In this document: one piece after another, positions 1 through 64,000 of the stretch
How positions within the stretch are numbered: the first letter of the stretch is position 1
Layout of the letters: every line of letters starts with the position of its first letter
Source of the DNA: Polytrichum commune
Taxonomy: Eukaryota > Streptophyta > Polytrichopsida > Polytrichales > Polytrichaceae
DNA length: 64,000 nucleotides
Direction: 5' to 3'
NCBI GenBank assembly: GCA_950295325.1
Contig: OX485806.1
Coordinates: 53,439,169 to 53,503,168, forward strand
The notes under the pieces: generated by a model
The model's database searches: none
Told to the model about the DNA's origin: nothing
The model's input: only the letters and a program-made list of their open reading frames with translations
Position numbers and translations under genes: made by a program

Positions 1-315
1 CCATGGGCATTGGCCCATTGTGAGGCCAAGTTGCCTAGTATGGTTCGGGTTGTTGTAGTGTTGCTCCAGCAACGCCATGATCAACATGGGATTGGACTTC
101 CATGGATGGAAGTCCACATCTAGGAATGGGTTACCGATTGAGGGGTGAGTCTCGAAAGCAAAGTAGGAGGGTTGGTTCCCTCCTATGAACTATAAGGTCT
201 GGGGTAGGAGGAGCTAACCATTAGCATGGCGGAATGCGAATGGTTAGCGCTCGTAACCTTTGCTACAAAAGGAAAATTGGCAAGATTCCTAAGGGGACTA
301 GCAAGGGTTGCGACA
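1..315 (+). repeat. End of chromovirus 5' LTR (subfamily B, partial)
   Basis: This is the 3' end of an LTR, cut by the window edge. It ends in GGGTTGCGACA directly before the primer binding site. It matches the LTR-B copies at 15,801-16,758 (same orientation) and 62,101-62,467 (reverse). It contains the palindromic segment CTTCCATGGATGGAAG near 104 seen in all copies of both subfamilies. Confidence 0.85.
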
Positions 316-316
316 C

Positions 317-330
317 TTGGTATTAGAGCA
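317..330 (+). other. Primer binding site, tRNA-Met type
   Basis: TTGGTATTAGAGCA begins two bases after the LTR end. It differs by one base from the usual plant TGGTATCAGAGC that pairs with the 3' end of initiator tRNA-Met. Its position fixes the orientation of this LTR family: TGTCGCGCACC is the 5' end and GGGTTGCGACA the 3' end. Confidence 0.85.
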
Positions 331-1537
331 GGGTTCCAATTTTTGAGCTAGCACTTTGAGGAAAGCATGGCTATCAAATCAGCGGGTTATGATGGTGGCC
401 CGGGGTTTCAAAAAGGTTGTGAGGCTCAAATTGGAACAAAGATCATGTGTAAATGGAATTTGACCATACCATTGGTTCTAATGACAATGGTGGGCATGAT
501 GGTGAATTCGGTAAGGAAAATGGTGGAGTCCTTTGAAAGGTCTCCCGCACACCTCAAAAAGCATTTGGGGCCTAGAATACCAAATGCACCCAAAACCTTG
601 GAGGGCATCAATGTTGGATTGAAATTCCAATTCCAAATGATTGGAAGGTATTGATGTTGGAATGAATTTGGTGGAAATGAGGCGTCCGGGCCTCTTAAGG
701 CATATATGCACGTATTTTACACCCGAATGAATTGTACATCTTAGATGAACGAGTTTTCTAAGAAATACATCGTTTTAGGTGGGGTTTCAAAAGTGGGTGG
801 TGAATACCAAGTTCAAATTTCCAAAAGTTTATTGAGGTTGTGGCGGGGATCATCAAAATTGCCACGAGCATTAAGGCCAATGACCCCAATAAGAAATTTG
901 GCGGTGCCTTACAACAATGAACGTTGAGGGGAGATAGGTACCACGCCAAATAATATTTGTGCCGCGGACCGAATGTAAGACGATGGCATTGTGGCCAAGG
1001 CTACTAGCATTAAGCCGAGGGCAAGTCTTTTGTACCTTGAGACTCAAATGAATGGGGGAAATGTTTCATGGGTTGACAAAGAGGCTACCACTTCTTCTTG
1101 AGCCCAAAGCTTTCAAAGGGTTGGGGCTTGCCAATTGATAGAGCGGGCAAGCCCACCAAGGTGCGGTTTGGAAAAGGTGAAAAGCATGAGACAAAGGAGG
1201 CCGGATGCATGTAACCTTTCAATGTGGGACATTGGATTTTTGTCAAAATTTCACACCATGTGAAATAGATGAAATGCATGTCATTGTGATGGCCGCCTTC
1301 TTTGAAACTCACATGATGGATGTGAGGTGCAAGCCGGTGTGCTTGCGGTGCATTATGATGTGTCATAATGGCAAAGAATTGAAATTCAAATTGACAAGGA
1401 CTCCTATGGTAGGAGGACCCAAGTTGAATTTGGTCTTAATGGACCAAATGAAAAATAGAAAACTTAATGGTCATGGTTCAATTGGAGCAACTCCAAGGAA
1501 CGTTTGGGGAGGCTAGGCAAGATGGGCCTCCCCCAAA

Positions 1538-2475
1538 TGTCGCAACCCTTGCTAGTTTTCCTTCACTTAGCTTGACCGCCTTTCCAACCTAGCAAGTGCC
1601 ACGAGCGCTAACCTGCACATCCCACGCACATGCATCGTTAGCTCCCAAAACCGCGGACCTTCAAGCTCATGGCTTGGTCACCAAACCCTCCTACACATGC
1701 ATTCGGGACTCTCCCCTTAGTTGGTAGCCCATGGATAAGGTGGACTTCCATCCATGGAAGTCCACTCTTGAGTTGATCATCGTGTTGCCAAAACAACACT
1801 ACAACTACCTGGAGCACATTGCCAAGTGTGCTCCGGGGGGTCGATCGGCTAAGCCGCCTCACCCATATAAGCCTCTAGGACTTTGGGCGGGGCCCCTACC
1901 CCACCTTCAAGTATCCTTTTGTCTCTCTACAAGGGTTGGGGCCAAGTGGACATTTTCCCGTAGCCGCTGGGGCTAGAACCCCCCTTAGCAGCTTCAGACC
2001 ACCATAACTTCTACATATCATGTCTGATGCTCTCAAACGACCACTCTATCGTCCCCTACTGTTTGCGTAGATGCCGATGGACCCCTCACTTGCCTCATTT
2101 GGGCAAGTATTGAGGAAGTTATGGCTCTTCAAACCTTGGCAGTCCCGGGCACCACTCCCAGGTCATTGCTGTCCCAGGGTGCTGTCCCGGGACAGCGCCC
2201 CACTCAAATGGCCATATCTCCTAGCTAGCACCTCCGATTGAGGTGTTCCTTAGCATTCTAGAATTCCACTGCCATAAGCTACTCATAACTTATGGCCTTA
2301 CCCGCATGACTCTTAGTTCCCGTGGGTGAGAGGCGTTCTCAACGCCCGGGGCCCTCACCCACACTAAGAGTACTTGGGCCCTCTCACCAATGGCGCCACA
2401 AGTCCCGGGTGTCACTCCGGGGTCCCCCTTGTGCCCATGGTGTTGCGGGCACTCCTCATAAAGAGGTGCGTGACA
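1538..2475 (-). mobile_element. Solo LTR of the chromovirus family (subfamily A), TSD CCAAA
   Basis: A 938-bp LTR runs from TGTCGCAACCC to GTGCGTGACA and is flanked by perfect 5-bp duplications CCAAA (1,533-1,537 and 2,476-2,480). No internal retroviral sequence remains, so it is a solo LTR left by LTR-LTR recombination. Judged by the PBS next to the 315 end, it lies in reverse orientation. It splits the gag-pol of the older element, which reads on across the site. Confidence 0.93.
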
Positions 2476-2775
2476 CCAAACCACATTGGTGGGATGTTGG
2501 TGAGGTACAAGGTTGTATTCACCAATGTGTTGCCCAAAAAGTTACCGCCAAGGACTGAAAAATAACTTTGCTCAACGAGAGATTGAGCACTTGAGGTATG
2601 TGGTGACAAAGGAAGTTGGTGGACGAACATGAAGAATGTCAAGGCAATCCAAAAGGAAAATTGACCCTTCATTCAAAAAAGGCTTAGGTCATTTGTTGGC
2701 CTAGCCAACTATTACCAACACTTCATTCGAGAGTTTTTGAAGGTTGCTAGGACCTTATTCAACTTATTGAGGAAG

Positions 2776-3655
2776 ATGGCTATCTCAAGAGTAAGATGAG
2801 CCTTGTCACCAGGCCTTTGGGGAGCTCAAGAGCAAGTTCTTTTAACAAGATGTGGTTAAGATTCCGGGTTTTCATAAGCATTTTGAGGTGCACATGGAGG
2901 TGAGTGACTTTGCCATTGGCGGATGGTTAATGTAAGATGGATGGCCATTGCATATAAGAGCATGAAACTCGATGGTTGTCCGACCTTGTCCAACTTGTGC
3001 AAGAAATGGCTATCCCAAGAGTGGGATGAGCCTTGCCACCAAGTTCTCATCGCTGCCCGTGCTCAAGTTTGCGGAATTTGACAAACCTTTTGAGGTGTAT
3101 ACGGGGGCGAGTAACTTTACCATTGGCGGATATTGATCCAAGATGGATGCCCATTGCATATGGGAGCATTAAGCTTAAAGGTTTTCGAACCTTGTGCGAC
3201 TTGTGAAAGAAATGGCTATCTCAAGAATGGGATGAGCCTTGTCCCAAAGTCTTTGGGGAGCTAAAGACAAAATTCTCTTGCCACCCGTGTTCAAGTTCGC
3301 GGAGCTTGACAAACCTTTTGAGGTGCATACGGGGGGCGAGTGACTTTGCCATTGGCGGATGGTTAATATAAGATAGATGGCCATTGCATATGAGAGCATT
3401 AAGCTCGATGGTTATCCGACCTTATCCGACTTGTGAAAGAAATGGCTATCCCAAGAGTGGGATGAGCCTTGCCACCAAGGCTTTGGGGAGCTTGAGGGCA
3501 AGTTTTCTTCGCCGCCCGTGCTCAAGTTCGCAGAGTTTGACAAACCTTTTGAGGTGCATACAGGGGTGAGTGACTTTGCCAATGGCGGATTGTTGATGTA
3601 AGATGGATGGCCATTGCATATGGGAGCATGAAGCTCGATGGTTGTCAAACAAGAC
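2776..3655 (+). repeat. Tandem array of an RT/RNase H coding segment (4 units of about 230 bp)
   Basis: Four units start with the TGGCTATC motif at about 2,776, 3,006, 3,212 and 3,442, spaced 230, 206 and 230 bp; the second unit lacks about 24 bp. Each unit encodes the RT-RNase H junction: a 'KKWLSQEWDEPC' start, a 'LKFAELDKPFEVHTG' segment and 'DFAIGG', then a 'GWP-AY-SMKLDG' end. In an ordinary gypsy element this segment occurs once. The unit length is not a whole number of codons, and the units carry stops, so the array is not a working protein repeat. Related arrays lie at 54,119-54,467 and 62,590-63,260. Confidence 0.85.
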
Positions 3656-3785
3656 AACCAACTCATGACAAAGAACTTCTTTGCCGTTGTGCATTGCTTG
3701 AAGATGTGGCGACACTATTTGGGGTCGCACAAAACAAAGGCGTGAACAAAGGTCTACATGGACAATGTGTCCTAAAAGAATTTTG

Positions 3786-3839
3786 GGGAAAGTTACAGCA
3801 TGAGCGTAGAGCGGTGAGCGTCATGTTTTCGTGAATTTC
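3786..3839 (+). repeat. MULE left terminal inverted repeat
   Basis: This is the left end, starting GGGAAAGTTACAGCATGAGC. It aligns with the reverse complement of 18,645-18,697 with one or two small gaps. The shared core CATGAGCGTAGAGCG is exact, and the inner ends both contain TGAATTTC. Confidence 0.85.
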
Positions 3840-5311
3840 TCCGCTCGCTTTTCAAAAATTTATTGAAACATAAGGATCCTATTACCACTGAATTTGGTCC
3901 GGACAAAACTGTAAATGTATATTTTCAGGGAAAAGAGTACCCCAAATTTGTGGAAGGGTGTTATATATATAGTGAAATTAGGGCTGACGTCATCATTTAA
4001 ATGAAAGGGTTATTTAAATGAGGACCGTTCAAGGTGGAACTGAAATTTTGTTTTAATTAGTTTACAAATTTGTTTTAGTGTTTAAGGCTAAGGGCGTAAT
4101 TAGGGCTGGCTCCATCATTTAGATGCGGGCATCCTCGAAACAATAATTTAAATGGCGAAGTTTATACAATCCAACAAGTGAATATTCTTGTGCTCGTTAA
4201 TCGGTCATGTAGGTAGGTCCCCTCAAATATGTTCATTAGGTGTTGCGTCTAGGATGGGGATCATACTATAGAGTATATAGTCCAATCTTTTTTATTTGTT
4301 TGGGTTTTCATTTTTGTAGCTACATCTAACCACATACCACTCAAAGATAGGAGTTCATTAAAATAAGCAACTGAATTAAGCACGTCTACTTTAAGCCCAA
4401 AACCTCTTGACACATGGCTCTTTTGAAGTGGCTAGAAAAGGGTGATTATCACGTACGAGCATAACTTTCATCCATACATTATCTAGACTTGACCCCTTTA
4501 GGTTTAATGCTGATTGGCCTCAAATTTTGATGTCAAGTTACTAAGATACAATAGTACTCAAAGTTACATACTATTCTAGGGTTTTCACGGTGGATGAGTT
4601 ATAGATACGTTCGTATGCAATAATTCCCTCCCCCACCTAGATATAAAGCTTATATGATGTGTGGAGAATGGAAACAATTACTAGGTCAAGGGCTTTTACT
4701 ACTTCATATAAGAAATTATATGGCAAAGAGTTTAAAATCGAGCTCCAGCCATTCCAAACATCACTTTAGAGACGCATGTGCCCATAAACATAACCAAACT
4801 CCCCACGGGTGTTTGGAGGCAATAAAAATTATTTTTTTGTGTTAAAATGCTATTCATATTTTTAAAAATGCAAAATAACTATTGAAGGAAATGCATTGTC
4901 CTTCTAGTGAGATTATCCAATTGAAGAAATGAGTTAAAACTATGGTTCAAATACGGTAGCATTTATGGAAGAATACAATATATATGTATATATTTCTAAG
5001 CTTTAAAATAAACAAAATGCACTTCAACAATTTATATACAATTGACATAAAAACGGAAGACATGTCCTTCCTAGGTTTTGTTAGATAGAGTCAATTCAGT
5101 GTTCAAGTTTGAAGTGTGCACATGCATTTCAGTGCAAATGGCTTAACTCAAACTTTCAAACTTCAACTTCTTTGAACTTCTTTGACAAGTCTAGAATAGC
5201 TATGACACAAAGAAACTTGTAGGTGTTTTATTTTAAAAAGAAATGGCCATTTGAAATGGCTACATTATGCACGTGGCGAGAGAAAAGAAACAAACATATG
5301 GATAGTCTTGA
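3840..5311. other. MULE left subterminal region, no gene seen
   Basis: This AT-rich stretch lies between the left terminal repeat and the end of the minus-strand methyltransferase-like gene. No reading frame looks coding. It presumably holds the 3' UTR and terminator of that gene and transposase-binding subterminal DNA, but I could not identify a specific motif. Confidence 0.5.
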
Positions 5312-8300
5312 TCAAGGTGAACCAACATCGAAACTCTTGTCACATTGATCAGCCTCGACATCCATGTATCTAAGCACTGTAGGGTTGAAAAATTGACGTG
5401 GAGAATCTGAAAGGATTGGAGATGGGCCGCGTATGAAATCCTGTGCTATACGTTCGGCATATGAAGGTAAGGCGAACAAAATAGGAGGACTCATGTAGAC
5501 ATCAGCGTGGCGGATCAAACGTCGTGCGAGACCTGCGTCACTAAATAATAAAACAAAGTCAGCATGACAAATTGTATGAATACATCAAATGTTTGAGAGA
5601 CTTAAGACATGGAGTTAAGACGCACCGCAATACTTGCGACCCTTCTTCTTCTTTGGCGCAATGTCTTCCTTAGAATCAGAGTCTGTGGTCGAATCCGCGC
5701 GCTCTTCTGGTTGCGGGATTGCATCCACGTAAGGCTTGAGAAGCGCCTCGAAGATTTCTAAATCCGGCTCCAACGCTATGAGGTGTCGGTTTGAACGTTG
5801 GCAAGCAATGACAGAAGCACCTGCATTTTGGGAAACGGAAATTAGATCGTGGAATGCAAAAAACTGTTGTGAACGATGAAGGGAGAGATTGAAGACCTAT
5901 ACTAGGGCTCCAGTCGCAGACGATATCACGCTCGTCTGTTAGACACTCGATGAAGCACTGAACAAAGGATGGGTCCTTCTCACGCGAGCCACGCCAAGGA
6001 AGTCCGGTAGGGCGTAGAAGCTGGGAATCGGTTGTCGTGAAGTTCGTCAAGTCGTTGCGCTCTTCGGGAAGGATCTCCATTTGTACGAACTGTGGTCGCA
6101 ATCAGCGAGTGCGGAACTTGGAACTAAGGCGTGCAAAGACCTTAATGTTGAAGTTATGGGTCTGTAAGACAACCTCAAGGATTAGTAGATATTGAAACTG
6201 ATTGTCGGATTGAGAAATTCAAATTATGAACATAAAAGATAATACCTCTTTCTGGTGTGGAAGGGAGGAGGCCATGGGAATGGGATTATAGCCCCACCAA
6301 TCCCGGACAATCGTAAAATCATAGATTTTAATTTTACTATCTAACTTCTTCTCGATTCGGCGGTCTTTGGGATGGAAGAGTAGAACAACTCCGTCATCGG
6401 TCAAGTGACAATCTGCGAAGGCGAAGAGTTGGTCAAAGTAGTCTGTCTCTCGCTTGTTCCACGATGGTACGGACATGGGGGAGATGACAGGCACGACCAA
6501 GTCTTTGGGAGCGTCAACAATCACGAGATCAATTCCAGGATGCCTAGGCCGCATTTGCATCGATTCACAAGGATAAGTACGGCCCACCCCGGCCTGTATG
6601 AATAAGAGTAATGGAAAGCATGAGTTACCGACAAAAAAAAACATCACAAGTCCAAGATAATTTTCAAATTGATAGTGTTAGTGAGATATGGTATTGTGTG
6701 ACCTTGATAATGTGGTCTACGATACGCACAAGCTGCGGATCCATGAATTGCTGGTGTTCAAACTGGTTAAGCAAGGCACAGAAGTTTCCATGCTCAAGAA
6801 ACATCGGTAGGGTCGTCTTAAACGGCGAAGACGAAATGGCACCTACACCTTTCGGGGGTGGTACACCACGGCCAGAGTGTGTGATATGAAGAGTTTGGCT
6901 AGATTGAACATCCAAGTTGGAAAGTCTTGGTGATTGCGGATTCGAAACCGTGCGTTGCGAAGTCTGAGTCGAAGCCAAAGGAGCTCGCTCAGGAATTTGA
7001 ATTCCTGCAGGTGGGGCTGCCACAACGGAACCGTCGCGAGAACGAACCTGCCCTCGACGTTGAACTTTTGGCTTCGGAGCAGGTTCAGGCTGAAATGCCT
7101 CGTCGTCGTCGTTGTCGTTTAAGTCAGTGACCATAGGAGCCGGTCCTCCTGCAGATTGTTCCGGGATAGGGACGAGGTGTTTTTCCTCCTCAGGAACGAA
7201 GTTCGGTTGGCACTCGAGGAACCAACCACCTGTGAGCAACACCTCATTGGGAAATCGATTGCGTTGGTCTTCGGTCCAAAGTTCCTCAATTGGCGTTTGT
7301 GTAGACGGTTTGAGCTCGACATGAGCCGGAACTTCCCAAGCCGCAAGAGCACGTTTGGCGATGAGCTCTTGCTTCATGTACCTGCATATATGCGTTACAT
7401 TTAGTAAGGGTGATAGAGACAAAGAGAACACTGAATCAAACAAGAAGTCAAATCATACAAACCTGTAAAACAAGCGGCCCGCTAAAATTCCACCATCAAT
7501 CTTTAGGAGCTCTGAACCTTTCAGAAACCTTGGGCTTGCATTTTCCGAGAGGTAGAAGGGGAAAGCCTTCTTCCACAATAGCGATCTCCATTTCTCCACG
7601 TATTCTGCCGGCTTGAGAATAACGGAGCTCCACTCAATGTTGATCTTAAGTTTAGCGACATACTTGTCCATGTGGTCTTGAAGGAAAGTAGACAACTGAC
7701 ACACATTATGAAACGATGGGTGTTAGAAGTAACGACGATTACAACGGATTAAAAATGAAGAGACTAGAGGAAGTAAGTATCGTCATACCTGAGCCTAGAG
7801 AGAAGCCCTTGGCAACCAGGCATCAAGGAATTTGTCCTTCATTGGACGATCTAGTGGAAAACGGTAGGCTGCCCGTTCCTCGTCCGTTCCGTTCCACAAT
7901 TGCAACCATTTTCCTTTGAAGTCTTGATGGACCTTGGTGCTTGCAATTTTATGAAGTCGCTCAACGGTCAAGTCCAATGATTTTCCGCTAGTATAGTGTT
8001 TATTGAGCTGGGTGGAAAATGGAGAATTATATTAGAATTGAGAGTAGAGTTGAGTTGAAAGTTGAAAGTTGAGTTGAGAGTTGAGAGTTGAGAGTTGAGT
8101 TGAAAATTGAAAATTGAAAATACCTCTTGTTCAAATAACTCTCCATTGGCTGGGTTGGCGATTGCAACCATCTTGTCGAACCTTTGGCTGCGCCAATGTT
8201 TCACACACTTCGTGATCGCTTTGTCCATCGCACTCCAGACTCCAGGCCCAGTCCTCTCATTCTCGGGCACGGTCTCGTAATAGTTCGAGCAAGCAGCGTC

Positions 8301-9541
8301 GGATGCAGCAGCGCATTGTCTCTGTACGACAATAATTAAGATGCAAGAAACGTATGATGCACTTCATAATATGAAAACGATAAGCACATAAATTTGGAAA
8401 ACTTACCGCATGGAGGAATTTAACGAAAATGTCCATGGTGAGTGGATACCATGACGGTACACGGGGTTTATAAGCCTCACAAATAGCCATGTCCTCTTTG
8501 CTAATAAGACCTTTGAAATCAGAAAGTTTGAATGTGCCGAAGGTTCGAATTCTTTGCAACTTGGCAATAGTACTGTCTTGAACATGATCATGTTCCGTGG
8601 ACCTGTGAGCGACGAGATGAATATTAAAACAAGGTTCACTGAATAAATGCAATATGAAATTAATGAAAATGGATGTGCAAGTATACTTACCAGTTGATGT
8701 CGTTCATGGCGTTGAGGAGGATTGAGCATTGCCCACGTGCGTCGAGAACAATGCAGTCAACGGAAATGTACGAGTCAGGATTATTGTAGTGGTACTTGTG
8801 GATGTAACCCATCCAAGCCATCACACGGTGATTGCCTTCGTAGACGTAAAAGTATTTGTTCCGAAACTGATTGAGATCAGGATCAGAGGACAAATACTCT
8901 TCGAACTCATCATTAGCGGACTTCCATAGCGGGTTAGACCAAATGGAGTCGTCCTCTTGAACCGCTAGCTCGTTGTCGGAGATGTCGAAAGGAGACACGT
9001 ACAATACTCGATTTCCTTCTCGATAGCCTTTGACGAACTCGTTCGCCAACATCTCAACGTCCGAATCGACAATTGGACGCACCTTCGGGTAGGTCTTGAG
9101 ATGGCAAAGAGGAATAAGGAATCGAGACTTCTTAATGGGTTTGGTGCGAAGCTTGGAGATGACGGTGTTATAATCACTCTTCTACAGCAACCTCATCTCA
9201 TTTGCACTCCACATGGGGTCCTTGTCCTGCAGATGAGGGGGCATGTGAACAATGCCAAGTTCAACACCACCAGCTGGACGTAAGGGCTTTGTCGAGCGTT
9301 TCTCGCTCGACTCGGGTGCTTCTTATGTGTCCTCTTGTATGGTATACGCTTCCTCCACATGTTGGCAAGTATCGAGAAGGGGTTGATCGGTGGATGGGGC
9401 AATCGGAGGAACATCCTCTTCCACGACTGCAACACGTGGAGAATGTTGAGAGTCCGGGGGAATGCTAGACTCAACGGAATTTGTCGATGGAGGTACGGGC
9501 ACATCGGATAATGCCATCTGAAAGGTAGGCAAACGACTCAC
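5312..9541 (-). pseudogene. MULE-borne gene: ParB-like region plus permuted DNA-methyltransferase-like domain
   Basis: Ten exons join in one frame with GT-AG introns: 9541-8691, 8602-8407, 8321-8124, 8007-7789, 7695-7463, 7381-6703, 6593-6246, 6161-5897, 5820-5626 and 5532-5312, totalling 3,405 nt (1,134 codons plus stop). Exon 1 has a ParB/sulfiredoxin-like signature: 'RPIVDSDVEMLANEF', then 'YEGNHRVMAWMGYI' near 8,816-8,858. Exon 6 is a proline-rich linker. Exon 7 holds a motif-IV-like 'DLVIVDAPKD' (6,501-6,530) and 'GVVLLFHPKD'. Exons 8-9 join to give a motif-I-like 'DWSPSIGASVIACQ' and 'ALEPD'. Motif IV before motif I is the order of permuted N4-cytosine/N6-adenine methyltransferases. DAPK replaces the usual DPPY, so catalysis is doubtful. 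Four in-frame stops (TAA near 9,323, TAG near 9,178, TAG at 7,795-7,797, TGA at 6,102-6,104) break the frame; at least three fit C-to-T decay. The true start could be the ATG at 9,517, directly after a strong acceptor, which would extend the gene upstream. Confidence 0.7.
8040..8121. repeat. Short tandem repeat (GTTGAGA/GTTGAAA) inside an intron
   Basis: A run of 7-10 bp variants of GAGTTGA and GAAAATT fills most of the intron between exons 3 and 4 of the methyltransferase-like gene. It is a microsatellite that probably grew by slippage. Confidence 0.85.
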
Positions 9542-9797
9542 AATACACTTAGAAAAAGTATGAATTACTAGAAATCAGCAATACGACTAACAACTAAAGG
9601 ACTCAATAAGACATAGTTGTCACAACATGTAAAACTATGACTAAACGACGAGTAGCTAAGACACAATGAAGCATGTCCGACAAGTCACTGTTGTAAACAG
9701 AGTCAGCCTCCGCTCAATCTCCACTTGAGAAAACTGCATACAAAAAATACATGAAGATGGATTAGAATAAGTGCGCCAACGCGACAGTATATATTCA

Positions 9798-10905
9798 CGG
9801 GTCCCAGTTGAAATCAAAACATTTTCAAAAAAATTCAAGAGGTTGGGCCTCTGGGCTGAGCCCATCACAGGCACCAGCCCTCACTCTCTATATTCGAAAA
9901 CCAAGTATTAATTCACATTCAGGGGTCCCTGCATTGGCGAAGGGACCCTCCTAGTTGAAATCAAAACAATTTGAAAACAAATAAAAAGGTTGGGCCTCTG
10001 GGCTGAGCCCATCCCAGGCACTAGCCCTCACTCTCTATATTCGAAACCAAGTATATATTCACACAAGGGACCCTCCCAGTTGAAATCAAAACATTTTGAG
10101 AAAAAATAAAGAGGCTGGGCCTCTGGGCTGAGCCCATCCCAGGCACCAGCCCTCACTGTCTATATTCCAAAACCAAGTATATATTCACACAGGGGACCCT
10201 CCCAGTTGAAATCAAAACATTGTGAAACAAAAATAAAGAGGCTGGGCCTCTGGGCTAAGCCCATCCTAGGCACCAGCCCTCACTCTCTATATTCGAAAAC
10301 CAAGTATATATTCACATTCAGGTGTCCCTGCGTTGGCGCAGGGACCCTCCCAGTTGAAATCAAAACAATTTGAAAAAAAATAAAGAGGCTGGGCCTCTGG
10401 GCTGAGCCCATCCCAGGCACCAGCCCTCACTCTCTATATTCCAAAACCAAGTATATATTCACACAGGGGACCCTCCCAGTTGAAATCAAAACATTGTGAA
10501 AAAAAAATAAAAAATTGGGCCTCTGGGCTAAGCCCATCCTAGGCACCAGCCCTCATTCTCTATATTCGAAAACCAAGTATTAATTCACATTCAGGGGTCC
10601 CTGCGTTGGCACAGGGACCCTCCTAGTTGAAATCAAAACATTTTGAAAACAAATTCAAGAGGCTGGGCCTCTGGGCTAAGCCCATCCCAGGCACCAGCCC
10701 TCACTCTCTATATTCGAAACCAAGTATATATTCACATTCAGGGGCCCCTGCATTGGCGCAGGGACCCTCCTAGTTGAAATCAAAACAATTTGAAAAAAAA
10801 TCAAGAGGCTGGGCCTCTGGGCTAAGCCCATCCTAGGCACCAGCCCTCACTCTGTATATTCAAAACCAAGTATATATTCACATTCAGGGGTCCCTCACTC
10901 TCTTT
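9798..10905. repeat. Eight-copy tandem array with two unit lengths (about 125 and 147 bp)
   Basis: The anchor GGGCCTCTGGGCT recurs at about 9,846, 9,994, 10,118, 10,244, 10,391, 10,518, 10,665 and 10,811. Spacings are about 147 or 125 bp. Long units carry an extra segment with a short inverted repeat, GGGTCCCTG and CAGGGACCC around TTGGC; short units lack it. Every unit also holds GGGCCTCTGGGCTGAGCCC, itself partly palindromic. The array lies between the two minus-strand coding blocks of the MULE, either in the upstream region of the methyltransferase-like gene or in a long intron. Confidence 0.9.
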
Positions 10906-10969
10906 ATTCTGAAACAAACACTCCTTTGAGCTCAAACATACAACAGTATAGGGTTTTGAATTCACATAC

Positions 10970-12390
10970 CTTATACTTTGAGTCCTTTTGTGAATACCTG
11001 GTCCGCTTCTTCTCCACTCCTTCGTCCTTCCACATATTCGCTAATTCGTCCACAAATGACCCATGGGCATATGAAATCGATGAAGATGGACTTACGTTCT
11101 CCAGGTGTACGTCTATAAATTTGGTGGTGCCCTCCATCCTTGTAACTGCATCTCCTCCTTGATCTGCCATTTCCTGTAAAATGATATGATCCACTGTTAA
11201 CACCTTTTGACTCCCAATCACATCCCTAAAGCTACTACCCCTTGTATCCCCTCAGACCCTAAAGCTTCTCTATGCTGGTTACTTTAGAATTTTAATAAAT
11301 ATGTCTTCAAGCAGCAAAGCCTATACGGCTGAATCCAAGAACATTTCTGGGTGCTAATAATCCACCACAACCTAACGAATGCCACAATCCTTTTCTAACG
11401 TGCCTCCCTCACCTCCCAGTTCCGCTTGTGCAACCAGGCCACTTCAAGGACCAGGCCCGTCCAACCCTAACCCGTGTCTTTCTCTTCCAACCCTTACCGG
11501 GTCCCTCTCTTCCCGGGTCCCTCTCTTCCTGGGTCCCCTCTTCCCATGTGCCTCTTTGCAAGTTGGGTTATTTTTTAACTTGTAATTAAATATCTAACTG
11601 CCCTTCCTGAAACATTCATACATTTGCAAACCCAATCAAAACATTCTTCAATATCAACTTTACAAATCACGGGTGAAATATAAATCAATGGTTCTTTGGT
11701 GAGATTCATCTGGATCCTAATCCGTTGTCAGATTATCATAAACATCGGACGAATTTCCATATTTTCACCCTGTCCAGGGTTTGGGATAAGTACCAGTAAT
11801 CCCTCTTCTAATTCGCCTTCCTCTCCAAGTTTCGTGCATTCCATCACATCGCGTTCTTCGACTTCGAATTCATCTTCGTTGGGTGCGCCCTCACTTGCAG
11901 CACCTTTGTGCTCTTCTTGCTGTCCAAAAGTTTGACCAGCCATTGTCTCAATTTCTTCGCACTGAACACATCAAGGCAAGGAAGACTCTGACTGAAGTTT
12001 AATACTCATCTTTCAATATTTTAGGGTCTTAGAACTTACAACTTTATCGATCCCTTCTTCGTCACTGTCGTGTTCGAATCCCAAAGAACCACTCTTCGAT
12101 GATGAGCGCCTTCTACATTCTTGCTCTTCAATTGCATTATTCTTGTCCCCTCCATCTTCACCCTCAACATTTTCTACAACAGCATCCAGGTTCAACACCC
12201 GCATCTTGATAGTCTTCCCAAACATTTCTGGCTCGTCCTCATCGTTCTTATTTGCTTCATCTACTAGTCGATCGTCTTCGCAATAACCAGACGAATCCCT
12301 CTTCCGCAACGCGTTCCGTCGCAAAGCCTTGGACCCACTGAATTTCATACCCCCCCCCCCTCTTCTTCTTCCTGCCCCGCCCTGCGTCAT
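10970..12390 (-). CDS. Small charged protein, or N-terminal exons of the methyltransferase-like gene
   Basis: I do not recognise this protein. Three exons fit GT-AG rules in phase 0: 12390-12040, 11961-11794 and 11173-10970. The start is basic and glycine-rich ('GRRRGGGGMKF', with 'KALRRNALRKR'); the rest is strongly acidic (runs such as 'DEDEPE' and 'NEDEFEVEERD'). Donors are good (GTAAGT, GTACTT, GTATGT). Another ATG at 12,424 is out of frame because of an 11-G run at 12,350-12,360. The third exon ends in phase 0, as does the acceptor just before the ATG at 9,517, so this block could splice onto the ParB-like exon and make one 13-exon gene with the repeat array in its intron. Alternatively it ends at a short exon near 9,656-9,735. 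It starts about 650 bp from the divergent + strand genes. Confidence 0.45.
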
Positions 12391-12424
12391 TCACTTTATC
12401 TATTTTGCTACTTGTACCCTCCAT

Positions 12425-13039
12425 GGCTGGATACTTCGATCAAAGAACACAAATTTGTAAAACAACGATAACACCCTAAATCCAACTACAACGCAACTTG
12501 TATTTGAATGACCTAGTCCTCCGAATCCCTTTCCTTTATATTTGATTTCTGGCAAGCTATGTCATCGAATTATAATCCCGCGTTTAATAAAACGCGGAAT
12601 CCGATATTAGATATCTGACAACACTGCCATCAGTTACTAATCTATTTCGAATTTGTCAATATATTTACGCATCTCCCGTGACAATGACGGCCTCCATAAA
12701 TATTTTTCCATACAAGGTACAGACACCTCTAAGGTTTAACTTCAGCATTTCGGCATAGCATATATTGGGTAATCAAGAATGTGTTATTATTTGGTGCGTA
12801 GGAAAATTAGTCTATACTGACATGTATCATATTTAGTGGTCATAAAGTAATGACTATTACTGGAGTACATTCTAATCCTATATGAAACAGGTTGTCCAAA
12901 ATTTACTTTAATAAATTTTGACTATTAATTGATCTAATAGGTTGTCAAATATTCGGGTATTTGTGTCTACCCAAAGTGTATATAATACCCGATTGTTGGT
13001 ACCCTTTTACTTCATGTCATCTCATCATATTCTTCTTCA
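12425..13039. promoter_or_regulatory. Divergent promoter region of the MULE
   Basis: This AT-rich gap separates the minus-strand coding block from the + strand frames. For the + strand, TATATAA at 12,979-12,985 lies 55 bp before the ATG at 13,040, a usual plant spacing for a short 5' leader. I saw no equally clear TATA box for the minus strand. A shared region of this kind would let both transcripts respond to the same silencing. Confidence 0.5.
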
Positions 13040-13477
13040 ATGGGTACTGACTCACGCCTCCCAAGCCTTGCTCCATTAGATGCTCCTGGTTCATCTCAAA
13101 TTCACACCACGTTTTCCTTCGATGGATCTCCAGGCGTCAACAACATGAAGAATCTCAATCCACCTGACTGCTCAGTTACTCCTGCGGTCGTCGTTCACAC
13201 TCCTAAACCACAGACTCCATCTTTGCGGGCAGTTGATGCAACACTGATACAGAACAAGTCTACTTTCAAGATTCATGCCTATTCTAGAGTAGGGGTTATT
13301 AAACCTGGCACGTACTCTAGATCCATATTGAGGAGTGCCAAAGGTCAGAAACTCGATTGTGCAGGATGCACTGCAGTTCGTAGTTTAGGGATTGACCATT
13401 GTCATAAACATGACAATGACAAATATGGCAAAGGGCCCCATATGGCAAAGGCCTCATTTTCGTCTGGCACTCCATGA
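13040..13477 (+). CDS. MULE-encoded protein of 145 residues, unknown function
   Basis: This open frame follows a TATA box by 55 bp. The N-terminal half is rich in serine and proline. The C-terminal part holds cysteines and histidines: 'CAGCTAV' near residue 115 and 'DHCHKHD' near residue 125, which may bind metal. It ends about 195 bp before the next open block (ATG at 13,672). It may be a separate small gene or the first exon of the transposase gene; no convincing donor decided this. I do not recognise the family. Confidence 0.45.
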   Translation: MGTDSRLPSLAPLDAPGSSQIHTTFSFDGSPGVNNMKNLNPPDCSVTPAVVVHTPKPQTPSLRAVDATLIQNKSTFKIHAYSRVGVIKPGTYSRSILRSAKGQKLDCAGCTAVRSLGIDHCHKHDNDKYGKGPHMAKASFSSGTP

Positions 13478-15692
13478 TGTATTGTTCACAATACTGTTCA
13501 TACAGTTTATTAATATTTCTCATAATTTACCAAACATTTTCTGACTACATTCTGTATATGTCTGGGATGTCCAACGTCTTCATCAACCTCTCATGTATAT
13601 ATCCCATTGTTTCCTTTCGATCCCCCTTTTGCAAATTCCTTCTCACATAGCATTGTCAAATTGTTTCTCAATGTCTTCCGCTGCTGTCCAAGCTCCACTC
13701 GTCGATGTCATCAAATTTGTTTCTCCTGGATCTCTTATCCCTACATGCATACCTCCTGGCCCTCATGGAACCGCTGATCTCACTCCCCAGTGGCTATCCA
13801 TTCGTTTTGGTTTCGATGCTGATAGCTTATGGTTAGAGACAGATGTTGTCGATCCGGAAACTCAAAATGTCCTTTATTCCTTATACGTCCAGCCCGTTAC
13901 GTTAGACAATAATGCTTGCGTTTGGAAACTCAAGCCCGGAAGGTATCGCGTCTTTGGCTTGTCAAAGTCCATGAATGCTACTACAGTCCTCCTCACTCCT
14001 CGCAGTTCCTCTACATTGTGCACTGAAGCCCCCTTACTATCTCGTGTCAAGATCGAGCCAGGTCTCCGCGTTAGCATCGATTTGTCCGATTCTTCTGATG
14101 ATGAGGGGATACCTTCCCATCCATCAATCCGGTCTACTGCTAAGCGTCCATCTCCCTCCTCTTCTCAAGATTCACGTAGGACTACTCCTTTCATTATACC
14201 CTTGCAAACTACAAAACTGATAAACATTTTCCCTCCCTTCGTTCCCTAAGTAGCATGCATGGAAACAAGTCAGTTCTTAAGAAACTGAATTATGATTCCA
14301 TCTGTACTGAAAACGTAGATTTCCTGCCACCGTCGTTCAATGGGGATGTAATCTTCATTCTTCCTCCCACCCTTCCAACTGCCGTCCATAAGAATGCTAA
14401 ATCTATGGAAGGTATGGACAAACGTTACGATGGCCATATATGGACAAAGACTATGACTACTAACATCAGTAACACGCTGGGGCTGTCATTCCGGTCGTCT
14501 AACTGTGTAGGTCATCTTCAATGCCACAATCCCAAATGTGGGTTTCTGCAGCGGCCTGAACGCGCATATGGAGTGAACGAGGTCGAGTTTGAAGGTTCTT
14601 CCAAAGATGCCTTCCCTCTTGCAGACGCTCCACCTCCAACTTCAACATTAGTCTGTAAGATCTGTAAAGAACCTCCTGTTTGTGTAGCATCTTGTGATGC
14701 AAAAATCTTCTACGTTTTTGGAGATGATACGCAAGAGCATGCTTGCGTCCATGTAGGCAACCACAAACATCCTGTCAAGGTAGGAGACTATAGGGGCACG
14801 CGGAAGATAATCGACGATTTTCTCGAACAACATGTTGAGCGCAACCTGCAGGCTACCATTTCCAAAATAGTCTTAGAAACTAGCAAGGATATTTTAGGTA
14901 ACGTATTGCTCCGCGAAGAAGACGACCCTCCCACCTTACTTTCTCTGGAACAGCTAAAGCCTATCTTCCAATGCTGCAAGGAGCTCAACTCCCCCAACTT
15001 AAAAAACCGTGTCTACAGTTTCAAGTATCTACGCAGATATGGCGTTCTTGATGGCATCACTAAGCTCAGAGGGCTTAGCAACTGGGCCTACGTGCAACGA
15101 AACATGTTTCCAGGCCAAGGTGACGACTCCGACAAGGTTTTCATCTTCAAGATGTCCGAGGTGGGACCTGGCAGCGGTGTTGATCTTGTCCACCGAATGC
15201 AACCTAGCGGAGATTTAGAGCACTCATGGATGATGTTTGACCACGTCAAACAAGTTGCCAACTAGACCACCATGGCCTACCACGTGTACGACTCCTCTTA
15301 CGAACGTGTACTCACCATTGCTTGCTGTGATTTCCAGTCTGAGGACAAAGATGCTCAACTCGTTTTCTGGAAGAACCTTAACCATGTCATGGGTAGGCAT
15401 GGAATACACAAGCCGTAGTTCAAAGGTTTCATGGCTGATAGTGCGCAAGGCAATTGGAACGCTGTGCGCATCATCTACGGATCCGGAGACCCAAAGATAC
15501 CCATGGAAGGCTGCGAACGAACGTGTTATTTCCATTGGGCGCAATCCCTAGAAAAACACACCAAACAATACATCGTGCACGAATTGCAAGATCAACACAA
15601 GAAATTGTGTATGCAGTACAAAGATGCACGGTCTGTGGCAGAGGCTGAAACACGTTACTTGGCAATCAAAGCCAGGTGGACATCTTCGGGTG

Positions 15693-16758
15693 CAACTACA
15701 ACAACCCGAACCATACTAGGCAACTATGGCCTCACAATGCGCCAATTCCCATGGACGCCTTGCCGTTTGGCCTCGGGTGGGTGAGGCCACACCACCTCAC
15801 CATGAGGAGTGCCCGAAACACCATGGGCACAAGGGGGACCCCGGAGTGACACCCGGGACTTGTGGCGCCATTGGTGAGAGGGCCCAAGTGATCCTAGTGT
15901 GGGTGAGGGCCCCGGGCGTTGGGAACGCCTCCCACCCACGAAGATTAGGAGGCACAAGGGTAAGGCCATGAGTTATGCGTAGCTCATGGCGTGGTGATTC
16001 TAGAAAGCTCAAGAACACCTCAATCGGAGGTGTGAGCTAGGAGTTATGGCCATTTGAGTGGGGCGCTGTCCCAGGACAGCGCCCTGGTACAGCAGTGCCT
16101 GGGAGTGATTACCAGGACTGCCAAGGTTCAAACAGGCATAACTTCCTCAAGACTTGCTCCAATGGGGCAAGTGAGGAGTCCATCGGCATCTACATGAAGC
16201 GTAGATGAGGATGAAGTGGTTGGTTGTTATGATCAGACATCATACAAGGAAGTTATGATGGTCTGAAGCTGCTGGGGGGGTTCTAGGCCCAGCAGCTAAA
16301 GGAAAATGTCCACTTGGCCCCAACTCTTGGTGGAGAGACAAGAGGTTGGTTGACGGTGGGGTAGGGGCCCCGCGTGAAGTCCTAGAGGCTTATATGGGTG
16401 AGGTGGTGTGGCCTCACCCACCCGAGGCCGAACGGCAAGGCCTCCATGGGTTTTGGCCTATTGTGAGGCCATAGTTGCCTAGTATGGTTCGGGTTGTTGT
16501 AGTGTTGCTCCGGCAACGCGATGATCAACATAGGATTGGACTTCCATGGATGGAAGTCCACATTGGGGAAATGGGTTACCAATTAAGGGGTGAGTCCCGA
16601 AAGCAAAGTAGGAGGGTTGGTTCCCTCCTATGAACTATTGGTCCGGGGTAAGAGGAGCTATCCATTAGCATGGCGGAATGCGAAGGGTTAGCGCTCGTAA
16701 CCTTTGCTAGAAACGAAAATTGGCAAGATTATTAAGGGACCTAGCAAGGGTTGCGACA
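15693..16758. mobile_element. Rearranged LTR-B material inside the MULE transposase (inverted junction)
   Basis: 15,801-16,758 is an LTR-B copy in + orientation ending GGGTTGCGACA; its first 16 or so bases are missing. Directly before it, 15,693-15,800 is an internal piece of the same LTR in the opposite orientation, matching 62,355-62,465. The two meet at CACCTCACCATGAGG, a short match to the normal LTR start CACCTCTCCATGAGG. No target duplication is visible, and transposase coding sequence seems lost at the site. This fits a rearranged or template-switched insertion with deletion. Confidence 0.75.
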
Positions 16759-16983
16759 ACTTCCCCAAAAGCAAAGCGTTCCTGTGAGCCGCACGTTCAA
16801 CAGTTCAGCACCGCCACCGGATCTGTCACAGGTTCCAATGCCAGATAATGCGGACATTTATCCAAAAACACGAAAGTCAAAGAACATGCGCCGCTCAATC
16901 ATTTGTGCCAGTTCGAAGCACATGCAGAACATTTATTCCGCTAGAGCAATGAAGGCAAGTATTCTGAAGGTAGTAATGATACC

Positions 16984-17924
16984 CAGGGTTGTTTATCGCG
17001 ACGTCATGACGGGGTCGTGCCGTCATGACGCGTCGTGTCGGGTCGGACCCCTCCGTCACGACACAATAGGCTCCTCGTAGGGTCAAACTAGGGTCAACCT
17101 AGTAGGGTGGGTAAAATACTTACCTTCTTGCCAAGGTGGCGTCCTATGTGGCAAAAAATGATGACGTGGATGTGCATATTTCCCTTGGCATGTAAACCAT
17201 TTTGCCATTGTGTTTACCATTTTGTTAAAATCAAAGTAATAAAATATTACTAAGGAGGGTGTAGGTCGGACGGGGGAGAGGGTCGGACGGGAGGGTCAGA
17301 CAGGGGGAACGGGTGGGGAGCGCGGGCCGACGTGTGGGAACGCGGGGGAACGTGGGGTCGGATGGGGGTGAGGGTCGGGCGGGGGGGGGCGGACGGGGGG
17401 GGGGGGGGGAACGCGGGGAGCGTGTGGGAACGTGGGGAGCGGGGGATGGGAGCGGGTTTAGGAGGTTTGGATAGGACGGGATGGATGGGAACGGGATTAG
17501 GGGAACGGGGGAGGGGGGAGGGGAACGGGAGGGAGGACGGGGGGTCGGACGGGAGGGTCGGACGGGAAAAGGGAGGACGGGAAAGGGAGGACGGGGGGGT
17601 CGGACGGGAGGGAACGTAGGGAACGGGTTAGGGAACATGTTAATGGGCTAAGGGACCGAGGTTAGGATACGGGGAACGGGGGCGGACGGGCGCTAGTAAT
17701 TTTATTCCCCACTTTACCTCTAGTTTGCTGACATGTCATCACACGTGGACATCGTAACTCCTACGTGTCCGCAATGGGGTAATGTAAATACACAAAAAAA
17801 TCGGTAAAATTCAAGTCCGGCAGGATAAAGACATCATCCGGCATAATGTCGTGACGGATACGTGTCGTGACAGCACGACATTATGTCGGGATTACCCTCC
17901 GTCACGACACAATAGACAACCCTG
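16984..17924. mobile_element. Non-autonomous hAT element, 941 bp, TSD ATGATACC
   Basis: The ends are CAGGGTTGT and ACAACCCTG, flanked by perfect 8-bp duplications ATGATACC (16,976-16,983 and 17,925-17,932). CAGGG-type ends with 8-bp duplications define hAT elements. The interior has no transposase. It carries repeated CGTCACGACACAATAG and GTCATGACG motifs near both ends, as expected for subterminal transposase-binding sites, and a long G-rich GGTCGGACGGG low-complexity core (about 17,255-17,690). Removing it rejoins the transposase frame exactly. Confidence 0.93.
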
Positions 17925-18229
17925 ATGATACCTCAACCCGGTTTTGGATGCGTTGTAACTTTGCAATCTAAACCAGCTCCCACGAAATCAGTTTACCATC
18001 TCTCAATCGGTGCCTACCCAGACTGCAATTGCCCAGCGTTCAAAGAGACAATGGCTAAGCTAGGTAGACGCGGGTGTCCATTCCGACCTTGTAAGCATCT
18101 TTACTATCTCTACGTACAAGTCTGCAAACTAGAGGCCGACCATGACCTCTTCATGCATGCGCCTACCCTCAGTTTCAAGGAGGTGAAAACAATTCTTGAA
18201 AGGGGGATCTTAGCCCATGCTACAGTTTA

Positions 18230-18644
18230 AAGTCAACGGCTTTATTTATTAGTCTCATATATATGTTCTTTTTCATAAACGTGTATGACACACGTCACTC
18301 TATGTAATTTCACAATTTAGTGAATACGTATATATAAATATATTTTTTATATATATTATTTTTTCGCTATGTTAAATTTATGAATCAGTTGTACTTGTCC
18401 TTCACTTGTGCTCTTCCGTGAACATGTGTCCTTGTAGTTCTCTTCAATGAAGTCATCTATTTCCTCTAAAATTCGGTCACATATAATTTTTTTCCATATG
18501 TCAAGCCCATTTTGCACGGTTATGGGTACTAAATTCCACGGCCATAAGGCTCATATATTCGAATATTCCGAAGAATATACTATTTGAAATAATAATAATT
18601 TTATTTTTGGAAATTTTATTACTAAAAATGAAAACTCTCCGCTC
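18230..18644. other. MULE right subterminal region, AT-rich, no gene seen
   Basis: This is non-coding DNA between the transposase stop and the right terminal repeat. It holds AT runs such as TATATATAAATATATTTTTT near 18,330, likely 3' UTR and terminator of the transposase gene. Confidence 0.5.
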
Positions 18645-18697
18645 GAAATTCAGAAAATCTACGTTCTACGCTCTACGCTCATGCCCTAGCAACGCCC
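18645..18697 (-). repeat. MULE right terminal inverted repeat
   Basis: Read on the minus strand it starts GGGCGTTGCTAGGGCATGAG and contains the core CATGAGCGTAGAGCG shared with 3,786-3,839. The 11-bp target duplication follows at 18,698-18,708. Confidence 0.85.
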
Positions 18698-18708
18698 AAA
18701 GAATTTTG

Positions 18709-20260
18709 ACATACAAACGCAAGTGAGCGCCAAGTCATTGCGGTGGCATGATAATTTGGCGCTTATGAAGGTGGATTTGATCCACAAACCGGACCGTGGA
18801 AATGTGGTGCCGGATGCACTAAGTAGACCGGAAGAGTTCCAAGCAATGAGAACCATCCAAACCTTGTGGCTAATGTGTGCTGGCCAATGAAACTTGTGAT
18901 GCAAGATACGGAAGGGGTAAATTAACTACCCTAAAGTACAAAAATTTTAGGTGAGCTTCGCAAGAGCAAGGTGCTCAAAGAGGTTAAGCTGTTGGACGGA
19001 TTGTTCAAGCATAAGCAAAGCTGGGTGTATGTGCCACAAGGCAAGTTGAGGCTATCGGTTCGAAAAGAAGAATGTGATAGTCACATTGCCGGCCATAGAA
19101 GAGAAAGAAAAAACCGTTATAGAATGGTGTCAAGGAGGTATCATTGGTGGTGCATAAAGGAGGATATAACCCACTTTGTGAAGGCGTGAATAAAGTGCCA
19201 AGTGAACCGAGCCTCTTACCAAAAGCAAGGCGGTTTCTTGCAACCGTTGCCTATCCCGTCAGCGCCATGGCATAGTATGTGCATGGACTTGATCACAAGT
19301 TTGCCGGAGTCACATGGGTATGATGCCATTTTGTTGATGGTAGAGCGGTTTGCCAAGTTGGCACACATGATGCCGATTGTGGGAACCATGACCGTGTTGG
19401 ACACCGCATAGCCTTTTTCAAATGATGGTTGAGGCACCACGGGTTGCCAAGAGTGATTGTGTGGGATCAAGATCCAAAGTTCACAAGTGCATTTTCAATG
19501 CATTTCTCTAATGTGGTCGGAATGAAACTAAGGTTTAGCACGACCTTGCATTCCCAAATGGATGGGAAAGCGGAACATTTGAATGGAGTCTTGAAGCAAT
19601 ACTTGAGGAACTTGGTGGGGGCGGACCAAGGAGATTGGGCGGACTATGTGGGTCGAGCGGAGTGTAATTGCAATGTAGGCACGCACTTGGCTACCAAGGG
19701 GTGGTCTTTCGTGGTGGCTTATGGAGTGGATGTGCTCCAACCTATTGACCTAGTTCTTGAGGGGGCACATTCAACACTAGAGTTCAACCAAGATGGTGAG
19801 GACTTGGCCAAGGATGGTAAACAAGTCTTGGAGATGAGCAAGTTGTTGGTGGAGAAAGCCCGGAAGTGCTACGAAGTGCAAGTCAATGCCGCAAGACGCA
19901 AAGTGGAGTATGAGGTGGGCCTAAAAGATGCTGTTGAGTGAGGACAACTTCACCTTGGAAGGCCTCACTCCAAAGTTCATATCCAAAATTGGAGCCTCGT
20001 ATTCCATGGTGGAACAAGTGTGCAAGGACATATATAATTTGGAATTACCTCCCGAGATCAAAGTGCATCCCACATTTCATGTCTCATTCCTAAAGCCATT
20101 TAAGGAACCCACCTTGTGGCCCGATTACAACCAAAAGATTATGCCACCTCCCGACCTTGTGGAGGTCATTTGGAACATGAGGTAGGAGGGCATCCTGAAG
20201 TGTAGGAAGCCTAAGTGAAAAGGAAAGAAAATGTACAAATGAGTACTTGATGAAATGGTG
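18709..20260 (+). pseudogene. Chromovirus RNase H end, integrase and chromodomain-like tail (broken)
   Basis: This continues the element cut at 3,774. It begins with the RNase H/integrase link ('RWHDNLALMKVDLIHKPD', then 'DALSRPEEFQ'). The integrase zinc region (18,960-19,190) is degenerate. The core shows 'MDLITSLPESHGYDAI' (first D), 'VIVWDQDPKFTS' (second D) and 'QMDGKAEHLNG' (E, in the third catalytic position). The tail at 19,928-20,185 reads 'LPPEIKVHPTFHVSFLKPF', the standard chromovirus link to the chromodomain, followed by a decayed chromodomain-like stretch. Stops near 19,188, 19,410 and 19,940 and frame changes break it into at least four pieces. Confidence 0.82.
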
Positions 20261-21183
20261 AGGATACCATGATTAAGAAACCGTTTGGGTAGCCGCATGA
20301 GACATGATGAACGGCAATGAATTGGTGAAGCACTTTGAAGAAACTTAGGCTAGACATTCCAATGAAAAGAAGTGTAGGCATTTATGAGGACATCAATCTC
20401 CTTTAGTGGGGGAGAGACGCTAGTAGCACACTTAGCTTCGAGGCTAATTATTCCACAACATGAACTTGTTCTTTGGCTTGAGGGAATAAAGTCCAAACTT
20501 TAGTGGTGCAAAGAGAAAAGTATGAGATGAGGTCCTAGTCTTGTACTTGTGTTTGGTTAATGCAAGAGGGGGAATAGACATGCCAAACTAGGTTGGGTAA
20601 GCCGAGTAATTGGGGGCCATGGCTTGGAGGGGCCTTGGATAAAACCAAGAAACTTCTTAGTTGTGGGTTTCTCCGGGCGGGGGCAAGGTGATGGCGCGTG
20701 CTCATAAAAGTGCTACCCGCGAGCTAACGAGAGTTGGCACATGGGAGTCATGAACCCATGTCTCGAAAGAGCACAGTGGGAACCGAGTCAGGCGGGACTT
20801 GGCATCACCCCCGTGCGATCGAGGCGTGGCTTAACAATGGAAAGCCATCTCGGAGTTGCAACCGAGACAACTTAGTGGAAGCGTTGAGATCTCCCCTAGA
20901 TGTGTTATATTAGGCTAGTGGAGCCCAATGGGGGAGACCCCAAATGACGGGCAACCCAAGTGAATTCCAAAGTAGGTGGGTCTCGTATAGGTTAGGTTAT
21001 TGGAGGAAAGATCCAAGGTCGCTAAGGGAAAACCTAGGAACAAAACCTTTGGGACTATGCCAAATTTGAAGATGCATTGTGGGGGTCGCGCCCTAAGGTG
21101 AACACAATGCCGCACCATAGAGGATGGCAACTTGAGAATTGGTGTGCCGACTACGAGTATAGTCGATGAGGGCATCGACTTCG
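20261..21183 (+). other. Chromovirus 3' untranslated region, no gene seen
   Basis: This is non-coding sequence between the integrase tail and the polypurine tract. No frame looks coding. It includes a stretch of mixed GC-rich direct repeats (for example GGCTAGTGGAGCCC near 20,912), but I see no clear function. Confidence 0.5.
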
Positions 21184-21198
21184 TTTGGTGGGGGTAAG
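21184..21198 (+). other. Polypurine tract
   Basis: TTTGGTGGGGGTAAG lies directly before the 3' LTR start TGTCGCGCACC, the expected place for plus-strand priming. Confidence 0.7.
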
Positions 21199-21778
21199 TG
21201 TCGCGCACCTCTCCATGAGGAGTGCCCAAAACACCATGGGCACAAGGGGGACCCTGGAGTGACACCCGGGACTTGTGGCGCCGTTGGTGAGAGGGCCCAA
21301 ATGATCCTAATGTGGGTGAGGGCCCCGGGCGTTGGGAACGCCTCCCACCCACAAAGATTAGGAGGCACAAGGGTAAGGCCATGATCTATGCGTAGCTCAT
21401 GGTGTGGTGATTCTAGAATGCTCAAGATAACCTCAATCGGAGGTGTGAGCTAGGAGTTATGGCCATTTGAGTGGGGCGCTGTCCCGGGACAGCGCCCTGG
21501 TACAGCAGTGCCTGGGAGTGATTACCGGGACTGCCAAGGTTCAAACAGGCATAACTTCCTCAAGACTTGCCCGAATGGGGCAAGTGAGGAGTCCATCGGC
21601 ATGTACGTGAAGCGTAGCTGAAGACGGAGTGGTTGGCTGTTATGATCAGACATCATACAAGGAAGTTATCATGGTCTGAAGCTGCTGGGGGGATTCTAGG
21701 CCCAACAGCTAAAGGAGAATGTCCATTGGCCCCAACTCTTGGTGGATAGACAAGAGGTTGGTTGATGGTGGGGTAGGG

Positions 21779-23294
21779 CAGTGTATATGTTTGACAAAGT
21801 TTTTGCAAGTTTTTCTCTTTTGACACGCAAAAACTTGCACACAAAAAAAATGCACGTCAATTGACACGCACAATCTAGAAATTGACACGTACTGTGACTT
21901 GTGAAGAAAAAAACCACATGTCAATTGACACACTAGAAATTGAAATGACACGTATTACTTGAGTACTATAAAGTGCAGCTCAAGTATTCGGAAAACATAA
22001 CCCATAACAGTAGGAGAACTTCCTACACTCACTCACATACTTAAGTTCAACTTTGCTCTTGCAATTTCCTTTGTAACCGGGAGCTAAGACGGTGATCGGA
22101 GAGCGAGACTAACTAGGAGGATGGCGAGGCAAATGTTTGTATCACCGTGGTGCTTGCACATCCTCCACTCCATATGAGTTTTTTCTTGCTTGCAACCAAT
22201 GTGAGTTTTTCTTGCTTTCAACCAAAGTTGGCTTGAGCAATTCCCTTCGAATCGCAAAGCTCCCTTGTTGAAAGCATCTGAATCCCTTTGAGCTTTCTTG
22301 GAGTTGGCCTTCTTATTGCAAAAATGACGCAGAAGTGGCACGAAGATCAGCGCTTGCTTTCGGTTAGGATTTTATCCGGGAATGTACCTATGTTTGGTCG
22401 TACAAGCAAGAATTTGGGAAAATTCTTGAGGGAATCTGCAGAAAATCTTCAATTGAGTTATGAAAATAATACAGGATATCGTATTATTCATGCATTGGCA
22501 ACCGATGGGCCCAATGAACTACAACAATGCGTATTGTTGGGTGCATCTTATGTGCAAAGAGTTGTTCATGCTTTGAACGATCGTTTCCCAGACCTTCCAA
22601 TATTCAATGCGGCCAAACTTTTCAACCCTCGTAATTATCCAAGCGATGATAGTTAGCGAATCACAAATACCAAATTGTGGCTCGAAAGGATATTGTTGAA
22701 GTTTCAATACACTGAAGAAGAGAGTGGCATGTGCAAGGGAGAACTCTTGGAATTTACAGAAACACTTCGACATGAGTGCGAGAACAAAGCGATATTTGAG
22801 GCTTGACGCATATGTGGTAGCAATTTGGAATGGCACACAAATTGGCCTAAACTTATGCAACTTTGGCAAAAAATTATACTCATTCCATCAAGTATAGCTA
22901 TTTGTGAGAGAGGATTTTCCAAACAAAATTCAATCAAAAGCCACTTGCGCAATAGGTTGAACTTGAAGACCCTTGATGCTCTTATGCGGGTTTCTCTTTG
23001 TGGGCTTGAAGTGGATGCAATGGATTGGTCTACCATCTTCAATATTTGGAGAAACATGCGAGACCGAAGGATACTTACGGTCGATTGATAGTTTTTTTTT
23101 TGTTACAAATCAAGTTTGTTTTTTATTATTCAAAATATTAGTTTTCTAAAATATTGTGTAAGCCAAAAATTGAGGTGACATTTTGGAATAAAATGTAGAT
23201 GTCAATTGACATTCATTTTTGTTTTTGAAAACGTCACGTGACACTTTGGATTTGAGGTTGAACGTCACATGAAATTTGTCAAACATACACACTG
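21779..23294 (+). mobile_element. hAT element, 1,516 bp, TSD GGGTAGGG
   Basis: The terminal inverted repeats CAGTGTATATGTTTGACAAA and its partner CAGTGTGTATGTTTGACAAA differ at one of 20 positions. Perfect 8-bp duplications GGGTAGGG flank it (21,771-21,778 and 23,295-23,302). It carries a shortened transposase reading frame with a C-terminal dimerisation region. TACTATAAAG near 21,964 may be its TATA box. Confidence 0.93.
22324..23088 (+). pseudogene. hAT transposase, C-terminal part (hATC dimerisation region)
   Basis: The frame starting near 22,324 is broken by stops near 22,656 and 22,805 and by short gaps. The end, 22,825-23,088, is a recognisable hAT C-terminal dimerisation region: 'LIPSSIAICERGFSKQNS', then 'IKSHLRNRLNLKTLDALMR'. 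The BED zinc finger and catalytic N-terminal part are missing. The style resembles hAT proteins related to zinc-finger protein 862. It is a remnant without transposase activity. Confidence 0.75.
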
Positions 23295-23320
23295 GGGTAG
23301 GGGCCCCGCGTAAAGTCCTA

Positions 23321-25065
23321 TTTAGAGTTGATCCTTATTTAGAGGAGGTGGAGAAGTGGTTGTGTCGCAACCCTTGCTAGTTTTCCTTCACTTAGCTTGA
23401 CCGCCTTTCCAACCTAGCAAGTGCCACGAGTGCTAACCTGCACATCCCACGCACATGCATGGTTAGCTCCCAAAACCGCGGACCTTCAAGCTCATGGCTA
23501 GGTCACCAAACCCTCCTACACATACATTCGGGACTCTCCCCTTCGTAGGTAGCCAATGGCTAAGGTGGACTTCCATCCATGGAAGTCCACTCTTAAGTTG
23601 ATCATCGTGTTGCCAAAACAACATTACAACTACCCGGAGCACATTGCCAAGTATGCTCCGGGGGGGTCGGTCGGCTAAGCCGCCTCACCCATATAAGCCT
23701 CTAGGACTTTGGGCGGGGCCCCTACCCCACCATCAAGTATCCTTTTGTCTCTCTACAAGGGTTGGGGCCAAGTGGACATTTTTCCTTAGCCGCTGGGGCT
23801 AGAAACCCCCCAGCAGCTTCAGACCTCCATGACTTCTACATAAGATGTTTGATGCTCTCAAACAACCACTCTATCGTCACCTACTCTTTGCGTAGATGCC
23901 GATGGACCCCTCGCTTGCCTCATTCGGGCAAGTATTGAGGAAGTTATGGCTCTTCAAACCTTGGCAGTCCCGGGCACCACTCCCAGGTCACTGCTGTCCC
24001 AGGGTGTTGTCCCGGGACAGCGCCCCACTCAAATGGCCATATCTCCTAGCTTGCACCTCCGATTGAGGTGTTCCTTAGCATTCTAGAATTCCACCGCCAT
24101 AAGCTACTCATAACTTATGGCCTTACCCTCATGACTCTTAGTCCCCGTGGGTGAGAGGCGTTCTCAACGCCGGGGCCCTCACCCACACTAAGAGTACTTG
24201 GGCCCTCTCACCAATGGCGCCACAAGTCCCGGGTGTCACTTCAGGGTCCCCCTTGTGCCCATGGTGTTGCGGGCACTCCTCATGGAGAGGTGCGCGACAG
24301 GTTGGGTGCTAGTCAGTTGGGATTTCAAGAGGCCATGATTAAACATATGCAAAGTCTCACGGATCAGATGTCATTGATGGTTAGGAGCGAACAACATGGT
24401 CCTCTTCCTCAAGTTGAGTCGGGTAGGGATGCCTCCGGATTGTGGTGCGTTCAGTGTGGCCAACCAGGTCACACTCGTCAGTTTTGTAGGAATGAACAAA
24501 ACCGGGATCAAATAATGAACGGTGGTCCACCTCCACAAAACCAAAGGGGTCAAGGACAAATTCAGTATGAACAGAATAACAATAGGGAACCTCTTCCTAG
24601 AGGTCAAGGTGGTCAAAATGTGGAGAGGAAGGAGTTCCATTCTTTTTGTGGAAGATGACATGCACAAGGTCAATGTTGGTCCGAAGGAAAAGGTTATGGT
24701 TGTAGTAATTGTGGGGGAGACCATCCTTCGGATGAGTGTCGTCAACCGGATAAGATCATTAGCATGCCCAACTCGGTGGCCAACCCACAACAACAAGCTA
24801 GAGACAACATGAGGGGAGCTAGGCCATAAGGTGGACCACCGAATTAGCTTAGACCATCAAACTTGTATTATGACCATGACAATGCAAGACAAACTCTTCA
24901 TCCTTCGGCGGGATTGCAAACGACTAATGAATACATTCCAATTCAAAATAGGCAAGGGGTCCCACAAAATTTCAACAATAGGAGGCAAGCTCCTCCCACG
25001 TGTGGTACTTTCGGGCCACCCCCTTTCGAGGGAGCCTAAAAGTATCACACAAGTCCTTCGGTGAA
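23321..25065 (+). pseudogene. Family C gag remnant with two CCHC knuckles (split by solo LTR)
   Basis: The piece before the solo LTR reads 'DPYLEEVEKW' and continues after it as 'LGASQLGFQEAMIKHMQS'. Two zinc knuckles of the form C-x2-C-x4-H-x4-C follow: 'CVQCGQPGHTRQFC' near 24,446 and 'CSNCGGDHPSDEC' near 24,700, the second in another frame. The same protein is read on the minus strand at 57,487-58,400. Frameshifts near 24,650 and stops near 24,828 and 25,040 break it. Most of gag before the knuckles is missing at the junction with the chromovirus 3' LTR. Confidence 0.8.
23363..24299 (-). mobile_element. Solo LTR of the chromovirus family (subfamily A), TSD GGTTG
   Basis: A 937-bp LTR from TGTCGCAACCC to GTGCGCGACA with perfect 5-bp duplications GGTTG (23,358-23,362 and 24,300-24,304). 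It is nearly identical in layout to 1,538-2,475 and inserted into family C gag. Confidence 0.94.
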
Positions 25066-27278
25066 GGTGGCCTGCATTTGCAGGCGCCCAAGCCGAACCC
25101 GAATGACATGTGTATAACGTGAGTAGTTAGATTTTTAAGGGAGATTAAATATGCGTCGTAGTACCTCCGGAGGTTAGGCCTTAGTTTTTTACTAGTGTGG
25201 CTTTAAACTCCACTAACCAATTTCATATCTAGTTCTAACCTTAACCTACAACCTATTTTACGCGCAGACGCACCAGCCTTGAAACCAAGGCAATCCTAAT
25301 TTGTGAATTGGGATGGTTCTGATACACCCAACCGGGTGTGACTCATACCACCCTAACTCAACGAACGGAATAACGACATTTTGATGGACCATTCAATTCT
25401 TCCTATTTCTTTATTTAGTTCTATTTAGTTTTCTAAGCGGGGGAACTTGGCCTAAGTCCCACCCTTCACACAAATTCCTTCTTAATTACTTACTTTTGTT
25501 TGCACGTCCTAACTCACTACATTAACATATTAGGCATCACCCCTTACCTGGTTGGCGCACCCCTTACCTCGGAACCTTCTAAGGCCTCGTGCAGGTGTCA
25601 CCAAAAAGCCTCCACCCTTCAATTTCGTCCTAGCCCGAATGGAGAAGTTTATAATGACATGTAGAGATTTCTCTCTTTGTAACACAATGTATGATTCCAA
25701 TCTATCGTTGGAATATACGCAACTTAGCCAAGTCTATACTATGTCTGCTTACACTCTTTAATCTCGAAGTTTGGAAGTCTCGGTTTTTTGGCTCTCAAAA
25801 CTTCATATGAAGTCCAAAAAATGAGTTCTTGGTATCCATGGATAGGTAATGAAGTCCTCTACATGAATATGCAATAATATTTCTACTGCCACAAAGTATA
25901 TGGTCGCAATTCTACGCTGTTCCCTTTGAACCTACATTTTTTCACTAGTTTTTGGAAGTTTGGACATAGTCTCGGTTTTTTGGCTCTCAAAAATTCATAT
26001 GAAGTCCAACAAAACTAAATGCTCCAATAAGAGACTTTGCACATCCGCATAAGTATAAGGCTAATCAAAGTAAATCCAAGTATTCAAACAAAGCCATAAA
26101 TTGAACTTTAAATCATTCACGTCCAACTATTACTAACAAGAGGTTGACTTTGACTTTGAGGGGGTGAGCACCCTCAAGGCTTACGATAAGCCCTCGAGAT
26201 TTCCTCCTACTTTGTAGGATCGAATCCTATCTTCTAAGCTTTCCTCCCTCAAATGATCAACAAAGATCCTAATTCAAATATTTAACTAACCTTGGCTTTC
26301 TACCTACCACATTTTACCAAGGTTTGTCCTTCTCCCACTTAAATCCACTCCACAAAAGCCTAATGCTTCAAACTAAATTTTCTTCAAGCTTCACTCTTTT
26401 TATATTTTTGTGAATAATCATAAATCACCAAAACACCACTTGTAATGTTTTACAAGTGTTAACAACCAATGTGGGCATCAATTTTGGGCTCACAGCAAGT
26501 CCTTTGAAGGTCGAGTAACATCTCAAACCCTTCGGACATCAATGGTTCGAAGGGTGGTGTCACTCTACTGAGTTAAGTTTCCGATTCGGGTCTCTTGCCA
26601 ACAAGGGTTTACGATTTATTTTGTATGTTTTGATTGTTAAATGTGTTTACACTGGATAGACCACGAAATGCAACTCAATGGGACCAGGGTGACGGCCGAC
26701 CTGTAGGTTCAACCTGTTGCGCAATCTTCATAAATTGGGCCATTACTCCCAATCTATGGGGCCAACAACATAATAGTGGATTCGCGGGTCATCAACCCCA
26801 CCTTTCCACCAACAACATTCAGAGTGGTCGTGTCGGCGATTAATCCGACTTACCACACACGAAACTTGCTAATAAATGAAGCTACTACCACAAAACATAC
26901 CAAGGGCCCCGAAAACAATGGAGTTGGGTATTCCCTTGGCGGTCAAGTGGTCAAGCCACACTTGACCTTACAAGATAGGTGAGTGGGTGTAGAGATGTGT
27001 ACCTTAGCCGCGCTGCCTCCAACCCTAAATGGAAGGCTAGCGTTAGTAAATTTACCTCAATTCTCCTCGGTTGATTTGGACTCGATGGAGGCCGAGCCGC
27101 TACCTCCTTCCTTGCTCCACTTCCCGAACGTCGACCTTGCCTCCTTCTTTGTAACTAGTTTGGTAGTAAGCGTACCTTAGTTAATAACTAAAATATAAAG
27201 TATTTATTCTGCACTGTAATTTAATCCTAAGCATGATATTTATATTTAGTGCACCTAATTATCTTTCCAATGATCTAA
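25066..27278. other. Unclassified repeat DNA with one family C LTR end
   Basis: I see no gene here. GTGGGCATCAATTTTGGGCT ending CACA at 26,494 matches the end of a family C LTR in reverse orientation (compare 53,781), but its other end is not found. A segment with CTCGGTTTTTTGGCTCTCAA occurs twice, near 25,779 and 25,971. The piece ends at the target site of the large retrotransposon, beyond which the same locus continues at 45,187. Confidence 0.55.
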
Positions 27279-27283
27279 AAATC

Positions 27284-29452
27284 TGATGGACGCCGTGGGT
27301 CGTTCCTTTGCAAAATTAGCTAAGAAGACTCACGATGCTCATCACGTAAAATTTATATTCGCTTGAGAACTACCGTGCCTCATTAATATGTTCGGTCCTC
27401 AAATTAACAACTCCTCTCTTCTCCTTATGATATGAATATATTTATCGGAGTGAACACAATCTCATTATCTTAGTTCTTATTCTCAATGTAAGGCATCAAT
27501 GACAATAAGAACCTTTAGATTTAAGAAAGCTTCAAGAGGTGTAACAATAACATATATTAATATAGTTTCAATATGTTGTTTGAATCCTTAAGTTTTGTAG
27601 TTCATAACATCAATCACATAAATGATAGTAATCTTATAATAAGGAAGAAGATACAATATTCTTAAGTCTTCCTTTTTAAGCTCAAGTGTTACTACTTATA
27701 ATATTGTAACTTGACATATATAATTCATGAACACAACATTAATTGTTTTGCAATGTCACGTTGATCTTCAAAGTGTTTTAATGATAAGATTAATTATAAT
27801 TCTTTTGAGGTTTGCTCAAAAGATGATAACTCTTCTCCGATTGTTAATGACATCCAACAACTCACAAAGTATCTTAAAAGAAGTTCAATAACAATTGTAG
27901 TAAGTAGATTATCTTATATTAATATTACTTCATTCATATGTATTCAAACTTTGATGTGAATTAATGTCTTCATCATTCTTGTCAATCACAAGTTCAACAA
28001 TCAATATGTAGTATAATAGGTATAATACTTATAAGTCAATTATGTAGTTTTCAATAATAAGCTCCTCCTCTTTTGAAGGAGTTTGTAATCGTTAAGTGGT
28101 TTTGCTTTAAACATGCATATAATTCTTCAATCATTCAATCACATGTATATTTATAATTCCCTTTTGAGGAGTTCAAAGATAAGTTCCACTTTAGAGAGTC
28201 AATCGTAATTCCGACGTTCAAGTCAAATTGTCGTTACTACTCACAACAACTACTCTCAAAGTTCCATTGATACTCCAACTCTTCTTAAGCGTTTTGTTCT
28301 CACCCTCGCACTAATACTTTGAGTTCTTTCTCAAAGCACCTACTCTTCTCTCGTTTAATAATCTCTTGAGTCACAAGTACCAATTGACAACTCGTAGTTC
28401 GACTTGAGAAAAAGAGAGAGAAAGGTCACACACATTTGTGGAAAAGATATTGTATTGCAAAAGAGCTCCGAGAGGAGAGATACAAAGAAACTCAAGTGTT
28501 TTTTACACTCAAATTTGTGATAACTTCGTTGTGTAGAAAATGAGGTATAGGTCTCCTAATTTGCTTCCCTTATATAGTATTTTCTTCCTATCCAAAATCT
28601 ATACTAAGAGTGGTTGTTAACTTCCACTTTCCTAGATACTTACTATCTTTGATATATGTAGATGATTCCTATCCTAAACGGTTACAACCGTTTCATCATC
28701 TTAATGTTCATAATTCCAAGATTTCCCTAACTCCTTGTTGTGGCTACATTCTAAATTCTTTTTTTGGAGATCAATCAAATCTTTATGTTGATTGATTAAT
28801 GATCATGCTAGTAGAATGTACCATATTCCTATATTCCCCTTAATGTCTTCATAATGTCTCCTTGAGTTTAATATCTAAAATTCCCATATATTCCATAATC
28901 GTGCTTCCTCAAAATCCTACATTCTACCTATTCCATAATCGTGCTTCTTCGGATAGACATTCATCCTCAATACAATTCTAAAACATAATTATGTCTCTTC
29001 AAAAATACTACATTCCTATATACTCCGTTAATATGTCTCTTCATATAGTCATTGATCTTCCCTTCCTAAATACTTGTCTCTTTAATGGTCCTTTCATCTC
29101 AATATCCTATTTCCAATATGCCCTAATATACTTCATAATGCCTAATACTAATTTCTTAATACTAGTATAGTAGCCTACTACTTAAATCCTAAGTATTCCT
29201 CCTTAAACCCGCTGGGCACCCATTGCCGTGGTATAGGAGGACCTATTGCCGCGCGTAAGGTGCATAATGCCGTGGGAAAGGGGCCTTAAGGCCGTGGCCG
29301 AGCTCCATGGCCGAGAGCTTCTTCGGCATTCTTCTTCGGTGTTGTTCTTCTCCTTCTCTGTGAATCCTTCTTGCTAGTTTGCATGCTTGTTGATTTAAGT
29401 GCCGTTACCTTACTCGAATTTGTCTTCTTCTCTTTAATGTTGTGACTCAACA
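27284..29452 (-). repeat. 3' LTR of the large retrotransposon (2,169 bp)
   Basis: On the + strand it runs TGATGGACGCC to GTGACTCAACA. On the coding strand it starts TGTTGAGTCACAAC and ends GGCGTCCATCA. It lacks a 152-bp segment present in the other LTR near 43,455-43,606. Otherwise I found about five single-base differences by eye. Confidence 0.95.
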
Positions 29453-29467
29453 TTTTACTCCCCTCCC
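29453..29467 (-). other. Polypurine tract
   Basis: On the minus strand GGGAGGGGAGTAAAA lies directly before the 3' LTR start TGTTGAG. Confidence 0.85.
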
Positions 29468-29484
29468 GGATTGAGATCCTGCCC

Positions 29485-32400
29485 TCAGGATCGTTTTGCT
29501 ATCTTCATGCTCCCTGGATCGTATTGTGGGAGGTAGAGTAGGGTTCGTGCATGAGGTGTAGAGATTTGTCTTTGTTCCAATGTGTATTTTCTATCTTCTA
29601 ATGCTCTTGTTACATAGCCATGTAGTTGAATCCGATGAAATGCTGTTGGAAATGAATCTGGAAACTTTCTCACCAGATTTTGATGTTGATGTATAGCCTC
29701 ATGTAATAATGTTGTGTCTTCTCCCGCGAGTATGTCTAACGCAGATAGAAACTCTGGAAATTGATTGTTCGCCATCTCCTGGATTTCCTTAGTGAGCTCC
29801 TGGTCATAGGGTTCGATCTGTGGCAGGGAGTTGCGAGTGTCAATGTTTGTGTAAAAGGCTTCGTGGTGACAATTGATGTGTGTAAGGGCCCCGATGCAAA
29901 ATCTGGTGAGGTAGAATGTTGAGTTTGTAGTAGTAATTTCAACTACTCCCTTTGGGACTATTAAATCTTTTAGTACCCACATAAAAGTGAGGAGGTCCCT
30001 GGCTCCCGAATTTGCTTGAGCCCACAAAATTTGAAACTGCTATTTTGATAAGTGGGTTTGAAGTTTGAGATCTGGGAGGTTGCTCGAGTTGAAGATCATA
30101 GGCTTATAAGCCTGGTAGTATTGATAGATGCTAATGGGAGGGGGTAGGTTTTTCATTGTCGCTGTGATGAGGTTCCCTTGGTCTTCGATGTTGCTCAACC
30201 CTAGCAAATTGTCCCATTTCAGATGTTGAGTGGCCTCTTCCTCTTGTTGCTCTAATATCGCTTGTAGATCATCTCTCTCCGTGGTTGCTTGGTATAACTC
30301 TGTTTTGAGAGTTTTCAGTGTATGGCTAATCTTTGTCGTGACTCTTTGCAGAAGAGTCTGTATCGAAATTTGATGTTCGGTGTCGGAGGTGGATCGCTGC
30401 TGTACCCAGAGGTCAAAAGCCTCGATTTTTGCTAATTCTTGCATTCGATCCGGGTTTACATGTGTAGCTGTGTGTAGAGCTAATTTCTGTATCTGTGGCT
30501 TGTAGCCGTCGACTTCTGTGTGGAAGGCTTCGAATTCCGCCGCGGCCTCTTTGTGAATTTCGGAGATTGAGTGGCGGAGGTGTCGAAGTTGCTATGCGGC
30601 TATGGCCGCGATGCTGGTGCGATTGTTGAGGTCAGTCTGCATGACTTGTCTCTGCATCAGAAATTTGTTTTGTTCTTCCATCATGGCTTGTTGGTGTTGC
30701 TGGATTGTCGTGGTGTGCTTCTCTTGGAGAAGCTCATGCTTCAGCTGGTAGTCTGTAAGTTGTACCTTGTTTTCGGCGCTCTCTCGAAGTTGATTTTCTG
30801 CCGCAGCATACTGAGTCTCTAGGTGTGCATATTTTTGTTGCAGCTCCTGGTGTCGAAATGAGGCATCTTCGGCGTCTTGGCGACTCTTCTGTTCCGCTAA
30901 GGTGTAATCAGTCTGCAGGTGTTGTAGTTGGTTTTCTAGTTCCAAGATACGGTTCTGTGAATTAGGATTTTGATCTCCAAATACTGGAATAAGTTCCCTT
31001 TTGTGTCCTGCTGCGGTGTTGAAATGGGAAGTGCCTGTGATCCAGTTCTCCAAGAGCTGGCTAGTGTGATTGAATTGTTGTAGAATGTTTTTTAGTGGTT
31101 TTGAATCAAATTGTGAAGTACCATTTGTGCTTATAAGCACAGTTTGATCTGTTGCTGGTTCCATTCTTGCCACCAGAATCTGTGGCTTTTCGCCTTGTTT
31201 GGATGAGTTCCCTTTTGTGTGTGATGGTTCTCCTTTTTCTGTGCCTAATAGTTCCATTTCAGTGTCATGCTTTCTCTTCTTGGAACTGGGGACAGATTTG
31301 TCCTGAAGTAACGAGGTCTCTAAAAAACCTGCTTCAATCTCCTGCTGTACGGTTAAGAGTCCTTCAGCCATAAGGATCATGGTGAGAGGAGGTCCCACCA
31401 TTGTCTTGAGCAATGTGGATTTTTCCCTAAGAAGTCCCTCTTTGAGATTCTTGAGTTCTGCCTCTATCAACTCGCGAAACAATGCTGGCCAGTCTACTGG
31501 CTTGCCATTTAGAGCATCAGATATATATGTAATTGCTTGACAAGGAATCGTATTTGTGTTTGTGTGTAATAACAAAAGAGAGTTAAAGAACCTCAATGGC
31601 CGTTTCGCTTCAGGAATAGTACACTCCACCACTTTGCAGGTTCCTGCTTTGCTTCTGGCCTTGTCGCTGTAACTTGGAAAAATATCTGCAGCTGCAACCT
31701 TAGGAGTTCCTGGTTCTCTTCTCGCGGAAAATGGTGTCAGAAAAAATACTACACGCATTTTATTCCTCCAATCCTTGCTGAAAATTGGGAAGACTCGGCC
31801 ATTCAAAATAGACTGCATGGTCTCTAAGTTGAGATTTGTGAGCACTTCTTGAATGACAGAGACATTTAACATCTCCCATGTGACCCTTGTCACAAACCTA
31901 TCAAGGCCTATAAGTTGCAAAAACGTCTCTTCTTCTAACGAAGGCTCAAAATCAAGGGCGGCCATTTCGGTGCTAAAGACAATGTCATCAACTGCCTTCG
32001 TCTGGGAAGCTTTTCCCTTCTCTTTACTGGGAGTCCTCATGTTTGAAGAATGAAACACTCTGATTCCGAATGTGCTTACTATATTGGCAAGTGGAAACTT
32101 TCTTCGAAGTGAAAAATTAAGCGGCAGCTGAATGAGCTTCTGGATCAGTCGAACCATCAGTTGAGGTCCCTTGTAATCAGCTGTCCTTGTGTGATTCATA
32201 ATGATGCTGGTTGTTGAAGTGGTTAAGGTTCTTGGTTTGTTGAAGGCCTTCTTGCTCATTACTTTAACAGTAAGTTGGTTGAGATGATAATCGTGGCCCC
32301 TACTTGGTTTACACTGATTTTGTAATAATCCAGGATATAGGCTGGTCTTACTGCTGCTTGCTTGAACATTAATCTTATTTGGTTGATAATTTTCGAAACC

Positions 32401-33543
32401 GCTTTTATCAAGTTTAATCCTCAATAATCCGAGAATTATCTCGTTTCCTCTTTTATTTGATGAATGGATGGATGAACCCCTTGGATGTAAGTACAAATTT
32501 TTAAGTACGAGTTGTATGAAAATTATGCACCATATCCCACACATATGTTGTAACCACTTAGTGGTTAATTCGTTTGACGTCGTATATTTTGAATGTACTT
32601 TGTACTTGTGATATGTGTTGTTGTTGATGGTTGTCTCGCGTAATGTGTTTGGTGGCGAATTCTCCGATAAACATATGTATGGGGTACTCCTCTTGAAATC
32701 ATATCCTTTTGTTAATAATTGAGTAAATATTTTCTCAATTTCCGTAGTTTTTACGGCGTTGGTAAATTTCTCATTCACAGTTTCTTTTCTCATTGGTTGT
32801 ATAGAATAACATCCAAGCATTTTGTGATGGACTTCATCATAATCCGGGGATGTAAAAGTCTCCATTTCTCCTTGATCAAAAGTGATAACTTGGTTGGGAT
32901 TAACCCAGTCGTATGGTAAAAATTTCTTCGATCGCCATCGTCCCAATTGTTTTTGATGAACGGTCTTGATCTCCAAGGTATCGTCATCATGGATTCTTGT
33001 GATGGTGTAAGGGCCTACCCATCTTTGTTTCTCAAAAGGTGTCTCGACTTGTTTGTTTGATAGGTATTTGGTCACTACTTTTTGCCCTTCGTAAAATGAA
33101 CATGTCTTCCTTGATCCTCCTTTGTGGTGGTTGGTATAATTGGATCCGTTTGTATAATTTGTACTTGTTTTATCAAGTGGTGAGTTCGTGGCGTCATTCA
33201 CTTCTAAAACATATGCCTTTGCTTCAAGGGGTTCATGGTAAGGTTTAATCTTACTCATGTTTACCCTCCCAAGAGTTTCTCCTTGCAATGTGCTTACATC
33301 CACGGTATTGTTATCGTAAGTTTCTGTAATTTCGTAAGGTCCACTCCATCGGATTCTAAATTTGCCTGGACCGGGCTTGTTCATCCTTTGATGCCACAAA
33401 ATCTTTTGACCCTTGTAAAATTTGGGATTTTTGTTTTCTTGCGAATTCTCCTTTGCTTGATGAGTGTTGTTAGTCTTTTCCTTGGTATCATAAGAGGGTT
33501 TCTTGCAATGTTTGCACCTCTTGCCTTCTATTAAAGTTTTATC
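29485..33543 (-). CDS. Integrase C-terminal GPY-like modules plus long extra coding region (two in-frame TAG)
   Basis: This frame opens at 33,543, one frame behind the integrase frame that ends at 33,531. It starts with the integrase tail: 'FYKGQKILWHQRM', then 'WSGPYEI' and 'LGRVNMSKIKPY' (about 33,235-33,378). A second, similar module follows ('FYEGQKVV', 'WVGPYTI', 'LGRWRSKKFLPY', about 32,905-33,099). Next comes a unique region of about 700 residues, with 'FVTRVTWEMLNV' and 'VDWPALFRELIEAELKNL', which faintly recalls plant retrotransposon accessory proteins. A glutamine-rich coiled coil lies at about 30,592-30,940. TAG codons at 30,592 and 30,040 interrupt the same frame, which runs on to 29,485. 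Function is unknown. It lies on the sense strand between integrase and the 3' LTR, where some Tat elements carry additional frames. Confidence 0.7.
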
Positions 33544-36380
33544 TTATCTTCTCTTCTCATGGTTTGAGTATGCTCAATATTCTCCTCCGCTTCGATACGG
33601 GTCAAATCTAGTGTCTTTAATTGTTCCATTCTCTTTTTAAGAACGGGATGCCATTCTTGATTCCTTTGAAGATTCTCCTCGTGGTAAATGAATGTCAATG
33701 GAAGTAATGCTTCCGTTCCAAATACCAATGAGAATGGTGTATGCTTGGTGGTGACTTTGTATGCCGTTCTATATGCCCATAGTGCCGCATATAGTTTAGT
33801 GTCCCAATCCGTGCGATTGGCGTTTACCATTTTGGTAAGTGTCGTTTTAATGACTTTGTTCGTGCTTTCGGCTTGTCCGTTGGCTTGAGGGTAGTAAGTT
33901 GTCGATTTACGATGTAAGACCATAAATGTCTTGGTTAAAATTTGAATTGTCTCATTTAGAAAGTGATTCCCTTGGTCACTAACTAGTTCAATCGGACATC
34001 CGAATTTGGTGATGATCTCCTCAAATATGAATTTCGCGGTAGATGTCGCGGTATTATCCTTAAGTGCTCTCGCTTCAACCCATTTGGTAGTGTAGTCCGT
34101 GGCGGTGATGATGTATCTATTTTTAGTACCTTTGGCGGGAGGATTGATTGGACCTATAAAGTCTAATCCCCATCTTTGAAAGACTTCCGTAGGCATGATT
34201 GGGTGTAATGGTTGTGCGGATTTGGAGACTTTTGGTCCCACTCTTTGGCATATGTCGCATTGTTTGCAATACATATATACATCCTTTTTCATAGTAGGCC
34301 ACCAATAAAGAGCCATTAATATTTTGTGTAATGTGATGTTTGCCGCGAAATGTCCTCCCGCAATGCCCTCATGTGCTTCGGCAATGATCGCCTCGGTAAT
34401 TGGTCCGGATACACATCTCCTTTTCATGCCATCGGCTCTTTCTTTGATTAATTGGTCTCCGTTGATGAGTTGAAAAGGTCTACTTCTTATCGCTATTTGT
34501 TGTCTTTGAGAAGTTGTTGCCGGTGTTGTCAATCTCCCGTGCGATAAGTAGTCAATAAATGGTGTTCTCCAATCTTCTTGTTGATCGGTGGTAATTGCTC
34601 CGCATTGAATTTTGGTTGTTTCTTTCTTCTTACATTTCGGACATTCTCCATTGATATAATGTTCCGTATCTTGTACTATGGTAGGCCACCAATAAGGCCC
34701 GTTAAATATTTGTTGAATTGTATCATTCGGGTTGAGATGATAACCATTTTGTTCATGCACTCTTTTTATTAGATGCTTGATTGGATCTCCCGCGATACAT
34801 ATTTTCGTTTCTCCGTGGTCTACTTCCTTCCGTAAATCTCCCTCTTCCATAAAGTAAGTTCCATTCTCTTGTTCAAATGGATGTCGATCTCCGGTTGTTC
34901 CTTGAATCAAGTACTCTACTATTGGTGCTCTCCAATCCAAATTGGTTGATTCATTCTTTCGTGTCGTTGGTCTAGTACCAATTCTTTGTTTGATGAAACT
35001 TTGAATATCGCGAGTCATCGTAGGCCACCAATATGGTCTTTGTGTTGCTTGTTTTATCATTTCTTCACATGTTTGATATTTTTCATGAAGTTCCTTTAAA
35101 AATCCTTGTATCCGATTCTCCGATATGCATTCTTTAGGTATCTCATTGGCGACAAATCGTCTCATTAGTTTCCCATTCATGATGGCGAAGAATTGACTTC
35201 TATTCGCAATCCGTTCCTTCTCTTCTCCGGTTAAGTCATTGCTCATTACCTTTCCGAATAATAAGTATTCGAGGTAAGGTTTTCTCCAATCCGATGGTGA
35301 CATTTGCTTTAATATAGTCACTTGTTTATCTTTTAGATTCATCTCTTCTTGCTTCCCATTGAGTTGTAACATGCATTCTTCACATTCGTATTCCGCGTGA
35401 TACTTGATGTCTTCGTCAATTGTAGGCCACCAATAAGGACTAAAGAATATTAATTGTTTAGTCATAGGTAGGGTCAAATGCTTGCCTTTTGCGTTGTGAG
35501 TGGCCGCTATGAATTTTCCTCCTCGACTTCGTGTGACACATATTCGTGTATCTCCGTTGGGTAGTAATCTTATCAAGGTTCCTCCGTTGAGGATGAACCG
35601 TTTGCATTTGTTTGCCCATCGGAGTTGTTTTTCATTGGTAATATTTTCTCCACTTACTTGTCCATTTCTTAAGTACTCAAAATAGGGTTTTCTCCAATCC
35701 GTCGAGTGGTTTTCTTCCGTAGTTGACTCGTCATCCGATACCGAGTCTAGTACTAGAGTATCATTTTCAAGTTCATGTATTCGTCCTTCATTTTGTCGTA
35801 AGCAAACCGGACATTCTTCGCAATAACTTGCTACGTCCCTCTTTCTTGTTGGCCACCAATAAGGTCCACTTAATATGGTGAACCAAGTATTTTCGAAGGG
35901 TTGATGATGGCCTTCTTGTTCATGCGCTTCCGCGATGATCTCCTCAATAACTTGTCCCGCTATGCATGTTTTTGATTCTCCACTTGGGCTAATTCGTATT
36001 AGTTTATCTCCATCCATGATGTAGGGTTCACTAGCCCGTCTTATGCGCGTTTGTTCCTCTTCCGTTGTTCCGATTGTTAACAATTTTCCATACTTGAGAT
36101 ATTCTTTGAACGGTTTTCTCCAATCTTCCGTTGGTTGGACATATACCATGTACCATTCAAGGCATGGTGTCATGTTTTCCTTTCCTCGTTCACTTTCTTC
36201 ACTTACTTGCTCTTTTCCTTCCATGTAATCATCTTCTTCTTCTAGTACCTCTATACAAAATAAATTTGCATCCGGTAGTTGGTCGTTTACTCCGGTGGGT
36301 GGTTCTCCATTATCAATTCTTGAGAGGTGATCCGCCATCACGTGTCGTCTCCCGGGCATATACACAATCTCAAAATCGTA
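33531..36380 (-). CDS. RNase H end and integrase with five zinc-binding modules
   Basis: It continues the frame of the preceding polyprotein after one TAA codon. Residues here are counted from the Met at 36,365. 'ADHLSRIDNGE' closes RNase H. Then five related modules follow at residues 81-190, 223-334, 359-460, 477-580 and 598-708 (36125-35796, 35699-35364, 35291-34986, 34937-34626, 34574-34242). Each starts 'DWRKPY-EYL--G' and ends in 'PYWWPT' plus a Cys pair. Modules 1, 2, 4 and 5 keep H-H-C-C zinc ligands; module 3 has lost the Cys pair. Only module 5 adjoins the catalytic core: 'WGLDFIGPI' (D735), 'VSDQGNHF' (D797) and 'GQAESTNK' (E833), spaced D-x35-E. Other gypsy integrases have one module. 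The frame ends at TAA 33,531 and the tail continues in another frame. Confidence 0.9.
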   Translation of the reverse strand, partial: YDFEIVYMPGRRHVMADHLSRIDNGEPPTGVNDQLPDANLFCIEVLEEEDDYMEGKEQVSEESERGKENMTPCLEWYMVYVQPTEDWRKPFKEYLKYGKLLTIGTTEEEQTRIRRASEPYIMDGDKLIRISPSGESKTCIAGQVIEEIIAEAHEQEGHHQPFENTWFTILSGPYWWPTRKRDVASYCEECPVCLRQNEGRIHELENDTLVLDSVSDDESTTEENHSTDWRKPYFEYLRNGQVSGENITNEKQLRWANKCKRFILNGGTLIRLLPNGDTRICVTRSRGGKFIAATHNAKGKHLTLPMTKQLIFFSPYWWPTIDEDIKYHAEYECEECMLQLNGKQEEMNLKDKQVTILKQMSPSDWRKPYLEYLLFGKVMSNDLTGEEKERIANRSQFFAIMNGKLMRRFVANEIPKECISENRIQGFLKELHEKYQTCEEMIKQATQRPYWWPTMTRDIQSFIKQRIGTRPTTRKNESTNLDWRAPIVEYLIQGTTGDRHPFEQENGTYFMEEGDLRKEVDHGETKICIAGDPIKHLIKRVHEQNGYHLNPNDTIQQIFNGPYWWPTIVQDTEHYINGECPKCKKKETTKIQCGAITTDQQEDWRTPFIDYLSHGRLTTPATTSQRQQIAIRSRPFQLINGDQLIKERADGMKRRCVSGPITEAIIAEAHEGIAGGHFAANITLHKILMALYWWPTMKKDVYMYCKQCDICQRVGPKVSKSAQPLHPIMPTEVFQRWGLDFIGPINPPAKGTKNRYIITATDYTTKWVEARALKDNTATSTAKFIFEEIITKFGCPIELVSDQGNHFLNETIQILTKTFMVLHRKSTTYYPQANGQAESTNKVIKTTLTKMVNANRTDWDTKLYAALWAYRTAYKVTTKHTPFSLVFGTEALLPLTFIYHEENLQRNQEWHPVLKKRMEQLKTLDLTRIEAEENIEHTQTMRREDKIKL

Positions 36381-39300
36381 TTATTGTAGAAGAAGCATCC
36401 ATCTTGCGATTCTTCCCGAGATTATTGGTCTATTTATCAAGTATAACAATGCTTGATGATCCACGTAAAACACGAAATGATTCGCCAAAAGGTAGTGTCG
36501 GAATTTGTTTACCGAATATACCATTGCTAATGCTTCGCGTTCCGTTGTACTATAATTTTTCTCCGCTTGATTTAGTAATCGGCTTGCATAATATATAGGT
36601 GAGTCAATATTTCCATTCACATTTTGCGCTAGTACCGCTCCAATGGCTATGTTTGATGCATCATAATGGACATGGAATTCCATTGACCAATTTGGAGCCA
36701 TTAGTATTGGTGTCATAGTTAGAAGTCTCTTGACTAGTTCAAATGTTTGTTGGCAATTTGTCGTCCATTCAAATGCTTCATCCTTTTTGAGGAGAGCATA
36801 AAGAGGTCTCGTAATTTGTGCAAACATCCATATGAATCTCCTATGGTATGTTACCGAGCCTAAGAATGCTCGTAAACTCTTGACATTTGTTGGTGGTGGT
36901 AAGTTTTGTATCACGGAGATCTTTTTGGGATCTATCAAAAGTCCCTCTTTGCAAACTACGTGACCGAGTAATCTTCCCGAGGTCACGCAAATCATGCACT
37001 TCTCCGGATTAAGACTTAATCCACACTCTCTACATCGTTGAAGACAAAGTTTAAGGTGTTTGATATGATCCGCCTTTGTCCCATATATACTAAAATCGTC
37101 CAAAAATACTTTCATAAAATCATTTAGAAACTCCGCGAAAATCGTCATTACTCCCCTTTGGAAAGTAGATGGCGCACTCATAAGTCCAAATGACATCACT
37201 CTAGTAGCATAAGCTCCCCACTCCGTAATAAAACAAGTTTTCGGTTGATCCTCCGGTGCTACCCTCACTTGATTGTAACCACTAAATCCATCTAGTAGTG
37301 ACAACATCTCGTGTCCGGCTACCGTCTCAAGAATCTCCTCCGTGAATGGTAATGGAAATGGGTCGGATTTTGTCGCTCCATTGAGTTTCCGATAATCTAC
37401 GCATACTCTTAACTTCCCATTTTTCTTTGGTACTATCACTATTGGTGAGAGCCATTCCGCTCTATCTACCGGGTAGATGAATCCGGCCTTGAGCAATTTG
37501 TCGATCTCCTCTTTCACCTTCGCCGCATAGTTCGGATTCATTCGATATCTACTTTGCTTGATCGGCTTGGTATTTGGTTTGAGCTCTATCTTATGTTCAC
37601 AAATGTGAGGTGGTATCCCTTTCATATCTTCATACGTCCATGCAAATACATCCTTGTAATCCCTTAATATCTCAATTACTTGGTTTTCATAGGTCGGGTC
37701 AAGTTCCTTTCCTATTCGTACCATTTTGGGATCCTCCGTTGTTCCCAAGTTAATTTCTTTTATCATATCTTCATCTTCGATGGTCCATCTGGCGATTGTC
37801 TTCCCTTTCACCGCTTCGGATGCCGGTGTTCGGTCTATCGCTTGTTCTCCTTCCTTCATCTCATAAAAGTGAGGTGGATAGACTGGTTTCTCTCCCATGT
37901 CTTCTTTTTGTTTTGGAGTTCCTTCTTTGAGTTTAGGGACTTGCTTTTCTTCTTTCTTGGCCTTTGTTTTAGTCCCCTTTTTGTTGATATTCTTCATCTT
38001 TTCTCCATCGACGCTTGTCATAACCATATTGCAATCGGTTTCATATAATTGCTTCAATCCATCTAGCTCCACATCGGCTATGTGGTGTAAGCTTGGATAA
38101 GCTTGATAAACTACTTGTTCCTCTTCATCGGTCAATCCGGCTTCCCAATCAAAACCTTCAATGTTGATTGGTCTTGATGAATCCGGAAGCTTCGGTCTTC
38201 GATTTGTACCAATACATACATCTATTCCATTTTGATATAAAATTAGTTGACTCTTTCCCCAATCGTGCTTGGCACGTGCTTGCTTAAGCCATGGCCGTCC
38301 GAGTAACATTGAGTAGCTATTCTCTTGATTCTCCATCTTAATTACCGTCACGGTAATCTTAAAAGTTAACCCTCCAATATTGATTTTCAAATTCTTGATG
38401 ATTCCAAGTGGCGTTACTTTCCGTTGATCCGCCATCTTGATTGTGAATGGTGCCACTTCAAGTTGTTTCTCTATTCCTAGTTTCCTCATTAAAGTGTCCG
38501 TAATAATGTTTACTCCTGATCCTCCATCTAATAACACATTTGGTATTCGTCGATTCTTAGTCCATACCGTGATCATCGGCATTTCTTCATCGAAATCTTT
38601 TGTGGCTACGAGATATGTTTGAGGGACTTCCCTCTCATCTCGCCCGTTCATGTAAATTGCTTCCATTACCCTTCTTTTGCAATAAGGGGCTATCTCCAAG
38701 AGTTGCCCTATTGTGATATTTGCTTGAGTTGAATCTAGTACTTTTCGAATAATTTGTCCTACCCTCGTCCGGGGTTCTTCTTTCATCGCTTCTCCCTTAG
38801 CGGATTTTCGGTACTTTGGGGCCAGATCTTCTGGCTCTAAAAGATCTTCGCCCGCTTCCCGTTGGATCTCCTTGATCTCATTCGTTACTTGGCGGTGTAT
38901 CTCCCCCTTCTTCTTCCACTCCGAATCCTCCGGTGCATCCCGCAACACTTGTGACTCGTGTTCTTTTCGCCTATTCTTTGGCTCATTCTCATTCTCACTA
39001 AGCTCTTCGCTTTCTTCATCCATAACCTTTATAGTATCCTTTTCATCATCACTATCACTATTCTCCGAGTCTTCGCTCTTTCTATCATCTTCTTCATCTT
39101 CCAATTCACTCTCTTCCTTAGAGTTTTCTTTCGCCGCTCTTTGGGCTCTTGTCATCACACACACACTTGGTGTCACTACATTTGCCGCCACCATGGGCTT
39201 CTTCGCGTAATCATTCGCTTCATCTTGATGTTTCCTAAACAATGAGCACTCCGGCTTTCTATGACCCGGTTGATGACAATAATAGCACTCGTCGGCGTTG

Positions 39301-41096
39301 CCTTCCCGTCGCGGTAGGCCAGTGTACCCGATTCTCGGCGCGGCTTTTTGGCCATTGTTGTCCATCACATCCCTTGGGTATTCCAATCTCCCGTGATTAA
39401 TAGGTCCTCTAGGGCCGCCTGTAAAGGGGTATGTCGCTTCCCTCCGGTAATTGTCATACGGGTACCGATCTCCTCTTCGGTATTCCTGCCCGTGATAGGG
39501 GTATTCTTCATCCCTTTGCTTATCTCTCCCTTGATAGGGGTATCTCATATCTCGCCGATTCTCCCCGAACCGCGGTCTATCTTCATCTCTAAATCTCGGA
39601 GGTTCGGCTCCCGCCCTTCTCCGGTTGTTGTTGAATTGTGGTTGTACTTGATTCACTCCATATCTCCTTTCTCTCCTTCGTCCATCATAAACACATTCAT
39701 TTGTATTGTGGGTAGTACTATTGCAATTTGTGCAATTCTTTAATTGGCATTCATTCGAATAATGACCTTCGTTCCGGCATTTCTGGCAAGTGACTCCTGT
39801 TCTAAACTTCCGAGTACCGATTGCGAGTTCCTCTATCTCTCGTTTAAGAGCCTTTAAATCATCCTTAGTAATATCGGCTTTCTTAGCCTTTCCCTTTTTC
39901 TTCTTTCTCTGTGCTTCTCCGTCGGAATCGCTACTTGAATCTCCACTTGATTCGTCTTCTCTCATTCTTTCCCTTTTCGTTTTGCTCATCTCAATCTTTC
40001 GTGCCGAAGCTAATGCTTCCTCCAAGGTATCACTTGGTAAAATGTTCACGTACTTTTCGTACTCTTTCCTTAGTCCATTTATGAACCAAGTTTTTCTAAT
40101 TTGTTCTCCCGGCGCAGGTTGAATCTTTGCAGCCGCTACCATTACTCGTTCATAGAATTCTTCCACCGATTCATCTTTCTTTTGCTTTACGTGTGACAAG
40201 TTGTTGATGATCTCCCCTTCCGATTTGGTTGATCGGAATCTTTGGATAAAAGTTGTCTTTAAATCGTTCCAATTCAAAAAGTGATTCGCGGGAAATTGGG
40301 TGTACCATTCTAGTGCCTTTTTCTTAAGAGTCACCGGAAACAATCTTAGTTTCTCCGCATCGGTTCCTTCTTGATTGGCATGACATATATTGACATACTC
40401 TTGTATGTAAGTGTCCGGATCCTCTTTTCCTTTGTATGTGGGAAGAGGTATCTTCCCTCTTCTAGGCGGGGGTGGTGCTCCTCCCGACATGGCTATAGTT
40501 CCACTTCCTCTTCCTCCTCCGGAACTTCCAATATTCGTCCCTAATGACGTTGTTCCGGATCTTGTTGTGCTATTAATCGGTACCCTATAGTCAAATCTTT
40601 GTTCACTAGCCCTTACTTGTTGCAAAAATTCTTCAAATGTTTGGTTGACTTGTCTTGATGTTGGTTCCTCACTTTGAGTTGTTGTTGAATTTTCGTTCTC
40701 TACTATGCTTTCTTGTGTGTCTTGATCAAAATTAATATTCCGGGGTATCCCTTCTCTAGTGTTCGTTCCGAATGTTCCTAATGGAGTGACGGTGTCTCCT
40801 TGCTCTTCTCTATTTATGTTTTCGTATTCGTAAGGTGATGGTCGGTCTAGGTTATCATTTGTTAGTGGTGGGGATGGTGATCTAGATACTTCAAGACCTT
40901 CGGCTCTTTGTTTCTCCCGTCTCTCGTATCGTTCCGCTCTCTCTCTTCTTTGCCTCTCGGCTCTTTCTTCTTCGCTATTGGGGTTTACTCCATGTTGCAT
41001 ACGGTTAATGTGCTTACGTTCGGCCTCGGCCTCTCTCCTAGATGGCGGCGAACGACTTCGCTCCCTAGTGTCTTCCTCTTCGTCGTACATTAACAC
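36381..41096 (-). CDS. Gag-protease-RT-RNase H polyprotein (1,571 codons)
   Basis: One open frame starts at 41,096. The N-terminal 200 residues are charged and serine-rich. Residues 213-370 are a retrotransposon gag domain ('PLPTYKGKEDPDTYIQEY', 'ALEWYTQFP', 'FIQRFRSTKSE'). Three C-x2-C-x4-H-x4-C knuckles lie at 437-450, 455-468 and 604-617; most gypsy gags have one or two. Between them is a repeated R/Y-rich 'RYPY' stretch. Protease has 'LLDGGSGVN' (857-861) and 'LLGRPWL'. RT spans about 1,200-1,390 with 'VFLDDFSIYG' (catalytic DD at 1,333-1,334). RNase H starts at 'HVHYDASNIAIG' (D1479) and 'TTEREALAM'. TAA at 36,381-36,383 cuts the frame inside RNase H; the same frame continues at once, so a single Glu-codon change would explain it. 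Confidence 0.93.
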   Translation of the reverse strand: MLMYDEEEDTRERSRSPPSRREAEAERKHINRMQHGVNPNSEEERAERQRRERAERYERREKQRAEGLEVSRSPSPPLTNDNLDRPSPYEYENINREEQGDTVTPLGTFGTNTREGIPRNINFDQDTQESIVENENSTTTQSEEPTSRQVNQTFEEFLQQVRASEQRFDYRVPINSTTRSGTTSLGTNIGSSGGGRGSGTIAMSGGAPPPPRRGKIPLPTYKGKEDPDTYIQEYVNICHANQEGTDAEKLRLFPVTLKKKALEWYTQFPANHFLNWNDLKTTFIQRFRSTKSEGEIINNLSHVKQKKDESVEEFYERVMVAAAKIQPAPGEQIRKTWFINGLRKEYEKYVNILPSDTLEEALASARKIEMSKTKRERMREDESSGDSSSDSDGEAQRKKKKGKAKKADITKDDLKALKREIEELAIGTRKFRTGVTCQKCRNEGHYSNECQLKNCTNCNSTTHNTNECVYDGRRRERRYGVNQVQPQFNNNRRRAGAEPPRFRDEDRPRFGENRRDMRYPYQGRDKQRDEEYPYHGQEYRRGDRYPYDNYRREATYPFTGGPRGPINHGRLEYPRDVMDNNGQKAAPRIGYTGLPRREGNADECYYCHQPGHRKPECSLFRKHQDEANDYAKKPMVAANVVTPSVCVMTRAQRAAKENSKEESELEDEEDDRKSEDSENSDSDDEKDTIKVMDEESEELSENENEPKNRRKEHESQVLRDAPEDSEWKKKGEIHRQVTNEIKEIQREAGEDLLEPEDLAPKYRKSAKGEAMKEEPRTRVGQIIRKVLDSTQANITIGQLLEIAPYCKRRVMEAIYMNGRDEREVPQTYLVATKDFDEEMPMITVWTKNRRIPNVLLDGGSGVNIITDTLMRKLGIEKQLEVAPFTIKMADQRKVTPLGIIKNLKINIGGLTFKITVTVIKMENQENSYSMLLGRPWLKQARAKHDWGKSQLILYQNGIDVCIGTNRRPKLPDSSRPINIEGFDWEAGLTDEEEQVVYQAYPSLHHIADVELDGLKQLYETDCNMVMTSVDGEKMKNINKKGTKTKAKKEEKQVPKLKEGTPKQKEDMGEKPVYPPHFYEMKEGEQAIDRTPASEAVKGKTIARWTIEDEDMIKEINLGTTEDPKMVRIGKELDPTYENQVIEILRDYKDVFAWTYEDMKGIPPHICEHKIELKPNTKPIKQSRYRMNPNYAAKVKEEIDKLLKAGFIYPVDRAEWLSPIVIVPKKNGKLRVCVDYRKLNGATKSDPFPLPFTEEILETVAGHEMLSLLDGFSGYNQVRVAPEDQPKTCFITEWGAYATRVMSFGLMSAPSTFQRGVMTIFAEFLNDFMKVFLDDFSIYGTKADHIKHLKLCLQRCRECGLSLNPEKCMICVTSGRLLGHVVCKEGLLIDPKKISVIQNLPPPTNVKSLRAFLGSVTYHRRFIWMFAQITRPLYALLKKDEAFEWTTNCQQTFELVKRLLTMTPILMAPNWSMEFHVHYDASNIAIGAVLAQNVNGNIDSPIYYASRLLNQAEKNYSTTEREALAMVYSVNKFRHYLLANHFVFYVDHQALLYLINRPIISGRIARWMLLLQ

Positions 41097-41462
41097 TACT
41101 TAGCATGATCTTAGACCACCCTAGTTGGCCCTCCCGGCTTCAACTATGTGCATTCTATATTCACCCTTTCGCTAGTACGGTTCTTAGGACACACTATTCT
41201 TCTTGACTCAATTAGTTTTCTCTTCCTCTTCGTCGTACATTAACACTACTTAGCATGATCTTAGATCACCCTAGTCGGCCCTCCCGGCTTCAACTATGTG
41301 CATCTATATTCATCCTTTCGCTAGTACGACTCTTAGGACAAATTGTCTCTTAATCTAATTTTCTCTTCCTCCCCAATGGATTCTTAAAATTTCACTCGTT
41401 TAACTTGATCAACCCTCGCTCACTATTTTCCAATTTCTCTAGTCCGTTGTAAAGTTTTATCA

Positions 41463-42625
41463 TCACCCTTTCGAAGTACAAGTTATATAATAATCCCTCT
41501 TGTGGGTAGTGGTACCCTCTATGAGTCTTGTGGCGCTTTTCGCCCGTTTCCCGATTCCAATTCTCCCGTGATTCCACACCTTTGAGAATATCTTTGCTTG
41601 TAGTTCTTCCGGTAGTTCGTAGATTCTCCTCTCAAACTCCGATCGATAAGTAAATCCGATTTGTTTCTTGATAAAGTTCTTGGTTGCTTTTGTCTTATAA
41701 ACTTTGTGCATGTTCCACATCAAATCATGGAACCTCTTTACTCCTTCATATTGAGTTAGTACCTTTTCGTCCCAACTAAACTTCGGGTACTCCCAAGGCC
41801 AATGACTCACACTTCCTTTAGTGTCAATGTCTTGTATAGTATCATCAATCACGTATACTCCTTTCACGTTTGATCTCTCAATTTTTCTCAAAATCGCTCT
41901 TTCAACATGTGAGGCTTCAAGTGGTCCGATTAAATGCTTCTCCTCGGATCCTTCTTCTAATCTTTCTCGTAAGTTATCGCGGCAATGGATGTTCTCAAAC
42001 CAAGGAATCATTGATCGTAGCCGGTACCATTACTCGTGTGTAGTATATGTCGTAAAAGAACCCTTCTAGATTATAATGGTACCCACTTTGTTTTGTTGTT
42101 CCCGGCATGCATTCCCACAATGTATCCTTGCCTTTGTTCCACACTTTTGAAAATATGATGGCTTGTAATTCTTCGGGTAAGTCTTTGATTCGTTTCTCAA
42201 ACTCCGATCGGTATGTGAAACTAATCCGTCTTTCTTCAAAACTTCTCTATGCTTGATCGATGTATACTCGGTTCATACATACCATTAAGTCACGAAATCG
42301 TTTGGTGCTAATCCATTCTTCCGCTTTGTTAGATTCTATGATGTAATCGGGATATTCCCACGGCCAACTTGATATTAGTTCCTTTTGGTCGTTCGCTATC
42401 TTCTCCTTTGATTTAACGTTCCAATTTTGCTTGTTGTTCATTGGAAATTTCTCCCGTTGTGTGCCACAATTTGTAAAGTAGTGACTCCTCAATTTCCACT
42501 TGATAGAATTCCTCTTGAGTTTCGATCTCCTTGAGTATCGCCTCGCAAAAAATGATGAAGTTTAATTCATTCAACGTATCACGTATCTCCCGGTCGTCTT
42601 CCGTATGTCTCTTCTCATTTGACAT
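41463..42625 (-). pseudogene. Upstream coding region of the large retrotransposon with duplicated module
   Basis: Between the PBS and gag, minus-strand frames encode two related modules. The first (about 42,490-42,050, with one frame change near 42,247) has 'SWPWEYPDY', 'RFRDLMVCMNRVY', 'TYRSEFEKRIKDLPEELQA' and 'FSKVWN'. The second (about 41,860-41,500) repeats these as 'HWPWEYPKF', 'RFHDLMWNMHKVY', 'TYRSEFERRIYELPEELQA' and 'FSKVWN'. A coding region before gag is a recognised feature of Ogre-type elements. I know no function for this module. Stops and the frame change suggest decay or unrecognised splicing. Confidence 0.6.
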
Positions 42626-42837
42626 TCTTACTAGTAAGGCGCATTATCTTCGAATCGTGTTTAGTTCCAATTGGTAGATATGACGTTGCGGTTGTCCGCT
42701 CTTCTTGGCGTAATTCTCCACGTGCTTAGTTAACGCATTCGCCAAGAACCTCCGCTTTCGTCCTTTTCACACTTAAACACCGAGACACATTAAATCACCC
42801 TTTCACATTTAATTTACCGAAACACATTAATGGCAAG

Positions 42838-42857
42838 AATCCCCAGCATGGTCGCCA
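42838..42857 (-). other. Primer binding site, tRNA-Arg-like
   Basis: On the minus strand TGGCGACCATGCTGGGGATT starts three bases after the 5' LTR end. It is of the TGGCGAC...CTGGGGA type used by Ogre elements, reported as complementary to tRNA-Arg. The exact tRNA match was not tested. Confidence 0.7.
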
Positions 42858-42860
42858 AAA

Positions 42861-45181
42861 TGATGGACGCCGTGGGTCGTTCCTTTGCAAAATTAGCTAA
42901 GAAGACTCACGATGCTCATCACGTAAAATTTATATTCGCTTGAGAACTACCGTGCCTCATTAATATGTTCGGTCCTCAAATTAACAACTCTTCTCTTCTC
43001 CTTATGATATGAATATATTTATCGGAGTGAACACAATCTCATTATCTTAGTTCTTATTCTCAATGTAAGGCATCAATGACAATAAGAACCTTTAGATTTA
43101 AGAAAGCTTCAAGAGGTGTAACAATAACATATATTAATATAGTTTCAATATGTTGTTTGAATCCTTAAGTTTTGTAGTTCATAACATCAATCACATAAAT
43201 GATAGTAATCTTATAATAAGGAAGAAGATACAATATTCTTAAGTCTTCCTTTTTAAGCTCAAGTGTTACTATTTATAATATTGTAACTTGACATATATAA
43301 TTCATGAACACAACATTAATTGTTTTGCAATGTCACGTTGATCTTCAAAGTGTTTTAATGATAAGATTAATTATAATTCTTTTGAGGTTTGCTCAAAAGA
43401 GGATAACTCTTCTCCGATTGTTAATGACATCCAACAACTCACAAAGTATCTTAAGAGAGAAAGCACTTTTACTACAAAGTGTTTCTTGATGACGAGAAGT
43501 AAACCTATCTCTCTTGAATTTTGCTCAAAAAAGAGAGAGAGATCTTCTCTTTAATAAATAATCCTCCAAATTGTAATGACATCCAACAACTCACAAAGTA
43601 TCTTAAAAGAAGTTCAATAACAATTGTAGTAAGTAGATTATCTTATATTAATATTACTTCATTCATATGTATTCAAACTTTGATGTGAATTAATGTCTTC
43701 ATCATTCTTGTCAATCACAAGTTCAACAATCAATATGTAGTATAATAGGTATAATACTTATAAGTCAATTATGTAGTTTTCAATAATAAGCTCCTCCTCT
43801 TTTGAAGGAGTTTGTAATCGTTAAGTGGTTTTGCTTTAAACATGCATATAATTCTTCAATCATTCAATCACATGTATATTTATAATTCCCTTTTGAGGAG
43901 TTCAAAGATAAGTTCCACTTTAGAGAGTCAATCGTAATTCCGACGTTCAAGTCAAATTGTCGTTACTACTCACAACAACTACTCTCAAAGTTCCATTGAT
44001 ACTCCAACTCTTCTTAAGCGTTTTGTTCTCACCCTCGCACTAATACTTTGAGTTCTTTCTCAAAGCACCTACTCTTCTCTCGTTTAATAATCTCTTGAGT
44101 CACAAGTACCAATTGACAACTCGTAGTTCGACTTGAGAAAGAGAGAGAGAAAGGTCACACACATTTGTGGAAAAGATATTGTATTGCAAAAGAGCTCCGA
44201 GAGGAGAGATACAAAGAAACTCAAGTGTTTTTTACACTCAAATTTGTGATAACTTCGTTGTGTAGAAAATGAGGTATAGGTCTCCTAATTTGCTTCCCTT
44301 ATATAGTATTTTCTTCCTATCCAAAATCTATACTAAGAGTGGTTGTTAACTTCCACTTTCCTAGATACTTACTATCTTTGATATATGTAGATGATTCCTA
44401 TCCTAAACGGTTACAACCGTTTCATCATCTTAATGTTCATAATTCCAAGATTTCCCTAACTCCTTGTTGTGGCTACATTCTAAATTCTTTTTTTGGAGAT
44501 CAATCAAATCTTTATGTTGATTGATTAATGATCATGCTAGTAGAATGTACCATATTCCTATATTCCCCTTAATGTCTTCATAATGTCTCCTTGAGTTTAA
44601 TATCTAAAATTCCCATATATTCCATAATCGTGCTTCCTCAAAATCCTACATTCTACCTATTCCATAATCGTGCTTCTTCGGATAGACATTCATCCTCAAT
44701 ACAATTCTAAAACATAATTATGTCTCTTCAAAAATACTACATTCCTATATACTCCGTTAATATGTCTCTTCATATAGTCATTGATCTTCCCTTCCTAAAT
44801 ACTTGTCTCTTTAATGGTCCTTTCATCTCAATATCCTATTTCCAATATGCCCTAATATACTTCATAATGCCTAATACTAATTTCTTAATACTAGTATAGT
44901 AGCCTACTACTTAAATCCTAAGTATTCCTCCTTAAACCCGCTGGGCACCCATTGCCGTGGTATAGGAGGACCTATTGCCGCGCGTAAGGTGCATAATGCC
45001 GTGGGAAAGGGGCCCTAAGGCCGTGGCCGAGCTCCATGGCCGAGAGCTTCTTCGGCATTCTTCTTCGGTGTTGTTCTTCTCCTTCTCTGTGAATCCTTCT
45101 TGCTAGTTTGCATGCTTGTTGATTTAAGTGCCGTTACCTTACTCGAATTTGTCTTCTTCTCTTTAATGTTGTGACTCAACA
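42861..45181 (-). repeat. 5' LTR of the large retrotransposon (2,321 bp)
   Basis: It is the same sequence as 27,284-29,452 except for about five substitutions and an extra 152 bp. The extra segment lies between two copies of TGACATCCAACAACTCACAA (near 43,424 and 43,578), so recombination between short direct repeats explains the difference. Confidence 0.95.
44298..44307 (-). promoter_or_regulatory. TATA box in the 5' LTR
   Basis: On the minus strand ACTATATAAG is followed by GGAAGC. It would place the transcript start about 30 bp on, near 44,270. The same site in the 3' LTR is at about 28,569-28,578. Confidence 0.6.
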
Positions 45182-45186
45182 AAATC

Positions 45187-46694
45187 ACTTTAATCGGATA
45201 AGAATTGCAAAAGTTATGAGGGTTGGAAGTGTGAGGTCGATTCAACCGACCCTTCCAACCCACCTATCTAACTTCTAACTTCAAAAATTCATAGCACATT
45301 CCTTACTACTTGAATCTAGGCTTTCCTTATACCATTGGAAAGCTATGAACAAGTTCTAACTAGGAAAATTATGACATCAGCAGGTTAAGCTAATAGAAAT
45401 TCAGCAGACTCCTTGTAACACAGCAGTCAATCAAGAAGGCTTAAACTATGTATCTCGCCTTCAACAATTCATATCTAATTCAAATCTTATTCAAATCAAA
45501 CGTTTCATATGACCCTGGAGAGATATTAAAAAGATGTATTTGATAAAAATATGTGATTGGAAAGGTAAGCCGAAGTGAACCCAACAGATCCTCTGTAATG
45601 CAGCAGTCAACCAAAAGTTCTCAAACTATGTGTCCCATCTTCCACAATTCATATCTAATTCAAATCATGCTCAAATCAAATGTTCTAAGCCATTTTGGAA
45701 ACCTACACAAAAGTTGTACTTGGGAAAAATATAACTTCTTAGAATTAAAATTCCTATTGGGCTCGCAGGTCTGATCCAGCAGCCGCTACCCACAAGACCA
45801 CCCAGTTTTTCTACTGCATCTTTGGAAATCCATAACTAATTGTCATCTTAACCAAATCACAAATGGGAAACGGCTATGGATAGCTATATGAAATCTCTCT
45901 AAGAGAAAAATGATAAGTTTCTTGTTCTAGCTTCTGAACTAAGCTTTCAGGACATTGGCAGATGAGGTCTACAATGCCTCTAGTCAAAACTCTACCATCC
46001 AACCTACCTCTACAAAAGAAGGAATAATTTTGTTGGTGTGTTAATAAACACACATTCTAACTAGGAGAGAGAGTAGAGGAGGTTCTCAAGCCTTTCTTTT
46101 AGACCATTGAGAATGCATGCTAAAGGATTTTTTCCTAACTACATTGACGCAGGGCTTCGCCCAAAAACTAGAGAAAGAGAGAGAGCTACAAGGTGGAAGG
46201 AGGGGTTTTTAAACCCTCTCACAAAAGGGTTGGACCCCTCCTCCACCGGATCCATTTTTCAAACCCTTTCCCGAAATTTTGGCTCGGGGGTTTTCCCGGT
46301 TGAGGTTGCCACCCTCTCGCCGAGGTGGCTCCGACGAGAAACCTTTAGAAATCTTTCTAATTTCTTCGCCATCGAGTTGGCAAGGGGGCAAGTGGGCAAG
46401 TAACCCCCTTGCTCTCTTTCTAATTTTCTTTAAAAGTCTTCAAGCCGGTTTTGTCTTCTTACGCAAAACACCTCCAATAGTCTTGTGTGCCTCACACTAA
46501 CTAATAAACTAACACTTGCTTAGCTAGCATCTACTAACATTTGTTTAATAGCTAGCATCTACTAACATTTGCTTAATAGCTAGCATCTACTAATATTTGC
46601 TTAATAGCTAGCATCTACTAATATTTGCTTAGCTAGTTGTTTTTACTAGCTAGCATATTTTTTCTACTTTGCTATCTTCTAGCACTACTTAGTT
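45187..46694. other. Unclassified repeat DNA, with diverged 180-190 bp repeats
   Basis: This continues the locus cut at 27,278. From about 45,320 to 45,900, three diverged copies of a 180-190 bp unit can be aligned (AATTCATATCTAATTCAAAT at 45,467 and 45,647; CAGCAGTCAA at 45,422 and 45,602). A G/C-rich stretch with GAGAGAGAG runs follows near 46,170. I see no gene. It ends where family C protease sequence begins. Confidence 0.5.
46508..46650. repeat. Tandem repeat of about 31 bp, AGCTAGCATCTACTAAYATTTGCTTA
   Basis: Four to five copies of the unit occur head to tail. Each contains GCTAGC and CATCTACTAA. It is a short minisatellite with no coding sense. Confidence 0.9.
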
Positions 46695-49600
46695 TCATTT
46701 TGACCTTCATTTTGACAGTTGTTGGAGATATCACCCATGGCTCGTAAGACTCTCAAGGAAGGAATCCCAGTGAATAGAAGGACTATGAAGGTGAAGACTA
46801 AGGTGGCTTCTAGAATTCAATTGCGAGGAGGAGGGCGTGATGTCAATGCAATTGAAATCGAAGTTGTGGTGGTGGACAAAGTAGTACCGAATGTGTTAGT
46901 GGATGGAGGTAGTGGTCTAAACATCTTGCCGGAGCACACTATGAAGAGGCTGGGTCTTAGTTTTACAGGTCCATCACCTTTCATCATCAACATGGCGAAT
47001 GAAACTCCGGCCGTGCCTTTGGGAATGATTAAGGATTGTAGGATTAGCACCGGAGGCAAAGAATATGTGGTCAACTTTCATGTCATCAAGATGCATTCTA
47101 ACAAAGATATATTTCCCATTTTGTTAGGTAGGCCATGGTTGAGAATGTCGGATGCCATAGTAGAGTGGGGAGGTCCCAAGTCTTCCATCACTTATGGTCC
47201 TAAGGATAATAGGGTGAAGGTTTTCATAGGGTCATTAGGTGGTTGGGTGAGAAAAAAAATCACCTCATTCTCGGAAGATGAAGTTGATGACAAAGAAGAC
47301 GACAAGGATGGTGAGGCATTGGTAGGAGTGGTCCACTCGGATGGTCATGGGAAAATCATAGATTCAGGATCGGGTGGCTTAGGTCCTAGTTTCTATCATT
47401 ATGAGGATGACGGAGAATATGCACAGTGGTTGAGGGATTATTTGGAGTCGGCGTTTGATGTGATGGTGACGTTTCACCATGCATATTTGAACGATGAGAT
47501 TATTAGTTATAGGGGTTAGGAATATTCTTTGTTGGAGCCATGTGAGGTGCTCACTGAGGAGGAATGGATTTTAGGGGGATTGATACCTTGGGTAGATGGT
47601 GTGGAAGACAGTAATGATAGTTTAGTACATGTAGATGGGACTCAGGATGAGGAGGCTATTGTGGAAGTTGCGAGGTTGGTGGAGGCTCTGCACTTCAAGA
47701 CTACGTCGACGGGCATAATGGTTGGACATGATGTCAAGAATTATTCTAAGGTTCCTCCGGATTGGTATAGGAACAAGGATGAACAAACTCATGTGTTGGA
47801 AGCAGATTGAAAGTATGTGGATGTGACAACAAGGAATGGAAAGGTAGGCAAATGAAGATGGGGTCTAAATTGGAGGAGAAATAAATTAGGGAATATAGCG
47901 AGTTGGTGGATGACTTTAGTGACATCTTTGCTTGGAGCATTGCATTCCTTTGATTCCAGGCGCTAGGCCAATTAGACAAAATGAGAGAAGAATGAACCAA
48001 CAATTACAATTGTTGGTTAAAGCAGAATTAGAGAAATTATCGAAGGCCGGTTTTATTAAGCCGGTAGAGATTACGGATTAGGTACCTCCAATGGTCTTGG
48101 TGAAGAAAAAGAATGGGAAGTTGAGGGTGTGTGTCTATTATCAGAAGTTGAATGCGTGCACAGAAAAAGATCATTTCCTATTACCATTCATCACACTATT
48201 GCTAGAGGAGGTAGGTGGTCATGCAAGATACACGTTCATGGATGGATATAAATGCTACAATCAAATTTCCATCGCTTTTCAAGACATTCATAAGACGGCC
48301 TTCACCACTCATTGGGGCACCTTTGTTTGGGTTGTCATGCCTTTTGGTTTATGTAATGCTCCGGCTACATTCCAAAGGTTGGTCATGTACATTTTAATCG
48401 ACTTGTTGTACAAGTCTATGACTGTGTTCGTCAATGACTTTAGCATTCAATCTAGTGCTAATTCACATTTAGAGTATGTTAGGGAGGATTTGATTAGGTG
48501 TAGGAAAATGCAACTTGCTTTGAATCCGGACAAAACATTCTTAGGTGTCCAAAGGGGAGTATTATTGGGTTATGTTGTGAGTGAGAAGGGAAGAGAGCCT
48601 GACCCCGAAAAGATAGCTGTAATAGATGGATTGCCCACTCCCACAAATGCTAGGGAAATAGCCAAGTTGTTAGGACATGTGGGTTGGTATAGAGAGTTGA
48701 TTCCAAATTACTCCAAGATAGCCGTTCTCATTACTCAGTTGCTTAGGAAGGATTTTAGGTTTGAAAGGACAGAGGCTTGCCAAAGGGCATTTGAGGAATT
48801 GAGGGATAAATTGAGCACCTATCCGGTGTTAGTGCCACTAGACTAGGAAAAACTTTTTCATGTGTTTTGTGATGCTAGCTCAGTAGCTGTAGGTAGTGCA
48901 TTATGTCAAGCGACGGGAAAAAAGAAGAAGGATCAACCCGTGGCTTATGCGAGCCGGCAATTGACACCAACAGAGAGAAACTATTCTACCACGAAGAGGG
49001 AGTGCTTGGCCATGTCTTCTCAGTCAAGAAATTTTGCCATTTCCTGATGTGTAATCCGGTAGTTTTCTTTGTCGATCACATGGCTATCAAGTTCTTGGTC
49101 AGTAAGGCGGAGTTGAGTGGTCGGTTGCCTAGATGGATGCTACTCTTAGAGGAGTTCGGCTACACGGTAGACTATAAACTTGGTCGTATGCACCTGCAAG
49201 CTGACCATTTATCAAGGTTGTCTAACGAGGTGGGCGACAGTCCAGTGGACGACAGTTTGAGAGATGACAACATTTTCTTGGTGACAGCTAGCGCGGATTG
49301 GTACTCGGGCATCGTGGAGTTCCTCACGACTCAACAGTTGACGGGGGATCGAACAAGAAAGGAAAGGAGAAATGTTAGAATTAATAGTCTGTACTATACA
49401 GTGATAGGGCATAGACTATTTCGGAGAGGGATGGATGGGATCTTACGGCGATGTGTGCCGGAGATCGAGGCTCCCTCTATATTGGCAGCTTGTCATGATA
49501 GTGCATGTGGTGGGCATTTCTCAGGATTGCTCACTGGACAAATAATGCTTAGAGGAGGTTACTTTTGGCCGGATTTGTTCAAGGATGCTAAGAAATATGT

Positions 49601-50551
49601 TAGGAAATGCGATGCTTGTCAAAGGTATACGAGGAATGAACTCCGCATGGAATTGCCTCTTCACATATCTTTACCTCTAGTTCTCTTTGACAAATGGGGA
49701 ATTGATTATGTTGGTGAAGTTCACCTCCATTTTTCTATGGGTATGGCTTACATTATAGTTGCCACCGAGTACTTGACTAAGTGGGCGAAAACAAAGGCGG
49801 TGAAAAGAAATATGGCCGCCAATGCCGCCACATTCATGTATGAAAACATCATCTCAAGATTCAAATGTCCCAAGATTCTTGTTAGCGATAGGGGTACACA
49901 CTTCTTAAATGAAATGTTCCAAGACTTGACAACCTGATTTAAGATTGACCATAGGAAGACAACACCTTATCATCCGGAGACCAACAATCAAACGGAGTGT
50001 GTTAACGGGACCTTGATGAGCATCCTTCGCAAGACAGTGCTAGATTCGAAGAGGGATTGGGATGTCAAGTTAACAACGGCATTGTGGGCGTATCGCACAA
50101 CCTTCAAGGCGACAACACAGGCAACTCCATTTTCCTTGGTGTATGAATTGGAGGCAACACTACCTATTGAATTCGAGGTCGAGTCACTACGAGTTGCGGT
50201 GCAATCGCGTCTCACAGATAGTCAGTCCTTGAAGAATCGATTGACAACCTTAGAGGAACTCGATGAAAGGAGAAGGAGAGCAGCTCAACATATCGAAACC
50301 ATCCAACGCCGGAAGAAGATCACCTTCGGCAAACGACACAAGAAGAGGGCACTGAGACCAGGTATGATGGTGATGATTTAGAATGCTAGAAAACTTGACT
50401 TTCCGGGTAAGTTTGATGCATGTTGGTTAGGGCCTTATTTCGTTCGAGAAGCATTCCCAAACAACTGGATTCCCAAGCAATTGGAGACATTAAGTGGGGA
50501 GAGCTTCCCGACACGCACATCGGGCAGCCGGTGCAAGGAGTATCGTGCCTA
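46695..50551 (+). pseudogene. Family C protease-RT-RNase H-integrase remnant
   Basis: Protease at 46,719-47,519 has 'LVDGGSGLNILPEH' and 'LLGRPWLRM'. RT at 48,091-48,846 has 'VLVKKKNGKLRVCV' and 'MPFGLCNAPATFQR', but the catalytic box reads 'VFVNDFSI': the first Asp is Asn (AAT at 48,433-48,435), so this RT is dead. RNase H begins 'FHVFCDASSVAVGSALCQ' and shifts frame near 48,990-49,020. Integrase has a full zinc module ('ACHDSACGGHF', 'KCDACQRY') and a core 'WGIDYVG', 'VSDRGTHF' and 'NNQTECVNG'. TGA at 49,935-49,937 interrupts the core; C-to-T change of an Arg CGA codon would explain it. Further breaks lie near 47,517, 47,808 and 48,843. It belongs with the family C gag at 23,321. Confidence 0.88.
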
Positions 50552-50609
50552 ATTGACACTTGTCTGCGAACCAAGACATTCAGGATTCATTCCTAGATGG
50601 TCGCCAATA

Positions 50610-51719
50610 TGTGAGCCCAAAAAGGATGCCCACATTTGTTGTTACTCTTATTAGTGTGCTAGGACTTGGTTTTTTAATTGTGATCGCTATTCAAAAAACT
50701 AAAAAGAGTGCAAGCCTTGTGTTTGGATTGTTCTTGAGTTAACAGTGAATTATATCACTGGTGTGTTGTAAGAGGGTTAATGTTAATTGGATTGAATTAA
50801 AGGTGTTTACGTATGGGACTTAAGTCGATTGGGGTAAATGTTAAGGTTAGGTTAAGGTGCTGGGATTAAGTAACCTTGTGGGGCATGTCAACTGTTCGAA
50901 TTAGGCTGATGGGCTGTTTGTTAAGGGCAAGGTCACCGGACCCTAGAAAATCCCGGGCCTCTGGGTTTGGAAACTGCCCACCGTTAGGCTATTGCTCTCG
51001 GGGAAGCCTCATGGAAGAAGGAGAGTTTTCGGTCATCTCAACATACAACTGCCACTGTGCGGCTCACCTCAAGACAAAAATGCTAGTTTGGTGACAGGAA
51101 GGCGGGGATCACCTCTGAAGAGGGAGGCAGCTGCAGCTGCACGAAGGGGAGGAGGTTGAATGGATGTGTAGGGTGCATAGGAGGGTGACTAGCTGAATTG
51201 AGAACAGATTGACACCGGGGCCGCAATCTTGAGGCTGGCCGAAGGTGCCTCTCACAACTGAGGAGCTGAATGCACTCAACATGATGGAATGTGGTTGTGA
51301 AGAATCAATGCAGTATGAAGAATCTGTGACCTTGTGGCTGCAGAGGGAGAGCCCTTGGATGGTAGTTCAAAATTTCAAGTCAGGCCGAATTGATTTCAGC
51401 TGCGGAGGTACCAACAGAAGTGCACCTGGTTTGTTGGGATGGGTCTTGACTTAAATGAGGATCTGCGAGAGAAATGGTGTGAAAGCCCAAGCCTGATGAG
51501 ACAACCCAGGGGAATTCGCAAGGAGCAACTTCGCACCCAGCTAACTGGTGCGAGGCGTGAGAGCTTCGGTGAAGGGGCAACTACCTGGCTCTACTGGGGA
51601 AGACCCCTGGTGACGGGGGAAGGCCGGTCACTGGACCAGAGAGTGCACTAGGAGGCCAGGGGCCGAAGCCATGCCTGATGGGCAATGACGGGCAAACCGT
51701 TGGAGAACTGCGTGAAACG
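50610..51719 (+). repeat. Family C 3' LTR (partial)
   Basis: TGTGAGCCCAAAAAGGATGC starts 59 bp after the integrase stop and matches the reverse complement of the LTR end at 53,781. The expected LTR end GGCCTCACA is not found before the sequence changes near 51,719, where a minus-strand leader begins. Short frames inside look accidental. Confidence 0.65.
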
Positions 51720-53781
51720 TACCTTCGCCGCGCTCCTTGTTCAAAAATGAAATTGCATAATTGACAATGTAATTCATCCCAAGGAATTAATTGAAATACA
51801 CCAATCTAATAAATTCAAATATGAAACTCAAGAGAGAAAACTTACCGCACTTCGAGTGCTCTTTCCTCTCTCTCAAGTTCGTGCCTCCAAGTCTCCCTAG
51901 TTGCCTCCAAGTCTTCCTAGTTGCCTCCAAGTCTTCGATCTACTCCCTGCTTCACTCCCATTTATGTGAGGCCAAACCCACCACCCTTAAGCGTCCTAGT
52001 CCGGGTGATGGTTTTGAGAATCACATTCACTTCATAACATCATAATGTGAATTGTTATGTGGCTCTCATGCCCAAGGTACTCACTTTATCTTAACTCAAC
52101 TTGTTACATTATTTTGAATCTCTTGGCGTGTGGTGGAATTTGATTTCTCAAGGGTCCAACCCGCGGCCTTGGCCACGCATGCCCTTAAAGAGATTCCCCT
52201 AGCACCCTTGATCTTTACTTGCCTTGTATTGCCCTTGCCAAGATCCTCCACATTTTCCATTCGTTGCACACGTGATCTTATTTTGACCAAAAAAAAGTGC
52301 AAGTGTTAAAAAACATTTTTCTCAATAGTCAATATTTGAACACAATCACTTGTGACACCACACATGACACTGCCTAACCTAATGAATCTAACACTTATCT
52401 ATAAACTAATCTAATCTAAGATGGTCTAATGCGTCTATGATTATTTTGGTAATGCCACCCACTTAAACTATGCCTTGGCTAATGAAACGAGCTCCCGGCT
52501 GCGGTTGTCTAATGCAGTCAGCATCAGCTAATTAAACCAGATTCCAGGGCCTTCGTCCAACCGGTCCCAGCTGCAGTCCAGCAGCAGAGTCTCTACCGAG
52601 TCTCGGGGCCTTCGTCTAACCGGTCCCAGCTGCAGTCCATCAGCAGAGTCTCCCAATCCAGGGGCCTTCGTCTAACCGGTCCCAGCTGCAGTCCAGCAGC
52701 AGAGTCTCCCAGTCCAGCAGTAGAGTCTCTACCCAGTATCGGGGCCTTCGTCTAACCGGTCCCAGCTGCAGTCCAGCAGCAGAGTCTCACAGTCCAGGGG
52801 CCTTCGTCTAACCGCTCCCAGCTGCAGTCCAGCAGCAGAGTCTCTACCCAGTCTCGGGGCCTTCGTCTAACCGGTCCCAGCTGCAGTCCAGCAGCAGAGT
52901 CTCACAGTCCAGGGGCCTTCGTCTAACCGGTCCCAGCTGCAGTCCAGCAGCAGAGTCTCCCAGTCCAGCAGTAGAGTCTCTACCCAGTATCGGGGCCTTC
53001 GTCTAACCGGTCCCAGCTGCAGTCCAGCAGCAGAGTCTCACAGTCCAGGGGCCTTCATCTAACCGGTCCCATCTGCAGTCTAGCAGCAGAGTCTCACAGT
53101 CCAGGGGTTTTTACTCAATCTTTTCTCTTTGTGCCTTAATCAATAAACTAATTTATTCCTATAATGAACTAATCCCACCCACTAATTCCACTAAAGGGCT
53201 ACCTAATCCCCACACATTGTGTCAAGCTCTGAGAGCTCACTCTACTTGAGAAGTATTGAGAGAGAGAGCTTAACTAATTAACTTCACTAAAACTAATAAC
53301 CCACACACGTGGCTCAAGCTCTTAAGAGCTTGCTCCCTTGAGAGCGCTTGATGGAGAGAGAGGAAAATGAGAGAGAAAACACCTTAAGTAGTAAAGAGGG
53401 AGAGAGGGAGAGAGAGGTGAGGATAGGGTGAGAGGATTAGCACCTCCAATCACAATCCCTTAACCTTCACCTCTAAAGTAGGGACTAATCCCCTTCCACC
53501 AAGCTTCCTTCTTCCTAAACTAACAAGGCGGATCCAAAAGTGGCCATTTAACCCGCGGAGCTCACCTTGCTTCACCTTACCCCCTATTTACATAATCAAG
53601 GCATTCTCCTATCGAAATCAAACCTTGAAATAATCACACAACACCACTTAATGCCTAAACTTAAATCCACACCACACTTCACTATTTTTATGCTTTGTGA
53701 ATAATCATAACACATCAAAGTCAAACTAAAATTGGTTTCGAAGAGTTAATCACCACATGTGGGCACCATTTTGGGCTCACA
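51720..53781 (-). repeat. Family C leader fragment and full minus-strand LTR
   Basis: 51,720-51,964 matches the leader of the minus-strand element at 60,890-61,107. 51,965-53,781 is an LTR of 1,817 bp on the minus strand; in + orientation it runs TGTGAGGCCAAACC to TTTTGGGCTCACA. It contains the tandem array at 52,548-53,106. The PBS seen at 61,081 is partly deleted here, and no target duplication was found. Confidence 0.7.
52548..53106. repeat. Tandem array of about 60-bp units inside a family C LTR
   Basis: GGGGCCTTCGTCTAACCGGT is followed by CCCAGCTGCAGTCCAGCAGC and AGAGTCTC in about nine copies, with simple variants. Higher-order duplication is visible: the block from 52,693 to 52,809 is almost repeated at 52,935-53,050. 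Confidence 0.9.
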
Positions 53782-54118
53782 CCTCAGCAACACATTCCGA
53801 ATCCATTCGGAATTCACCTAGATCCGGCTTCCCAGCTGGTCACCCTTCTCCTCCATCCAAGGTCCGGCCTTTCGGTCCAGTGTGTCACTTCACTGCACCC
53901 ACATTGTCCATCCCTCCCTCGGCGGCCGCCTCTTTCTTGGCCACTCTCTCAGTCTCCTTGCTAGACCCCAGTTTATCCCTTTTTTTTCTTTCCAATTTGG
54001 CCTTTTCTTTGGCCTCAAAATTGAGATCAGACTAACCTCTCCTCAACACCCTACCTACTTAAACAACCACTCTCTCCTTAATGACCAGCCTGCCTACCTT
54101 ATACCCACAATGCCCTAA
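53782..54118. other. Unclassified DNA between two element fragments
   Basis: A short C/T-rich stretch with no gene or repeat I recognise. A run of T at 53,980-53,987 and CTCCATCC-type pyrimidine tracts are the only features. Confidence 0.4.
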
Positions 54119-54467
54119 CCTTAATGGCCATCCATCTTACATTAACCATCCGCCAATGGCAAAGTCACTCGCCCCCATATGCACCTCAAAAGGTTTGTCA
54201 AACTCCGCGAACTTAAGCACGGGTGGCGAAGAGAACTTGCTCTTAAGCTCCTTAAGGACTTGGTGACAATGCTCATCCCACTATTGGAATAGCCATTTTC
54301 TCACAAGTCGCACAAGGTTAGACAACTATCGAGCTTCATGTTCTCATATGCAATGATCATCCATCTTGGATCAACATCCACCAATGATAAAGTCACTCGC
54401 CCCCGTATGCACCTCAAAAGGTTTGTCAAACTCCGCGAACTTGAGCACGAGCGGCAAAGAGAACTTG
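54119..54467 (-). repeat. Chromovirus RT/RNase H repeat units (about 1.5 copies)
   Basis: On the minus strand this matches the units at 2,776-3,655 ('FAELDKPFEVH', 'DFAIGG'). The unit motif GCCATTTTCTCACAAGTCGC lies near 54,290. It ends where a family C-type LTR start appears at 54,468. Confidence 0.8.
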
Positions 54468-55896
54468 TGTGAGCCCAAAATTATGCTCACCGGTTTTTTT
54501 TATCCTCAAATCATTAAAAGGTTAGGCTTGGGTATCGTCTTGAAAACTCAGGAAAGGATAAAAAGAGTGAAGTGTTAGATTTGGGGTTTGAGTTGAATTA
54601 GTGTTGATTTGTTTGGTTAGGTGGGGTTTGGATTATGAAACGGGGAAGAACTAGAAATAAGTAGGATTGATTTTAAGAAGTTGAGTAATTAATATCAAGC
54701 TTAAGGGTTTATGGCTCGGCTCAGTGCTTATTTAGGCTTGGTTGCTGTCCATTTAGGGGTAGAAGCTCGTCAAAGCCGGGGATAGGGATTTGGATCCTCG
54801 GATCTAGGTGTGTGGACTCTCAGTTCAACAGAGAGAAGGGGGTGTGTGCGCAGAAGTGGTGTGGTTCGACGGCGGCTGGGAAGACCTCGGCCCAGCAGAG
54901 AGAGGGGACTGCGAGAGGAGGATGGACGATCAGTTAGAGCTATGAGCCGCGGCTTCAGGAAGATTGGAGGAGGGTGCCTTAGGGGGTCAAGAATTACACC
55001 CTTAAGATGATGAGGGGTGGGTTCAGCTGGGAAGGTGGCATTAGTGGCAGCTGGAGGTGTTGTGTGAATTGCAACACTAGTTGAAGGTTCAATTCATTCT
55101 CTTGTTTTTGCCTTTGCTGTTTTGAAAGAGAACTAATCTTAGATTGAGGGGGTAGGCAATGCGGGGAAGCACTCACGACTTAGTGACGACCTGCCAAACA
55201 AAGGGGTGAGGCTCACAACTTGGAGTGAGAGAATGCGGACGCCACTGCAGCCGAGGTGATTGTTGGAGGGAATCCGGGCATTATTCTAGTTAGGTATCGA
55301 GGAGGCGTGTGGGTGTTGTAGTCCGAGGTGCAGGTGGGGAGTCTGTCCCCGGAAATGATCGTTACTTTGGAAATGTGATGCCGCAGTCGCCGAATTTGGA
55401 ACTCCCTCAGTCCTTTTTGTGGGTCAGGTGTCACATTCTGCGGAAGGATCAAAAGGCTGGCGGCACCACGGGGGGGGGGCTCACACGGTGACATTGCTAG
55501 TTGAGATTTTTGGAACGACTAGTGGCGGCTGGCACCTTGAGCCAAGGGGATGATGAGCAACGACAGAGTGCATTTCAGCTCGGTGCGGGAGGCTGGTGGA
55601 CGCTCCTACGCGTGGCCAAGGGGGTGGCAGCCGAGCAAGGGATCCAGCTAGGACGAGCAAGGGATCTGCTGGGAACTCAGAAGCTGAGGCCTAGGTGTAA
55701 GGGGTTGAGCATCAGTTAGTTAGAAGTAAGCTTAGCGGGAATTAGGTGGGAAATTGGGATCTAGTAGCTTGGTACTTAGGTGATTAAGCGGGGTTGAACT
55801 AATGGGTATGGTCAATCCAACTGTGTGATTTGGTGTGGCCGAAATTCATTAGTATATAACAATGGGGATGCCCATTGGATGATTGTGTAGCAATGA
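54468..55896 (+). repeat. Probable family C-related LTR, + orientation (end not defined)
   Basis: TGTGAGCCCAAAATTATGCT at 54,468 matches family C LTR starts. The following 1.4 kb resembles the G-rich 50,610-51,719 stretch in style, with no long gene. GGGGGGCTCACA near 55,474-55,485 is a possible end, but flanking bases do not form a duplication. Confidence 0.4.
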
Positions 55897-56330
55897 TGTG
55901 AGGCCAAACCACCCACCCTTATACGTCGTAGTCCAGGTGAGGGCGTGGGGCTCACATTCATACTCGTCCTAGTTTAATATTTTCAACATCATTCATCCCC
56001 ATTACATCACACATCCATGTTGTCACACCAATTTATTCCATGTCATGAGTACAAGCGTTGACAAACGCTTTTCTCGATTATTGTTCTCTTAACACACCCT
56101 ATCAAAATCCCACACGAGCTCACCCCTAATTCCATAGATAACCAATGATCTAAACCAATCCATCATCTTAAACTTAGTTAGTTAGCCATGATATAATGTA
56201 GTGTGGGCACTACTAAGTCCCATCCTTTGTATAAACCCAATCCCCATTATCATGGCCCTAAGCCCAACTTCCATCCTAAAACCCGCCCCTCAGCACTTAG
56301 GCCCAACCTTATCCTTGAAAACCATTAACT
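55897..56330 (-). repeat. Remnant of family C 3' LTR
   Basis: It matches 61,108-61,550 closely (TGTGAGGCCAAACCACCCAC start). Only the distal part of the LTR is left; the rest was lost with pol. Confidence 0.8.
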
Positions 56331-57444
56331 TCGGCACTCAAGCCTAGGTTATCCTTCTTGCCCTCCTCCTTGGCATCACCTTCATCTTCCGAAGATGTAG
56401 CAATCTTTTGTCTAACCCAACCACCTAACGATCCTATGGAAACCTTGACCCTATTATCCTCCGGGCCATAGGTAATAGATAGTTTGACTCCCCCCCAATC
56501 CACTATGGCATCCGATATTCTCAACCAAGGTCTACCTAACAAAATGGGAAATGTATCCTTGTTAGAATGCATCTTGATGACATGAAAGGTGACTACATAC
56601 TCTTCTCCTCCGGTGCTAATCCTACAATCCTTAATCATTCCCAAATGCACGGCCGGACTTTGATTCGCCATATTGATGATGAAAGGTGACGGACCCGTAA
56701 GACTAAGACCCAACATTTTCATGGTATGCTCCGGTAAGATGTTTAGTCCGCTACCTCCATCCACTAACACATTCGGAACCACCTTGTCCACCACCATAAC
56801 CTCAATCTCGATTGGTTTAACATCCCGTCTTGCTCCTTGCATGTGAACTCTAGCCGCCACCCTAGTCTTAACCTTCCTACTCCTCCTAGTCAACGGCATT
56901 CCTTCCTTGAGAGTCTTTCTAGCCACGGTGAAATCTCCAACAATTGTCCAAAGGTAATATCGGCTTTAAGTGAACTAAGATCGACCCATAAATCATAGCC
57001 ACTCGACTTCTCCACCTTGACATGGCCAAGATCATCGAACTCATCCAATAGAATCCCCGGTCCTTCCCATTCTCCCATCTCACTACCCTCCAAATCATGA
57101 ATGACATTAGGCCTCTTTCTATCATGAAGAATCACATTCTCCTTCTCTAACTCCCTAGTGGTCCTTCTAGCTACTCTAGCTACCCTATCCAATTCGGAAA
57201 GGTTTGGAGCCTCATCCGAAGAATACTCCTCTTGACCCTTTACTCCTACCTCTAATGGGGTCTTCCCTCTCTTAGCTCTAGTGGTTACCGCTAATGCCAG
57301 TGCCTCATGAGTGACCTCATCTCCTAGACTCTTTAACTCATAGGTGATCGCATTAGTGTGTGGAGGCCATTCACCTTGTTCCTCTCCAATCTCCATTTGG
57401 AGAGGAAGGGTGTCATCATGATGTGACTCCACTACACCATCCAT
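56309..57444 (-). pseudogene. Family C gag-protease link and protease
   Basis: The 57,444-56,890 frame is an acidic linker ending 'DITFGQLLEISP', the same words that open the + copy at 46,695. Protease follows at 56,926-56,309, one frame away: 'LVDGGSGLNILPEH', 'MANQSPAVHLGMIKD' and 'LLGRPWLRI'. The active-site Asp is intact. Coding breaks off near 56,330 at the LTR junction, so no RT follows. The protease domain itself has no stop, so it is better kept than its + strand relative. Confidence 0.8.
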
Positions 57445-57486
57445 AAACCTGACATCCTGAGAATTAGACGGACCCGGATCCGTAGG

Positions 57487-60189
57487 AGGAGACTACCGCC
57501 TATTGTCGAAATTTTGTGGACCCCTTTGCCTACCTTGAATCGGAATTTAATCATTCGCCGTTTGCAATCCCGCCGGTGGATGAAAAGTTTGTCTCGTATT
57601 ACCATGGTCGTAATACAAATTCGGTGGCCTAAGCTCATTCGGTGGTCCACCTCGAGGTCTAGCTCCCCTCATGTTGTCCCTCGCTTGTTGTTGTGGATTG
57701 GCCACCAGGTAAATCGCACTAATGATCTTATCTAATTGACGACATTCGTCCGAAGGATGGTTTCCTCCACAATTGCTACAACCATGACCTTGTCCCCGGA
57801 CCAACATTGACCTTGTGCATGCCATTTTCCACAAAATAGATGGAACTCCTTCTTCTCCATGTTTTGACCACTTTGACCTTTAGGAGGAGGTCCCGTATTG
57901 TTACCCTTGTCCATATTGAGGTTGTCTTTGACTTCTTCGGTTTTGTGGAGGTGGACCACCGTTCATTATTTGATCACGGTTTTGTCCACTTCTACAAAAC
58001 TGACGAGTGTGGCCTGGTTGGCCACATTGAACACACCACAACCCCGATGCATGTCTACTCGACTCAACCGGAGGAGGAGGACCCGGTTATTGACTCTTAA
58101 TCATCAAAGACATTTGATCCGTGAGACTCTGCATTTGCTTAATCATGGTTTCTTGAAATCCCAACTGACTAGCTTCCAATCTTTTCTCCACTTCCTCTAG
58201 GTGAGGATCCCTTCTAGGAGCTGGTAATGCCAAAAGTAGTGCCAGTTCCCTAACCGCCAAAAGACGTGGACCCGTGTCAACAATGGCATATGAGACTTGA
58301 CTCTCATACTTGGCCGGCTCTCCCGCCATAATCCTAGGTCGAATAGGAATAAATTGTGGGATCAATTCATCTTCCCTTCTCCACAATCTCTCATGATCTC
58401 TATCCAAGCTCTCCATCTCCCTAGCCGCCCGCTTCGCATCCGCTAATGTTTGAGGATTCCTTTCAAGAACACCTCTAATTGTTCATGACTTAAAGAATCC
58501 TTGAATGAAGAATTGTTCTAGTGTGTCATCACTAAAACAAACCTCCTAATGTAAGCCAAAATATCCTCTTCCCTACCTTGCTTTAATGAAGCCAATGCCC
58601 TCAAAGCCGTGCTTTGACCAACTTCCGACTGGAACTCATTCAAAAACTCCCTTTGCAATTACTCCCATCTTCTAAAATGTCCTTTGGCATGATCTCTATA
58701 CCACTCATAAGCCTCACCCTCTAGGGTAGTAGGAAACCACACCAACCAATATCCCGGGTTGGTCACAAGAGAACTAGCCAACCTCAGTGTCGCGCACCTC
58801 TCTATAAAGAGTGTCCGCAACACCATGGGCAGAAGGGGGACCTCGGAGTGACACCCGGGACTTGTGGCGCCATTGGTAAGAGAGCCCAAGTACTCTTAGT
58901 GTGGGTGAGGGCCCCCGGCGTTGAGAACGCCTCTCGCCCACGGGGACTAAGAGTCATGAGGGTAAGGCTATAAGTTATGAGTAGCTTATGGCGGTGGAAT
59001 TCTAGAATGCTAAGGAACACCTCAATCGGAGGTGCTAGCTAGGAGATATGGCCATTTGAGTGGGGCGCTGTCCCGGGACAGCACCCTGGGACAGCAGTGA
59101 CCTGGGAGTGGTGCCCGGGACTGCCAAGGTTTGAAGAGCCATAACTTCCTCAATACTTGCCGGAATGAGGCAAGTGAGGGGTCCATCGGCATCTACGCAA
59201 AGAGTAGGTGACGATAGAGTGGTCTCTTGGGAGCATCAGACATCATATGTAGAAGTTATGGTGGTCTGAAGCTGCTGGGGGGTTTCTAGCCCCAGCGGCT
59301 AAGGGAAAATGTCCACTTGGCCCCAACCCTTGTAGAGAGACAAAAGGATACTTGATGGTGGGGTAGGGTCCCCGCCCAAAGTCCTAGAGGCTTATATGGG
59401 TGAGGCGGCTTAGCCGACCGACCCCCCCGGAGCATACTTGGCAATGTGCTCCGGGTAGTTGTAGTGTTGTTTTGGCAACACGATGATCAACTTAAGAGTG
59501 GATTTCCATGGATGGAAGTCCACCTTAGCCATTGGCTACCTACTAAGGGGAGAGTCCCGAATGCATGTGTAGGAGGGTTTGGTGACCTAGCCATGAGCTT
59601 GAAGGTCCGCGGTTTTGGGAGCTAACGATGCATGTGCGTGGGATGTGCTGGTTAACGCTCATGGCACTTGCTAGGTTGAAAAGGCGGTCAAGCTAAGTGA
59701 AGGAAAACTAGCAAGGGTTGCGACACTCTCGATGTACCTTTCCATGTGCCTAGAAGGATCCTCATCTTTAGTTCCATAAAACTTAGGGAGGTGGGATGGC
59801 ATATCCACCGCTTGGAAGTTTTGTGGAACCACAATTTGTAGACCTCTCGGCCTAACCAATGCATCAATGGGTGGCATAGGAGGTATGGGTGGCGGATCCG
59901 TCCCATGGTCCGGCTCCATGGTGACCGGTGTGTTCCCTTCTATTTCCCTATCAATGTATATCGGAATCTCTTCCCTAATTGTATAAGTCTCCGATGATGT
60001 CTCACCATTCAACTTAGAGGGAGTTGCATCTTTCTCAAATCGAGCCTCTACTTCTAATGTCTCTAGCAATGGACTAAAAATATGCTCAACATTCAAACAA
60101 CTTTCTAATCTAACATCAACTTCTTCTACAACTTCACTAATTCTAGAAACTCTCCTCCTACGTGTAGATTTGTCTAATCCTAATATCAA
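57487..60189 (-). pseudogene. Family C gag (split by solo LTR)
   Basis: The start at 60,189 leads to 'MPSHLPKFYGTKDEDPSRHMERYIE', shown here only as the segments 'SHLPKFYGTKDED' and 'HMERYIE'. After the solo LTR it continues 'SSLVTNPGYWLVWFPTTL' and 'EWYRDHAKGHF', the core of a retrotransposon gag domain. Then come a frame change near 58,490, 'LEEVEKRLEASQLGFQE', and two CCHC knuckles ('CVQCGQPGHTRQFC' near 58,035; 'CSNCGGNHPSDEC' near 57,765). Stops lie near 58,660, 58,090 and 57,500. It is the minus-strand counterpart of the gag at 23,321 and extends further to the N-terminus. Confidence 0.8.
58788..59725 (+). mobile_element. Solo LTR of the chromovirus family (subfamily A), diverged TSD
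   Basis: A 938-bp LTR in + orientation runs TGTCGCGCACC to GGGTTGCGACA. The flanking 5-mers are CTCAG and CTCTC, three of five matching. On the coding strand gag reads through correctly if one copy of GAGAG is counted, so the duplication was GAGAG and one copy has changed at two positions. Confidence 0.88.
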
Positions 60190-61080
60190 GCTTGGTTTTT
60201 GAGATCAAGTCTTACCTTGCATTCCCCAAAGAATTCATCAACCCTCACTTGACCAAACATACTGCTCACTACCTTCACTCTTTAATGTTATCACTTCTCT
60301 TGGTGTGACTTAAGAATTGAGGAGGTATGGAAGAGAACTTGTAAGCCCACTTAAATGAAAAATCCCAAACAGAGGATAGGCATGTTCATGTCAATTTTTG
60401 GTTGGACTAGAGCATCACCTCTAAAACCTTTCCTCCAACTGACACTCACCACAATACCAATTGTGAGGGGCTAACCTTCGCCATGCACTATGCGGAGGAC
60501 CGAGGCATCATCCTCTTGTCGTCGCACAATAACACAACTAGGAAATTACCCTCTCCAATGGATAACGACAATAATAGTTACAAAAATTATTCCTTAATTA
60601 ATTTAATAAATTCACTTGGAAGAATGCCATAACTTAAGCAATTCGTCCTCTTCTGCAAGTTAGCACTCTTCTCGACCGTAACTCAATGTGACATAACAAC
60701 ATAATTTCTAAAATAACAATCTAATGTAGAGCATCAAATTTAAAATTCCCAAGACTTGGAGACTCACCCCGAAGTGAGTGTCGAAGTCTAATCTTCCTAA
60801 AATTAATTATCCCTCTAAGATTTTAGTGAACTAACAATCATAAGGATATTTTTATGTTTTTAGCAAATCCCCAAAAATATTGAGGACATACCTTAGCCGT
60901 GCTCCTTCCTCGAAACAAAATGCATAACAGAAGTATGCAATTCATCCAAGGCAATAAAGAAAATAAACCAAACTTAGTTAATGACAAAAATCAAAGACTC
61001 TAAGTAAGATACTTACCATGAGCCAATCGCTCCTCCCTTTCTTCCAAGATGTTGCCTCCAAGTCTTGACTCCTAATCCCG
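60190..61080 (-). other. Leader region of the family C element, no gene seen
   Basis: This lies between PBS and gag start on the minus strand. It has no long frame. The part next to the PBS is repeated at 51,720-51,964. Confidence 0.55.
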
Positions 61081-61103
61081 CTTCACTCCCGGCGGACGCA
61101 CCA
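61081..61103 (-). other. Primer binding site, tRNA-Asp-like
   Basis: On the minus strand TGGTGCGTCCGCCGGGAGTG follows the LTR end after four bases. It resembles the TGGCGCCGTTGCCGGGGA tRNA-Asp type of Athila/Tat elements, with several mismatches. Confidence 0.55.
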
Positions 61104-61107
61104 TTTA

Positions 61108-62100
61108 TGTGAGGCCAAACCACCCACCCTTATGGGTCGTAGTCCGGGTGAGGGCGTGGGGCTCACATTCATACTCGTCCTAGTTTAATGTTTTCAACAT
61201 CATTCATCCCCATTACATCACACATTCATGTTGTTACACCAATTTATTCCATGTCATGAGTACAAGCGTTGACAAACATTTTTCTCGATTATTGTTCTCT
61301 TAAATCACCCTATCAAAATCCCACACGAGCTTACCCCTAATTCCACAGATAACCAATGATCTAAACCAATCCACCATCTTAAACTTAGTTAGTTAGCCAT
61401 AATATAATGTAGTGTGGGCACTACTAAGTCCCATCCTTTGTATAAACCCAATCCCCATTATCATGGCCCTAAGCCCAACTTCCATCCTAAAACCCGCTCC
61501 TCGGCACTTAGGCCCAGCCTTATCCTTGAAAACCATCAGCTTCGGCACTCAAGCCTAGCTTATCCTTGAAAACCAGCAATTTCGGCTTCAAGCCCAGCTC
61601 ACTCTTTGAGAACCAGCAACTTCGGCATTCAAGCCGAGCTTACTCCTTGAAAGACTAGCTCTTTCGTCATCCAAGCCTAATTTCGGCATTAGGCCCAGCC
61701 TAATCCTTGAGAACCAGCAACTTCGGCATCAAGCCTAGCTCATCCTTGATAACCAGCAATTTTGGCATTCAAGTCGAGCTTACTCCTTGAAAGACCAGCT
61801 CCTTCGTCATCCAAGCCTAACTTCGGCACTCAGGCCCAGCCTTATCCTTGAAAAACCAGCAACTTCGACATTCAAGCCGAGCTTACTCCTTGAAAGACCA
61901 GCTCCTTCGTCCCCAAGTTCCCTCGCTCTTGAGCCTCTCCCCCTCCACTAACTAGAAAAAAACCACACAAAACCCGAAGAGAACTTAACCCCTCACCCCT
62001 CTCCTACATAATAAAACCTCATCCTATCCACTAAACCCTCACCCCTTAAACCAACACGAACATGTCATAATTCAAACACTTAAACCCAAGGTCTTTCCTG
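61108..62100 (-). repeat. Family C 5' LTR (truncated), with internal tandem repeats
   Basis: In + orientation it starts TGTGAGGCCAAACCACCC. From about 61,520 to 61,915 it holds diverged 40-bp units (CCTTGAAAACCAGCAACTTC and CACTCAAGCC). It is cut at 62,100 where an LTR-B fragment begins, so the element's outer end is lost. Confidence 0.75.
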
Positions 62101-62467
62101 TCGCAACCCTTGCTAGCCTCCCTTGACAATCTTGCCAATTTACATTTCTAGCAAAGGTTACGAGCGCTAACCATTTGCATTCCGCCATGCCAATGGTTAG
62201 CTCCTCCTACCCCGCACCATATAGTTCATAGGAGGGGAGCCAACCCTCCTACTTTAGTTTCGGGACTCACCCCTTAATCGGTAACCAATTCCAAAATGTG
62301 GACTTCCATCCATGGAAGTCCAATCCTATGTTGATCATCGCATTGCCGGAGCAACACTACAACAACCCAAACCATACTAGGCAATTATGGCCTCACATTG
62401 GGCCAATGCCCATAAAGGCCGTGCCGTTCGGCCTCGGGTGGGTGAGGCCACACCACCTCACCCATAT
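62101..62467 (-). repeat. Chromovirus LTR-B fragment
   Basis: It starts TGTCGCAACCCTTGCTAG, the outer end of an LTR-B in reverse orientation, and stops at CACCCATATG, where it joins RNase H sequence of the same family. The joint falls in a short match (ATATG), suggesting microhomology joining. Confidence 0.8.
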
Positions 62468-63893
62468 GTCAAAATTCTTTTAGGACACATTATCCATGTA
62501 GACCTTTGTTTTTGTGCGACCCCAAATAATGTCGCCACATCTTCAAGCAATGCACTACAGCAAAGAAGTTCTTTGTCATGAGTTGGTTGTCTATTTGACA
62601 ACCATTGAGCTTCATGCTCCCATATGCAATGGCCATCCATCTTACACATAATCCACCATTGGCAAAGTCACTCACCCCCGTATGCACTTCAAAAGGTTTG
62701 TCAAGCTCCGCTAACTTGAGCACGGGCGACGAAAAGAACTTGATCTTAAGCTCCCCAAAGACTCGTGACAAACATCATCCCACTTTTGGGATAGCCATTT
62801 CTTTCACAAGGTCGGACAACCATCGAGCTTCATACTCCCATATGCAATGGTCCTCCATCTTGGATCAACATCCGCCAATGGTAAAGTGACTCGAACCCAT
62901 ATGCACCTCAAAAGGTTTGGCAAACTCCGCAAGCTTAAGCGCGGGCGGTAAAGACAACTTGATCCTAAGCTTCCCAATGGCTTAGTGGCACGGCTCATTC
63001 CACTATTGGGATAGCCATTTCTTCCACAAGCCGGACAAGGTGCGACAACCATGGAGCTTAATGTTCTCATAAGCAATGGTCATCCAATTTGGATCAACAT
63101 CCGCCAATGGTAAAGTCCTTCGTTTCCATGTGCACCTCAAAATGATTATGAAAACCCGGAAACTTAACCACATCTTGTGAAGGGAACTTGCTCTTGAGCT
63201 TCCCAAAGGCTTGGTGACAAGGCTCATCCCACTCTTGAGATAGCCATTTCTTCAATAAGTTGAATAAGGTCCTAGCAACCTTAAAACAAATCTAGAATGA
63301 AGTGGTGGTAGTAGTTGGCTAGGCCAACCAATGACCTAAGCCTTTTTTGAATCAAGGGCCAATTGTCCTCTTGGATTGCCTTGACATTCTTCATGTTTGT
63401 CCACCAACTTCCTTTGTCACCATATGCCTCAAGAACTCAATTTCTTCTTGAGCAAAGTTGCAATTCACTCCTTGGCGGTAACATTTTGAGCACCACATTG
63501 ATGAATATATCCTTGTATTTCACAAACATCCCACAAGTATAATTTCGGGGAGGCTCATCTTTCCTAGACTCCACATGAGTTCCTTGGAGTTGCTCCAATT
63601 GAACCACGACCATTATGTTTATCATTTTTCATTTGGTCCATTAAGACCAAATTCAACTTGGATCCTCCTACCATAGGAGGCCTTGTCAATTTGTAGTTCA
63701 ATTCTTTGCCATCATGGCACATCACAAATACACCGCAAGCTCACCGGCTTGCGCCTCACATCTTTCATGTGAATTTCAAAGAAGGTGTCCTCCAAAGTGA
63801 GGGTACCTCATAGTGTAAAATGTCCACAAATTCCAATGTCCCAAATTATAACGTGAAAGACATCGCCATTACCTTATTTTATGGGGTTCACCC
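62468..63893 (-). pseudogene. Chromovirus copy 2: protease-RT-RNase H fragment with tandem array
   Basis: On the minus strand this matches 1,205-3,790 apart from the solo LTR. It shows the same jump from 'KMLPPRSE' to 'EIEFLRHMVTKE' and 'GLANYYHHF', so the RT fingers and palm are missing at the same place. An RT/RNase H array of about three units follows (unit starts near 63,250, 63,010 and 62,790), then 'THDKELL'. Stops are frequent. It ends at the RNase H site 'PKRIL', just short of the point where the MULE entered copy 1. Confidence 0.82.
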
Positions 63894-63895
63894 TT

Positions 63896-64000
63896 AGTGA
63901 ACTAGGAGGTGTGAACTAGGAGTTATGGCCATTTGAGTGGGGCGTTGTCCCGGGACAGCGCCCTGGTACAGCAGTGCCTGGGTGCGATTCCCGGGACTGC
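63896..64000 (+). repeat. Chromovirus LTR fragment at window end
   Basis: The last 105 bp match an internal LTR part (GAGTTATGGCCATTTGAGTG, then GTCCCGGGACAGCGCCCTGG), as at 21,449-21,545. It runs off the window. Confidence 0.8.

Follow-up and report, generated by a model that had tools for sequence, protein, structure and literature searches.

What does a gene that joins bacterial-type domains do for the plant transposon that carries it? The question is raised by a stretch of 64,000 nucleotides from the moss Polytrichum commune (the window), in which an earlier note described a ten-exon gene inside a MULE, joining a ParB-like region to a methyltransferase-like domain. We followed this accessory gene, its protein and the noncoding DNA beside it through other copies of the element and through related families.

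The element and its accessory gene

The 11-bp duplication said to bound the MULE is found at both of its ends (Table 1). Reading the 12 complete elements by eye gave MULE-type target-site duplications of 9-11 bp at 11; none was found at E05. The terminal core CATGAGCGTAGAGCG was searched with ≤3 mismatches, for which 0.61 matches are expected by chance. The complete elements are the window copy (W) and E01-E11, six in subfamily A and six in subfamily B, and two further families, X (3 loci) and L (1 locus), were compared with them. L032 was used for its protein and site only, since its accessory gene and transposase converge and it may represent two neighbouring copies. The window transposase gene is interrupted at ~15694-16756 and 16984-17924. 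A SWIM-like CxC..CxH motif and a DDE-like block are discernible by eye in the transposase; a Pfam search with two parts of the E11 transposase matched no family.

Table 1. Features of the MULE-like element in the window (positions in the window; ".", no strand assigned)
Feature	Position	Strand	Basis
Target-site duplication AAAGAATTTTG, 11 bp, left	3775..3785	+	read from sequence
Whole MULE-like element, subfamily A, 14.9 kb	3786..18697	.	termini; 11 other complete copies share ends
Terminal core CATGAGCGTAGAGCG, left	3799..3813	+	terminal-core match
Accessory exon 10, then TGA	5315..5532	-	exon model
Accessory exon 9: remainder of motif I, acidic ALEPD	5626..5820	-	exon model
Accessory exon 8: motif X, start of motif I; stop at 6104 (TGA)	5897..6161	-	exon model
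Accessory exon 7: methyltransferase-like domain begins, motif IV position	6246..6593	-	exon model
Accessory exon 6: linker	6703..7381	-	exon model
Accessory exon 5	7463..7695	-	exon model
Accessory exon 4: stop at 7797 (TAG)	7789..8007	-	exon model
Accessory exon 3	8124..8321	-	exon model
Accessory exon 2	8407..8602	-	exon model
Accessory exon 1: encodes acidic N-terminus, with ParB-like region at 8691-9181; interrupted in frame at 9325 (TAA) and 9184 (TAG)	8691..9517	-	exon model; ParB profile test
A-type palindrome site CCCTGCATTGGCGAAGGG, 4 mismatches to reference core	9927..9944	.	palindrome search
Tandem array separating the divergent gene pair; units of 126-147 bp	10066..10896	.	repeat analysis
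A-type palindrome site CCCTGCGTTGGCGCAGGG	10326..10343	.	palindrome search
A-type palindrome site CCCTGCGTTGGCACAGGG	10599..10616	.	palindrome search
A-type palindrome site CCCTGCATTGGCGCAGGG	10746..10763	.	palindrome search
Acidic ORF	12013..12390	-	conserved in E01, E05, E06, E08 (75-84% at the amino acid level; E01 version has one stop)
Transposase gene, divergently transcribed, remains	13545..18230	+	ORFs; comparison with E01
Terminal core CATGAGCGTAGAGCG, right	18669..18683	-	terminal-core match
Target-site duplication AAAGAATTTTG, 11 bp, right	18698..18708	+	read from sequence

The accessory gene had been placed at 5312..12390. Its ten GT-AG exons in a single frame stand, but it runs on the minus strand from 9517 to 5315 and does not extend to 12390. 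An AG acceptor lies immediately before the ATG at 9517, leaving room for an additional upstream exon. The donor of exon 8 is GTCTTC; a donor at 5903 was dropped in favor of 5897, as the intact copy and the Ceratodon proteins read TGAS there.

With four in-frame stops, the window copy is a decayed copy, a pseudogene. Its pattern is nevertheless more than chance, because the same ten exons, with all splice sites kept, form an open frame of 1135 codons (1135 aa) in E01, and a diverged version is open across the 1079 codons modelled in four distant copies (E03, E04, E07, and E11). The claim that the gene belongs to the MULE family is borne out, since the gene or a remnant of it occurs in 12/12 complete elements, in constant position and orientation. 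It is broken in seven of them (W, E02, E05, E06, E08, E09, and E10). Relatives exist in Ceratodon, and two other families of the same genome also have them. The accessory gene is thus a genuine and established component of the MULE-like element. Between the closest A copies its dN/dS is near neutral (E01-E08, 0.78). Viral contigs gave 73 pattern matches, none of them a relative, and tblastn of phages with the X1 ORF gave no match at E≤1.

A methyltransferase-like domain with a remade motif IV

The sequence motifs on which the domain assignments had been based (GNHRVMAW, DAPK, and SIGASVIAC...ALEPD) are all present. The assignment of a methyltransferase-like domain in permuted order holds as a matter of sequence homology, because an ORF of a sister family (L031:3727-5457) passes the PF01555 cut-off (32.4 bits vs 26.7) across the whole domain (profile 1-216 of 221). 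In the window's own family P0001 remains below the cut-off (E=0.0024), and E01 and E11 gave no match with queries that were short of two residues; when corrected sequences were rerun, three of four were below the cut-off.

The catalytic motif IV of the PF01555 class is [DNS]-P-P-[YFW], as in DPPY. The accessory family (19 sequences) departs from this form. Its motif IV is D-x-P-[D/E] in 17/19 sequences, the exceptions being DAPK in the window and DIPY in X1. The relatives have DAPE (E01, E05, E06, and E08), DVPD, DIPD, or DLPE, so that DAPK is a private variant of the window. The earlier note had read DAPK in place of DPPY as a sign of binding rather than catalysis. DAPK is not the family motif, but the altered motif IV does suggest that canonical catalysis has been lost. 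X1 was considered as a possibly active enzyme and then set aside, its Y being treated as private, as X4, X5, and P0004 carry DIPD.

Motif I, the SAM-binding G-x-G-like turn, reads GTGAS in B (E03 and E11) and X (X1, X4, and P0004), STGAS in E01, STGAS or NTGAS in Ceratodon, SIGAS in the window, and ATGVS in L032. An earlier view that it is degenerate was given up once the exon-8 donor had been corrected, and motif I is largely kept. This, together with the full-length PF01555 match, would fit an active DNA methyltransferase that places N4-methylcytosine or N6-methyladenine on its own element, as has been proposed for algal ParB-methyltransferases in the available account (PMC12477816). The nearly uniform D-x-P-[D/E] stands against such an enzyme, and we consider this explanation unlikely.

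The N-terminal region is weakly ParB-like. An hhalign comparison with seven plasmid ParB domains gave a probability of 3.8% and E=0.011 over 30 columns, a match equalled by 1/100 shuffles, or 0/100 when the insert was omitted. This profile match, better than shuffled sequence, is what survives of the ParB claim; its probability is low, and the other ParB searches were negative: a Pfam search of the region matched no ParB family, a comparison with YbdM gave no match, and a PDB profile search returned a single hit, a saposin (E=0.89). AlphaFold models of the window ORF alone (pLDDT 37) and of three Ceratodon proteins (pLDDT 28) were too low in confidence for a fold search.

Exchange of the accessory cassette

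Subfamilies A and B have nearly the same transposase, with 93-95% amino acid identity, dS of 0.05-0.12, and 269/288 fourfold sites identical. The accessory proteins of the same elements are 37.7-38.0% identical (dN 0.66-0.67, dS saturated), and 64/178 fourfold sites agree. Such divergence beside nearly identical transposases leads us to conclude from the sequence comparison that the accessory gene and the array next to it have been exchanged as a cassette on one transposase backbone.

That seven of the 12 copies are broken would suit a captured passenger of the Pack-MULE type that does nothing for the element. However, place and orientation are constant, relatives persist in Ceratodon and in other families of the genome, and frames remain intact after dS has become saturated, which makes a passenger scarcely credible.

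Family-specific palindrome arrays

Each of the four families examined has its own array of palindromes, without those of the other three; the sites are 18-24 bp long and mostly spaced by 64-170 bp. With ≤3 mismatches, A sites are found in 6/6 A elements, B sites in 6/6 B elements, X sites in 3/3 X loci, and L sites in 1/1, so that palindrome type agrees with element family at 16/16 loci. At this threshold none of the four types occurs in another family's set, the parts of the window beyond the element are free of them as well, and Markov controls gave 0 sites in 5/5 for each type; E01 has only two sites and E08 only one. The agreement between array and accessory type could be due to linkage alone, the array lying within the exchanged cassette.

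The palindromes are also the conserved part of their repeats. In the 64-bp unit of the B array the best-conserved 22 columns are exactly the palindrome (0.935 vs 0.689; 106 units, taking in those first skipped and not just units selected by palindrome). In subfamily A three kinds of repeat unit share the palindrome and have little else in common. Comparison of the 167-bp with the 127-bp kind gave 92% identity over its 24 bp and no similarity in the left flanks; about 20 bp to the right are also similar (4/500 shuffles as high), and a description of these units as wholly unlike was therefore too strong.

The arrays might instead work for the transposase, for replication, or for the formation of hairpins, with the accessory gene unrelated to them: they are physically linked to both genes, and palindromes can extrude. 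Yet the palindromes differ between A and B despite the similarity of the transposases, and the A palindrome persists across elements with differing repeat units. We regard this alternative as very unlikely.

In A, B, and X the divergent genes flank the array on either side; the sites of L032 are not placed between divergent genes. B elements have, in addition, a solo site upstream of the accessory gene at a matching place in 6/6 elements, which in E03 precedes the ATG by ~100 bp. Both placements would suit a protein that binds the palindromes as a repressor or for copy-number control, by autoregulation. The multi-copy arrays and the precedent of VANC favor a positive, array-dependent effect, and autoregulation seems to us unlikely.

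A proposed function

We lean toward the accessory gene encoding an element-specific DNA-binding regulator, probably one with a VANC-like anti-silencing action through the palindrome array. Binding of the palindrome by a dimer, and anti-silencing rather than repression as its outcome, are what we infer. The gene would be a long-term companion of one clade of MULE-like moss transposons. The encoded protein would bind the family-specific palindrome in the array between the accessory and transposase genes, and this would probably mark or open the region and so keep the element's own genes from being silenced by the host, an effect that VANC has on VANDAL elements. Site binding or clamping may fall to the ParB-like N-terminus together with the middle part, and the methyltransferase-like C-terminus may read, bind, or unusually modify DNA.

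A more specific model, which we put forward tentatively, is a ParB-parS-like control module acting on nuclear transposons of eukaryotes. In it, a ParB-like protein that also has a domain derived from a methyltransferase, with motif IV remade to a conserved D-x-P-[D/E], would load on element-specific palindromic arrays and override host silencing, and protein and array would be transferred between backbones as one cassette. Taken together, gene and array suggest that a transposon controls its own DNA through a portable switch made of a protein and its target. If true, it would be a second form of plant-MULE anti-silencing module (a protein with its own tandem target motif), built from bacterial-type domains, and would tie this pair of domains to a definite function in transposons of eukaryotes. 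Four pairs of protein and site follow as predictions from the sequence; their specificity is directly testable by binding assays, and they would be candidate sequence-specific epigenome tools.

Comparison with known systems

Bacterial ParB-parS systems have palindromic iterated sites, and the moss module resembles them in these and in its ParB-like N-terminal signature. It differs in that its homology is weak, that no ParA partner was noticed, and that it is fused to a methyltransferase-like domain on a eukaryotic transposon. The bdelloid N4CMT belongs to the host's own genes, has a canonical form of the catalytic motif and is not known to be transposon-borne. According to the available description it is, like the moss domain, a bacterial-type methyltransferase within a eukaryote (PMC8885841).

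ParB-methyltransferase genes on algal transposons have already been published, namely the accessory protein of Sola1-1_Ec32 in Ectocarpus and similar proteins of green and red algal transposons (PMC12477816). As far as the accessible description goes, Sola1-1_Ec32 is alike in its ~1100 aa, its ParB-like and N4/N6 methyltransferase domains, its location on the strand opposite to the transposase, and its large DNA transposon; it belongs to another transposon superfamily and lineage, and palindrome array and cassette exchange are absent from that description. Architecture and orientation thus agree with the algal class by description only, and the moss ParB match is weak. An open-access literature search found neither palindrome arrays nor cassette exchange, and these are, we think, what is new here and the main finding.

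The closest functional parallel is with VANC, the anti-silencing proteins of Arabidopsis VANDAL MULEs (PMC5735166, PMC10398659). In the published accounts available to us, VANC motifs are 8-9 bp long and in one orientation, whereas the moss sites are 18-24-bp palindromes, and the function of VANC is experimental, that of the moss protein deduced; we draw a likeness and make no claim of homology. Both are MULE accessory proteins, both have a family-specific short motif in noncoding tandem repeats, as is the case in the moss elements, and in both the protein and its motif change together.

Element, ends and copies

The 15-mer CATGAGCGTAGAGCG marks each end of a 14.9-kb element in the window (copy W), which is flanked by AAAGAATTTTG. 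It occurs 48 times in the genome (408 Mb, about 406 Mb of it in the seven contigs seen, C1-C7, of 42-78 Mb), and its backward-read control 0 times. Inward-facing pairs spaced within 19 kb number 12, and all 12 elements so delimited (W, E01-E10 and E11) were examined, with pairs at least 28 kb apart and single ends set aside. Target-site duplications of 9-11 bp accompany 11 of the 12; none is visible at E05. The earlier note had called the element a MULE. A Pfam search with the E11 transposase found no family, so we use the label "MULE-like", on the strength of the duplications and of a putative SWIM-like CxC..CxH and DDE-like block in the transposase.

The transposase gene of W is broken twice relative to that of E01. 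Of the two inserts, the second spans about 940 bp of G-rich sequence with ends that look inverted. Elsewhere in the window, adjoining stop-to-stop frames of 1572, 949, 983, 183 and 184 aa look like one very long broken gene.

Coordinates of features in the window, in element copies and at related loci
Feature	Location	Strand	Remarks
Accessory gene, W	window 9517 to 5315	minus	ten exons, GT-AG introns
First break in W transposase gene	window 15694-16756		
Second break in W transposase gene	window 16984-17924		G-rich insert
Adjoining stop-to-stop frames	window 29485-41099	minus	
Tandem repeats, TTGAGAG type	E06 (L019, L020) element 3485-3862		accessory-gene intron
Tandem repeats, TTGAGAG type	E01 4578-4741		accessory-gene intron
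X1 ORF	L031:3727-5457		sister family X
Kinase-like ORFs	L031:100-1261		upstream of X1 accessory gene
Locus with shared palindrome centre	L029:6476-7808		
Locus with palindrome centre CGGATCCG	L032:1472-5991		
Strong PF01555 match	G000 C10:4592-5212		
Strong PF01555 match	G000 C10:15117-15353		
Strong PF01555 match	G000 C12:29682-30278		

The accessory gene

The ten GT-AG exons reported earlier for W stand, but this copy carries four in-frame stops. The E01 gene is open throughout its 1135 codons with every splice site kept; E05 has one stop and E08 two, E06 is frameshifted, and E09 is without most of the gene. Together with W these form subfamily A. In subfamily B (E02, E03, E04, E07, E10 and E11) the accessory gene is a relative with about 38% identity, open over the 1079 codons modelled (eleven exons) in E03, E04, E07 and E11, with one stop and one frameshift in E02 and an exon interrupted by an insertion in E10. 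A relative or remnant is thus found in all 11 copies besides W (mostly lost in E09), and the gene does recur within the element, as the earlier note's reading would have it. Its nearest named relatives are three hypothetical proteins of the moss Ceratodon purpureus, which suggests that the host is itself a moss. Short tandem repeats of TTGAGAG type lie in an accessory-gene intron of E01 and E06, and are far expanded in E06.

NG86 dN/dS is 0.34 for E01-W, 0.35 for E08-W, 0.49 for E01-E05 and 0.30-0.47 for five B pairs; that of E01-E08, 0.78, is near neutral. Between A and B, dN is 0.66-0.67 and dS is saturated; despite this saturation, frames are open in both and the exon pattern is closely similar.

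Probable exchange between subfamilies

Near the left end and in the right part, with the transposase, E01, W, E05 and E06 are 86-96% (mostly 90-95%) identical to E11 in DNA, and between these parts blastn finds no match of the four to E11 except 359 bp in W. The E01 and E11 transposases differ at dS of 0.12 and 0.07 (two parts), with 269 of 288 fourfold sites identical in the first part; their accessory proteins are 37.7% identical, with 64 of 178 fourfold sites identical. The accessory tree places A beside Ceratodon (89/97) and B beside the related locus L032 (89/91), with no star on either branch and a long-branch warning from the program. Accessory gene and array are therefore deeply divergent within elements that are otherwise the same, for which the simplest explanation is exchange of a cassette comprising both.

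Palindrome arrays

B elements carry 64-bp tandem units, each with the perfect palindrome AATCCCACGGATCCGTGGGATT. Sites at up to 3 mismatches number 11 in E02, 8 in E03, 24 in E04, 22 in E07, 17 in E10 and 23 in E11. Across 106 units (including 7 skipped by the mismatch filter) mean conservation is 0.935 in the 22 columns of the palindrome against 0.689 in the remaining 42, and the best-scoring 22-column window is the one on the palindrome. A solo site occupies a matching place in all six B elements, about 100 bp upstream of the accessory ATG in E03.

A elements have the palindrome CCCTGCGCNNGCGCAGGG in its place (at up to 3 mismatches: E01 2, E05 13, E06 3, E08 1, E09 22, W 3), in repeat units of three kinds: about 167 bp (E01, E05, E08), 127 bp (E06, E09) and 126-147 bp (W). 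Units of E01 give no blastn match to those of E06 or W. The 167-bp and 127-bp kinds agree at 92% over the 24-bp palindrome and at 13-51% over 47-bp flanks compared without gaps. A gapped comparison finds no similarity on the left (485 of 500 shuffles as high) but some over about 20 bp on the right (4 of 500); conservation thus covers the palindrome and a short stretch to its right. Compared with W, an 18-bp core is 72-83% identical and ungapped flanks 21-47%, and gapped flanks are not significant (28 to 407 of 500 shuffles as high). The third arm pair, symmetric in all 52 A sites, is G-C, not A-T, in W.

The sister family X has TGTTTGTGCGCNNGCGCACAAACA in units of about 104 bp (seven sites in X1, four each in X4 and X5), and L032 has AGGCCTCGGATCCGAGGCCT seven times. 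None of the four families contains another's site at up to 3 mismatches, nor does the window outside the element contain any of the four types; five Markov controls gave 0 sites for each palindrome. The centre CGGATCCG is common to B and L032, which group in the tree, and TGCGCNNGCGCA to the A and X arrays, a sharing that the midpoint-rooted tree does not mirror. Shared centres follow the protein tree only in part.

On the minus strand, divergent from the accessory gene, X1 carries a homologue of the E11 transposase with 36-50% identity, and the ends of X1, X4 and X5, ...GCTCACAAGATAGCACTCCCC or close to it, resemble that of the window element. The arrangement thus probably predates the A/B family. 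ORFs resembling kinases (Pkinase at no better than E=0.21) in a stretch common to X1, X4 and X5 are perhaps a third gene of this transposon family. P0004, a protein of 583 aa with 63 member sequences, is encoded on a public contig of 7.2 kb (source ena) and shares 95% identity with the part of the X1 ORF used as query, which places family X in another public record.

Domains of the accessory protein

The methyltransferase-like domain proposed earlier is borne out by the X1 ORF, which exceeds the PF01555 cut-off over profile positions 1-216 of 221, the match starting at VDLIIVDIPY, the motif IV position. Three of four relatives match PF01555 below cut-off (best 0.0022), and each of the four matches PHROG DNA-methyltransferase families (phrog_3008 in all four, best 2.5e-5). 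In PDB, the A1 profile aligns its motifs X and I with 'Adenine specific DNA methyltransferase (DpnA)' (5hek, 5hfj; E=0.011-0.012). The 'DAPK' given for motif IV is present in W, but its relatives read DAPE (E01, E05, E06, E08 and the three Ceratodon proteins), DVPD (all six B), DLPE (L032), DIPD (X4, X5, P0004) or DIPY (X1); E09 is deleted here, and the last residue is acidic in 17 of 19 sequences. Most sequences shown keep motif I as [SAN]TGAS or GTGAS, so the protein retains a SAM-site-like turn, with the catalytic aromatic residue swapped for a conserved acid. Base modification by the protein is a possible function.

The whole genome holds 83 PF01555 matches at E<=1, many of them probably relatives of these accessory genes; those read were L031, L032 and two siblings. 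Strong matches (55-98 bits) on C10 and C12, outside the seven large contigs, are perhaps bacterial contamination of the assembly.

The ParB-like region shares the pattern IPLCRL..VRPI.D.DV..L...F..G...GNHR..AW between A and B and, in part, X. Direct Pfam, PHROG and PDB searches with it gave no convincing match. Against seven plasmid ParB domains, hhalign returned 30 columns ending before GNHR (probability 3.8%, E=0.011), a score equalled by one column shuffle in 100. Omitting the residues just ahead of GNHR extends the match to 56 columns, GNHR among them, at a score that none of 100 shuffles attains. Against YbdM the comparison fails (74 of 100 shuffles as high). The ParB-likeness claimed earlier is likely but unproven.

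Proposed function and known systems

The simplest reading of these sequences is that the accessory protein would be a regulator that binds the palindromes of its own element, arrayed between the two divergent genes. It may possibly repress the element, and the array may instead serve transposition.

Among open papers our searches brought up no account of a comparable gene on a MULE or in a moss, and none of the palindrome arrays; passages of a MULE survey mention neither moss nor methyltransferase (PMC6446971). PMC12477816 describes in Sola1-1 of Ectocarpus a 1104-aa ParB-like and methyltransferase protein opposite to the transposase, and states that transposons of green and red algae carry proteins of this kind. 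VANC proteins of VANDAL MULEs bind short tandem motifs, leading to loss of methylation (PMC5735166, PMC10398659). For the accessory protein, palindrome binding and any such outcome are our proposal.
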